64,000 nt of DNA from Owenia fusiformis (Eukaryota; Annelida; Polychaeta; Sabellida; Oweniidae). The DNA lies in assembly GCA_903813345.2 (NCBI GenBank), contig CAIIXF020000007.1, positions 19,891,564-19,955,563 of the forward strand, given 5' to 3'. The notes below the pieces were generated by a model. That model worked only from the letters and a program-made list of their open reading frames with translations. It searched no databases and had not been told where the DNA came from. Below, piece by piece: positions 1 to 64,000 of the stretch (positions within the stretch are counted from its first letter, which is position 1; each line of letters opens with the position of its first letter). The translations under genes were made by a program, and so were the position numbers.

Positions 1-1076
1 ACACACACACTATGTCATCATCATGGCCATTGCTGGGTTATTTTGGGAGGGGGTTATGCAGGGTTTCTTCATGACAATAGTAATTAAACACATTTTGAAA
101 ATTGGTGTAGGTTGATCAATGTACTTGGAGTACACAAATCTAATTGTAAAACTAATCAAACTATAACAAGCATAATTTTGGAAAGATCTCTAATTTTTAA
201 TTTACCTTGATATGCAACTTTTAATACACATTTTAATGGAAGAGATTGAGAGACTTGATGCAAGACAATTTTGATTTCTTCTATATGAAGTGTAAAAGTC
301 ATCAATATGAATGAAATGTCCCATAGCCTTGTGATCTTGGATTTTGATAATGGTTCCTAAATGGTGAGGAAGGGGCAATTAGACATTGTTTTTTTTACAC
401 GTCAGATCTCATTGACTAATTGCTTTGCGAATGGATGTTGACTCTTTGAATTGCCTATGGAGTTCAAGACTGGATTTGGTCTATCCTACATCATTTTTCT
501 TTTATGAGTACTAGTTTCTACAACCATTTTGAGATACTATTATGAGATTGCTTTAATGTTCCTGGGTGTCCTGAATTGTGATATTGGCTCTTGATTTGAG
601 GGGGGAAGGAGAGTGTCAAAAAGTATTTCTTGTCACATTATATGATGGTTTTGGAATATATAGGGTCTACTTTTGATATGACAGATTTTCACTTTGGGTT
701 TGCTTTTCTGGCTAGGTTTCTTTACAGTTTTTGGTTCTCTCTCTTTGGCACTTATGCCTCTATACTTGTATGTACTCTTTGATGTTTCATTTTCTTGCTC
801 TGTTTTGTAACACTTTTTTATAATTATTTTCCTTTTGGCACTTTTTCAAAGTACCCATTTTATCAAAATAGCATAGCATTTCCTTTAGAAATATTGTTGG
901 TATAATTTACTGGTACTAAATTCACATGACAAATACTCAAAGAACATTTATAATGAAAATCATTTAATACAACACATTTTTGATCGCCCATTTGCTAATT
1001 TGTAACTTTTTAAATATCTAATAATATGGTTAAAATTGAATTGATTGACTTCTTTATGATTCTTTGTTTTGTGTAG
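1..1076. other. Noncoding, presumed intron of the membrane-protein gene
   Basis: The window opens inside a short AC dinucleotide run. The rest is AT-rich sequence with no convincing coding exon. It ends at a clean pyrimidine-rich acceptor (TTTTGTGTAG) immediately before the exon at 1077, so it is best read as an intron of the gene that continues downstream. No other feature was seen. Confidence 0.5.
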
Positions 1077-3212
1077 GTTGCTGCAACTGAGTCACCTGTT
1101 ACATTGATTATCATCATTGTTGTTGTGAGTGTGGTCATCATAGTGATCATCGTTGTCATAATTGTCTTTCTGAAGAAATTGAAGAGCAGAAAAACAAGTG
1201 AGTATAGATGTCTCTGAGATTATTACAAGTTTAAATTGTCAGATTCACGCAAATGATTTTCAGAATTTCTGTGTACTACATATATATGATATTTGATGAT
1301 ACAGTGGTTTGAGATGATATTCATAAAATATGCTTTTATTGCATATAGGGTGTTACAAAAAATGCAACCCTCTCGTTTTCAAATAACTCTTACTTATGGT
1401 GGCAATTATGTTGTGCAAATCTAGGCATGCCTCTGAATTGGAAGCTAATTGCTCTTAATTGCAATATATCTGTTTTGGTCAATATTTTCCACATACACAC
1501 GTCAATTCATCATTATTTACTAAGTTTTACTAATATTAAAATTGGAAGAAAGGATACACTATTTACCATATATAGGACAGCAATCAGAACATGCCTCAAA
1601 AATGACAATGGCAGATATCGCAAATTTAGGAAATTTTGCGATAACATGCAACTTGTATATAACATGTATACATGTATTTTCAATGAATTCCCAAATTTCA
1701 TAATGCATTTTACATCCATGTATTGATGTTACTAGACTGTAAATGTAGATGTACATTTGGAAATGTATACGATTTATTGCATTTTATGTACGAGCACATG
1801 TTTATTAGATAACTTCACTATTTTTTATAGATTTGTGGGAGGTAGTATATTTGAGATCATGAATATTACATTTGGAGGTCAATTCCCCTATGCTTCCGAT
1901 CCTGCCTTCATAGATTTTAATAATGAATTACTTTATCTGAAATAATAATGATTAGGTAACTTGTATATAAATATGGTGATGTAACAAAATGTTATTATTC
2001 AACAATCTAAATGCGCACTAGGTTCACAGTTTTCTTTTGGATTGATCAGTACTAAAACATTTTATTTTTATTTTAGAAATAGGAAGCATTAGCCCCTTAG
2101 TGAGAACATCCCTTAGACCAGTGTCATCCACTAAGCTACCTCCATATAGTTCAGAGTCAAAGCATGACCCAGAGCCCTCCCCAAGAGCCCCTTCAAGGGG
2201 GTCTACAGATGGCATATGTAAGCCATGGTATATCCCAAGGAGTAGTCATATTCCAGAGGATTTGGAAGTCATCAATGCTGATGTAGTCAAGGAGAAACAA
2301 GTCAAAAGGGCCTTCGCTCCTATAATTGCTGCCCACAGAATGCAAGCATTCACTAGAATTGCTAAAGTGGATACAATCTATGAAAGGAATTATTTGAACA
2401 AATAAAGGACATTTTTATAGCTATGTTTTGTTGGGAATTTAGAGACATTGAAACTAATCCTTGTCTGACAACCGTATATGCATCAACCTGTTTGTTAATC
2501 AAGCTTTTGATATCTTGGCCATAAACACATGAGCATATTCTTTAAGCAAAATAATGTGTGCTCCTGTCTAACTCCTGTGTGTTTTTCTTCCCTTGTTATC
2601 TTTAAATGATTTATCATTTTCTTATCTCTCACTTCTCTTGCAGGCTTGCAGTAACACACTCCAACTTATGCTTTATGTGTGAGTGGTGATTCTTATAATC
2701 TTCTTTTCTTATATCTTCTTACATTTCTAATTTCATATATTGCTATAGGTAATAAGCTCTCCCCTGCCCCTAGTGAGGTTCAAATCAAGGACTGTGAAGG
2801 TAAAGTCTCTGCTCCAAAAGTGTCTGGTGTGCGAAACCGAGCAATGTCCTCTACATCATCAGGCTCCTCAGATTCGACTTTATCATCAAGAATGTCAACC
2901 CCTTCAACAACAACCAATACCTCTACTGAAAACCATAACAGAAAAGCCTCAAAACAGCCATTGAAAGAAGACAATGCTGAACCTGCTGATAAAGCAAGGA
3001 TGAATCAACCTTGGTATAAGACTGAGGAGCCCACGTTGATGGGGAAACATTCAGTCACTGATGATGTTGGGCCCACTCAGTATAAATATATTGAAGATGG
3101 TGGTATTGATGGAGACAAAGAAAAACATGCAATGGTCAAGTCATCTGAGGCGTTTAAACCCAATCAGACACAGATTACTTCTATCTATGATACTGATGAG
3201 ATGAAATTATGA
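1077..3212 (+). CDS. C-terminal exons of a single-pass membrane protein (partial, spliced isoform)
   Basis: Exons 1077-1197, 2077-2217 and 2749-3212 join in frame, each junction in phase 1; the 5' part of the gene lies outside the window. The first exon encodes a strongly hydrophobic Ile/Val-rich transmembrane helix (about 22 residues from TLIIIIVVVS), followed by a positive stop-transfer cluster (KKLKSRK), so the following residues are presumably cytoplasmic. The tail is Ser/Thr/Pro-rich and low in complexity (for example SSTSSGSSDSTLSS), with no recognisable enzyme domain. It ends IYDTDEMKL before TGA. Such a layout fits an adhesion molecule or receptor, but the ectodomain needed to name it is missing. 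Introns of 879 and 531 bases separate the exons and hold nothing obvious. I do not recognise the family. Confidence 0.72.
2077..2405 (+). CDS. Alternative terminal exon of the same membrane protein (unspliced isoform)
   Basis: The exon starting at 2077 stays open past the donor at 2218 (CATAT|GTAAGC) and stops at 2403-2405. It would give a different, shorter cytoplasmic tail of about 62 residues after the shared segment ending STDGI. This tail is more ordered than the spliced one, with charged and aliphatic residues (VINADVVKEKQVKRAF, then HRMQAFTRIAKVD). In both versions the first residue after the junction is Cys, because the codon TGT is made either way. AATAAA at 2401-2406 overlaps the stop codon and could serve as the poly(A) signal of this short form. 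Both isoforms keep the frame, which favours regulated alternative 3' ends, but this exon extension could also be an intron that happens to stay open. Confidence 0.5.
2401..2406 (+). terminator. Candidate poly(A) signal AATAAA of the short isoform
   Basis: Canonical AATAAA in which TAA at 2403-2405 is also the stop codon of the unspliced isoform. If used, the 3' untranslated region would be only a few tens of bases long. Confidence 0.35.
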
Positions 3213-3607
3213 GCAATATTCTGGTTTTAATTTCGACCATGGGCTCTAACACCTGATAGAGCCCATGATTTTGATGCACATAACATTGTAATATTGCATT
3301 TGTTCAGCATCCTGATTTTGATATTGATTACAACATGGCATTGATTAATAATATAAAACATGTAATTGTTCAATATTATATTGATGACTCAATATATTCT
3401 GCTATTATACAGTCTGTAAACACCATGTGGAGTTTGATGAAATGATGATCAGACAATGTTGTTTTGTGAACGTGTAAATATTCCTTTGTCATTACCTTTG
3501 AAAACACATGTCCATTCTGCAAAAATTGTGAAGAATTAAAATGTGGTATACATCACATATACATGTGCTGTACATGTATTATACTGTAATGCCATCAAAA
3601 TGTGTGT
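3213..3607 (+). other. 3' untranslated region with a hairpin
   Basis: This AT-rich stretch follows the stop of the long isoform. A perfect 10 bp stem CATGGGCTCT (3238-3247) / AGAGCCCATG (3258-3267) with a 10-base loop begins 26 bases after the stop codon. Similar ATGGGCTTTCAA hairpin sequence occurs at about 55200-55236, so it may be repeat-derived rather than gene-specific. No canonical AATAAA was seen; ATTAAA near 3535 is a weak alternative. Confidence 0.4.
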
Positions 3608-4440
3608 ATAGTCACGGACCTGAAGTCCGTGGTATAGTGTGGGAAATGGTAAATGATATTTGGTATGTGAATACTATAAGCATGGCACACTGTCCTATGA
3701 CACTTTTGGTAGAAGGCGGCCATTTTGAAATTTTTTTTGAAAAATGGCCGCCATTTTAACGTATTTTAGTATAACTCGAAAAGTAGTGAAGCGATTTTGT
3801 TCATATTTGGTTTGTGAATACTATAAGCATGGCACACTGTCTAATGACACTTTTGGTAGAAAGTGGCCATTTCGAAAAATGGTCGCCATTTTAACGTATT
3901 TTACTATAACTCGAAAAGTAGTGGAGCGATTTTGTTTATATTTGGTATGTGAATACTAAAAGCATGGCACACTGTCTAATGACATTTTTGGTAGAAGGTG
4001 GCCATTTTGAAAAATGGCCCCTTTTTAACGTATTTTACTATAACTTGAAAAGTAGTTCAGCGATTTTGTTCATATTTGGTATGTTTGATACTTTATATGT
4101 GAATACTATAAGCATGGCACACTGTCTAATGACACTTTGGGTAGTAGGTGGCCATTTTTACGTTTTTTACTATAACTTAAAAAGTAGTGAAGCGATTTTG
4201 TTCGTATTTGATATGTGAATACTCATGAGCCTTGCACACTGTCTCATGACACTTCAGATAGTAGGCGGCCATTTTATAAAAATGCCTGTCATTTTTACAT
4301 TTTTTACTATAACTCGAAAAGTAGTGGAGCGATTTTGTTCATATTTGACATGTGAATATTTTAAGCATGGCACATTGTCTAATAAAACTTTGGGGAGTAG
4401 TCAGCCATTTTGAAAAATGGCCACCATTTTTATGTGTGTT
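3608..4440. repeat. Tandem array, about six units of ~130 bp
   Basis: Imperfect units share the core TGTGAATACTATAAGCATGG, then CACACTGTCTAATGACACTT, GGCCATTTTGAAAAATGGCC and CTCGAAAAGTAGTGAAGCGA. Unit starts fall near 3665, 3814, 3946, 4098, 4215 and 4347. Each unit carries a short palindrome GGCCATTTT...AAAATGGCC. Several reading frames remain open across units because the repeat drifts by small indels; they are not genes. A hairpin CACGGAC-CTGAA-GTCCGTG (3613-3631) marks the left edge. Related GGCCGCCATTTTT palindromic sequence recurs at 51411-51450. Confidence 0.85.
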
Positions 4441-5339
4441 ATTTTACATTTTCTGGTGTGTTGTTTTATGATGTTTGCTATATTTTTCGTTTGTAAAAAT
4501 GCCAGCCATTTCTGTTCGATGGGATTCGCTACGCTTTGGCGTTGTCGTTGTTCTGGTTGTAATAATGATTTCATGAAATTTGATATTTTCCCAATCCTGA
4601 CTATTGGCAAGTATGTGCAAGTCTTGTTTAAAATGAATAATTTAGGTAAATGTATGTTAGCAACTTATATCCATTGCATGCTAGTTTGTAAATACACTGT
4701 ATTAGATTTATAAATCATGTACATTACAAAAATTAAATATCATATAATGGAATTGAGAGGTTCAATGATCTATCTAGCCATCCAAAAAATAAGGTTCACC
4801 AATTGATACAAACATGTAAAAATGAATAAGTTAAACTTCCAATTTAAAAGCCCGAGTTTTCTTTACAAATGTATCTTTAAAGTGATTCATAATTGATAAC
4901 TTCTCATAAAAAAACTATTGTAGATAATATTGTAGATAATTATAATCAGATTTGTTCACAATATTATGTTACATTAATCTGGTAACATTTATTTTAACAT
5001 GTGTAATGCATCATTTTGTTCATTGTAACAAAAAACTCAATTTCCAGTTGAGAAATTATTCAGAGTTCACGCATAAGTTTGCATAGATTTTGTTATAACA
5101 ATTTCTGGCATTTTCCTGGGTTGTTTAGTATTAAACTCTAGTCTACATGCACATGTAAAGTCATTTTTAAATTTCAAATGAGAATCCAAATAAAATGAAA
5201 TATATCACATAAAAAGCACATATTTATTTTTTTATTATTTATTAGACAGTCACCTTTATAACAGTGACACTTAAAGGTGCGTCAATATAACATATATGTA
5301 TGTATCCAAATAATATATTTTTTTACTAAAATCTGTAGA
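4441..5339. other. Noncoding AT-rich intergenic sequence
   Basis: No exon, RNA gene or bounded repeat could be supported here. Short open frames are AT-rich and lack splice signals or recognisable composition. Confidence 0.5.
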
Positions 5340-5576
5340 AGAAATATACATTGGCATTGGAAGGGGGAGGGTGTTTGGGCGACCGCCCCCCCCCAACCCT
5401 TTCCCAGATTTCCCATACAGTGTGTAAATACATTGGGAGATAAGTGAGATATGTTCAGAATGCTCCAGAGATGGTCTACATTTGAAAATTTTCTTGGGGC
5501 CATGTCCCCCGATCCACGCACGACCCATCCATATCCCAAAGTCGCCCCCTCTTGGGAAATCCTTCTGACGCCCCTG
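5340..5576. repeat. GC-rich GGGGCGTC-type repeat element
   Basis: A compact GC-rich island in AT-rich DNA. On the minus strand it reads ATCAGGGGCGTCAGAAGG and ends in the G-run region near 5360-5396. Its style matches the elements at 18314-18480 and 19294-19500 (AGGGGCG starts, central runs of G or C), which are common non-autonomous element types in marine invertebrates. The two overlapping minus-strand frames here are repeat-derived and not genes. The exact right boundary is uncertain. Nothing supported was seen from 5577 to 5910. Confidence 0.45.
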
Positions 5577-5910
5577 ATATATGAGACATAAGCTTAGAGT
5601 AATATTATTAAAATAGGTTAAAATATATATCTTATTTTCTGTTTTATGAATTGAATTCCATTGTATAAAAACAATGGAGTGGTGGAGTTATATGTCTCAT
5701 TTAAATCACCAGCCAGGAAATCTAGGCAATCGTAAATGACTAAATAAATTTTCACATCACATTAAAGTCCCCATGAAAAGTTTGAAAATATTTTTTTACC
5801 ATTCATTTACTATTTGCCATGACATTAAAAGTTATTTTGAGACTTTTGAAAATAAAAAATTTGTGAAAAATGTTGTCAGCTTTCATTTCTTAGATATTCA
5901 AATCACCTGC

Positions 5911-6075
5911 CATTTTTCAAATAAAAGTTGAAGTTTTTTAATCCTCAAATATTCCACTGTTCATTGCAAAAAGCATTATCCTTTTTACACCAATGCAAAG
6001 ATTAAGCAAAGGACACACTATTTCAATAATAAAATGTCATATCTAATGTGCCACTTCAATGTGTTAGCATATCAA
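5911..6075 (+). repeat. Direct repeat, copy 1 (~165 bp)
   Basis: Runs from TGCCATTTTTCAAATAAAAG through ATTCCACTGTTCATTGCAAA to AAAATGTCATATCTAATG. The same order of sequence recurs at 6840-7001 with scattered substitutions, flanking the inverted-repeat element between them. Confidence 0.8.
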
Positions 6076-6156
6076 AAAATATTTTGAAAGTTGAAATTTT
6101 TTTCTCAAATATTCAAATTTGTTGCCATTTTTCAAATATTTTTCTCAAATATTCAA

Positions 6157-6832
6157 AGGAGCACATAGGTTACCTCAAACAATTTCAACCCATTCTAACT
6201 TGAATTATATTTATTATTGCTTGTTTATTTTTACATTTAGAAAAGTATATATAATGATAATTTAGTTGATCAGGCCTAAGTGATATCGAAGGGGCAATGA
6301 ACCAATCAACATACTTTTTCAAAAATGTTGACCTAATTTTCACCAAAAATGCAACCTTTTATTATATTGTTGAATGCATAATTAGAATGTGCTTTGAGAC
6401 ATGTTCTATTTCCTAAGAGGAAAAGTGGATTGATCCAGTGACTTTAAAGATACTGAATTTGGATGACCAAAATGAACTGAAACCAATGGATAGCATGAGA
6501 TTTTTCAATTGAGAAATAACATTGGGGAACACCTATCTTAAAGCAATTCAGTTTTTCTTTCAAGAAATATTTGATACATTAAAATAAAGAATAGTAATGT
6601 ATTCAAGATGTAAAAATGATTGCATTTTTGGGGAAAATGAGGTCAACATATTTGAAAAGTGTGTTGATTACTAGTTAAATACCTCTGAGTTTGTTTGACT
6701 TTATTTTTAATGTATGTAATTTTCTTTGAGATAATGAATTGATTTAAAATATAAACCTGTCTTCATTGTAAGAAAAATAATCATAATTCAAGATATAACC
6801 GACTGAAATTGTTTGCCATAACCTGCGTGCTC
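6157..6832. repeat. Inverted-repeat (MITE-like) element, ~676 bp
   Basis: The left end reads GGAGCACATAGGTTACCTCA; the reverse complement of the right end reads GGAGCACGCAGGTTATGGCA. Both continue into CAAACAATTTCA and CTTGAATTATGA/ATAT. A second inverted pair lies inside (about 6300-6358 and 6613-6671, ATGTTGACCTMATTTTCMCC). No transposase-like frame is present, so the element is non-autonomous. It is flanked by the 165 bp direct repeats at 5911 and 6840. Confidence 0.75.
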
Positions 6833-6839
6833 CTTTCCT

Positions 6840-7001
6840 GCCATTTTTCAAATAAAAGTTGAAATTTTTAATCATCAAATATTCCACTGTTCATTGCAAA
6901 AATCATTATCTTTTTTTAACACCGATGCAAAGATTGAACAAAGTACACACTTTTTCAAAAATAAAATGTCATATCTAATGTACCACTTCAATGTTTCAGC
7001 A
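6840..7001 (+). repeat. Direct repeat, copy 2 (~162 bp)
   Basis: Diverged second copy of 5911-6075, sharing CCACTGTTCATTGCAAAAA and AAAATGTCATATCTAATGTR. It abuts the foldback element that starts at 7011. Confidence 0.8.
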
Positions 7002-7010
7002 TCACTCCTA

Positions 7011-8378
7011 TAACCATCGACAACGTACAGCAAAACACGCCGTCGTACACTTTAGATGGACGGTGTCACTATTCTACCTGATATGAAGCAAAAACTATGA
7101 TGTGGTAGTGATTTAGGTTTTAAAAATTAATCTGAGGAATACTTAAAGGATTTCATTTTCAATTTCTTGTGTATTCGATTTGGAAGACATTTACCTTTCT
7201 AGCTCCTTTCTAAGTACGTTAAAAGATTTTCGAGCAGAGCTCGAATTTTTCGTAGCAAATCTACCCACCAACAATGATCGCTTGGAAAATGTTGTTTTTT
7301 CACATTTCCTTTGGTCATTTTTTCCCCTGTGGCCTAAGAGTGTCGATTATTTCCATGAGAATATGTTTCCCTAAGTTACATAATTAAGGTCGGTTGCAGA
7401 TTTAATATATATTCACGTTCTTGCTAAAATAATAAAGATAAAAAATCATAATGTACGTTGTCATCTTGATGTACGTTGTCCCATTGAACTTACATAATTG
7501 AATTCACAGTTAACCCTAATGTAGACAACGTATTTTTCATAACACTAAGGGGCAGGGGATCAGATTCATTTAAAACTGAAACGGAACAATCACAGTATTA
7601 CTAATTCAACTTGATTGAACTATATTGAACCTCCGCACTTTCCAGATATAGCATTAGCGGGATTCTAAAAGGTCATCTTCGACTAGCTCGAACAGATCTC
7701 TCTGTCAACTTCTTAAGATTATTAAAATTCATAAAAGTGCAACAAAACATAACATAACGTACGACGCCGAATGGTCAAAGAAGTAGGAAGATAACACCTC
7801 ATGGTCAAATATTAATCACTATCAACACTTTCATAAAATGAAATGGCATTCAACAAGGGGTAAAAAATCACTTGTACCTGTAAATCTGTGTACCAGGGAT
7901 ACATGAACATATTCGTTGAACATCACGTGTTACTTATAAAACCCGAGATGACAACGTACATTTTTCCTTTTTCAATTATACCAAATTCATGAATATTTAT
8001 TAAACCTTCGACCGTCTTAAATTGTGTAGTTTAGAGAAACATATTAATTCTCATAAAAATATTCGGCACTCTTAGACGACAGGGGAGAAAACGTTGTGTA
8101 AAAAACAATTTTCCAACCGACCAATTACATGGGTAGATTAACAACGAAAAAAAATCGAGCACTGCTCGAAAATCTTTTAACGTAATCAGAAGGTAAATGT
8201 CTTCCAAATTGAATGCACACGAAATCAGACATGAATTCCTTTATGTATTCCTCAAATTAATTTTTGAAAACCTACATCAAACCCACATCATAGTTTTCCT
8301 TTCAAATCAGTTAATAGTGACACCGTACACCTAAAGTGTACGACGGTATATTTTTTCACTGCACGTTTTCGATGGTTA
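7011..8378. mobile_element. Long foldback element with ~470 bp inverted arms
   Basis: The ends are TAACCATCGA and TCGATGGTTA. Behind them the left arm (7011 to about 7490) and the reverse complement of the right arm (about 7910-8378) stay alignable for several hundred bases, including GTCGTACACTTTAG, GGAAGACATTTACC, GTTAAAAGATTTTCGAGCAG and AATGTACGTTGTCATCT. If the terminal TA pairs are a target duplication, the element is 7013-8376, as for Tc1/mariner-type insertions. About 400 bp separates the arms and encodes nothing convincing. The 64-codon frame at 7180 lies wholly in the left arm and is not a gene. Confidence 0.85.
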
Positions 8379-10216
8379 GGTGTGTGTCAATCTTTTCTAG
8401 TATGCTAAACTTCCTGGCAATGCCGTTCATCCTATCAATCATTCTGTCTGTTCAGAGATTAATTTAAATATTAGTGGAACAATGTTGAAAGATGTACATT
8501 CTATATTTGGCATTGCTTTACTCACTTCGAGAGCCATGTTAGATTTTGAAACTTATATCAAAATCCACATAGCTTTCGCAGGAAGTAAGCATTGCTGTAT
8601 TGGTTTTGCACAAGAAATATATTTACATAATGACTGCTGTTATATACTTCAGATATACTTATATAAATGGCAATGAGGATTGGCAGCAAGAATGCAATCT
8701 CAATATTTTCCAACAATGAATCCGATCTTGATGGATGTCGTGATTTTCACTTCAAAGGATTGGTATCGATATGGTGAACTTTTTGAACACTCGTTTCTCT
8801 CAAACCAGTCATCAAAAGGTTTACTAGAAAATTTTACACATCGTCAATTTAATTGTAAACTTTTGAATGATAACAATATAATATTGTTTAAGAAAACACA
8901 TCGGACACTTCTTTTGTTCTTGGTATCATATGTTCGGAATGAAATGAAACATCTTTCCGAACCTCACTGGAACAAAATGACATAAACACAACGTGTTTAG
9001 GCCTCTAAATATTGTAATTGTACAAAGGACATTTTTTGTTGATTTAAAAAAAGTATCTTGTTAATGAAATAAAAGATTTGTCTTAATTTTTGTCTATTTT
9101 GGGAGGTTTTGTTTTAATTTTTGAATACTTTTTTTAAATCAACCAAAATTCCCTCTGTATAACTATAATATTGAGAGGTCTAAGAAAAGATAGATAAGAT
9201 ATTTTATTTCATTCTCAAGAATTGGTAGAGAAATCCATCTGTATATGCAAAGGAATGGACGACATTTAGAGCAAATGTTGTAACGCTCATAAAATTTGAC
9301 CCACTTGAGCTACACATCTGAAATTTCTAGAGGTGCTTTCGCATTATGTCTACTTTAAATGTGCTTAAGGAGAAGTCTATATATAATGGACAAACATGTT
9401 ATGCAACGTAAGGTGGGTAGCCAGGAAAGAAAAAGCGACGAGGCAAAACTATTTCATAACCACCCCCCCCCCCCCCCTCTGTCACATTGTCGCAACGCAA
9501 AACGCATAGGTACACCATACGTACAGCCGGGCATACATCAAGGCAACACAATTTTCAATCATTATAATACTTCAACCCAACGCAATTGAGTAAGGCCATA
9601 AGAAGTATATTCTTTGTTTTGCGTCCTTGCAAAATCCAAATCATGCAAGGGTATAAGGAAAACAAACACAAACTCAAGAAAAAACACAAACTTGTTTGCT
9701 GAGAAATGTATATATTTTATGGGCATAAAAGGGATGACATACCAATTTGCAGTGATTACAAACACATCTATACATACAATTTATTTAAACATAGCTATTA
9801 TTCAAGGGTAAAATATAGGAAAATTTACAATATATGCCAAAGTAATGACAACACAGTCACTTTTGACACACATCAAATTATCCGCCATTTCGTCTGATTC
9901 TGATTGAACGAAATGCAATGGTACTTTCAGACCCTTGTGATTGCTTTTTGGATGTGTTTGATTTACTCAAAATCGTGCAAGCAAGGGGATGCAAAACAAA
10001 GAATCTACTTTTTATGGCCTAATATACTAATTCGGACTGAAATTAAGTCATCTTTTGAACAATTTATTTATAAAACAACTCCTCAGTTTTACAGAAAGGG
10101 GAACAATAAGTAGAACAATATCAAACAGGAACCATTTCACCAACAATTTGTTACGCTGAGCGACAGACGCCGAACACCGTACACCTTTTTTTGTAAGAGA
10201 CAATAACACAATAACA
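8379..10216. other. Noncoding intergenic sequence, short frames only
   Basis: Two adjacent short open frames (8482-8676 and 8680-8985) were inspected. They match no family I know and have no upstream acceptor or promoter, so they are not called. The sequence AAAAAGCGACGAGGCAA near 9431 recurs near 11735, so unresolved repeat copies probably bracket this region. A poly-C run sits near 9463. Confidence 0.45.
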
Positions 10217-10767
10217 CAGTGCGTCCCATAAAAACGAAAACATAATAAAATCACAAAACCAGTGATGATTACATCAATTTGATTTAGTTTACCAGGCCAC
10301 ATGTCTCGATCCTCTTTTCAATGGTATGTCAATTATTCATATAAGACCACGGACCACTGAATAATCATTCATTTTGCACAACGTGCAAAAATTTCCTCTG
10401 GACCAAGTTTTAGACATTGCAACAGTTAACAAAGAGTCACCAATGAGCTGGTTACTACTCTCCGCCAGAACCTCAGATGATTCAAAGAGGTGTGTGACAT
10501 GGACACACAGGGCAGTCCGCTCTGAGTGTAGAGAAATAGTGGTCATGTGAAAGGGCGCGTGTAGAGAAATAGTGGTCATGTGAAAGTGCATGTGTGTATA
10601 GAAATGGGAAACGGAATATAATCTTTCATGATTAATCGTTCATAAGATGACAGGCAACGACTGTTTATGCCACTTTTTCCATATGTTTACTAATGAAATT
10701 GGTGTAATCATCACTGGTTTTGTGATTTTGCAATGTTTTTCTTTGTTGCGTTTTTTGGGACGCACTG
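10217..10767. mobile_element. TIR element, 551 bp, ends CAGTGCGTCCCA
   Basis: The left end is CAGTGCGTCCCATAAAAACG and the right end, reverse-complemented, is CAGTGCGTCCCAAAAAACGC. Inverted similarity continues for about 65 bp through TCACAAAACCAGTGATGATT. TA follows the right end. This fits a non-autonomous Tc1/mariner-like element. Inside, a 38-39 bp tandem duplication (TAGAGAAATAGTGGTCATGT) occurs at about 10521-10600. No transposase is encoded. Confidence 0.8.
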
Positions 10768-12470
10768 TATAGGTAATGTAAGTAACACGCTATCACTCTG
10801 GTGGCATAAAATATAGCAATCAATTCAATACAGATAAAAGTCAGTTTTTTCATATTCATCGGTTGTATCAGACAAGAATATACTTGCTTTTCCTCCCAAG
10901 GAAAAATCTATAGTTTAAACTGAATCTTTCATAGATTTCATATCGCAAAGAAACATTATCATCGTGTAATATTTAACAGCGTTTTTATCAAATATACTGG
11001 CCATACAATATACTTATTAATATATCCTGTCGGTACACGATGGAATCAGACTATATAGACTAATTTTATATTGTGTCTATTTTCGTAATTCAAAAAGATC
11101 AGTGATTTAAATGCTATAATTGTAATTTGGAGTATTGTTTGACCAAAGTAAAATTGGTTGTCTGAGTACGTTTGAGATATAAAATATTATACTTTCAATA
11201 GAAAAATAATCAAATAATAAAAAATGAATTTCAAAGATCGGCGTTCCATTGCAGTGCACATTGATTACTTTTAAGTTTTACGCTGGAAGTTATAAAAATG
11301 ACTTTTAAGTTACCAGCGTAAAATTGAATTTCGAATAATAATATTTCCTTGAGCAGGTTAGTGTTGATAGACCTTCCTTGTTATATTTGGGCGATAATAA
11401 AAAGAAATACCCTTAATAATAATAATAAATTACCTGATCTACTTGCCACAGTGAGTCTTATATCATAATATCAATCAAAAATCTGAAAATGGTGCCGTGG
11501 CCGTGGCCGTGGTTCAAAAAACGAAGGTAACAATTTGATGCGATATGCGAACGGTATAAAATCGCACGCAAGTGTCTTGAGAGTAGGCTACTTTAAGTTC
11601 TATGTATAGAGTACATGAAATTATATTTAGAAAAAATCAACAGAACACAAGCTGTTATTTTAATGGTATGTTTTCAAGAAAAAGATGCTCATTTTAATGG
11701 TTTTATATCCGAACATTATTTTTCAAAGGCTGAAAAAAGCGACGAGGCAACTGCCTCATTTGCCTCAACGTAGCTACGCGCTTGGGTATCATTTTTGTGT
11801 CACCCTGTATGTTCTTGTTGAGGCTATGTGTTAAGGCCGATGTGTTAAACTTCGTTGAAATTTTAGTTTTTATTCAGTGAAAAGGTTGAAATGTATTTAA
11901 ATTGTTTGGAAAGTCATGACAGTTCGGATTAACATGTGATCAAGTGGTCAGTTTTTGTAATTGGTATTTGGCACACACAGTTAACATATGTAACAGATTG
12001 TTACAGTTTGTAACCACTTGAAGAAGAAAAAGACATTCATCATCCAGTTCTCTTTTCATGTGGAAGGACTAGGTATAGTATTGCAAGTGATTTTAGACAG
12101 TCATATCTTTTACCTTGAGTACTTTCTCAATTTAGATATGACATTTCTAATTAAAACATGTTATCTCTCAAATAATTTCAGATAATTCTTTCAAAATCAT
12201 GCAGTTTTTCACCATTTTGAGCACTTTTCAAGTGATTTCAGCCATATTTGGGCCAAAATTGTCAAATGTGAACCCCCCTGGAAAAATTTGAAAACTGAAC
12301 CCCCCCCCTTTGGCAAATACTGGCTACTGGCCTGACATCTCTATTGTTCTGATGCCTGTGGGTTGCATACTGAGGTGAAGAATTGGTGAGAGTCCGTGTC
12401 AAAGTTCAGGTACATTATATATTATCATAATAACATAGAAGTCGAGGTTTTGTAATTCCGTTTCACAATG
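10768..12470. other. Noncoding intergenic sequence upstream of the Atos gene
   Basis: AT-rich, with no exon that could be supported. A short GCCGTGGCC triplication lies near 11493-11513. Near 12268-12306 there is a CCCCCC-bearing stretch of the kind found in the GGGGCG repeat family. Confidence 0.45.
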
Positions 12471-12570
12471 TTATTCAACGCAATGTCGTTGGCACAATCA
12501 TATCACTCAATCAGCTGGTGATTGTGTTGAACTTTGACCCATGCACCTCTGACCTTGACGGAAACAACCG

Positions 12571-12606
12571 AGTAACCAATGGGTGGATTCCGAATTGGTC
12601 ACGTGA
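12571..12606 (+). promoter_or_regulatory. Candidate Atos promoter: CCAAT boxes and an E-box
   Basis: CCAAT at 12576-12580, an inverted CCAAT (ATTGG) at 12594-12598 and the palindrome TCACGTGA (12599-12606, CACGTG E-box) cluster about 200 bases upstream of the predicted Atos start codon at 12803. CCAAT elements bind NF-Y, and CACGTG binds bHLH-ZIP factors such as USF or Max partners. This spacing is typical of TATA-less animal promoters. No TATA box was seen. The transcription start is inferred, not visible. Confidence 0.45.
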
Positions 12607-12802
12607 CCAGAAATGAATGGATTCGTAAACAGAAAAATTTTTGAGATGAAAATCGAAAGGCAGAAAGAAACATCTTTTACACAAGAATCCGGTTGATTCA
12701 GTGCACCATGACTATTTAAAACGCTAAAATGATAGTAAGGGCATCGCCAAACATAATTTTGGGGTGTAGTTTAGCGAGAATATAGAAGATATTTGGCGAA
12801 AT

Positions 12803-15800
12803 ATGAGGCCAGAAAAAGGTAAAAAAATTTATTTCTCAAGTTCATTTTCAGGACTCACCCTAATAATGTCAACACATATGAAACAGCTGTTTAGGGACAC
12901 AAAAGAAGATAAATAACATTTCCAATAAAACCATTGATTCTACCTATATTTATTTTATAATTTTACATGTATGTTTATGTGAGGAGAATCCGTCAATCCC
13001 AAATATGTACAGCCAAGCACTTGGATAAGTTTACCAGATTTTATTTTTAGAACTTTGAGGGTCATACCAGAGCAGCCATACAGCTGATGGTAAATCTCCT
13101 AAAGCTATATAGATCATAGTGAATTATCTAACTCCTTACCATACCATATAATTTTCTTCTGAAAATATTTCTATTTCAATTCTTATCCAATTTTTTGCTT
13201 GTTTGAATGTAAAATCTTATCCCGTACCAGGACTAGATTATAGTCCTGTATGGAGCGCACTCTTTTGCCTGTACGATTACAACTTGGGAGAATTATCTAC
13301 GCCCCTTACACTTAAGATACCTACCTCAATGCATTATAGAACTCAAAATGTAACTTCTAATATATTGGAACCGCCGATTGTCTGGGTATATCGCCAGAAC
13401 GGGAACATTTTTCTTTTTCATCGAGAGAGATTCCATCACTTTTCAAGATGGCGGTTGGATTTAAAAGGGGAATCCCCCGTATGACTGTCCCGGATGTGGA
13501 CTGGAAGTACCAATATGGAGGAATTTGACGGTTGAAATAAGTAAATGTTACACGCAACTATTGCGATCAAAAACGAAAATGTCTTCGTTCTGCCGATAAA
13601 CCCAGACAATTGTGGATTCAACTACACGAAAAGAATGCTAAAATACCAAGGAATCTATTGAAGTAGGTATCTGAAGTGTAAGAAGCGTAAAAAATTCTCC
13701 CATGTTGTAATCGCACAGGCAAAAGAGTGAGATGTTCACAGGACCATAGTCCGGGAACAGGATAAGTAAAATCTAAATCTACAATTGTCAGTTAGGCCTA
13801 TTGCGAAATTATTTATAACACATGATGTCACATACTTCTAGAGATTATTTTGAAGTTTTTTACAGTGAATGGCAAATATGCAAATTGAAATTTAGCCAGA
13901 CTCTGAAAAGTCAAAGACTGAAAGGCCGTCAACTGTCATGGGCGTAGCGCCCAGTACGCTGGCTACGCACAGGCGTACCAGATGGTTGCAAATTCGCTCC
14001 AAATACAACCAAATTTTAAAATTTTTCCTGGGGGAGAACCCAGGCCCCCATGAATGCTCATTTTTGATTCACTCAACTCTTGTTCCCGTGTAGGTGGCAT
14101 ACTACTTAGAAAAATAGCGCTACGCCCATGACTGTATCAGTTCAATTTCTGAACAAATCTGATGATTCAGTTCTTATTTTTCACTGTATTCCAATAGTCT
14201 GTTATTTTGGGTCATTAATAATGTGATGATAGATAGTGTACATAATAGTTTGTCTTGAATCAGATCCCATCCCAGGTCCTCCTTCCCGTTCTCTTTATAG
14301 GCCTTTACAAAAAGTTGGGAAAACATATTTAGGGAGTGAGACAGATGGTTGATTCTTAGTTTAACTGTCTTTATTGTACATATACCAACACACAAGAAGA
14401 AGTTTAACCTTCGAACATAATGTCATGTCAATGAAATAATTACCTAAATGATATCAAGATGGATGAAGAATACATGATCTGTATGTTGCTGGTTTATCTG
14501 TGGTTAGAGTTATGTATGATTGGGATCATCATGTAAGGTAGGATCATGGCTGATATGTAATTATGATTATGAGCTTACGTGAGTTGCAAAGTCCATCATA
14601 AATATAGAAGCTGCATATCTAGTCAGGACTAACACATATTATCATACTTATAAATAACCCTTAGTACCAACATATTCAATTTATGTGTTATCATGCCAAC
14701 TTGTAATAGGGAATGTGGTAAAAAATAGTATCCAGGGCCTTAAACTGCATTTGTTCAAATGCGTGAGTTATTTGATTACTGAATTTTGAGCATAGACAAT
14801 ATTATGAGACCATAATATCCCTTTAGTGCATGCTTTTTTATCATTACTTTATCTCATTTGGGATAAGCTTATTGATATTGCTTTTTGAAATTCAGTGAGT
14901 TAGTGCTTTTGTTCCAATTGTATTTATCGGTAGATATGAGTATACAGAGGTCCTTCAGATTGATAAAACTTTGATAAAGAATAAAATTAAACTATTTATA
15001 TTAAAGTCTAGTGAACATCTAACAGAAAACATGCCTGATTAAGTAATCCACGCTCGAAACTCACATCACAATTACCTCAATGCCAATCAATTTTATTTTT
15101 GGCAATCATGCAATGGAATGATTGCAAGCTTAGCAAAGTGTGGCAACATTTTCATCCTAAAGGAAACCCTGTAATTGGCCCATGTAGTTCAATCAATAAG
15201 TGAGGCATATCTTTGGCCCGCTGATTTATGCAAAGAATTTTTTTATTGTTTTGTTTAGCTTTGATTTAACCCTTTGAAAGAGTCTCTATCTACATTCTTT
15301 CATATCTTTGATTTTAGATCAGAATGTGTTGCCTTAACATGTGTTGTCAGAAAATTATGGCAACATATTTTTTGTTTATAGTAGCTTTAATTCAGTAAGA
15401 TCCAAACAAAATCAAAACTGTACAATCATTTGTTATGGTCAGAGGGGAAAACTGCTGGTTGAAGGATATTCAGGGTAGATTGATTTTTGTTATGGTGTAA
15501 TCACCAGCTTTGCTATAGGTCATCTGTTATATCCCAAGGTTAAATGGCTGATTGATTCACTAGGATCGATCAATGGTCGTACAAGAATTCCATATATGGA
15601 CTTCATGTGTAATGCCCAGTATAATGCTATACAACAGTACTATACATGCTACCCTGCAAATCCAATGGAAACAACATGCAAAATTATTCGAACATGAAAA
15701 TGCATGTACAGCTGACAGCTGTAGTTGCAAAATCCCTCAAAACAACAGGCTTTATTTGCTAAAAGCAACCTGAGAAAATTGCCTGTTGCTTGTGCTGTTA

Positions 15801-18800
15801 AAGAAACCCCTGGCAGGGTGTGAATACTTGATTCTGTACACAGAGAATGATTGAATACTATGAAACGAGGGTGGCAGATGCCAGTAACTTAACAAAATCA
15901 ATGCATCCTTGCATGACTTAACCTAGAAAATTAATAGAATCTAATTCTGAATCACCATTGAATATGGCTGTTGGTACTGACTTAAACATGTATGGCATGT
16001 TAGGACATTATAGGTGTCAATAAAAAATGTAGTGCCGGTTTCTGCATTCGTTGAGGGTCCCTACCATTTAGAAGTTTCAGTGAGTCTCGTAAACAGGATA
16101 TTGAACATATCATATTTTAGGACCTGTCATAGAATACATGGATGGAAATAATGATGAACAATGAACCAGGAAATTGTTGTTGAAGCAAACCTACTTAGTT
16201 CCAGATTATTGGTTTCAATATCTGAAATCTCACACAATTTATGATTACTCAGATGATTATTCAGTTATAATAGAGCTATTTGTCTCAGATCATTCATTTT
16301 AGATATCTCATACTGGATTCATGGATTTACTCAAAATATGTTGTATTTTTGCTTTTTTCATAAATCTCTCACATTTGTTCCTAGCGCGGTGAGTTCAGAG
16401 ATTTATTGAAAACTGAAAGAGTGAAGTCGAAGCTCTCTTTTGAGAAGCAAAGTTGAATGAATCCAAAGGATGGATTGGAAATGGATGATAAAAATGACTG
16501 CTCATTTATTTATGAAATCCTCCAACCAGATGGATTATTTTTATTGTCAAAAAATTAAAGTAAAAAGACACCAATTACACATTCCCTGACTGCATGTACA
16601 GTGTCTGTAATTTTCTAATTTTTTCCTCTATTAGTATCCTGAAAAAGGTGATTTGAATGAACCATGTTCATAATGCCATCCCCAGCTTATATATTCTTTT
16701 GTGTCGCAAAACATATGTTTTTGAAGAGAGAATGTTTATCATTTATTATCTTAAGTGTTGTTAATGTTTGAACATTTCTTTGTTTAATAAATCATTTCCT
16801 TTCTTGGGACTGTCAAGGAGAAACCCAGACTCCATTTTTGTCACCTTTACTGATTTCTAAGGTTTGGATTTAGGTTCATCCAAAGTCTAGCCATTACTAG
16901 ATACAAAAACATAAAAACAGGCAACTGAAAAGTGAAAGAGTGTGTGTATAATTGAGGCTTTTACTTTTAGGCTTAATTTTAAATACACAGATTCATCTTT
17001 GGCATATCAAAACTTCTCTTATCACCTTGTCGTGTTCCCCACTGGGTGAACCCTCATAAGGTATTTATGAGGAAATATTGAGTCAGCTTGTAATGAGTAT
17101 AAGCCACTTCAGACTATGTCAGTCTAAAAGTACACTGAAACCCATGCATTTGGACATCTTGCCTTATTAATAAAAACATTGTTCTAATACTCTTAGAGAA
17201 ATTGTATAATGTACAATCCTTTTAAAGTACCCTGAGGCTCTACCTGATTTGTGAATGTGATGTATTGAGAATCTGCATTTATGTGCTCTTCCAAGGTCAT
17301 ATTCACGTGAGGGGCTTTACTGTATAGTGTATGACATTCTATTACAGAAACACCTGTTAAAAATTCATTTTCACTAATTGATTTTTGTTACTATGAAAAA
17401 CATATTGAAGCTGCCTAAATGGAAACAAAACACTACCATCATTCATGCAGATTGAACAATATAAATCTATACCTTCTGATGCTGTGGATATATTGCTTAA
17501 AATTATTGACCACACCCAGTTGATGAAACAATTTTACCTTAATTCAACTAAACCAATAAATCGTTCATAAAACGTGTGTGCTTTTGCTGACCTGAGTAAG
17601 GCCAAGAAACTCACATTTACGAGGCAAGCTATTGATGAAATATCTAGTTTAGTTATCTGTACTTAAACATCTAGGGTAACTTCTATTTATAAAGTACAAC
17701 CTTCTTATTCTGATCAATGTCTATGAATTTCTGACTGATTCAGGAGTTACTGGCCTGGATACATGTTTTCATTGATTTTGCTTGTTGATGTGGCTCATTT
17801 GTCAGAGTATGTACAGTCAAGTGCATGTCTCCTAAAAAACAACTAGTTGGGTAGCTTGCCTTTGTACATGAATTGTCAGCTTTAACTCTCTATTAGCCAC
17901 TTTTTTTGTAGTTATTTTATCTATGTAGGAAGCTCTCCATGTTATCGGGAGTACATGTCCTGGTATATTGAAACCGGGGTGTTATTCTTGTATTGCTGTA
18001 TCTCTGTCCTCATATTCAGCTTGAGTAAGAGAAATCAGTGGTGAGTCGGGGGGGGGGGGGGGTTGAGAGGGGTATATTGTCTACTTCAAATGCAAGACTA
18101 TTGGAATATGGGCATTAATATAATCAATCGTCTAATTAATGTTTCATGAGTATGAGGATGTATGGCATAATGTTACGATTAGTTCTTTTCTGTTGCATTT
18201 GTTTCTGTGCTGCCTCATATGGGTTAGACCATGTCAATGATATCACGTTAAATATTTTCTTGGGGCTATATACTAGGCTGCATATGTTTGAGTTAACAAA
18301 TCCTGTATGTATTCAGGGGCGTAGCCAGCTTTTAGTCAGGGGGGGAGTGCGATCGCCAAATTTTTTTTTGGTTTTCAGTCAGGGGGTGCGAATGTGGCAT
18401 AAACAAGCCAAAAAAAGATATGTTTTAAATTTTATAAATATTTTGCGATCACCCTACCCCCTCCCAGGCTACGCCTATGGTATTCTAATAGGTTATACGT
18501 AGTAGATATTGCAAAATTATTCCATGTATTATTTACACTATTGTACTATTGCTTAGTAAATGCCTTCACCAACATAATTACATTGTCCTGATAGGGTAAC
18601 AGAACTAGTTCATCTCAAGTTCATCTGGTCATCTAAGGTCAACTTTGCTTAATAGAATCAGTTTTGTTACCAGATTGTTTTTGGAAACGAAATCATTATT
18701 TTTACAGGTTGATTAAAAATAATCGGAAAATCTAGGTTTTAGCATTTCTACTTTCACTGAATACAAATCTGACTTTTTCATTTTTATTTCTTAGATTTTA

Positions 18801-21800
18801 GCATCCACAGCTCTAAATTATTTTTATGTACAAAGTTTTGTTTGGGATAAAGTGAAACCCTGCCTGGGGAATGTTGTAAATGCTGTGTACTAGTGGACTA
18901 ATTTCTTCATGTTTGGTGTACAGTATTCAGATTTATTGACACTATATTTAATTTTGATCCTGTTTGTTGGGATTTATTACTCTGTGAACCATCATGACAC
19001 GTGCTTCAAATTGTCAAAAATATATGGAGGTCATCAATTATTTAGAAATAACAAAAATATTGATAGTCTAAAGGCACATGCATTTCATACGAACTTAATG
19101 CTTGTAAATATTTTAGTGGCCCTTTAGTTAGGGATATGCTAAATCTGATTAATCCTGTTGGTATCTATAATTATGATGTAACTGTTAAAAACCTAAATTA
19201 ATTCGTCTCAGAGATCCATTTATCTATTTTACCAACAGGTGCTATGTATTGACTATGAAGGGAAGGGGTCAAATGATATATTACATATATATTCAGGGGC
19301 GGATCTGGGAACCAATAAGGGGGGGGGGCAAATTTTGAAATTTTGAGGCCCATTTTCTTCAAAATTTGGCCTGAAATTAAAAAATAAGGCCCAGTAATGA
19401 CCAAAAAGGCCCATTTTTTGGGGCCTTAAGGCCTTTTTTGGGCCCAATTTTTTTTCTGGGCCCATCCCCCTGCCCCCCCCCCCCCCCCAGATCGGCCAGT
19501 GATATTGATGTCCCTCATTTTATGTTACCTCATAATACCTAACTCATTGATTTATATGTCAGTCTGCATGATCTCCTGAAAAAAAACAATTCACATTTGT
19601 ACTGTTAAGTTGTGTAAATATAATGTAATAAAAAGTGCGTAAACATGAAGCAAAGTAAAACGTACACAATAGGTGCATTCTTTTATTAGCATATAAAAAC
19701 GAAATCCAAGTGTGCTGATTATATCTAAAAGTCATTTGGATCTATGTTTTTTTAAATATCAGTTTGTTTTGATCAGTGTCATACAATTTTGAAGAGTACA
19801 CAATTCATATTCTTTAGTCAAGACTCTATATAGTTTTAAAGGGGGGGGGGGGCTTTAAATAAATACTGATTAAACATTAACTTTCACTTCCATGCCATTG
19901 TCATTCCTGTGTGTCAGTGTTGATGGGAATTTAGACTGGACCAGCAACATATTTTATAATATATTTTAATCAACTTTTCACAGAATGTGCAACATACAAT
20001 GACTTAATTAATCCACAAAAATGTTAAGAATAACAGAAATATTTTATTAGAAATGGTTTAAAGAACATATTGAAAAATAAAACGATTGGTGAGATATTAT
20101 TATGAGAGCTTTGTGATTTCCCCTCCTGCATTGGAATCTCTCATTGACACACTTAATGTATACAAGAACCAGTTTTGCATCTGTTTTTCTCATCTCAATT
20201 ATAACGTGTGTTAGAGTACACTTAACATTGCGATTATTACAGATATAGCATCCAAGTTATGCATTTGGCCTTCTTCATTTGCTGATTGTTGTAGCTCAAT
20301 GATCTTGAAAAACCATAACCCTGTATGCCATGTATAATGTTAAGACTCTATCAGATATTTAACCCCTAAAAATAAATATAAAACAGATGGAAGAACGTGA
20401 CAGGCTAGGAAGCCTCCTACTCTCTTAGAACTTGTTGATGATGATAAGTTCAGAATATAAGAGAAGTGATTAATTTAAATGGAATTTCAGTATATGCTGA
20501 AGCATCCTTTTATACATTATAATGCTATTGTTCATATATAGTTTCACAGGGACTATCTAGGCCCCGCTGAAATCGTGAGCAATGAGCCCATGTTAGAAGC
20601 GGGGCCTTGAGAGATATGATAAAATTGAAATATAAAATTTTCTATGAAACTTTAGTAAATGAAACTCAGTACAACTTTATTTCATAGTTCAATGGCTACA
20701 AATTATAACATAATTAATAAGCATATATTTGAATTAAAACAATTTACCATAAGATTTACAATATAACAACATGCCATTTAAAAAAGAATTTGGCGTGCGA
20801 TAAACCATATACCAAGGGTTGTCTTTATCACTACAATATACATATGGTTACATGATTTTAATAAATAAAAAATCTTACCTGTCTTATAGAAAGGGACTGG
20901 ATAGCTGGATGGGGGGGATTCTTAGTTATCTGTATATGGCATACTGTATCTAGTATCCACCACACAATAATTTCAACTTTTTAATGTTATCTGTCAATCT
21001 TATACACTGCCCTAGGAAAGTATGATCAGTTATGAAATTGCAGATTGGTGCATTTCTTATTGGTTGCTTTATCTTCTGGCTTACCTTGATGGCAGAACTG
21101 ATATAACACATGTCAATTATGATGTCTCAGTTTAGTTAATGTCACTGTATCATAATTAGTCAAATAAGCTGATTAACCATTTGATTGCAGGTCCTTTTGA
21201 TGACCACAGATGGTTTATAAGTCAAAATCAATGAAAACCTCTCATTAAGAGTTGATCACACATCATGCATGTTAAATTAGTGATGACTATCCCCTCTGAT
21301 TATGATATGTGATAATGTAATTTAATTGGTGACCATTTGGAAATGATGTTTTGATATCAGCTGTTGGGCCATCCATATGTCTCACTTGAGGTGAATGTAA
21401 CATCAAACGGCTGGATTCATTATAAGACTAGGAATATTTTGGAAACGTTTGTTGATTAAAAAGTCTACTTGAAATACTCCAAGTTAATTTAACATTATAT
21501 GTATTCTATTTGGCTTTGCTGTACTATACCACAGAATGGAAAACGATCATGATTACCAGGCGAACAAGCGTAAAACTAGATCTGACATAATATCTCATAT
21601 GCTTATTCAGAGTAAGGGAAACATTTGGCTCCAGAATTGGACATTGTAGATAAGCATATTTTACAGTATTAAAAAATAAAAAAACACTACATTGTATATT
21701 TATATATTTATACTACATTCATCAAAACAATTTTTGGACACAACAAATTATTCATATGAAAAGTTGGAAATACTTTATATTTTAGAGGAAGGATGAAAAT

Positions 21801-24800
21801 TCATTAAGGTGAAGTAATATTTGAAAGGATCACGTCTCATATTAACTGTCTACTCTCTTAAGTATCTCATTTCATATTTGTTAAAATGATTGTTTTCATA
21901 TATGTTTTATACCACCCATGGATAAAGCAGAATATCAGGCAGCTGAGAGTCAATCTGATAACATGAATTAAAAAAGTGATTGATAATAAAAATTATCTCA
22001 TGCTTTGTTTTCCTCCAGGAACTACTCAGACAAGCATGGAAGAAGAGGTGTTAGAGGGAAGTGATTTGTTTAAATGGATAGGAATGTTAGTCCTAGAGGC
22101 CAGGGTTCCACAAATGTCACCAAAAGGCAGAACAGAAGGTCCCCATTGCCCTGGAATTCTAGGAGAAGTGACACATGCATGTGATAATAAGAAAAATGAA
22201 GTAAGATTTTATTTTTTGTACAAGTTAGGGTAATGTTACCATAAAATCTATATGTAAACAAATCTCTATTTTCTTAACAAAATAGCCAATCCCAGTTTAA
22301 TCAAACTGAATACAAATTTTTACATTTGTCTTCCTAATTGCATTATCTGATATACAGTGTACATTTACAGTGTATATTGTTGCTGTTCAGCTTGTTTCCA
22401 TCATAATACAATATACTTCATGATGTATTGATATTAGATAATATTAGATAAATGTTCAGAGTGTCGAACATAATAACTACAAGGGTGGAATGATAGCTGG
22501 TATTAAACAGATATTCAATAATTGTTACACCCTTTTGGAGCAAACATGATCCGAGACTTATGATATAGTAATAGTTTGAAGTTGTGTGATCCCAGGAGGA
22601 TTGGCTCCCAGTATGCAATTTTGATAATCTTAAAGATTGCTGATTATGAATTAATAACCAGTTTAAATGTCAGACAATAACAAAATTCTGACATTTTCAT
22701 TGTTGGAAAATATCAAGGTTGCATTCTGGGAGCCAATCCTCCTTGATGATCCACAAGAATTTGATGCAGATCTTTTCAGGGTGATAATTTCTGATATATT
22801 TCAGTGTGTAGAAGCTGTAAAGGTAGCTGACCAGATGGAGCAGCTGTGGCAGAACAACGTACCCATGTGTATAGAGGTACTCCTGCACCCTGATTGCAAG
22901 CATGGCAGAGAGATGGCGAGGAGCGCATTGAGCTCACCTTTGGAAAAAGAGAATGTCATTGTTCTGGAGCAATGGACCATCCAGGTCTTGCCAAAAAGGT
23001 TGGTATTCATTCTTCCTTGAAAATAAAGTGCACGCCATTTGTTTCAAAATGTATGATGAAGCAGCAATAGTGGAATTATAATATGAAATACCAAACAATA
23101 AGTATTGTTGAGACATTCGAATCCTAAATGAAATTTGGGTTTTCAAAATTTGTTTTTCCTTCTTCCAAAAATGTTTTCAAATAATACTTAAAAATAAAGC
23201 ATTGTTTAAACAGATAGTACTGTATTGTACAGACATGTACCCTGATTGCATCTGCGGAATAGGGTCTGCCGAAAGAATTTGTACTTTCCTGTCTTTGATT
23301 ATTACCTCAGTAACCTCAGTAAAAGACGAGACATATTGGCAATTTGCTTGCAGAAGCAATTCAAGATGGAAATTTCATTTTGTTAAGGAGTCCTTGTTTT
23401 ATTAATACCACGTAATAGCTTCAACACTCAGGAGAAATTGTGGAGACGGCATGACATGATTTGTTCAGGTGTTTTTATCTTCACCACATGTCATTTCAAC
23501 ATTTCTCATTTGAACTGTGAGCTCAGGAGGCACAGTGAATTCAAGCATAAAACCTATTATTTCTGATTTGACTAATGGACTATCTATTTCAAGAATGATA
23601 TGTGTAACAAGAAATCTGTATTATTAGCATAAGAAATTGAATGGTATTTTTAAGCTAAAACAAAATTTTGTGACATGGTGAGCTATTGCAATCACCCACT
23701 TGTTGTCATTGGAGTATAGCTTTGGGTGAATCATATATTAGATGTCATGGTAATAAACTTTTGTCAATGTTATGCATATGTATAAGCTAAAGAAATCCTC
23801 TGTTTTAGGTGTATTGGGAATCCTGTTTCTGCCAGCATGGTGATGGGTGCAGTTAGGTCCTATCTCTACTTCTCTCAGATCAGTGCATGGCTTAACATGT
23901 CTAAAGGAGCTGCACCACGTAATCTTGCATACAGGTAGGGAACATTATCATAATAGTTGAGCATTAAGTCTCTGATGGGTAGGGTCAGAAGAATTCATAC
24001 CTTACTTAGTTAAATTGGGTTTCCTGGAACATCCGAATATTTGCCTTAGTCAGTGAAGCTCTGAAAGGTTTAAGGCATGATGGGTCTATTACATTTGCGT
24101 TTTATTGGAGGACATACAAATAACATATGCAGAAGTTTGGAGCAATGCAATATTAAGAACATAAAGCTTGCATCAACTTCTCCCTGTGTTACTTTCTGTA
24201 TTTCCTTCATCTATGATAACAGAAAGGGGAAGTGGAAATTAGGGAAGGGAATTGTGAGACCTGATACAAATAAGTTTTCCTCAAAGCCTTAAATAGCGCG
24301 TGTTGAATGTCATGTGAGGTTTATTAATATTACATATGGTAGTCAATGGAGATGAAGATGTGAAGTAGAAAATGTGTCTCATTGCTTTTGCTAAATCAGG
24401 AAATGGGGATAAGTAAACTGTGTACGCTAATTTGATTGGGTGTACAAAGTAAGGCACTGTGACTTCTTCAATAATGAATTAGACTTCCTTCTGATAGCTA
24501 TTACCATAGCAGCCACCAATAAAATATATATCAATGCATTTAAATATTCATTATTGATTCTATTTTGCATCATAAAAATGACATAAAAATTGCATTAAAT
24601 GATCAACGTTATATCGTGTATCTTTTTCATTATTTTCATTATTTGTAGTGTAATAACATGGGGGATCTATAAATGCCTATGTATGTCTTTGTAGAATATC
24701 TGCACCAGGTGAATATACAGAAACTTACTGGAGTGAGACCCAACTACAACAGTCTCATACATTCCCTGGTACAGTCATATCCAAGACTGATGCGATTAAA

Positions 24801-27800
24801 GTAAGTGTCATATCACGTCCAAGATGTCCAACAATTCCCGCAGTGCTTTGCAAGGATGTTGTTGAGGCAAAACAAGATTCACATTCTGGGAAATCCTCCC
24901 CGAGGGCTTTAAGTATCGAGAGAGGGGACTTGTCGGATAGAATGTCACCCAAACCTGCAGCACAAGAGAGGTCATTTTCACCTAAGCTGTGGCATGGGTT
25001 GATGAAACCTGAATTTGAACCTAAAACAGAATGTATTAGTCATGGGTCACCTCATGTTGATCATGACTCACCCAAAAGTACAACACCCTACAAGATTCCA
25101 ACTATGCAAAACCAAAAGAGATTCACGCAAGAGTCATCACACTCAATTATGACATCACAATCACAGTCATCTAATACAACAGTGCAAACATCTAATGGAA
25201 GATCTTCCTCATCAAGTCCAACACAACAGTCAGGCTCCTCATTGAGGCCCTCTCCTAAAACACCCCCAGCCTCTACATCTACCCCCCAATCTCCCTTAAC
25301 AGAAGACATCATATCTAAAATGAAACTTACTGGTGCCGTTCCAAAACACTACAAACTTCTACATGAGCAACACCAGCTCACCAGTTCTGATATACCATTA
25401 CAAAAAATATTGGAAAAGGATGTAATGAAAAAACAAGCACCTATAGAATTGAAAAGCCCTACAATTTTATGGACTCAAAAATCAACAGATCAGGTTTATT
25501 ATGATCCTAAAAACTCACCCATTATATCAATGAATGCCCAATATGAGCATGATTTAGCTGCAGTAACTTCAAAATTCACGACAAGACTACTTCAACCCCT
25601 GTCATCAACAGAAATGGAAAACTATTTGGCAGATTTGAAACAACAAACCCCTGGACACCGTCCATTTTATGCCAGGAATTTATCTAGTTCATCTTCAAGC
25701 AGTACAGAGTCGATATTAGAGTCTAGTTGTGATTCTATCAGCTCAATAAAATTGAAAGTTGCCTCCAAACACTCCAAGGTACAGCCTAATAAGGAAACAA
25801 CCGATTGCCAAAATGGTAGCATTGAAAGGACTAATACCCAGAATGGAAGCACAAAATGTCAAACAAATTCAATAGTGGAAATAGAAGCACATACAAATAG
25901 TCATAACAATATGATACCTTGCTCTAGCAAATCAGTTTCAAATGGAGTAAACAAAACCACTCTTGTTAGTTCCCCTTGTAATATTTCCACTTCAGAAAAA
26001 GATGTTATAAATGGTGTCAATTCAAGTATCAATGGCCATGATGCTAAAGACATCAGCCAGATATCCTCCCCTGCCAAATCTAGGATCCATGAACCTATAG
26101 TAGGAACTAAAGTTATAAAAACTCAGAGTCCAAAAACTGTTAAAGGTTTTCTGGATAGTGATTCTAGTAGTAATAATAACAGTCCTAGGTGTAACTCTAT
26201 ACTGTCAAGGTATAGTAGCAACGACAGTATTGACTCAAGCCCTGAAAGGAGTCATAAACATCAAAGTCCTAATGGTGCTTTACGAGTGAAACAATCGCCA
26301 GATAGACCCAATGTGCTGCAACTACGCCGAAGCAATTCTCATGAATATGGACATCAACAGGAGAATGGTCATGTCAAACATGTGGTGTGTCATGACAATG
26401 CTCAAGCCGCAGTTTCTCATGATGAGTCTCATGAATTAAACACCCATATACAGTGCTATGAAAATGTTCAGAATGGTGTATCACCATTAAGACGATCAAG
26501 TCTTTCAGACCAGTTAGATTCCACCAGTCAGAATGGAGAGACTTCTCAAGATAATAATGACACTTTAACAGAAAGTATTATTGAAGACCCTCATGATACA
26601 AACAAAATTAAATTCACACTCGATAATGAGGATGATGATAATGTATCTGAGAAAGACGATATAACAGAATCAATGCAAGTCAAAACTGACAATGAAACTA
26701 CAAACAACAGCATCAGTAACACAAACTACTTCCAAACACCAAAGCCAAATGAAGAAAGTAAGGAAAGCAAAGTGAATCGGAAACTCGAGGATAGATATTC
26801 CCCTCAGTCAGTCACCCACTTTGTGAGGTCACCTACTGATGGTGTGGTAGTCCCAGGGTTCCATGGTATGGTGAAGAGCCTCTCTACATCACTCTTACGC
26901 TCTATCATGAGGAAAGACAACAGTGCTCAATCAGTGGGGGTAAGTACTGAGATGTGTGCCGATTCATGCATTTTGTACTCTAATTAGAAAGTATCACATT
27001 TGAAAATTTGACTCTTTAGATCTTAAATAATGTTAGAAACCAAAACCAGCTGTATTTTAGTTGTTTTTGATTTTGATTGTATTATATGAAGATATTAATT
27101 GTGTGTCATCAAGACATTGAGTTTCATCTAGACATTTATTGCATTTCTAGGATGGCCAGGTTGACAGTATTGGGCGTAGAGTGCCCTCAGCCCAGGAGAA
27201 AGCCACTTACAGGAAGTCAGTGGATAGCAGCAGTAATATTATATTCCACCATTCTACAGGTCTTCCCATGCAGTCTAGTCCAGTAAGTACATACAGTTGT
27301 TTTGCAAATATTTTATGCTATACATTGCAGTGTGTCGTAAGAATTCTGGAACATTTGTTTTGCAAACATTTTATGCAATACAGTAGGTGGGCCTTTTTAC
27401 TGTGATATATACAAGTTATCTGTGCACAAAACTGCCGCTTTTTAGGATGTAACTTGAAACGTGTCTTTATGATCATAGATATCATGTACTAAATGAACAA
27501 TACTTATGCATGTATCCAATGGCATTATAGTGAAAATTTTCATTATGAAATTTTTCATTATTTCACGTCTTTTGTATTTCAATGCCTTGTTATAAGTTGT
27601 CATATTGACTAAATGTTGTTGTTATTTCAGGCACCCATGAAGAAGAGAACCCATGAACGCTTTGAATATGACCATTCCCTTAATACTGTTAAGTCCATTA
27701 AAAGGTAAATAGAGCCTTTATACAAGTAGGATGCCTGTTTTACTTTTGGTATGTTCAAAAGTGTGTAGTATCATGAATAAAACAATGTGGTGCTAATGCC

Positions 27801-30747
27801 AAACACTTGGTCAGTCAAGTCACATGTATCATTTATTTTCTGTATTATATTTTCTAAACAAGGATTCATCAGGGGTCCTTGAATCTCTTAATTAAGACTC
27901 CTTATTCACTATTCATTGTGTTTTGGGGTTATTTGGATAGCCAACCCCCTTCCCCCTTCCTGTAAATGTATTTCACTAATCACTGTTGTTTGCAGTGCTA
28001 TCTCCATGGTGACCCTAGATACAATGGATAGCAATGGCAACACCACTGACAACAACAAGGTGTTCAGCACAAGTGCTCCTGCATGTACAACTCCCAATTG
28101 TCTGCTAGGAAACTTTGAGGTGAGTATAGTTGGACATCAAACAATCCATCATAAATTGAAAAGCTTGTTCAATTACCTGTTACTTTGTGCCCTGTCACCC
28201 TATATTAATTGATTGTCAAATGAATACAAGGCATCAAGTATCTCAATATTGCAAGGTAGATATAAATTTATCATATACCTGGTATTTGCAAAACAGGGAA
28301 TAGAAATCGAGGTTTCAATTTGTAAAAAATATGGGAAATTGAAAGTGTCTACAATGTTCAACAGGGGAAAGGTGGTCTGAGTCTTTGTTAAAAATGTGAT
28401 AATTTAACCCAACCTTTTATTTGTAGGAAAGTTTGCTGAATGGTCGCATTGACCCTGTAGGGACTGTGTCAGGATTCACTGCAGAGATAGGTGCCAGTGG
28501 GGCTTTCTGTCCGAAACATCTTGAGCTTGATGTAACAGCGTTCTTCTTCAATCTTTCTGATGACAATGCACCATCTCCTTATTTGGTAAGAAAAATCCTG
28601 TTTATTTTTAGTGTTAGAAATTTGTCTGCTTCAAGGTCATGATTTCATGATTTTTTACAGAGTCATATCCGTTTCACATAATAACAGCTAATTATAGAAG
28701 CAAGAGAAATATTGCCTCAATATTCAAAGATCTTGGGTTTTTAGACTCTTACCCTACTATCACACCAAACTAGTTCTCACTACGTTCTCGAAAATGGGCT
28801 TCGACTGTGTACTAGCAGACTGGACATACTTAGAACCATTGGGGTCTATTTACTTCATCGAATGTACTCGAACGGGTAGGTCGTCTAGAACTTAGAACAT
28901 GCTCAAAATGTTCTCTTGGTCGTCACGTTTTACAATTAGAAAGAGTGAAAACCTACTAACAACGATCTGGACGTTCTACGAACAGAACTGTCATACTTCA
29001 ATCCTACTAGGGACATTTTTACAATGAGTTGAACTGTCTGAGGACGTATTGAGAACTAATTGCAAACAGGTCAAAACCGATTAAGAACGTATTTATCAAC
29101 GAGTTAGCAAAAATATAGCTATCACACCAAGCAAGTTGCCACTGCGTTCTTCAAAACTGGTTTTAAACTGTGTGCGAACGAAATGAACGTAGCTACAACG
29201 TTCTACGGTCTGTTTATGAACTTCATGGACTTTCCCAGATGGGGAATGTGATTTAGAATTTTGAATCGATTCAAAATTCGATGGCGACCATACCGTTCTG
29301 TAATCAGGTCATGATGACCTTCTAGACTAAGGGACGTGTTATACGAAGTTGCACACCAACGTGGTGCGACCTGAACAAACTGCGAATGAGATGGACATAT
29401 TGAAGACTGTTTATGAACGAAGCAGCTTATTATTTTAGACATATTTCCCGACCACAGCCAGATTGAGCCCGTTTTATGACATTTTCGTAGGACTGGCAAG
29501 AACGGATAAGAACTAGTTTAGTGTGAAAGGGGGGTAGGTCAGCCAAGTCATGTCTACAGTAATAATATTTCAGAAGATTTTGCGAGGAAAAATCATTAAT
29601 AATTCATTGGAATAATCTGGAAACATAAAACAATCAAAATCTGGGCATTCCAAGTCATTAATGGGCTCCCTGATAATGACTCCGCGTAAGTTTTGGTATT
29701 TTCATAGATTTTGTGAACTGATTTCAGGGCCACATTAATATAGAGGCCGCTTGTAAGAGAAGAGGATATCATGTGCCAAAACTAGGAACACTTCAAGTGG
29801 TATGTTTCTTAATTTAGCTATTTTAATCAAATCATGTGTATTAAATCTAGGCATAGTTTTGTACCTAAGTAATAGCATTGTTCTGAAGTAATCAAAGCAA
29901 TTACAAAAATGTATTCCCCTTAAATAGGGGAAATTGATTAACAAGTTTTATTTGTTTATAATGCTTATTTCCTAGACATACGTATATGTGTAACTTTCTG
30001 TGCACATAAAGTAAAGATATTTGTTTTATTTCAGACTCTGTTCAACCCAAATAAAAAAGTGGTTAAGATGTTTGTCGTTCGCTATGATCTCACAGATATG
30101 CCACCGAACTCTCAGACGTTTCTGCGCCAGCGCACCATATACCAACCAGTACAGCATGGAAACGAAAACTCTCAGGACCTGCCAACATTCTTACGCTATC
30201 TGATTCACCTTAGGTGTGTGTTTTATGTTTTGCATTATTATCCAAATAAGTAGGGACGTAGTGAAGCAGTCAAGTGATCACTCTGTCTGTCCATCCATTT
30301 ATCCGTCCATCCATTTATCTGTCCATGCAAAAACTATGGTTAAAAACAAGTTATTTTGTCAAGATTTTCTAGTTAAAAATCAAATGCTTTCAATAAGCTA
30401 TATTTCACACATTTTAGGTGTTTTTAATGGTTATGTTGGCATGAACTTAAAATAGTTTGTTTTCATTACTTTTCTAAATACAATATAATCCTTACTTGGA
30501 CTAAATTTTGCTCTGAAATTTTCTGATGAAAATCAGGAGTTCATCTCTTGGGGTTTTTCATATATTCATGTCTCATTAAATCTCTTTCAGGTTCTGTAGT
30601 TCCAAATCTAACAAGATATATCTACATACAGATATCCGGCTGATATTTGCACGGGACAAATTTGAATTTGATCCACGTGTGGCAAACTACGAACTAAGGT
30701 CTTACACAGAAGGACCCACAAACCCACAATTTTCTCCAAAAAGGTGA
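12803..30747 (+). CDS. atos: Atos homolog (ATOSA/FAM214A-type nuclear regulator), complete, 12 coding exons
   Basis: Coding exons: 12803-12818, 22019-22200, 22805-22998, 23809-23934, 24695-26939, 27151-27282, 27631-27704, 27996-28119, 28427-28585, 29728-29799, 30035-30213, 30591-30747. All phases match; 3660 bases give 1219 residues (human ATOSA is about 1,080). The start MRPEKG resembles vertebrate MKPDRD. Residues ~15-230 align with the Atos N-terminus (GRTEGPHCPG, AVRSYLYFSQISAWL, ALKVSV-like IKVSVISRP). The single large exon 5 encodes a Ser/Asn/Pro-rich disordered middle (~173-921) with an acidic patch (DNEDDDNVSEKDD). The Atos conserved domain follows (LLGNFEESLLNGR, FTAEIGASGAFCPKH, ~1025-1084), then the C-terminal Chromosome_seg-type domain (GTLQVTLFNPNKKVVKMFVV, NPQFSPKR end). 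Family knowledge: Drosophila Atossa acts in the nucleus to raise expression of metabolic genes in migrating macrophages. The exact role here is inferred. Confidence 0.93.
13211..13768. repeat. Near-palindromic foldback MITE in Atos intron 1
   Basis: The left end AAATCTTATCCCGTACCAGG and the reverse complement of the right end (AGATTTTACTTATCCTGTTC) pair. Pairing continues inward through CTCTTTTGCCTGTRCGATTA, ATACCTACYTCAAT and ATTGTCTGGGT almost to the centre. The 93-codon frame at 13203 runs along this palindrome and is not a gene. Confidence 0.8.
13937..14130. repeat. Short TIR element, 194 bp, ends CATGGGCGTAGCGC
   Basis: A perfect 14 bp inverted terminal repeat, CATGGGCGTAGCGC / GCGCTACGCCCATG. 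It belongs by sequence style to the GGGCGTAGC class also seen at 18314. It lies in Atos intron 1. Confidence 0.75.
14131..18313. other. Atos intron 1, nothing else supported
   Basis: AT-rich intronic sequence with only short, compositionally random open frames. A poly-G run near 18048-18062 is the sole low-complexity tract noticed. Confidence 0.5.
18314..18480. repeat. GGGGCGTAGCC MITE, 167 bp
   Basis: Ends CAGGGGCGTAGCC and GGCTACGCCTATGG form an imperfect inverted repeat with an interior G-run. The open frame 18146-18502 reads through it and has no other support. Confidence 0.7.
19294..19500. repeat. GGGGCGGATCTGG MITE, 207 bp
   Basis: Left end CAGGGGCGGATCTGG, right end CCAGATCGGCCAGT, with internal poly-G (19320-19328) and poly-C (about 19472-19488) runs and GGCCC/GGGCC-rich interior. 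It is a member of a common invertebrate non-autonomous repeat class, in Atos intron 1. Confidence 0.7.
20559..20607. repeat. Isolated GC-rich hairpin
   Basis: A 9 bp perfect stem AGGCCCCGC (20559-20567) / GCGGGGCCT (20599-20607) with a 31-base loop, in AT-rich intron. Function unknown; it may be a repeat remnant. Confidence 0.5.
28752..29538. mobile_element. TIR element, ~787 bp, in an Atos intron
   Basis: The left end reads TATCACACCAAACTAGTTCT; the right end, reverse-complemented, reads TTTCACACTAAACTAGTTCT. A second copy of the left end (CTATCACACCAAGCAAGTTG) begins at 29119, so the element appears to be a head-to-tail dimer. Its GTTCT/GAACG-rich body differs in composition from the surrounding AT-rich intron. 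It lies between the exons ending at 28585 and starting at 29728 and has no coding capacity that I recognise. Confidence 0.75.
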
Positions 30748-32600
30748 TAATATCACTGTACTCAAGGATTTAAAGAAAATGTGTAGTATATACACAAAAT
30801 CAAATGGGTTCAAAATTCATTGTTAATTACAATGAGGATTTTTTGGTGTTTTTGTAAAAATGTCATGCAAGCCTAAAATGTGCCATTATCAAATTATGTC
30901 AATTTTGCTTACAAATGCATGTTTTCTTGTATTTTCTGTTTCTGAAAATATATTAAGGTATTAGTGTTGAATCTTTAGATTGGTCATACTGCTGTATGCT
31001 TCTAGAATTGTTCAACCCAGTTAAATATGGCCAGTTGTTTGGTTCATGTACACATGTAATTTAATCAGTCCTCTCAGTTTACCATTTGATGAAAAAAAAT
31101 TCAAGTTTTGATTTGTAGAAACTCAAAATTTTCCTTATTCAGGTAACTTCTTGAGAGATATTGTTCATGAATAACCAAGATAAGATTTGTTTATAACAGA
31201 ATGCATCATTTTATTCATGGAAAACTGGAAGGAGTGGATCAGGTCCCCGATTGCATTCACAAATAAATTCAGTAGTAGAAAGCTAGTCTTTGATTCTAAA
31301 CCCCGTTTTCGTATTATGAGATGTGAAAGTGATCATGTATCCATTTTCTCAACTCATTCTAATAGTATGACTGTAAATCATGTTTATTTCTTTTTTGTGA
31401 ACCTTAATAATTTTACCATTTATAACATAATTCTGGAATAGTGAACTCATTATATGACGCGAAACACTTCAATGAATTAGAATTCATGAAAACTGAATGA
31501 TTATTTGAACATGTTTTACAGTATTATAGACTTAGTAGACACAGTACAGTGTATCAAACTGAGATTTTAGTTGTATATGGTTAACTCTTTATTCAACAAT
31601 GTATGAATATTTATGTTTAAAAATTTATCTGCTTGATTGTGAATCAGTGTTATTGTACGTTGGTGCATATCTGTTAAAATTGAATTATCATTTTCGATGA
31701 CTGCAAAAATTTTGAATCTTGCAAAAATCAAAGTATTTATTGTTTTGTATATAGTGGATATTTTAACTTATTGCCTCTATTGAGGTTATATATGATATAC
31801 ATATAATCTATTGAAGTATTTATCACTGAGGTTTTATAACTTTAGTCTTAGTTTAGAGTTTGGTGGTGAGATTTAAAGTTGCAGATATACTGTAGTAATA
31901 CCAATTGTATACTAACTTTTCAAAAATATTGGCATACTAATCTGATATCATTTATGTCATATTTAATATCAAAATGATATCATCAGTTTCCATTTGTGGG
32001 AATTAGAAAAAAAATGGCATCAGTGATTTGACTAAAATCTATTTAAATGTTTTTTGAAGTTTAAGTTTTCTATTCATGTACTGTTCTATAGAAAAGCCCT
32101 TCTAGAACATATTATAACTATTATTATTTATTTATTATGGTGTTAAGATTTAACTATTTACTCTTATAATCACATACTATGTTCATTACCCCTCAGAATG
32201 TCCTCTCAAGGAGGGGTGGGGTATTACATGTAAACTAACCAGTGAGAATGGTGAATTTCTGTTGATGAGTGTAGCTTCATCATTGTTAAATTTTGTTTGT
32301 CTGTTATTATTTGAAATGCCTAATAATAAATTATAGATACTTCCTATAAATAGACAAGGTTTTTTGTTTATCTTTCATGAATACAAACAAAGTAGTTGAT
32401 TGTGTTATGCTGAGTCTTGTGTATTTAGTTATTTTAAGGTGGGGGGAGTCTGATAAATTTTAGACCAATTGGAATATAAGTCATTATTGATGTCTATATT
32501 ATACTCTTCCTCCCTTATTCTACTTTATTGTATATTTCTTCAATTATTATTTCTGCACTTATTTTCATGTGGTATTTTTGTTATACTGTATTATTTCTAT
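30748..32600 (+). other. Probable Atos 3' untranslated region
   Basis: AT-rich sequence following the TGA at 30745-30747. Candidate poly(A) signals include AATAAA at about 31261 and AATAAA in TAATAATAAATTA near 32325; which is used cannot be told from sequence. Short open frames here are not genes. The end point is a guess. Confidence 0.35.
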
Positions 32601-33834
32601 TATTATTTCTAGTATAAATAAGTAAAATTCTTCAAAATACTGCAAATTGAAGGGTGATCCGAGAGTAAGGCAAATATAGGTACCATTTCATGGACACCCT
32701 GTAGTATAATCAGGTACATTGAAATATAGAGTTCAAGTTTAATTTTTCATTGATTGTCTTCATATACATGTTAGTGCATCAACTTTACAAAAGTTAGCTT
32801 ATTGTTCATTTTCTTGAGTTGTATATCCGCGTGTATACATTTTTTTAAATTTTTGATTTAAAATTTTGTGTTCCTTGAATGTTTGAGGGGTACAAAAATA
32901 ATTTTTATACTTTATATGTGTGTTTAAGGGTGAATAGGTTGTTATATGATTTAAGAAATATATTCCTGAAAATGGTTAGGGATGCCTTTCTATTGAGCCT
33001 TCTCTCAATATTATTAGAACTAAAATTTATTATATTATTTCAAATAAGGAAAATCTACCAATATTATGTCTGTGTCGAGTAGGTTGCATCAAACGTTTCA
33101 ACAATTTTTGCACATCTCCACAATGTAAGGTTGAGATTTTAAGCTTGCGTGTGTCATTCTTTTCTTTAGAGAGTTTACAATTCTACACTGACAACTTCGA
33201 ACATAGATCTGTAATCTGAGTGAACTAGAGATGGTTACATGTTGCCTAACACCAGATTATGTGAGCAAAGAATCTTGTTTCTGGGTATTTGGCAAGGAAA
33301 ACAAATTCAGAAAAATGCCAGATTTTCAGTCTTTATGCAATAACAGTATATGCCATAGCATCTGAAATTCAACATGGCCATGGCCATTGACAGTTTTTTA
33401 AATGTTCAATAGTTTAAAAAAAATTAACCTTTTGAAAAGAGGTCTGTTATATGGGTCTAACATTGCCTGGTACTCAGAAAAAAGAATTCTTTTTGTGGAT
33501 CATATTTACATCTGTACAATTATGTACATCTGTGTGTTTCTATACAACTGCACATTTATGTACATTAACATTTGTTCATTTATGTGCATCTGTATTTATA
33601 AGTTCCACATTAACAGTTGTCAGTTTAGTATTGTGAAATCTTGATTACTAGTATTCCAGATTTTACTCGTTACACTAGGGCTGACATGGAATGAATTTTG
33701 GAATTTACCTTCTGAATTTGGAACTTTCAGAACTTCTACCTATAGATATATGAGTACATATATAGTACACTGATCCATACGACTATATCTTCATAGATAG
33801 CTTATGTAAAAAAATATGAAATATTTAAGATTAT

Positions 33835-34115
33835 CAGTGGTGTAGCGTGGGTATTTTGTGAGTGTACGTCACAAGTGAGCGAAGCGAATGATCTTTGAGG
33901 GGGTCTGGGGTTGGGTTCTCGCCCAGAGATTGGGGTTGAAGCATTCAGGGTAGTTTTAAAATACAAAATTCCGAATACTATGGACCAACAAAATGTAAAA
34001 TATTGGCCATTTTTGTACATTTTTAAAGTGTGGGGCAATTCAATCTAAAAACAACCTTTCTCTAAATTTTAATAGTACGCCATGGCATCTTATGCGTATA
34101 TGATGCTACACCATT
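33835..34115. repeat. MITE with ends CAGTGGTGTAGCG
   Basis: Left end CAGTGGTGTAGCGTGG and right end TGATGCTACACCATTG are imperfect inverted repeats of the CAGTGGTGTAGC type often seen in hAT-like elements. A clear target duplication was not found. It sits in the space between the convergent Atos gene and the minus-strand gene at 35782. Confidence 0.65.
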
Positions 34116-35654
34116 GATTATAAATCATTTGCTAAGATTTACTCCTTTAACATTTAATATCTATATTATATTTTGTTTTTCCAAGTTTGCTATAGCAAGT
34201 TGACAAGTGTTATATTTGGAAAATGATGAATGAGGAAGTTCTGAAAGTTCATTTTTGCAAGTTAATTGGACAATAATTCCCTTCTGTGCTAGCCTTAGGT
34301 TTCACCATGTAGGTGATTGTTGTTATCAATTAAATAGGTCTAGCTATGTAGCAGAAATGATTACACTACAATAAATCATCTATACAATGAATATTATGGA
34401 TTTTGTTATTATGGAGTAAGATTGCACTGGTAAATCAACTGGCTTGAAAGAGTATTGTCAGTTTTTGGAAGTGAATCAAAATATTCTACATATCAATATT
34501 TCATAAGAAGGTTCAGTGGTACAGTATTTAGCATATCAATGTATACTAAAACCTTATATTATATCTGAACTACTCTCTCATCTGAAAACTCCCAATGTTA
34601 TTGCACTTCGTTCCATGTTAAATCTGCTGTATTAAAAAACTTCAAAATGTCCAGGCCTGCCAATCTAAAACTTGGCTGGTCCCATTGGCATCTGAGTTAG
34701 ACAGGGTCTTCCATCTGAGAATTTTGAAACAATATATCTATTAAATCCCAATCAATAAATATGTTATTTAATCCGTCAAGAGTCATAAAGTAATTGCAAT
34801 ACATTGCACAAATTCATAACTGTAATGAATAACAAAAACATGAGTTTGATTCAATATGTGGTATTTATGTTTTTAATTAAATAGGCTTAATGTATTTACA
34901 TTTGTACACATGTATTTTGATACTTGTATATTTTAGTTTTTATAACTTAAAGTGCAGCTTATCTCATATTTGACGAAATGCAATAATATGTTTGCAAATT
35001 CAAATCATAAAAAGTACCTCTAATATCTTTGAACAGTATGAAAGTGATTATTTTTTCCAAATCTACCAAATCTATATTCAACTGAGGGTACTTTTCACAA
35101 CACAATTTTCCTGAACAAATCATATGGCAATTTTTGTACATGTATTTACACCATTTCAATTTTCTATCTTATTTTATATGATAAATGCTGTAAAATATCA
35201 AAATATTTACACAATTTATTCAATGCTTTGAACCAGGAGCAGTAGATGGAAAATGATCTTTAATTTAACAAAATATGAATTATTTTTCACCCTGTATAAA
35301 AAAATAATACAATTATATACAGGGTAATCAATCTGATCTGGCAACTGAAAGTCCCTCTTGGATATTGTGTTAAATCATTTTGATGTTTGAGTCTCAATTC
35401 TATTGTACAAAACATAGGTCAGACATAAAACATCTGGTTTCAAAAGGAGACCCCTATTGTCAAACATTTGGAGGGAAGAGAAACCAATTTTCTGAAGTCT
35501 TTACCCTCCATTAAAGTTATAACGTGAATACTGTACATAAATGGCACTTATATTGTAAATAAATTGTACATAGTGTACAATGTACTGAATTATCATGAGT
35601 AATATTTGGGGCTTAGGCAGTATATTTTCAGGAAAATGGTGTTTTAAGAAAATG
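34116..35654. other. Intergenic sequence between convergent genes
   Basis: AT-rich with no supported gene. A mini palindrome CACCCTGTATA...TATACAGGGT (35290-35331) resembles the ends of the element at 38693-40086. Confidence 0.5.
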
Positions 35655-35660
35655 TTTATT
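35655..35660 (-). terminator. Candidate poly(A) signal for the 219 aa protein gene
   Basis: AATAAA on the minus strand about 120 bases downstream of the TAA stop at 35782-35784. A second minus-strand AATAAA lies near 35215. Confidence 0.5.
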
Positions 35661-35781
35661 AAGGGTCAGACCAAAGGAGTCAACCTATAGCTCCCACAAG
35701 GGAAAAGCCTCATTGTTTGTTGCCTTCCCTATAAGTAGGTATCTCCTCTGGAAGGGAGATATGGGGCTATATATCTATTGT

Positions 35782-37529
35782 TTACTGTAAGATTCTCTCC
35801 TTCCAATGAGCCTGGACTGATGGGAAAGTCCTCTGGTATTCATATTTAATCAAGTCTTCATCATTATACAGGGTCTTAGGATCTCTGGGATATCTATAAC
35901 CTCCATTGTGATGCTCATCTAGTTCTTCATGATAATACCCATAATACCCTCTCGGACCCCTCCATTGTGGTACTCTACGGGCCTCATTGGTTGGCCAGGG
36001 CTCGTGGGAGTTGTACATGGTACGAGCATTATTACCAGTGCGCCACATGTTGTAAGGGTTAAAGGCATAGCCTGACAGCTTAACACCTGGGGAGTCATGT
36101 AGGTTACTTGACACTTTGAAACCTGAAAAATACAATGATAATTTATCAGTTTTCTATGAATGAGTGAACTGAAAGACATATTTGTCCTTTTTTCAATACT
36201 AGGAAATACATTTTTTAATTCATTTTTCACATTTTTCAAACATATAGTATCATCAGTATTTTAATAATAAAAACATTTTGTTCATTCAGTGTGGCTGTAT
36301 AGCTAATAGATACACTATCATAAGATTTATTGTATATGTATTGTGTATATAAAGATGGAAGAAAAACTGAAGAGGGTCATGCAGAACCGTACTTTCAAAC
36401 TGACCAAAGTAAGTAAAATACAAGACCATCATTCAAAAAACAAATCTTCAATCTACCAAGATGAGGTTTAATGTAGGACCATAATTCAGAGTGACCAAAA
36501 CAAGCAAATACAAAACCATAATTCATGGAGTACTTTTCATGGACCACTTAATAACAAACCATGTCCATAAAAGGAGCTTACAAGGTATCATAATTACATA
36601 ACTGTAAAATATATTAATTTGGTTTACAGTTCTTTCTCAAAAATTACTAATAGACTGATCTGTGAAATTTGCATGAAAAAAAATAAATGTAACCATTCAG
36701 ATCAATGGACATAATTCTGGAATTATGAACGCAAATATGGAATTCATGAAAATTTCACACATAAAACATGTATATTAAACATGTATATAAACATTCACTT
36801 ACCAGAAGAAGCACATGTAGGGCCATGTATCGACCCAACAGCATCACGTTCACTCTGCCATTTTCTCCACTTATCCTCAGACTGGAAATCCTTCATATCC
36901 ACCTTCCTTATCTCTGGTAGGGCTTTCACATCATGGTGCTTGATCCACTCCCTGTTGCCAGGGGTGTAGTAATTCTGACCACTCCATAACATTGATTTAC
37001 CATCCCCTGAGAGATAGTTGTTGGCTGGGTAGGACCTAAATGGACCCTCTAGAAGATTCCTAAATTAAAATTAAGACAATGTTATAATGGTGAACTTAAG
37101 TTTGCCGTACACTAAGTCCAAAACTAATGCTGTTGAATTTTTACATTTAATCAAGGTGATTTAATACTAGGGAACATGTATGTGTCAATTTTTTTAAAAT
37201 GAATCTGATGAAATTTTTATATATAATTTTGTTCATTCTTCTATATATGTTGATAAATATACTTATTATCATTTGGTTTAATTAACATAATTTGCTCTTT
37301 GAATAACTTCACTATTTGGTAAGATGTCATGGATATTTTGGATAATATACTCGTAGTATTGTTTGTTGAAAAAATGATTTGACCTTAAATTCTCAATCAC
37401 ATGGTTAAAAGTCTTTAAGCCTTGTTTTAACTCATTTAATTTACTTACAATAAGATTTTAACCCTACCTTCTATCAGCATTTATATGTGTAGCCTTTCTT
37501 CTATTTATATGTTCAAATGTATACGCCAT
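35782..37529 (-). CDS. 219 aa Tyr/Trp-rich soluble protein, family not recognised, complete
   Basis: Three exons on the minus strand, 37529-37468, 37059-36803 and 36122-35782, join with matching phases (2, then 1) to give 660 bases and 219 residues. The predicted protein starts MAYTFEHINRRKATHINADR and ends QAHWKERILQ. It has no signal peptide, membrane segment, coiled coil or enzyme motif. It is rich in Tyr, Trp, Asn, Gly, Pro and Arg, with turn-like motifs such as NNYLSGDGKSMLWSGQNYYT, DKWRKWQSERD and RGPRGYYGYYHEE. This composition is common in short axonemal microtubule-inner and sperm-flagellar proteins, but I cannot place it in a named family, so that role is a guess. It is convergent with Atos. 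The ATG at 37529 is the first in frame; a spliced 5' leader from about 38.6 kb is likely. Confidence 0.85.
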
Positions 37530-38571
37530 TTTGTAGAAGTATAGTTAGAATCTCCTATAAAAGCTGCATATATTCACTTGATATATAAAAACCTGTACGC
37601 TTAAAGCAATGTTTACATGAATAGTTTATCAATATAAGCTTGTTGTTGCTAAGCAGCAATGCACTTTGTACCTTCTTGATTGAAGAGCTCTGAATCAATA
37701 AATTGGTCGAGATTGTAGTTTTATTGGATGATATTAACCAGTTCTATAGCAGCTGATTGGCAAGGCATTATAATATAATCTGGGTCTGGTTTAAAAGTAC
37801 TTTATGGAGAAAAAGGCATGTGACATTTTGAAAGTATTTGTCCTCTGAAATCTGATGTGAACAATGCAGTCAAGTATAAATAACATAGTGTTAAAGTTCT
37901 TGGGTAAATCATTTTATTGCAAAATATTTACTGACAAATATAACAAGTCCTTTCAATAAATAAAAACTAGAAAATGGCAACTCCATGGAATTGCAAATCC
38001 CAACGAACAAATTCATATTCATTAATCTGTATATCACAAAACAATATTTACCATTTACGTCTCTACCCTTGATTAGCATCTTATAAAAGACAGACATTGG
38101 AGAATTAAGCATTTTGGATGACCATAGGAATATCAAAGGCACAAATCATTAAAGTCCCCGATAAATCGGGCTACGTATACCGCCGTGTTTACATTAGGGG
38201 ATTAGAAGAGTTTATTTTTTATTTAGGTATGCAAGCTACGTATATCAATATTAGGCCTTCATTCATGTACTCGTGTGCATGTAATCAGCATGCCCTTCAA
38301 TATTATGTAAACCAGGCTATTCAAGTACTGTATAATGTACACTATTTATGTGTGTACTACATACAATACAATTCCCTGGGAAACAAAACACAAATACTTT
38401 TTTTATGTTCAAAATGAGCCATTTGATTGATGCAAACACTAAATAGCTTCATAAATAACATCTACAAAGAATATCTAATAGTAATTTTCAATTTCAATGG
38501 TGAAACTTCCCTGGTTACGATTATATGGGAAATCATCACGAGACGAAGATCGTTCGCCTTCCTGGCTTACC
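37530..38571. other. Probable 5' intron of the 219 aa protein gene
   Basis: Just upstream of the start codon the minus strand contains possible acceptors (ATATATGCAG and CTTTTATAG), suggesting that the leader is spliced. A short plus-strand frame at 38118 has no splice or family support and was not called. Confidence 0.4.
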
Positions 38572-38640
38572 TCTGAATCGTGTACCTGGTAATCTCTTTA
38601 TATAGTTTAGCGAGAGCGGTGCGCCTGCGCAGTTTTAAAC
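38572..38640 (-). promoter_or_regulatory. Candidate leader exon and NRF1-like promoter for the 219 aa protein gene
   Basis: On the minus strand a strong donor, CAGAG|GTAAGCC, lies at 38572/38571. Just upstream of it is the GC-rich motif TGCGCAGGCGCA (38621-38632), close to the NRF1 consensus (GCGCATGCGC-like), in an otherwise AT-rich area. NRF1 sites typically mark TATA-less, broadly active promoters. Together they suggest that transcription begins here and the leader is spliced to the ATG exon at 37529. This is inferred from motifs only. Confidence 0.4.
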
Positions 38641-38692
38641 TTTGGCGCACACTTTAAGACGATACAATAGAATATTTATGATCTAATGTATA

Positions 38693-40086
38693 TACAGGGT
38701 AACAAAAAAACACCACCCACTAATTTTAAGAAAGATAGATTTTCTATTTTCTACAGTTTTGAGTGATTCTGTGTCAGAGCAACTACTCGATACTTTGATT
38801 TGAAATGAAAAACTTAGATTTCTATGAAAAATTCTTGCAATTTTCTAACCAGTGACCATGTTGAAAAATTTTTTTTTGCTAGAATTGGAGTCTTCGGGAC
38901 AGATGGATGGACTTACTGAAAGAAAGACGGAGGGCTTTACTATATCCCTACTGAACTTTGTTTGTTGGGATAATAATGATATTCTTTTCCATTGGCAAAA
39001 TATACATTTGGCATTATAACATTGGTACAAACATTTATATATACAATATCAAAAACAAGGTACAGTTAGTATAAGCACCAAATTCAAACACAACTTTCCA
39101 AAACTTTTGTCTGAACTTGATGAGTATTGGACAATTTTCATCATGTTAAAATCTTTATCCTTATATGGCTTAGCAACAGTTACCATACACTATCATAAAT
39201 ATCTATCTCTAAAACACATGCACAATCTCTAACTTATTCTCATTTCCATTGCATTTTCTTAAATCTTTTAAATTGATAATCTGGATGGTGAAAGACTGAC
39301 TTTGGTATCTGAAGACAAAAAATTGTCGTCACACAAATTCCTTGATTTCGTCCTTACTGCTGTCAATGGATCGTTGCGATAAATTCTGCCAGTACCTTTT
39401 GATATATTAGAAAAAACTATGATATATTGCCAAAATTGATGATGTCATTGGTTGTACATAGAAAGAAACAAGATTGACTTATTACTAATTTTAAGAAATA
39501 CAACCTATGACATCACCATGCTAGCCAATATATCAAAGTTTCTCTGATAATCAAAAGGTGGCAGGATTAATCGAAAAGCTCTTTTAAGTGCACATAGAAT
39601 TTAGTATATTCTTTGCCAAAAATGCTGTAAACTACAATAATGAGGGTTAAATAGTCCCTAAACACATACCCATATATTACATGAAGTTACAAGGCATTAA
39701 AATGACAAACATGTTACCACCCAATTGAAATTACACAAATGTAACTATCTGTTACATATTTACATAGATGCACACGGCAATTCCTATATTATATTCCAAT
39801 ATGATATGTGATGGAAGAATTTTTCGAATATAATTTTGTCAAATAAGATAAAATGACTTATGTGATTTTAAGAACGATTTCCTAACTTACTTTTTTGGGT
39901 GATTTCAAATGAGATCATATCTGGACAGAAAATGTGATTTCTCTAGATCTAAAAATCATAGATGCAATATGAGTGCAGCACTGTTTTCTTAATTGAACAC
40001 TCTATCTACTCAAATAAAATCTCAAAGATTACATCATATTTGAGAAAGTTATTCCAAAATTAGAGGGTAATCTTTTTTCACCCTGT
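38693..40086. mobile_element. Candidate 1.4 kb TIR element, ends ATACAGGGT
   Basis: Left end TATACAGGGTAACAAAAAAA and right end (reverse-complemented) ATACAGGGTGAAAAAAGATT pair. Similarity continues weakly through CYCTAATTTT for about 45 bp. TACAGGGT-type ends are known from Tc1/mariner and related invertebrate MITEs. A GACAGATGGATGG...TATCCCTACTGAACTTTGTT segment at about 38897-38970 is itself a common repeat motif, also present near 51550-51640. No transposase is visible. Confidence 0.5.
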
Positions 40087-41373
40087 ATTTGTTTTCCGGT
40101 TTGTTTATCATATTAGAAACATAACTCAGAACTTATGATTTATGGCAAATATATGACCTTAGGTTTTATTCTGCTCATAGTAAAATACCTAAATTACACT
40201 GAGATTTCAGTCTTTTCACAATGGTAAAAAACCATCATATATTGTGCCATAAACACAAATCTTGGTCTTCATTTCTTTAATAAAAATATAATATTACTTA
40301 GCTCTGAATAAAAATAGCTATATTACATACCACCACAAATTGCACAATCTTTTCTTTTGACCATTTTAAAAACCAAAAAAGCCATAACTATACTGGTATT
40401 TATAGGCCTGTTATATATCCCCAAATACGTTATTGATGCACTATAAGCTTCTTTCTCCTTTACATTTTAAAAGAATTTCATGTACATTCAAATGTCATTC
40501 TACAAAATACATAATTTGTTTAAGTGGAACACCTTTGGTACCTCTAAAAAGTGTTCCGCTTGGGAGGTTCATTTCACAATAAGTCAGTCGATCTTTGGAC
40601 TCTGAAGTGTTCCATTAACAAAGGTGTCCCACTTCCAGAGGTTTTCCATGTTTGTAATGTGTCCTATGTTTGGAATTAACATAAATATAATACTTTACAA
40701 TTTAATTGTAGTTCATATACATACTCAGGCACCTGTACTGCAGATTATCAATAATCTGTTTAGAGATTTCTGATAAAAAAAGACTGAAAACCTTTTATTC
40801 TAAAATTGGAAAAAGTAATGCCAAAATTAAAGAAATCTTGAATATGCAACAAAATTTTTAAACATTTAATTGCTTGATTTGATTGTCAGATCTTTATAAA
40901 GAACTTCAGAAATTTTTAGTTATCAGTCCAAATCAAGTAATAGGGCCATTTATGCATTTCTAATAAGACTAAGGCAGGAGAAAGTCCATTATGTGCCACT
41001 AAACAAACATTTAATTTTCAACTCTGGCACAGTTGTAGTATTAGATATTCTGATTCAATCGAATCTCCCCAGCAGAGTTACAACTGCATGGCAAGTCATT
41101 TTCAAACTTTGGATCATATACAAATACATTGTCTATAAAAACTACAATTAATACTGTATATTCCTTTTTAAAACTGGAAATGTTCATAGCACCAAAAGTC
41201 AATTTTTCTTGAATATCAAGTCAAATTCAATGATGTAAAATGAGCTATAGGTAAAGAAAGTCCATGGTATTATGCAAGTATTACTAGCAAGTATACACAG
41301 TTTTAAACTTTGATTAGCCATGCTAAAAATACATAGTTCACACACAGGCATAATATCTTCACCTTATGGCCCA
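40087..41373. other. Intergenic / 3' region of the five-pass membrane protein gene
   Basis: AT-rich. A local inverted arrangement of GTGTTCCRCTT-like segments lies at about 40520-40640 (GGAACACCTTTGG ... CAAAGGTGTCCCACTT). A minus-strand AATAAA at 40794-40799 is a candidate poly(A) signal for the gene ending at 41374. Nothing else is supported. Confidence 0.45.
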
Positions 41374-44300
41374 CTATTCTACTTTCTCATGGTTGGTAGG
41401 TGTGTCATGCTCCCTGAAAATAATGAAAATCTCATTCAGAAATTACCATATAAACAATCAAGACAAATACTATGCAAATTAAAGATTAAAAGTTGACAAA
41501 GCCATAAGTTCATTCGTACAGTAAGGTTCATTCTGATACTTATCATAACTTTCTGTCTTGCAACTACCAACATGCTCTGATATATTAGGACATCTAGCCT
41601 TATCTGATGGTAACATTCATTATGTTCATATTTACATATACTGGCCAATATATTTTTTGTTTCTGTCATAACATAGATGTAAACAAGGCATTTACATGCA
41701 AAATGTCACCACCTTCCATTTGTTAAAGATGCCGAATGCTGAACACCAACCACTGCACACCAACCGCCAGATGCAGTCCACAAAAAATTGAAGTCTATAA
41801 CAATATGTCACCAATCCTGGTGGTGACATAACAAAGACATAGATTTTTAATTTTAATGATCAGCAAATGTTATGACAGATGGACAGGGGGAAAGATCCTT
41901 GAAATACTGATTTTTTGTGCGCTTGATCACTTAATCTAAAACATTATACATGTACCATGGGTACCTGAAAACTGAGATGGAAAGAAATGGCATGGATTGT
42001 TGTGATAGGTTAAGTTTCTTGGATTCAAAGATCATGTGATCTTATTTCTGGCTGAAATGATTGGCTTGTAAGAGTCACATGACCATTCAACTGCAGAGCT
42101 GGTATAAATTATTCAAATCCTTTAACAGCAAATCCTTACTCTTGTAAAACTGTAATAGCAGCCTGTGTGAGAACCAACACAAAGGTCAGGAAAAGCCCTG
42201 CTTGGCTGGCAAACCTGAAAATAATAAACCATATAACTGTGTTTGATTAGAAAGCACATAGTATTAGATGTGGTGTAAGCAGCCATCATATATTTGTTTT
42301 TGCTGACATGTAGTGTTGTTGTAATGTTACAGAAAGCTGTACCCTGATGTTAACAATTCATAGTCTTTACCATTCAAAATAGCATTAAAAACAAAACTTC
42401 CAGTTACAAAAATAGTCAGTTCTAAAGTACTGTAGATACATTTGAAAACACTAAACTTAGAAAAAATGAATGGTAGAAGATAATTTTCAAAATTATCAAT
42501 GGTATATTCTTTCACACATCAATAATACTAGAAGTGGATGAAAAGATCCCAGAAGACCAGCAATCCTTCACCAGTTAGGTTCCCGAGGAAAGAGGTATAA
42601 TATAATCTACACGGTGTACTTACACAAGCGCAAGCCCTGTATGACATAGGATCAGGGCTAGGAAGACCTTCCAACTCCATAGAAACTCCTGCAACTTCTC
42701 AAATGTATCTGGAAATATTGGCATGGATAAGATTCAAGGTACAGAAGAGATAACATAATTTCTATAGAATTTATTCACTCTACTGGAATCTTTTGAACAT
42801 TTTCTTCTATATCTGTAATGCTAACCTGTATGAGCGACCCTCTGAATTGAAATTAGGTCAATATGATGATTTTCATTTAATCAACAATAAGTTTCACAGG
42901 TCTAAATTTTGCACTAAAAAGGGTTCAAACATTTGCACAAGGTAAGGGGCGGGGTCAAAATATCAATGTTCATATGGAGACGAAAGTAATTTCGTTTGGA
43001 CAACAACCCCCCACCCCCCCTCTAGACGAAAGCTTAGGTCACTTCAAAAAAACATTGATTTTCAGTGATCCTATTTGCCGGGTTATTATTACGGTGAATT
43101 AACACACGTTCGCAATTTAACTGCATTGAACTCTTCAAAAGGAGAAGGAAAAGTACGGAATTTATTTGAAAAATGATCGAATTATCGTCTTTATCTACCG
43201 ATATTTTGGAACTATCACACAAAAAAGCTCACGAACTATTGAAAACAAGCCTTTTTATCAGAACATAGCGCCAGAAAAAGTGGGTAAGTCCAATTATTTT
43301 TTGTATATCAGATCCGAATTATCGATGTTTTTTTGGTCAACGAAAGTGCCCAAAAACCCCCTCCCCCCTAGCGAAAGTACTTTCGTCTCCATATGAACAT
43401 CGATATTTTGACCCCGCCCCTAAAGCAGAAGAACAAATGATTTGGGCGAAGCTTTACTTTAAAAGAGGAACTTATACCGACCCTGGCCCTGCGTAAGAAC
43501 TGTAATACCCCAAAGAAAATATAAACCCTGTGTATGTATCCCTTCAATGTATTACCCTAAAACATACCCCTATGTACATGTATATTCCCAATCTCCTGGT
43601 GTTACTACAGATTATTACCTTTCTGTGACAGCACATTCATAAGGACCATAACAATGCCACTGATACAGGCAGTGTATCCAGTATAAAGTAAACCATTGCT
43701 TCGTAGCAGCAGCCACCTTGGTTGGTACTTCATTGTCTCTGTGTATCTGTAAAATAGTGAGCATCTTAAGAATATATGCATGTGTACATTTTGTCCATGT
43801 GTGCTAGAGCACAATGTACTATGCAGAATAATATATCACAAGACACTTTGGCGTCAAATATAAAATTTTATATTTTGGTATGTTTTGGTATTGCATATAT
43901 CTTTATTATGCAAAAGGCAATTCCATCAATTTTGATAACAAAGAGGAACAAGGCATTAACATGCAAAATGTCACCACGATTTGTTACAAACACCAACCCA
44001 AAATCGACAACCACCGTCACAAAAACTTTTTGGTGGTGACATAAAAATATAAACAACTATAACAGTTCATACTGTGAACCATTTGGAACCTGCTAGAAAA
44101 TTACTGATTTAATAAATCATACAACATCTTCGAAAATATTTTGAAATTTCTAAAAAGTGAAATGCCTGATATTGTATTTAGTATACAAACATACATACCT
44201 GACTAACAGATATACATAGCCCCCTCCCACCAATAAAGGGATCATAAAAGCCTTGTATCTTTTCCATTCAGTGTGCCATCCATCCAATCGTGAGCACTAA

Positions 44301-47300
44301 AACATAAATGTACATTAAATAAAATAAACTTCTTTCTAAATCGACTATTTCAAAATGAGCAGTTCAAAATGCATTACCTGGTTTTGTATGTATACACTTT
44401 TAGTATTTTCTAGATAAAGATTTCCCTAGACTAAAACATTACCTTCTTTCTTTCAAATAGAAATAATTCTTTGATTTATTTTCTTTATATTTTTTATCAA
44501 GATATATTTATTCAAGGATTTAAGCCCTGGATTCAATGTATTGTGTGCGGAATCATTCCTCTTGAAGGTGTTGTTTTCAAATCTTTGCATGACAACGCAG
44601 TCGGAATGCAAAGTTTAGGAAACAATGCCTGAGTGGAATGAATCAGCCACAATTCATCGAGTCTTGGGCTTGAATTCTTTTCACACATTGCAAAATACTT
44701 TATACAATATCACTTAAAAGATCTGAAAAATATATTTCAAAGGAAACTTTTTGCTTTTGCAAGGGTCAAGTTGTAACTAAACTACTGTTTGTATCACTCA
44801 ACATAACGGATTGTCACCTTGACAACTATACAAGACTTACCATTTGACCTGCATACAAGCATGTAGCTTCTTATTTCCTATGATACTATTTATAGATTTT
44901 TACTCAACTATGAAATTGATCAGTTTATCAGTTTAATTAGTTTACTAGAATCTGAAACAAAAAAGAAAAGTGATGCTGGGTGGTTGTTGATAATATAATG
45001 CAGTGCAGTTATAAGGAACAACTCATTTTCTGTGTATGTACTAGAGGTGTCAAGTATTAACCGGTTAACCGCCGATAATGCCTTGACCGGTCTGAGTTTT
45101 TATGGGCGGTTAGTTGACCGTGTATAATTCTGTTATTTCCCGCGCTTATTTTGCATGCTAATCCGTTTGGTTTTATGGTGTCAGTTTCACGTAAGCTACT
45201 CATACATGTCATAAGTCCCATAACTCCTTACAAACATCCAATCAGCAACCTTAATCCCTGCCACATTGCTTTTCCGCGCTTACTTTGCATTTTAATCTGT
45301 TTGTTTTTCAAGCGTCAGTTTCATGTGAGCTACTCATACATGTGATAGGTCCGATAATTCCTTACAAACATCCAATCAGCAACTTTAATCCCTGCCACAT
45401 TGCTTTCCCGCGCTTACTTACGTAGAATATCGTAAAGCTTAACGAACGTAAAAAATAAACGCCGATATATCATTTTTCCAATTTTTTCGACTTTCAAGAT
45501 CGAAGATGAAGATTTCATTTGAAATTATCAGTTCAAATTTCCCGCCGGTTAACCGACTTTAACCGGATAAAGCCCCCGGTTAACCGGTTAATGCTCAAGC
45601 GGTTAATTGACACCACTAGTATGTACATCTCACATTCATTTCATATTTGAAACACCATGAAATTTATATTTGATATCTGTAAGATTGCCTTAAATCATTA
45701 AACTGCAAATTCATCTATTGTAGTCAAGTCAGAAAGAGTGGCCAGTCTATTGAGATAAGAGTAAGATAAACAAAGCTCCAAATAATGGACAATTACATAA
45801 TTCAGATGATCAATATCTGTAAATGGGGATCAATTGTTCCTTGTTAAATTGACAAAAGAAAAATCAATGAAATTATGTGATATCCCAACACTAGCCTATA
45901 TTCAAACTTGACCAATGGGTAATATGAATTACATTAAGAAATCCAGAATCATATGAATCAATTAAAGATTCTTCATTTGCAATTTAAACCTAAGATGAAA
46001 AGGTACAATTTTATAATAGATGAATGAACTACTTCACATCTCAAACAAGGTAAGACATTATTTTGTTTCTAATATATCATATATCATTGTATATTTGTAG
46101 TATACCAATGATATAAATGTCTATTTCAGAGGTGTTCAAGGGATGTCATAGATTAGTCAAGAACATAATATCAACATCTTTAATATAAGTAATTTCCAAG
46201 TGTAAAACAATGTTTTGATATTATGATATTTTGTCAAGTTGGTCAAAATTTCTCATTTCCCAAGACCATGGATTCAACATTTTCAAACAAAAAACAAACA
46301 AAACCTAAAATGCAGTGCCCACTTTATTCAATGATACGGAGATCAGTGGTCACCAGTGTATGCTATCTGGGTTCCTTATCAAAAGTGGTTATTTCACGAC
46401 TTATAGTTAACTTGTTAAGAGCATAATCCTAATAGAATGTGGCACTGGCTAAAAGGTCAATTAAACATTGTATAACTCAAGCCTAAACGTATGAATACAT
46501 TATTCAATCTTTAATATTTCTTAGAGAGGGTACTACATTCAAAGTCAACACTATAAAGGTTTATATACATCCCTTATATAAACATCAACTGGAAATAGGT
46601 TTGGAGGTAAATGGTGATAAAAAGCTATTGTCTGATACAGTGTATATTAGAAACAGACTTCTATAACACAACTTTATTAGAAAACATCCGAAAGATGAAT
46701 GATCAAGAATGATCTCAGAATGCAATAGCATAAGAACTTTATTCTTAAAAGAAAAAAAAATATCCGGTTTATAAGGATTTCATTATTAAAAATTAAAAAT
46801 GACACAAAAAGGATAATTACAATATCACAAACGACATAATAGTTAATTTGGATTTGTTCAAGGATTTATAACAAGATGCTGGCAAAGGTAACCGACATTT
46901 GTCTTTCTTCTGGCTGACAACATTATGTTCTTCTTATTTATTATTATAATGGATTAATTGCATGCACATTCGTACTTTTAAATCCTAAACAACTCCACAA
47001 CCAAAGATTAAAAGATTGCCAGAAAACTCACACAAAACAATGAGCTCTAGAAATTGGTACCATCAAACATCTGTTTTTGAACTTTTTGGAACTGCACCTT
47101 GATGGCAAAATTTATCTCCATGTAATAAGAAAAATGGGTGCCTAACAGATTATCCACCACAGAACTAATGATACCATTTTTTATCTATACTAATTCGTTG
47201 GAATGATGATGAAAAGATTAATTTTAAGAAATACATTTATCTAATAGACATTGCTACATAATTAATAATTGTAGTTACCACAAATACTTTTATAAAGTTT

Positions 47301-50300
47301 ATGGGAAATGGGAGTCTAACCTTATTGTCTTTGGCTTATTCCAAAGCAAATACTTACATTTTCCTAACCTGAAAATTCATTACTGTTGTGGTCAACAAAT
47401 ATTAATTAGTTGGGACATCTGTTCAGTATATGGACGGCATTAAACCTAGTAATAGTATTATATAGTTATTCAACTATTGTTTTTTTAATTGTTTCAGATA
47501 CCTTCTTCATATAAGTTCACTATCTTAAAATCCTTAATATCATATGATCGAGTTGTATATAAAGAGCAGAACAATATGAAACAAGATGCCATTTTAGCAG
47601 CACATGTATGTACAAACACCTTATCTGGCAATTTAGTATCTAAGATCTACATTTCAGGGTCAGATTAAAGGCTGGTCAAGTCTGTTTAAGGAAGCAAAGG
47701 ATAAACCAGGCCTTCCTACTGTCACTGTTAGCCCAGTAGAGTCTGATTCTTCTGATAAAACAGTGATGTCTGCCAAAAAAATCACCAAGAAATTAATTCT
47801 TGCAAGTAAGTGTCTTTTCTAGAGCGCCAAATGTGCAATTGTAACCAAATGACTTTATATTAAAATGATCCTTATGATTGTCCAAATGGCTGTAAGTATG
47901 ATATCTAATGTTACCTCAACAACTATCATTTCGAAGTCTCAAAATTGTGTTCCTTATTGATCTCTGGCAGTATATTTGGCAATTCAAAAAGTTGGAATTT
48001 GGACATACTATTTTTATTAAAACATATTTGGGAACATAGTATGGTTAATATTCAAAATTCCCACATATCATATCTGAAATCAACACACACAACCACTGTA
48101 CTACTAAAAGTAATTTTCCATATTGTTGATCAACTTAAATATTGTAACGACCCGAGGGCGTCTCCGAAGAGCTGTAGTGTAACAAGCCAGATATTGGACA
48201 TGAAAGGGAGTGTGTTAAATGCAATGTCCGGGAATCGAACCCAGGACCTTGCGCTCCATACACCGATTCTCTACCCCTGAGCCATAAGGGCTAGTCACTT
48301 CACTTAAGACTAGTAGCAACTTGTCATCGAGGGTCATTACACTATTTTTTATTTTGCGAGTCTGATTTAGGTTCTCAGAGTCTGCGTTATGAAATCGTGA
48401 TATGTGAAATATCTCTTTTTATTGAACAAAATAGGCCACTGGAACTTTTATTCAAGTTTAAGGTGCAGCTGGAAAATAACATTTTGGGAAAAATTGCTAT
48501 ACCTGCACGTGTTATTTTCTGGTACAAAATTAAGTATGAAGGCATGTGTGTATTTCCTTGCTTTTTTCAGGAAAATATAATTACAAATGTCTACTTTAAG
48601 TAAACCTGGAAACAGGTCAATGATAGCTGCTGTGCTGTCTAGAAACCTTGAAAGAAAATTTGGAAAAATAGAAAGCGTGAAATATCAGAATTTCCTGGAG
48701 TTCCCATTGAACTCTTACCAGATTTACTAAAAGAAGACAATGTAATGATACTTTCCTGAAAAAAGCAAAGAAATGAACACATGCCTTCATACTTTATTTT
48801 GTACCAGAAAAAACATGTGCAGGTAGAGCAATTTTTCCCCAAAATGTTATTTTCCAGCTGAACCTTAAGCGGACTTTTCATAAATATATGATGCTGGTGG
48901 TGAAACTGTTAACTCATTACTTCTAACCAGATTATTTGAACCATCATAATTTGTATACAAACACAAAATTATATAGATATGAAATCATGACTTACCACAT
49001 GCCTGAGTACTGGCCAAAGTATAGTTAGAAGTGCAGTGCAGAAAAAATCTGGTTCCCACCAATTGATGTTGTACAGAGGCACACTGACCTGAAATAATAT
49101 TGAAAAAGAGAGAATATTACATATGAATACTGCAAAAGTATGTAATCAGTGTAGATGAGGTATCAGTCTGAATGAAAGGTCTGAGATCACAAGAAATTAT
49201 TTCATGCATCGTTTTTTACCTTTCAGTGGAATAAGTCCAAAGTCTGAATCACCTTTTCTGTGAGTCAATTCATTTCAGATAAATTAGTCTTATTTGCAGT
49301 AGACCTGTGGCATTTTGTAATTTCGAGGAGTTTCAGCTCTGATAATTATGTTCATTATAGTGAATAGCCCTATTATGAGTTAGAACTCAGTCTATTACTC
49401 CAATGTTCTGTCATGTGGTAATTTCAGTGATTTTTTTTGCACAAAATTAATTATTATTGAGGTAATGCTTCATCTAATGGCTTAAAACGTTGTTTTATAA
49501 GCATTACTTCAATAAAAAAATTGTAGAAATTTAATTAGGTAGTAAGGTGCAATTAAATGCATATAAAAGTCTAATAGAGATAAAGCTAGCAGAACATGTA
49601 TGCAAATTAATTTACGACATTTGGGCATTTTGAATTACAACTTACATGTTTACAAATATGTTTGAATACCCACATTAAACATAGGAGAAGTATAGTCAGA
49701 ATATTTCTGTAATGACCCTCGATAGCAAGTCACCACTACAGTCTGGGCTGTAGTAGCTAGTCCCTTTGGTAGAGTGTTGGTCTTGCGAGCGGAAGGTCCT
49801 GAGTTCGATTCCTGGGCACTGGGCATTGAATTAAGCACACTCCCTTCAGGTCTATTATCTGGCTCGTTACACTACAGCTCCCCGGAGAATAAACATGTAA
49901 CGTTTGTAGTATTATCGCCCACAAATATATTGTTTTGTTAAACTTATTATCTGAATAACTTCATCAAAAGTGACGTGAATATGTAACAAACCAAATTTCA
50001 AAAAATATCAGACTAGAGGGTATAGTCTAGCCCTTATACAGGTGACACTTTTTTGATAGGTTTCTGCTCTTTTTTCCTTGGTAAATAGAGAGTTTGGAAG
50101 GGTGGATTTTCATTTCAGTCAATTCAACTCCATGTATCTGTTCCAGTGCTTTTGCGATGGCAGGTGCAGGTGTGATTGATACTAACATAGGCCTTGGAAA
50201 CATGTAGGCATTAACATGACAAAATGTCACCACCTAGTTGCTCACAATATTATGAGTGCAATCTTAAATCAGGTTTGAATTTCTGAGAACTTGAAGACGA

Positions 50301-53300
50301 TTTTTGAAAAAAATATTGGTCAATTTGAAGCAAGTTGAAAAAAGACCCTTTTTGACCCTGAGAAGGTCATTGAAGGTGAAATCTCAAATCTAAAGTCAGA
50401 TTTGAACTTTTTATTTCACAAAACACAACAATATACATATACAATGAGTGGGTGACACAAGGGTTTGTGTATATTCCCAAGATGGAGTAAATTTACAAAG
50501 TATGTTAGAGTGGCAGGGATCTGCCATTGCATGTCTTCAATAATATATATATATAATTTGTGCCATCAAAATGCCCCTAAATCACCCTTGGTATACGCAG
50601 CTAACGAAAATTGACCGGTACGGGTCAAAAGCTGGACCGGTACTGGTTAACGGTTTTATTTGAATTTAAAACAGCCATAACATGCATACTTTGTAAATTT
50701 ACTCCATCTTGGGAATATACACAAACCCTTGTGTCACCCACTCATTGTATATGTATATTGTATGTGTTTTGTGAAATAAACGAAAGTTCAAATCTGACTT
50801 TAGATTTGAGATTTCACCTTCAATGACCTTCTCAAGGTCAAAAAGGGTCTTTTCTTCAACTTGCTTCAAATTGACCAATATTTTTTTCAAAAATCATCTA
50901 CAAGTTCTCACATTTTCAATTCTATTTACACCCTTGGTATACGCAGCTAACGAAAATTGACCGGTACGGGTCAAAAGCTGGACCGGTACGGGTTAACGGT
51001 TTTATTTGAATTTAAAACAGCCATAACTTGCTCAATATTGACTTCCTCGTGTCTAATTTGAAATATATGATGCCTCCCGATGCTTTTAAGTACCCCAATT
51101 TTTTACAAATTTTTAAACCGGTCCGTCTTCTCGCTGCAAGCAGGAGGAAATTCTTTGTCACAAAGTTTGGCATTTTTTATAAAATCAAACGCGCGTCATT
51201 GAAACTCACAAGATGTAAATAGCATGTCATTTACATCATACCTTGATGGGGAAAAATAGATCTTATATGTTAAAGTACTAAATAAAAGTTATCGTGAAAA
51301 TGAGACAGTCGTTCTCGAGAGAAAAGAGCATAAATGCGCATTTAGAGAGTTTTGGTCCGTTTGCCATTACAGTTTTACATATTACACCTAAATTACTGTA
51401 AAATCGGCACTAAAATGGCCGCCATTTTTAAATGAGCGGCCATTTTGAAAATCGGCTTTCCAGCAGAACTTCTACCCCCATAGGGTATATGTGTACAAAA
51501 TATGAACAAAATCGGGCCAACGGTATTTGAGTTATTGCCCGGGCGGATGGAAGGACGGACGGACGGACATATGTACGGACGGACGGACCGACGGACGGAG
51601 GCGTTTCCTATATCCCTCCGAACTTCGTTCGATGGGATAATTAAAGTTGTAGTAAATTTTTTTTGTCTGTTTTTTCATGAGTATGATGCTTCTGATAGAT
51701 TTAAAATGTGAGAACTTGTAGATGATTTTGAAGAAAAAATTGCCAATTTGAAGCAAGTTGAAAAAGACCTTGTTAACCTTTTTTGATCTTGAGAAGGTCA
51801 TTAAAGGTCAAATCTTTTTTGACCTTGAGCAGGTCATTGTGGTTCAAATCTCAAGTCTATAGTCAGATTTGAAAGAGAACTTGTAGATGATTTTGAAAAA
51901 AAATTGATCAATTTGAAGCAAGTTGAAAAGACTTTTTTGACCTTTTAACCTTTTTTGACCCTGAGAAGGTAATTGAAGGTCAAATCTTAAATCTTAAGTC
52001 AGATTTGAACTTCTGACAACTTGATGTGGGTGATTTTGAAAAAAATTGAAGTCAGTCTAAACAGTGTTTGTTAAGTTATTGAAAGTTGTAAGAATTTGTT
52101 ATGGACGCCAACCGCCAATCACCAACTGCCGTCACAAAAAATGGAGACCATAATAATTTGTCACCACTTTTTGGTGGAGACATTAAATTTGAGTTAAGTT
52201 CTGTATGAAAAGAGATCTCTTAGAGTACTCGACTCAATTTATTATACATGTTCTCAGGGCCTATGAATACTAAGATGATGGGTGCATGACAATGAATGTG
52301 AAGTGATGTAAAGCGTAGTAATGGCATGACTGGCATTTTCAGAATTTTCAACCTTATTTGGAGATGAGAATTGTCCCTGTCATTTTCTAGTACACAGTGA
52401 GCACCATCAATCTTCATTATTCAGTTATTTGACTGAAAAGTGCGATTAGTCTTTTGACTACCGGTTTGGACTCCCGCTTTTTGGTCATAATCACATCACT
52501 AAACATTATTTTAATACTTAAAACATGGTCAGGAGGCCGTTTCTCGAAAGTTTTGTTATTAAGGAATCGTTAATTCAATGTTAATAACGATATTTCCGTT
52601 TCTCGAAAGTTAACGATTCGCGATGACGTCATGATCTTTAACGATTTATTCGTTATCCAAGATTGATTTTACGGGTACAAATGGGGGTCTCGTTATTCCA
52701 TTAACGATGCGGTGTCCAATGAAATGAATCCAAGTTTCGCAATTAACGATTCGTTAATATCGATAAGTTTCGAGAAACGGCCTCCATGAATCACTTCCAA
52801 AATCGCAGATATTGAGCTTGAATCACAAATTTATTACTTTTTTGGGCCAAACCTCAGCTCATGGACATGACCTCATATCTATTTATAGATCGCTAAAAAA
52901 TGTAAAAACTTATTTTTTCTGACAAGTTACAAAAATCACGGACGTCGAGTAAGTTTCTGGCGAAAGCTGGAGCATAGATTATTTAAGAGGACTGGAAACA
53001 AGAATGACCTACCTTTTTATTTCCCGAAGCTCGCCTGAAATTAGCTCATCTTGGTGACTGTAACCTGTATATCTGTATTAATAGAGTCTCTTTGGCTCTT
53101 TGTATCGCATCTGCCTCAATTTTAAGTTTTATTGGTATTTTTAATATGATTTCACTGTTTTTGTGGACTGGATGATTCAGCCAAGGAAATGGCAGCTGAC
53201 CCGTTCAAAGTACTTTTACTACTAATTATCGCAAATAACAATAATTTGGGAAACAATATTATACTAAATAGATTACTAAGCATCTAAGGTAAGTAAAACT

Positions 53301-53947
53301 AGATGAACAACTGAGTCAATAGGCTCAATAGTGATAAATAGGCCAACACGAGTTGGCAGATTTGAAATAGAGTGCCATCTTGTTTCCAGTGTTTCAATAT
53401 TATAATTATAATTTCTTCTTTTATGAGAGAGACAATCAGGACATACAATATATATAAAATAATGGAATACAAAATCTGCGCAACAAGTGTAAACTGAAGC
53501 ACATGAGAGAGCACAAAGAGAATCTACAGTACACGAGACGAACTGCCGAGGAAACAGCGGCTTATGCAACACAACAACAACAATTTCCAGTCCTCTTAAA
53601 TAATCTATGCTCCAGCTTTCGCCAGAAACTTACTTGACATCCTTGACAAAAATATGAAAGTTGAATAAACAAACATATAATATTACTGATCAAAGCCCCT
53701 GGCATGAGAAATAATTATTTAAACTAGAATTTTCTCTAAGTTACCGAACTTAATTCTATTATATTAGATATTAGATAGATGGTGCTGACTGTGATCTAGG
53801 CCTAAGCTTACAGACTAGTATTTCTATTTGCATACATTACATTGCAGAAAATGCAAAATTATTTCAACTGTAAAGTGCATTCTAAATAGTTCTACATACC
53901 TTTGAAAAATCTATATACGGATATTCTTCACAGCATCTATGCTGCAT
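41374..53947 (-). CDS. 188 aa protein with about five membrane segments, family not recognised, complete
   Basis: Seven minus-strand exons, 53947-53900, 49088-48996, 44296-44199, 43746-43619, 42708-42624, 42214-42140 and 41413-41374, join with consistent phases (0,0,2,1,2,2) into 567 bases, 188 residues. An in-frame stop precedes the ATG. Hydrophobic stretches lie at about residues 29-47 (FFCTALLTILWPVL), 63-79 (MIPLLVGGGYVYLLV), 98-119 (GLLYTGYTACISGIVMVL), 134-150 (VFLALILCHTGLALV) and 153-173 (AGLFLTFVLVLTQAAITVL). The protein is therefore a small polytopic membrane protein of the ER or another membrane. There is no signal peptide. The N-terminus is short with a CC pair, and the tail is charged (EHDTPTNHEKVE). 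No catalytic signature was recognised; similarity to lipid-modifying enzymes is only general. The two largest introns (4.8 and 4.7 kb) are filled with mobile elements, and intron 2 holds a plus-strand exon. Confidence 0.85.
41690..41832. repeat. GTCACCACC...GGTGGTGAC repeat copy
   Basis: Contains AATGTCACCACC at the left, CACCAACCGCC in the middle and TCCTGGTGGTGACATAAC at the right. Related copies are at 43951-44043 and 52104-52185. Confidence 0.65.
42946..43420. mobile_element. PIF/Harbinger-like MITE, ends GGGGCGGGGTCAAAATATC
   Basis: Left end GGGGCGGGGTCAAAATATCA and reverse-complemented right end GGGGCGGGGTCAAAATATCG. The inverted repeat runs about 50 bp, through TTCATATGGAGACGAAAGTA. 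TAA flanks both sides (42943-42945 and 43421-43423), matching the 3 bp TWA duplications of PIF/Harbinger elements. It is non-autonomous and lies in an intron of the five-pass membrane protein gene. Confidence 0.8.
43951..44043. repeat. GTCACCACC...GGTGGTGAC repeat copy
   Basis: AATGTCACCACG at the left, CACCGTCACAAAAACTTTTT in the middle and GGTGGTGACATA at the right; a shorter copy of the family at 41690-41832. Confidence 0.65.
45042..45618. mobile_element. hAT-type non-autonomous element with exact 8 bp target duplication
   Basis: GTATGTAC occurs at 45034-45041 and 45619-45626, immediately outside ends TAGAGGTGTCAA and TTGACACCACTA. An 8 bp duplication and TAGWGGTGTCAA ends are diagnostic of hAT elements. 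Near the ends are AACCGGTTAACCG motifs in inverted orientation. The interior holds a ~137 bp tandem duplication (GTCAGTTTCAYGTRAGCTAC, then CTTACAAACATCCAATCAGC) at about 45145-45418. No transposase is encoded; the 64-codon frame at 45151 is repeat-internal. Confidence 0.92.
47658..47805 (+). CDS. Plus-strand coding exon (phase 0 in, phase 1 out) of the downstream multi-promoter gene
   Basis: A 148-base open exon lies between acceptor CTACATTTCAG and donor CTTGCAA|GTAAGT. It encodes about 49 residues beginning GQIKGWSSLFKEAKDK, with a Ser/Asp/Thr-rich middle (TVSPVESDSSDK) and a basic end (SAKKITKKLIL). There is no ATG between the acceptor and the upstream in-frame TAG at 47634, so it needs an upstream exon, not identified. 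Its donor phase (1) matches the four ATG-bearing exons downstream, so it probably joins the same body beyond the window. It sits inside, and antisense to, intron 2 of the five-pass membrane protein gene. Confidence 0.55.
48143..48341 (-). mobile_element. tRNA-derived element with LTR-like TG...CA inverted ends (copy A)
   Basis: Read on the minus strand it starts TGTAATGACCCTCGA and ends GGGTCGTTACA, an 11-base near-perfect inverted terminal repeat with TG...CA ends. Inside is a tRNA-like pol III promoter: A box TGGCTCAGGGGTAG (48284-48271) and B box GGTTCGATTCC (48241-48231), followed by a non-tRNA tail (ACACTCCCTT, TATCTGGCTTGTTACACTAC). The tRNA part does not fold to an intact gene as far as I can see. 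It could be a SINE whose ends happen to look like an LTR, or a solo LTR/TRIM that captured a tRNA. Confidence 0.7.
48457..48870. repeat. Inverted repeat with ~127 bp arms
   Basis: The left arm 48457-48583 (AAGGTGCAGCTGGAAAATAA, GTATGAAGGCATGTGTGTAT) pairs with the right arm 48743-48870 after reverse complementing. The frames at 48397 (+) and 48639 (-) are the two arms translated and are not genes. Confidence 0.8.
49372..50027. mobile_element. Interrupted hAT-like element (third copy of the 54664 family)
   Basis: TAGCCCT lies just outside both ends (49365-49371 and 50028-50033 with its preceding T). The sequence matches 54664-55020, sharing GCACAAAATTA, TAGTAAGGTRCAATTAAATG and CAAATTAATTT. 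The match breaks at about 49707 and resumes at about 50005 (TCAGACTAGAGGGTATAGTC), which places the tRNA-derived copy B as a later insertion inside this element. Confidence 0.65.
49708..49905 (+). mobile_element. tRNA-derived element, copy B
   Basis: Starts TGTAATGACCCTCGAT like copy A. It carries A box TGGTAGAGTG (49767-49776), B box GAGTTCGATTCC (49801-49812) and the same tail (ACACTCCCTT, TATCTGGCTCGTTACACTAC, AGCTCNNCGGAGA). The inverted 3' terminus seen in copy A is not recognisable here; the insertion as judged from the host element runs on to about 50005. The TTGCGAGCGGAAGGTCC segment resembles a tRNA anticodon arm, but isoacceptor identity is unclear. Confidence 0.75.
50213..52187. 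repeat. Composite repeat block: nested inverted, direct and tandem repeats
   Basis: The block begins with ATGTCACCACC and ends with CACCACTTTTTGGTGGAGACATTA, so it may be one long member of the GTCACCACC family. Inside are an inverted repeat (50283-50504 with 50685-50911), a ~99 bp direct repeat (50583-50681 and 50929-51027, GGTATACGCAGCTAACGAAA), a GGACGGAC microsatellite-like tract (51551-51600), palindromic GGCCGCCATTTTT sequence (51411-51450), and about three tandem units around 51710-52030 sharing AATTTGAAGCAAGTTGAAAA and GACCTTGAGMAGGTCATT. No gene was found. Confidence 0.65.
52532..52786. mobile_element. MITE, ~255 bp, ends GGAGGCCGTTTCTCGAAA
   Basis: The left end GGAGGCCGTTTCTCGAAAGT and reverse-complemented right end GGAGGCCGTTTCTCGAAACT pair, and both run into ATTAACGATTCG-type sequence. 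TTAACGATT and TTCTCGAAAGTTAACG repeats fill the interior. No clear target duplication and no coding capacity. Confidence 0.8.
52940..53642. mobile_element. TIR element, ~703 bp, 57 bp inverted ends
   Basis: Left end GGACGTCGAGTAAGTTTCTG and reverse-complemented right end GGATGTCAAGTAAGTTTCTG. The inverted repeat continues without gaps through GCGAAAGCTGGAGCATAGAT and TTAAGAGGACTGGAAA. The minus-strand frames at 53276 and 53299 lie inside and have no family support. It is located in intron 1 of the five-pass membrane protein gene. Confidence 0.85.
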
Positions 53948-54379
53948 TGCATCGATATTTTGTTGAATGCGTTAGATTATGCTCGGTAATGCATCCCTAA
54001 TATTGCGCATTTGTTTTCAAAAGTGCCTGACACATTTTCTTCACTTCCGGGTCGAAACTATTATGAGTCTAAATTACAAATTTATTTGAATTTACCAGAC
54101 GGATATAATATTATTACATAAAATGAAGGATATTTTATATTTTTTAAGCAGCAAATATTTATTGTATAGTATTTTTATATTAAGAGAAAAAGCACGTTTT
54201 TTCAATACCATTACTTGAAAACTATTTTTTGTAGTCTCAAATTGCGCATTTAGATTTACAGTTGTCAAGAAACAACATGGCCGCCAAGTGAAAACTTAAA
54301 GATTTGAAATTTTTTGTTTTCCCGATTTCGACCGTATATATACGATAAAAACACTTCATTAGAGTTAACAGCGTTTAAT
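53948..54379. promoter_or_regulatory. Candidate bidirectional promoter between head-to-head genes
   Basis: Only 432 bases separate the start codon of the minus-strand five-pass membrane protein gene (53947) from the plus-strand ATG at 54380. The interval contains CACTTCCGGG (54041-54050, an ETS/GABP-type site, a hallmark of bidirectional animal promoters), two GCGCATTT motifs and AACATGGCCGCCAAG (about 54272-54286), a YY1-like AANATGGCNGCC site. The YY1-like site contains ATGGCCGCCAAGTGA, a four-codon upstream reading frame if it is transcribed in the plus direction. There is no TATA box at canonical spacing. Transcription start sites are inferred. Confidence 0.6.
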
Positions 54380-54434
54380 ATGAGTAGTCGTCTTAGTGTA
54401 AAGCCGTCCAAAAAGGAAAGGCCGAGGTCTTCTG
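54380..54434 (+). CDS. Alternative first coding exon 1 (18 codons plus one base)
   Basis: ATG at 54380 opens a 55-base exon ending at a strong donor (TCTTCTG|GTAAGT) in phase 1. The peptide MSSRLSVKPSKKERPRSS is basic and serine-rich, resembling the short variable N-termini of multi-promoter cytoskeletal or signalling proteins. It lies immediately downstream of the presumed bidirectional promoter. The next common exon is beyond 64000 and the protein family is unknown. Confidence 0.6.
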
Positions 54435-54585
54435 GTAAGTATCATACCTTTTATTTGAAAAACGAAGATCTCTAAATTACCTAGACTTTACACTTACAGT
54501 TTGGAACAAAACAAATGACAGGTGGATTCTCTATCACCATATCCAAACCATGGTGTTTTGAAAGCCCTATAGTCTCAAATATTGT

Positions 54586-55622
54586 CTATAGTGCTGATAT
54601 GTAATAATAAAGGATGCGTTTTCAAATTAAACAGAGAGCTCCTACCAAAATTAATTTGTCACTTAGTATGTATCCAACAGACTGACTAGAAGTCAGTCTG
54701 TTATGATGTACTACTTTCCTGTGGAAATTGCAGTGAATTTTTTTGCACAAAATTATCAATTGCAGGAACCATTTCTTCAATAAAATAAACATTACAAAAT
54801 TTCAATTAAATAGTAAGGTACAATTAAATGCAATAAAAAGTAACACAGCATATTGTCAAGTGGAAATAAAGCTAGTTGAAGAAACAAATGTGCAAATTAA
54901 TTTTACCCAATCGGCCATTTTGAATAGCACTTCCTATGTAAACAAATATTTAGAATTACCGAACTTTAACATAGGTGCCTTATAGTCTGAATATAATTCA
55001 GACTAAATAGGATATAGTCTATTTGTCACTACTCCCTGAGACTCTTATAATATCTGATAGATAGATAGAATGCACAAATAAAACAAAAGTTTTGCTATTA
55101 TACAGTAGGTAAAAAGTTCGAAGTGATTTTACCTGTTAATTCTGTCTGTGGTCCGCCATTTTTGTGGAAGTTACACTGAAACGCAAACTCCATGAAACCA
55201 TGGGCTTTCAACTAGATTCAACTAATTGAAAGCCCATGATGAAACGAAACGAAATCACTAGAAAAAAACATGACACGCATCGTGCGCATGTGCAGCAAAG
55301 TTTAAACCAATCAGATGATTTGATAATTTTGCGCACATGAATAATTTGCTTCTGAGCACTTACAAGATTACCACAATAAACAAACCTGGCAGAGACTACC
55401 CTTAAAGTTTAGCCTACTTATTTTGGCGAAATTTCAGCTCAAACTTGTGAAAAATGCATTATGCATATGCTGGTGTGAAGCCTTGGAGACACTCATTTTG
55501 GTAAATATGATTTATGGTGTATACTTTTCTGCAGTTTGTGGGAGTTTGGGACATTAAATGTTAAAATTCAAGAAAATATGCCAATTAAACGACTCATAAA
55601 TTAATATATACCAGCACTATAG
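54586..55622. mobile_element. TIR element, ~1.04 kb, ends CTATAGTGCTG (copy 1, with nested insertion)
   Basis: Ends TATAGTGCTGATAT and ATACCAGCACTATAG are inverted repeats. A second, smaller copy is at 56208-56739. This copy is larger mainly because 54664-55020 is inserted, flanked by ATTTGTCACT on both sides (54654-54663 and 55021-55030). The interior includes ATCGTGCGCATGTGCAGCAA and GCGCACATGAATAATTTGCT, shared with copy 2. No transposase is recognisable. Confidence 0.8.
54664..55020. mobile_element. Nested insertion with 10 bp flanking duplication
   Basis: A 357 bp segment bounded by identical ATTTGTCACT copies. Imperfect inverted ends (AGTATGTATCC at the left, GACTATATCC at the right when reverse-complemented). 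It is absent from copy 2 of the host element at the corresponding place, which shows that it is an insertion. The 80-codon frame at 54743 is inside it and is not a gene. Confidence 0.8.
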
Positions 55623-56207
55623 ATACATATCCCTTAAAATTTGAATATTTTACATTTTGTATACTGTCATCCACTGATGTATGACCTCCTGAAAATTCTA
55701 ATTTTTTTAACATGGGAAATCCTCACTTCAGCAAATCCACGTGTCATTATTTTTGTTCCAAATAGACTAGATGCGAGTAGAAAAAAACTTGATTTACGCC
55801 ATTAAATATTCAAAATTCTGTCAAAGCGATGTTATATTTGAAATCTACATGTAAAAGTACATTTAGAAATATGCTTTCGAAAGTTGTTTATCAAGTTTGA
55901 AAATTTAATTATTTTTGAAAATGTAAATTCTAGTTCGGGTTGATTCTCCATAGAGCCCATGTTACAAAATCACAAAAAGTGAAATGTCTTTTCTTGTATC
56001 GGTCAGATAACATTTTCATTCACTGGACATATTTTGATTTGCATAACTATTAGATACATAAGGGTTATATGAAAATTGAACCGCTAAAACAGATGTAATT
56101 GAAGTTAAAGGGAACTTTCTGCTATATCCACCATGCTATCTGACCCGAACGAGCCACCTGGTGGTGAAACTGGTAACTACCTACTCGCATCTGCGTTGTA
56201 GGCTATA
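55623..56207. other. Noncoding spacer between two copies of the CTATAGTGCTG element
   Basis: AT-rich; contains TAGAGCCCATG (about 55952) related to the hairpin in the first gene's 3' region. Nothing else supported. Confidence 0.4.
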
Positions 56208-56739
56208 GCCTAGTGCTGATACAAAATAATAAAGGGTGCGTTTTAAGACTAAACAGAGTGCTCCTACCAAAATGAATTTGCCTACATACCCCAGAGTCTT
56301 ATCTGATAGACAGAATCCACAAATAAAACAAAAGTTTTGCTATTATAGTGAAGTGATTTTACCTGTTAATTCTGTCATTGGTTACACTGAAACACAAACT
56401 CCATGAAACGAAACAAAATTACTAGAAAAAACCATGGCACACATCGTGCGCATGCACAGCAAAGTTTATACTCGGAATCAGATTATTTGATTATTTTGCA
56501 CACATGAATTATTTGCTTCTGAGCACTGGCGGAGATTACCCTCACTTCATTTTTGCGAAATTTCCGCTCAAACTCGTGACAAATGCATTATGTATACGCT
56601 GGTATGAAACCTTGGAGATACTCATTTTGGTAAATATGATTTACAGTGTACACTTTTCTGCAGTTTGTGGGAGTTTGGGACATTAAATGTTAAAATTCAA
56701 GAAAATATGCCAACTAATTAATTTGTATCAGCATTGTAG
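56208..56739. mobile_element. TIR element, ~532 bp, copy 2 of the CTATAGTGCTG family
   Basis: Starts CCTAGTGCTGATACA and ends TGTATCAGCATTGTAG. It is collinear with copy 1 except for the nested insertion and internal deletions. It shares AATAAAACAAAAGTTTTGCT and GTTTGTGGGAGTTTGGGACA. Same orientation as copy 1. Confidence 0.8.
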
Positions 56740-57048
56740 TCTACAGTTAATATTGAAACAGTATATGTAAAAATAGAAACATTTATACATGTCCTAACTT
56801 TAGTTTATTTAAGTTCGTTTTGTAGTGTAGCTCTCATATCTGTGGCCTCTTATATTTTGATGCTTCGCTGCCATGTTATTTTTGTAAAAATAAACATGGC
56901 TGAAACTCCCTAAATTACAAAAGGCCACTTCAGCTTACTTTACTGCACATTATACATAACTATTTGAAATATACAAAAGTTAGGAGGGCTTTTAATGTAA
57001 AAGATCCCCAATGCACAGTAACAAGCCTGCACTACTGGTAAAGAGGGG

Positions 57049-57976
57049 AGTTGATTTAATGTAATCCTGTTGGTATATACACGTATATTACATTATGTTG
57101 TCTAAAGTTGCTCTCTGCTTTCTTGCTGAATTACCACTATGGATCTAGATGATATTTATTATGATGAAATAAAATTCTGTTTCCTTCATGAACATATTTT
57201 GAATCCATTGATAAATTATAATTGGTGTGTATAACCTATCATTTTCTGTTGGTTAAAATTTTCTGCAAGAATATAGTAAGCTATAACTTACATTTATTTT
57301 TGGAAAAAATGTTTGCTAATTTTCATCTCATGTCTTGCTAACTGAACCTTGATGTTATTGGTTATAGGGCCTGTACTGTCAGTTATAGTGTGCATACTTC
57401 TTTTTAAATACAGAAAGAGGGCATCATAATCACTCCTCTCCTATTGATCGGCAAATCCAATAATCCTACATACTGGTAGTTACATTATTTTCTTGAAGTT
57501 GACACAAACCCTTATCTGTATGGCATTTTTCTTTTAAACATGTAGTTCAACATTTTGTATGACTACATACTAATTTCTTCTGCATGTATGATTATTAACT
57601 AGAATCAGATGTACATGTATTGATGTTGACATTACTACCTACTATTGTTTTCCAAACAATTTATCATTCTCACCATTTTGTATTCTTTTAAGATCTTCAA
57701 TATTAAATCAAGACTTTAAAAATGATTCACTTTCTTTTTTTATGAGAACAAGTTTTTGAATTCAAGAATCTCTTAATTCATAATTAAAGATGCAATCATA
57801 TTTGCTTCATAAAACGATTCCTTTAATAAAATTTATTCCAGTAAAGATATTTATTTCATCAAAATAAATAGCATATAGATTCATAGTGGTAATTCAGCAA
57901 GAAAGAACAAAGAGCAACTTTAGACAGCATAATGTAATGTACATGTAGAAACCAACAGCATTACATTAAATCAACT
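57049..57976. mobile_element. Foldback element, ~930 bp, arms ~135 bp
   Basis: Left end AGTTGATTTAATGTAATCCT; the right end, reverse-complemented, AGTTGATTTAATGTAATGCT. Pairing continues through ATTACATTATGYTGTCTAAA, GTTGCTCT and GCTGAATTACCACTATG. The interior is AT-rich with no coding capacity. Confidence 0.8.
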
Positions 57977-58656
57977 GGAAATATGATGAGTTAATTTGAG
58001 TTCTTGCTTGCAACTGAGGAGCATTTATGACATAAGCTGTCAGTTAATACTCAAACAATCTGATTTTTTTCTTCAAAATTCAATTAATCTTTTATACCTT
58101 ATTAACTCCAGACAGAAGTTAAACTATTTAACTCTAAATGTTTGCATTATTACTAAACTCCGTTTGTTCACCTTTTCAAAGATCATACGCTTGAAGAATT
58201 TTGGAACGTATTATTTCACACATTTAATGAAACTGAAAACTGGGCAAACACTATCATATAATTGTATCTAACTTTGAGCAAACTTATGAAACATTTTACA
58301 AGATTTCTTGAATGTCACTTATTTGTTTAACCATTGGTGACCATGACTCAGGTGTGAATTCAAGGACAGTCTACATGCAATAGCCTAGCAACAAAAAACC
58401 AACCTCATTGTGCCATTGAAAAAGACAAAGTAGTCGTTTTGAATAAGAATTTTTATGATATTGACTCTTGGTGTAAAATTGAAAAGTTTCAAAAGTGGAA
58501 AAATATTTGCTAACAAACAGCGAACAATGAAAAGTTAAGTGTAATATGTTGGATACAGAATACAAAGAATTGAGTAATGTGATCATTTTGGTATATGGAA
58601 ATACATAGGCAAGCCAAGGAAACATGTAGGAAGGACTGTATTAGAGGAATTTTAAC
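57977..58656. other. Noncoding; presumed promoter region of the 58657 exon
   Basis: AT-rich with short random frames in both directions. No CCAAT, ETS or TATA arrangement stood out close to the ATG at 58657. Confidence 0.35.
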
Positions 58657-58723
58657 ATGTCAAGTGAAGATCGAAGAGAAAGTCTGAGAGGCTCAGCGAC
58701 TAGAGCCAAGTCTTTATCAGCAA
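58657..58723 (+). CDS. Alternative first coding exon 2 (22 codons plus one base)
   Basis: ATG at 58657 opens MSSEDRRESLRGSATRAK..., ending KSLSA in phase 1 at donor TCAGCAA|GTAAGG. The peptide is basic and Ser-rich with RRES and RAKS motifs that fit basophilic kinase sites. It starts with the same MSS as the 54380 exon but is otherwise different. It matches the phase of the other candidate first exons, which supports a shared acceptor beyond the window. Confidence 0.6.
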
Positions 58724-59493
58724 GTAAGGAGTCAGATATGTTATACTGTAGATAAGTGTTCTTGATATATTTTTATGCCACCACCAAGGAGTGGTAACAT
58801 AATGTTTTAGCTGCCTTTTGGAATAGCATTTGTCAGCTGTAACAAAATTGTTACATATTTGTGATCACTTGCAATATCATTTGCCAGATGGTAACGTGTT
58901 ATCTTGTAAATGACTTGTTTTATCTTATTTCATTAAAACAAGACAACATTGAAATGTGGTACTGTAGTAAATATATGAACAACCATAAAAAGGGAGTTTG
59001 ATATCACACAGTATAATTAAGTATTGTTATTATTGAGTAGCATAATTGTTTGTTATTTCTCTATTATCTCTTATATTCATATTTAGACTACTTACCTTTT
59101 ATTTGTGCGATCATTTTATAGATCCTTGTTTGGTATACATGAACCCTATCTTGAGCCCATATTTTGCTTTGGTTCATCTGCATCCTATACATGTGTTCAA
59201 TTATGAGATTCAAAGCTGAGATTGCAAATTTTGAAGCATATTGTGTCAGATCATTATTATATTGTGAATGAGTGAAAATGGATAATCAAAGTCAATTTAA
59301 ATATAAGAAGATTTCAGTAATCCCTAAATTATTTATATCTGATCCTTTAATTGGTGATTAATGAGGACTAATAGGGAGTAATTCTTTAATATATCACTGA
59401 GATTCATCAAGATTTCATTAGTGACATATTTAATTCTCAACTGTTCACCAAACATTCATATTCTAGAGCTGAATTTCAACATATTTTTCAAAA
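58724..59493. other. Noncoding spacer between candidate first exons
   Basis: AT-rich. ATGCCACCACCAAGGAGTGG near 58774 may be a remnant of the GTCACCACC repeat family. No promoter motif could be singled out. Confidence 0.4.
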
Positions 59494-59731
59494 ATGAAGT
59501 CAACCAAGTTTATGAAGTTAAAAAAGCAAGCAGATGAAAATGCCATAGCAGAATCGGATTCACCTTTGCTGTCTCCTACAACAGACTTAAGTTCACCATT
59601 AAAAGGACATTCTCCAATGTCTCCAAAGAAACCTGGGTCAGAGATAGCTGCAGGCTCAATCTCCAAATCCCCCAGGGCACTCTCTGGAGGTCGGAGGAAT
59701 TTATTCAAAGGCAATGTTTCTAATGTCTTGA
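59494..59731 (+). CDS. Alternative first coding exon 3 (79 codons plus one base)
   Basis: ATG at 59494, open to donor GTCTTGA|GTAAGT at 59731, phase 1. The peptide begins MKSTKFMKLKKQADENAIAE and is proline-directed-site rich (SPLLSPTT, SPLKGHSPMSPKKPG, SKSPRALSGG), so it is probably a disordered, phosphorylatable N-terminus. It ends with a basic/hydrophobic run, GGRRNLFKGNVSNVL. Codon use and the absence of stops over 238 bases in AT-rich DNA support real coding. A stop (TAG) follows within the intron, so it must be spliced onward. Confidence 0.7.
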
Positions 59732-61861
59732 GTAAGTAGATCAGTAAGTAGTCAGCAACTTGATAAACTTAAATATTATCTAAACTACAGGCTGTATATA
59801 GTTATTGGTAATTTAACATGTTAATGGTAACTTCTGTGAAAACAATACTCGTCTCACTTTGGAAAGGCCTGCTATATATGTTCAAGTAGAATCAAAGAAA
59901 TTGACCCCAAGTACATGTAAGTTCATTCTGTTAATTTTGCACATTTGTTTGTTTAACTTTAAGATCTAGTAAAGGATGATATAAATGATTTTATTTCATT
60001 GATTTGATTAAATAATTTTATTACATAATAGAAACAATATGATTGACTTCAAGAACTTATATAATATTAGCAGTTCCCTCTCCCTCTTTTCATATTGGTA
60101 AAGAGACTCTATATTAACAAAATTACTTAAGAACATTTTCTCTATCCTAGCCATTATTAGTTTTATAATAGACCCTGTTAATGATTCCTAGTAATATAAG
60201 AGTGGCATTTATATGATCTTTGCATGTGTTTCTCTTATTTGTATCACAGCAAATGATGAAAAATGGTTTAATGGTTTATGAAAGCTTATTAAAGGTTTAT
60301 TAGTTTGGGATATTAAACTGTTCTTTGTGTGATATGGAATAGACGTCTTTGAATATGTAATCCACTATCAAAATACTTTTTAAAATTCCAATTTTAAATT
60401 ACATCATTGTTTTGATTGAAACCAATGTTTGTATCCTAGAACTACTACACATGGCTTGACATTCACTTAGTGATAGCATAAGCATATAGAATCATATATA
60501 ATTCAACCTGAGCCTGTAGCCATTTTGAAAATTTATGACTATGAGAATTGTTTCGAAATAATCATGAAAAGAGCTGGATTTAGTATATATGCAAGTAAGT
60601 GACACATTTACAAAGATTTTTTAAAATTAATAATTTTGTATTGTAGCTTGTTTTGTCTTCCGTATTTTAGGAGACAGTCATCCGTTCAGTTAAATCACTC
60701 TGCAAAATTTATTGCCATATTTCTTTCCTGGTTTTAAAGCATCCCTAAGGTACGTACCTGCTATATATGGCTGTGTTCTAATTTTTAAATAAATAAGCAT
60801 AAATACTATAATCTTATCTGACAGCTGACACATTCAGTTGTTTATGCCCCTTTAACTAAAATACTAAAAGAAATGTTTTTGTGTCCCTTTAATCAAATAG
60901 GAATTTCTAAGAATGATTGACACAATTACCCCCAGAATCGAGGCTGTTCTTTGAATTTTATCTGATGCCTTCAAGATCATTATATATGATGTACACGTCC
61001 TTTTCATAGTCCTAGTTTTTTCTATATTTTACACAAATATTGGAAGGGCAGTATAATCTATATTTTCCGGATCAGATAGTGGCATCTAAGATAAAATAAA
61101 GCATTATTGCATATTGATTAATACATTATACTCTGACTCTATAATCTTGTCTACCTAAAATAAAACATGAAAATTCCCTTAACATTTTACATCCAATAAG
61201 TTTCATGGTCATATGGGATCTCTTAGCCATTCTTTACTATAAGCTTAGATACAATGTCGATGTCTTATTAGCTTATACTGGTTAAGGGTTTCTTTAAGAG
61301 CCTCAAACTAAAATTAATGATTTTTAGTTTTTTTTATTGTTATTCTGTTTCTATGTTTCGATGCTCAAGGATTTAGGGGTCACGTCAAATATTAATGTGT
61401 CATATTTGTAAAAAAAATATTAGAGGTAAAAACCAAGCTTGTTATAAATAAACATTGTCAAACATTCATAATTAGTTGATGATACTCTAATGTCAATGTT
61501 TCTCAAGCTTTAATACAAAGGAGAGGGGATCATAAGCTATATTAAGTAGTTTTGAAAAAGTAATATTTTGACCTGGTCCCTCTTAAATAAAATTATGCAA
61601 GGGTGCTTCTTATAAATACATGCATCACTATATAACTTTGAGAAAATGATTTTGAGCTCTATCTTGGGTGTTTCTAATGCTTCTTTTGAGTAGATTTCAT
61701 AAGAAAAACACAATTGTTCAAAAAAGATAAAAAGAAAGTATAGTCACAAGCTGACTGAGAAGAGGAAGGATAATATATGACATAGTTTTAATAGTTTTAA
61801 TGATTCAACATAAATAAGTCAGACAACTCAGTAGTATCAGAACACAGTTTCCACAAACAAG
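59732..61861. other. Noncoding spacer upstream of first exon 4
   Basis: AT-rich, no supported exon or bounded repeat. Its 3' end presumably holds the promoter of the 61862 exon; CCACAAACAAG precedes the ATG. Confidence 0.4.
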
Positions 61862-62144
61862 ATGGCTGACTTTGAGTCAAAAGAAGATGATGGCACACAA
61901 TCTCACAAACAAAAACCTGAAATGTTGCATATAATGAAAAAGAAAAGTAAAACATCTTTGGGTCTGAGGAAAACAAACCCAGTTGATAAGAATATTAGTG
62001 TTAATATAACAGAGACATTATCCCGTAGTTCTAGTAAAGCATCGCTGTCTCGAAAAGCTTCTGCTTCACCATTACCACTTGTTAGATGGCGTTCTAGTGG
62101 CTCCGCAAAGTTAAAATGGTTAGCTGTTGGTGAGAAATCACGTG
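61862..62144 (+). CDS. Alternative first coding exon 4 (94 codons plus one base)
   Basis: ATG at 61862 in good context (AACAAGATGG), open to donor TCACGTG|GTAAGT at 62144, phase 1. The peptide starts MADFESKEDDGTQSHKQKPE and continues with a basic, Ser-rich stretch (SRSSSKASLSRKASASPLPL). RKAS and SRSSSKAS resemble PKA/PKC-type sites. It ends KLKWLAVGEKSR. Like the other first exons it reads as an unstructured regulatory N-terminus. Confidence 0.7.
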
Positions 62145-62357
62145 GTAAGTGAGGTCAGAATACAATTTAGAAGCAAACAGGCTGTACGTACAAGAAGTAT
62201 TTGAGAAAACATTGTAATATACTTTTTTCATTTTTATTATGGTACCCTATTTTGACATGGCCTTTGGAATGCTCTCATGGTCGAATAAGAAAAAAATATT
62301 AACTTGTCCAACTTGTCTGGCAAATGTGTAGCTATTTTGTCTAAAAGGCAAAGGTGC

Positions 62358-62517
62358 AACATATTTGTTCATCAGTTCGATTTTTATCAAAGCCATTTTA
62401 TATGTTATTTATTACTCTTTAACTAGGTATAGCTGGAAACATATTTGTTCATCAGTTCGATTTTTATCAAAGCCATTTTATATGTTATTTATTACTCTTT
62501 AACTAGGTATAGCTGGA
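62358..62517. repeat. Exact 80 bp tandem duplication
   Basis: The 80-base unit starting AACATATTTGTTCATCAGTT and ending TAGGTATAGCTGG occurs twice back to back (62358-62437, 62438-62517) without a single difference, just downstream of the fourth first exon. Confidence 0.95.
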
Positions 62518-64000
62518 AACATAATAGAGTACTGTGGCCTAGTTTTTTCACAATACATAAAAGCATTTTTGGCTTAATGGTTAGTTCAAAAGATAAACTG
62601 GTAGTGAGACTAGGAAATCATCCATTGTTTGACAATTTGCTTGATAGCCTTTTTAAAATGACTGTCAGATACAAGTATACAACATACATAACTACATGTT
62701 TGATTAGATTTGCTATGGCCAATGCCACTAGCTGTTCTAGCCCGGGGGTTCACTCCAAATAATTTGGGTAGGTATGTGCAGCACGTTCAATTTTGGCTTT
62801 GAGCATAAAACATGGCCAATCTGAGAGGAAAAAAACATGGAAAATTGTCTAAGAAAGTACCCTTTTTAAGTCAAAATTCAGTTTTTCTACAGAAAATTGT
62901 CTTAAATTCATTAAATCAGTTGCTGAGGCCTGGAACAAATTACTAGAAAAGTTGATTTTTTAGTCATTTATTAGTCTCAGAGGAATTAAACATGGAAACC
63001 TTCAATCTTGAGAGGAAATTGACATGGAAAAAATGCTCAAAAAGGGGGTCTTTGGGGCTGCACATAGGTATTAAGAAGTATATTGGAGTGAAACCCCCAG
63101 TTGTTCTAGTTTTGTTAGATATTACATTTCCATTTCCAAAAAGATGTCGCCTGAATCAAAATTTTGCTCAAGCTGATTAAAAGCTTACGGCCATTGTTAA
63201 CATACATTTACTTACGTCTGCTAATATTCTCTCAATATCACTTCATCTTTTTAGCTTAACTTTATTTAAAAATCAGCCAATAGAAAATCTTAATTTTTAT
63301 TCATTTTCCTTTGATCCTCGATCGACTGAATATAACAGTGCCACAGTGCCTTCAATTTATTTTATATACATGTACAACATAAAACATAAACATCATAAAA
63401 GTAAAAACTAGTAATCTAACATGTCTAATGCATTTTATTGCCTGTACTTTCTAGAAATAATTTGTAAAGATTAGAGGTTTAATTGAATATCCAGGATATG
63501 CTAAAATATAAGTTGTAATTAGAAAGGTAATAAATGAATTCATGATTGTACCTTTGCCCATATAAAAGTAACCATGGTGATCATGCCTGTGAAACACTTT
63601 AGAATTAATTGAATGATTTTGGGATCTTTCTGCAGTTCTGGATCCTTGTGAATCTGATTCAACTCTATTTTAAGTTTCTAAATATGATCATCGTTGACAT
63701 TTTTGTCAGGGGTGCAATACAACTATCGTGACAAGGTTTTGTAATAAAAAAGCTTATAAAATCAAAAGGAAATATTTTTATAAGCTAAAAGAAAAGTTTG
63801 ATTGATAGTTATTATGATAGATCAACATTTCAAACGGTTTAATTAAACGAAGGCTTTGAAATCTTTGCGATTTTTCTGAACAAGAATCAAACAAATAAAC
63901 ACTTATAATTGGATGTTTGAACATGTGTGATGTTAGTTGACAATTACTCCTTTGAATTGTCAAATACAGTTCGTTTATTTTAGGGATATTACTACCGTAG
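62518..64000. other. Intron sequence of the truncated plus-strand gene
   Basis: AT-rich, with no further first exon or common exon found. An acceptor-like TTTATTTTAG occurs at about 63973-63982, but the short remainder meets a TAG in the required phase, so the shared downstream exon most likely lies beyond the window. Confidence 0.4.

Follow-up and report, generated by a model that had tools for sequence, protein, structure and literature searches.

The 64,000-nucleotide stretch of Owenia fusiformis DNA analysed here (the window) contains several plus-strand exons ending in one and the same phase, which raises the question of whether they are alternative first exons of a single gene, and of which gene. 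The earlier note listed five such exons; all five were open in the frame it gave and end in phase 1, with the donor GTAAGT at four of them and GTAAGG at 58723. The list was incomplete, as two further ATG exons were found past the window end (E and F, Table 1), and exon E has an additional phase-1 donor at 64779. A search beyond position 64000 for a common acceptor of phase 1, which the note had proposed, revealed one at 66022.

Table 1. Exons at the locus, in continued window coordinates
Feature	Position	Strand	Start	Encoded peptide	Phase	Donor	Location
Acceptor-bounded exon	47658..47805	+		GQIKGWSSLFKEAKDK...	0 in, 1 out
First exon A	54380..54434	+	ATG	MSSRLSVKPSKKERPRSS	1	GTAAGT
First exon B	58657..58723	+	ATG	MSSEDRRESLRGSATRAKSLSA	1	GTAAGG
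First exon C	59494..59731	+	ATG	79 codons, MKSTKFMKLKKQ...	1	GTAAGT
First exon D	61862..62144	+	ATG	94 codons, MADFESKEDDG...	1	GTAAGT
First exon E	64719-64890	+	ATG	57 codons, MSNKLKVRSNSEQ...	1	GTAAGT	outside window
First exon F	65806-65917	+	ATG	37 codons, MSSKGSSKTDPRG...	1	GTCAGT (weaker)	outside window
First shared MYCBPAP exon	66022-66182	+		KLKGKKRDGTPEK...DEILALAIKEEDLTK	1 (acceptor)		outside window

The gene that the earlier note left unnamed is, by sequence comparison, MYCBPAP, a structural C2a-projection protein of beating cilia, called FAP147 in Chlamydomonas. For the Pfam and PDB comparisons the exon translations of the shared body were joined and completed by hand. This query matched PF14646 at E 9e-110 (368 bits; cut-off 24.5), and residues 14-603 of the solved MYCBPAP in PDB 9ijj_v at E 1.3e-96, collinear from the conserved N-terminal start. 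Besides MYCBPAP, Pfam gave just one weak match to the shared body, MOV-10_Ig-like, below the cut-off. Plectin, spectraplakin and PDE4 were ruled out as the family, the body having no domains of those families in Pfam. Searched exon by exon across the whole genome, PF14646 gave six matches at E ≤1, all at this locus and four of them above the cut-off; MYCBPAP occurs at one place only in this genome.

Considering the frames, phases and ATG contexts, the four exons without good acceptors, the shared acceptor and the identity of the gene, all read from the sequence, we think it probable that the locus is one MYCBPAP 5' end, in which about six alternative ATG first exons are spliced to the exon at 66022 and each mRNA carries one N-terminus. 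Transcription would begin at any of some six sites from ~54.3 to 65.8 kb, and each first exon would bring its own ATG and 18-94 codons for a basic, Ser-rich, disordered peptide. The phase-1 donor of each would join the shared exon, and we infer this splicing for all six. As a usable acceptor is lacking in most first exons farther downstream, a transcript begun upstream would skip them, and a single N-terminus would therefore stand on the same MYCBPAP body in each mRNA. The proposal that a single gene joins phase-matched first exons, not homologous to one another, to one body is supported, since a phase-1 donor fits the exon at 66022; for 47658 membership is uncertain.

All six ATG exons end in phase 1, exons A-D have an in-frame stop 12-72 nt 5' of the ATG in four of four cases, and A stands at -3 of all six first-exon ATGs against 424 of 1,215 background ATGs. 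Acceptors were scored with a generic matrix, by which the common acceptor at 66022 reached 6.4. Among exons A-D, an AG within the open stretch that would give a phase-1 symmetric exon occurs twice before 54380, once before 61862 and not before the other two; the scores are -3.9, 0.2 and -2.3. Within 250 nt upstream, the best acceptor fell below the null median of 1.85 in four of the six first exons (B -0.4, C -0.3, D 0.8 and E 0.1), and moderate acceptors were found for exon A (3.4 at 228 nt) and exon F (4.0 at 132 nt). The claim that the ATG exons of the window lack an upstream acceptor stood clearly for B, C and D and less clearly for A.

These scores also bear on a different arrangement, in which a single promoter, near 54.3 kb or farther up, makes a noncoding leader spliced to alternative second exons bearing the ATG. 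The acceptors of A and F would suit it, and so would the CpG-poor state of 57-66 kb, as in a transcribed gene body; the poor acceptors of B-E speak against it, as does the fact that the donor of exon A is the only one scoring above 2 in the span examined, ~53.4-54.5 kb. We consider such a leader unlikely, and prefer six alternative first exons of MYCBPAP, for each of which we infer a separate promoter.

Exon A lies in a CpG-rich stretch (observed/expected 1.46 and 1.32 in 300-bp bins, 53.9-54.5 kb), which belongs to an unevenly CpG-rich zone that starts at 50.9 kb. Exons B-F lie in 1-kb bins of 0.16-0.40, so that only 54380 is CpG-rich, and the fall past this exon is located at the edge of a repeat, which confounds the CpG signal. 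X-box-like sites were not above chance, with 13 in 82 kb against 16, 7, 9, 14 and 10 in five simulations.

A blind scan of 37.5-66 kb was made for an ATG, an open frame of at least 50 nt and then GTAAG[TGA] or GTGAGT. On the plus strand it gave seven matches, five of phase 1 and two of phase 2; on the minus strand it gave twelve, with phases 0, 1 and 2 in five, four and three cases. The five plus-strand matches past 54 kb were exons A-D and the exon at 64719, all of phase 1 and disorder-like; exon F, with its GTCAGT donor, was not among these strong-donor matches. In 1,000 second-order Markov simulations of 54.3-66 kb, phase-1 matches averaged 0.66, and at least five occurred in 2 of 1,000 when composition was ignored. 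With a disorder score of at least 0.15, a cut chosen post hoc with the candidates' scores of 0.17-0.39 in view, the mean was 0.032 and the maximum 1, and five were reached in none of the 1,000. As a control, none of 17 candidate frames on both strands of 40 kb near the probable CFAP65 gene was disorder-like. Composition, phase, length and ATG context of the first exons jointly exceed chance. With laxer donors, two further weak phase-1 disorder-like ATG frames were seen on the plus strand (38525-38588 and 64652-64736), which were not counted.

The earlier note described the peptides as basic, Ser-rich and apparently disordered. In a comparison with null frames, those with a disorder score as high numbered 0/239, 4/174, 0/55, 0/55, 0/55 and 0/66 for exons A to F. 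Basophilic R[RK]xS motifs occur in four of the six N-terminal peptides. Of five kinase patterns, all tried post hoc after the peptides had been seen, R[RK].S occurred 5 times against 1.0 expected (p 0.0015), RR.[ST] 3 against 0.5 (p 0.015), R..[ST] 11 against 5.9 (p 0.016), [ST]P 8 against 4.0 (p 0.028) and [RK][RK].[ST] 6 against 3.0 (p 0.066); the excess is only suggestive.

Codon usage was compared with a model trained on one ATOS exon and, for 12 of 24 training loci, on the longest ORF of each; in one of these loci (L006) the ORF and the match through which the locus was selected are on opposite strands. Synonymous usage gave no support over seven exons (p 0.20-0.93). With amino-acid content included, 61862 was exceeded by 0/200 null frames and the other six exons gave 0.06-0.14. 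The test has little power, because the known common exon likewise failed it (0.42 for synonymous usage, 0.07 with amino-acid content included).

It could be argued from this that real starts are limited to one or two of the exons, with 54380 or 65806 the likeliest, and that the rest are chance frames or decayed exons. Besides the codon usage, the restriction of CpG-rich DNA to 54380 agrees with it, and so does the weak exon-side context of the exon C donor (GTAAGT, score 1.1). The joint excess over chance opposes it, and frames of 79 and 94 codons stay open; we judge it about as improbable as the noncoding leader, and retain the set of about six MYCBPAP first exons.

In DNA searches, in which simple repeats and very common words were skipped, exons A-F and 47658 had no matches elsewhere, and a transposon origin of the exons was rejected on this ground. 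A repeat starts ~40-60 nt past the exon A donor, exon A proper being unmatched, and five short weak matches fall at 58768-58921, outside both exons B and C. Tandem duplication among the first exons was also rejected: nucleotide matches on the one strand compared, flanks included, do not exceed 11-12 nt, and the closest pair of peptides matches at E 0.065.

The exon at 47658-47805 ends in phase 1 as claimed, but it is not a first exon like the others, being bounded by an acceptor (score 3.2) and entered in phase 0. It is therefore not a first coding exon unless an internal ATG is used; possibly it is an upstream coding exon, or a partly 5'UTR exon that contains an in-frame ATG (MSAKKITKKLILA). 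At the scan thresholds it is the only coding-like internal exon on the plus strand in ~30.2-54.3 kb. As its upstream phase-0 ATG partner, five candidates with a donor score of at least 3 were tried between 36.9 and 47.6 kb (e.g. 46020-46049), and none was convincing. Its assignment to MYCBPAP is uncertain. This phase-0 entry with no clear upstream partner would suit exons belonging to different genes, which is very improbable given a common exon phase-compatible with all and no other acceptor-bounded coding-like exon on the plus strand of 54.3-66.3 kb at scan thresholds that also miss the exon at 66022 (donor score 2.0).

Two marks of alternative first exons are present at the locus: at least two same-phase ATG exons without good acceptors (evident for B-E, less evident for A and F) and a common downstream exon with a matching acceptor, at 66022. 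Plectin and spectraplakin 5' ends have several non-homologous coding first exons of one phase on one shared second exon. The MYCBPAP locus is like them in that same-phase, non-homologous first exons would lead to different N-termini, whereas their body is a CH-domain cytolinker and the body here is a central-apparatus protein. Clustered protocadherins and UGT1A likewise join arrays of variable first exons to common exons; their first exons are tandem paralogues, unlike those of MYCBPAP. In GNAS, alternative first exons are joined to a common exon 2, though GNAS encodes another protein and imprinting is central there. The C2a rachis protein MYCBPAP/FAP147 has the same domain and body as here, but 9ijj_v has only 13 residues before the common-exon match, against 18-94 codons in six versions. 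The design is already known and the gene new to it; the earlier note was largely right.

The N-terminus of mouse MYCBPAP binds CCDC108 (CFAP65), according to PMC13345628, in the main text of which the words "isoform" and "promoter" are both absent. Because of this binding, the CFAP65 interface is a natural target. Within the literature covered on MYCBPAP, FAP147 and alternative first exons or promoters, no description of such MYCBPAP first exons was found. Exchanged N-termini might tune docking at the C2a rachis, or phosphorylation, among ciliated cells. More speculatively, and rather doubtfully, ciliated cell types might build "flavoured" central apparatuses through MYCBPAP promoter choice, each disordered, basic N-terminus carrying its own docking or kinase site for the C2a rachis, at which partners, CFAP65 for example, bind. 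The usual picture of the central apparatus is that of a fixed set of parts. If the proposed first exons are true, six promoter-chosen N-termini would allow the C2a projection to vary among the cilia of one animal without any duplication of the gene.

The five plus-strand exons that the earlier note had assigned to one gene with several starts were all found in place, open as described and ending in phase 1 (5/5). Sequence was covered for 40 kb past the window end, and the common downstream exon accepting phase 1, whose absence would have counted against one gene, is present. It begins ag/AT AAA CTA with an acceptor scoring 6.4 in a generic acceptor matrix. The structural prediction was good. 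The six ATG exons A–F all match this acceptor in phase (6/6), of which exon F was found by searching for phase 1 and is not independent evidence.

Exons and candidate first exons at the MYCBPAP locus (coordinates beyond 64000 continue past the window end)
Feature	Coordinates	Strand	Description
Unassigned upstream exon	47658-47805	+	acceptor-bounded; phase 0 in, phase 1 out
Exon A	54380-54434	+	ATG-led, phase 1
Exon B	58657-58723	+	ATG-led, phase 1
Exon C	59494-59731	+	ATG-led, phase 1
Exon D	61862-62144	+	ATG-led, phase 1
Exon E	64719-64890	+	57 codons, ATG-led, phase 1, donor GTAAGT
Exon F	65806-65917	+	37 codons, ATG-led, phase 1, donor GTCAGT
First conserved downstream exon	66022-66182	+	phase-1 acceptor

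The body was built from 66022 to 77.8 kb by a dynamic-programming exon chain with a bonus for covering Pfam matches, and hand-completed with ORFs to 596 residues. It matched Pfam MYCBPAP (PF14646, E 9e-110) and the PDB chain 9ijj_v, annotated 'MYCBP-associated protein' (E 1.3e-96); a chain labelled FAP147/FAP213 matched with E 9e-10. By sequence, the gene is MYCBPAP. All six PF14646 matches in the genome with E up to 1 fall at this locus (four exceed the cut-off), so MYCBPAP is single-copy as far as this search can tell. The 9ijj_v alignment starts at chain residue 14 and query residue 2, indicating that little precedes the shared part in that protein.

Exons A–D have an in-frame stop 12-72 nt 5′ of the ATG (4/4), and each of A–F encodes a net basic peptide. 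Phase-1 acceptors that would make an exon symmetrical lie within the open stretch only before A (−3.9 and 0.2), D (−2.3) and F (−7.0), as scored with the generic matrix. In the 250 nt upstream of each exon, the highest-scoring acceptor reached −0.4 for B, −0.3 for C, 0.8 for D and 0.1 for E against a null median of 1.85; A (3.4) and F (4.0) have moderate ones. Exon E has a second, stronger in-phase donor at 64779. The exon at 47658 was the only plus-strand acceptor-bounded coding-like exon in about 30.2-54.3 kb at the scan thresholds used; since it leaves in phase 1, it could also feed 66022, through a further upstream exon or its own internal ATG.

When 37.5-66 kb was scanned blind for an ATG, an open frame of at least 50 nt and a strong donor, seven plus-strand and twelve minus-strand matches emerged; the five plus-strand matches past 54 kb were identical to exons A–E, all in phase 1. 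Over the whole 104 kb, both strands, 18 of 74 such frames were disorder-like (score at least 0.15, a cut chosen after the candidates' scores were known), some of them being genuine internal exons of the ATOS and MYCBPAP genes. In 1000 second-order Markov simulations of 54.3-66 kb, each run held on average 2.1 frames, 0.66 in phase 1 and 0.032 both in phase 1 and disorder-like; at least five phase-1 frames arose in 2/1000 runs, five that were also disorder-like in 0/1000, and a frame of at least 283 nt, or three of at least 170 nt, in 0/1000. Null frames with equal or higher disorder numbered 0/239, 4/174, 0/55, 0/55, 0/55 and 0/66 for A–F, and 0/55 for 47658. All six exon ATGs carry A at −3, versus 424/1215 background ATGs. 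With laxer donors, the plus strand of the window region gave 16 disorder-like donor choices at nine ATGs (13 in phase 1) and the minus strand four. Codon usage of the exons, a test of little power, was no help; X-box sites were at chance number, and DNA searches of the genome found no match elsewhere for any exon. Exon-to-exon comparison ruled out that the exons are copies of one another.

The two 300-bp bins around exon A have CpG o/e of 1.46 and 1.32 and the following bin 0.13; across 57-66 kb the ratio is 0.14-0.53 per kb, with a few 300-bp bins up to 0.94. The stretch 50.9-52.9 kb also contains CpG-rich bins and yielded no exon. In Owenia fusiformis, methylation is mostly in gene bodies, with hypomethylation at promoters (PMC11292947). 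The step at 54.5 kb is weak evidence because it falls on a repeat edge; it suggests exon A as the main start, the promoters of the other first exons being putative. The repeat, interspersed and with at least 39 other matches genome-wide, runs from 54471-54560 on, just past the donor of exon A. A perfect 80-bp tandem duplication lies at 62358-62517, about 210 nt past the donor of exon D, and a perfect 77-nt inverted repeat, flanked by further inverted arms, at 50428-50761.

As a control locus, a CFAP65 fourth-Ig model gave three genome matches, the best at C7:30345245, probably CFAP65, and the other two together on C3. The CpG o/e at its probable start falls in a step like that at exon A, from 1.11, 0.91 and 0.77 to 0.29, 0.14 and 0.12. 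The 40 kb upstream held 17 strong-donor ATG frames on both strands, none disorder-like (0/17), and the true first exon was not located among them.

Upstream, a plus-strand gene at 21967-30250, which resembles ATOS/FAM214, has a DUF4210 match (28427-28639, E 5e-11) and a 776-codon open stretch (24657-26984). A minus-strand gene at 35785-37064 has at least two coding-like exons and no Pfam match. Within the MYCBPAP span, on the opposite strand, lies a single-exon glycosyltransferase family 11 (fucosyltransferase-like) frame (69665-70855, or 5665-6855 of the fetched locus L001; E 5e-36). Farther downstream, in the fetched locus L004, are zinc-finger-like open frames of C2H2 type (about 98917-99656, plus strand), and a short-period tandem repeat with several frames open, encoding QFEPI- and NWIGS-type repeats (about 103080-103600).

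Alternative-first-exon designs are already known in plectin, GNAS and other genes; none of the open-licence papers listed describes one for a central-apparatus rachis protein. Most likely, alternative promoters would drive the separate first exons here; upstream transcripts would skip the downstream ones, since most are without a usable acceptor, and the body from 66022 on would be common to all. The C2a rachis is FAP147 (PMC9113940), and the mouse MYCBPAP N-terminus binds CCDC108 (CFAP65; PMC13345628). The swap of N-termini may place a disordered tail of basic charge, carrying sites that resemble those of basophilic kinases (noted post hoc), on the part that binds CFAP65 in mouse.
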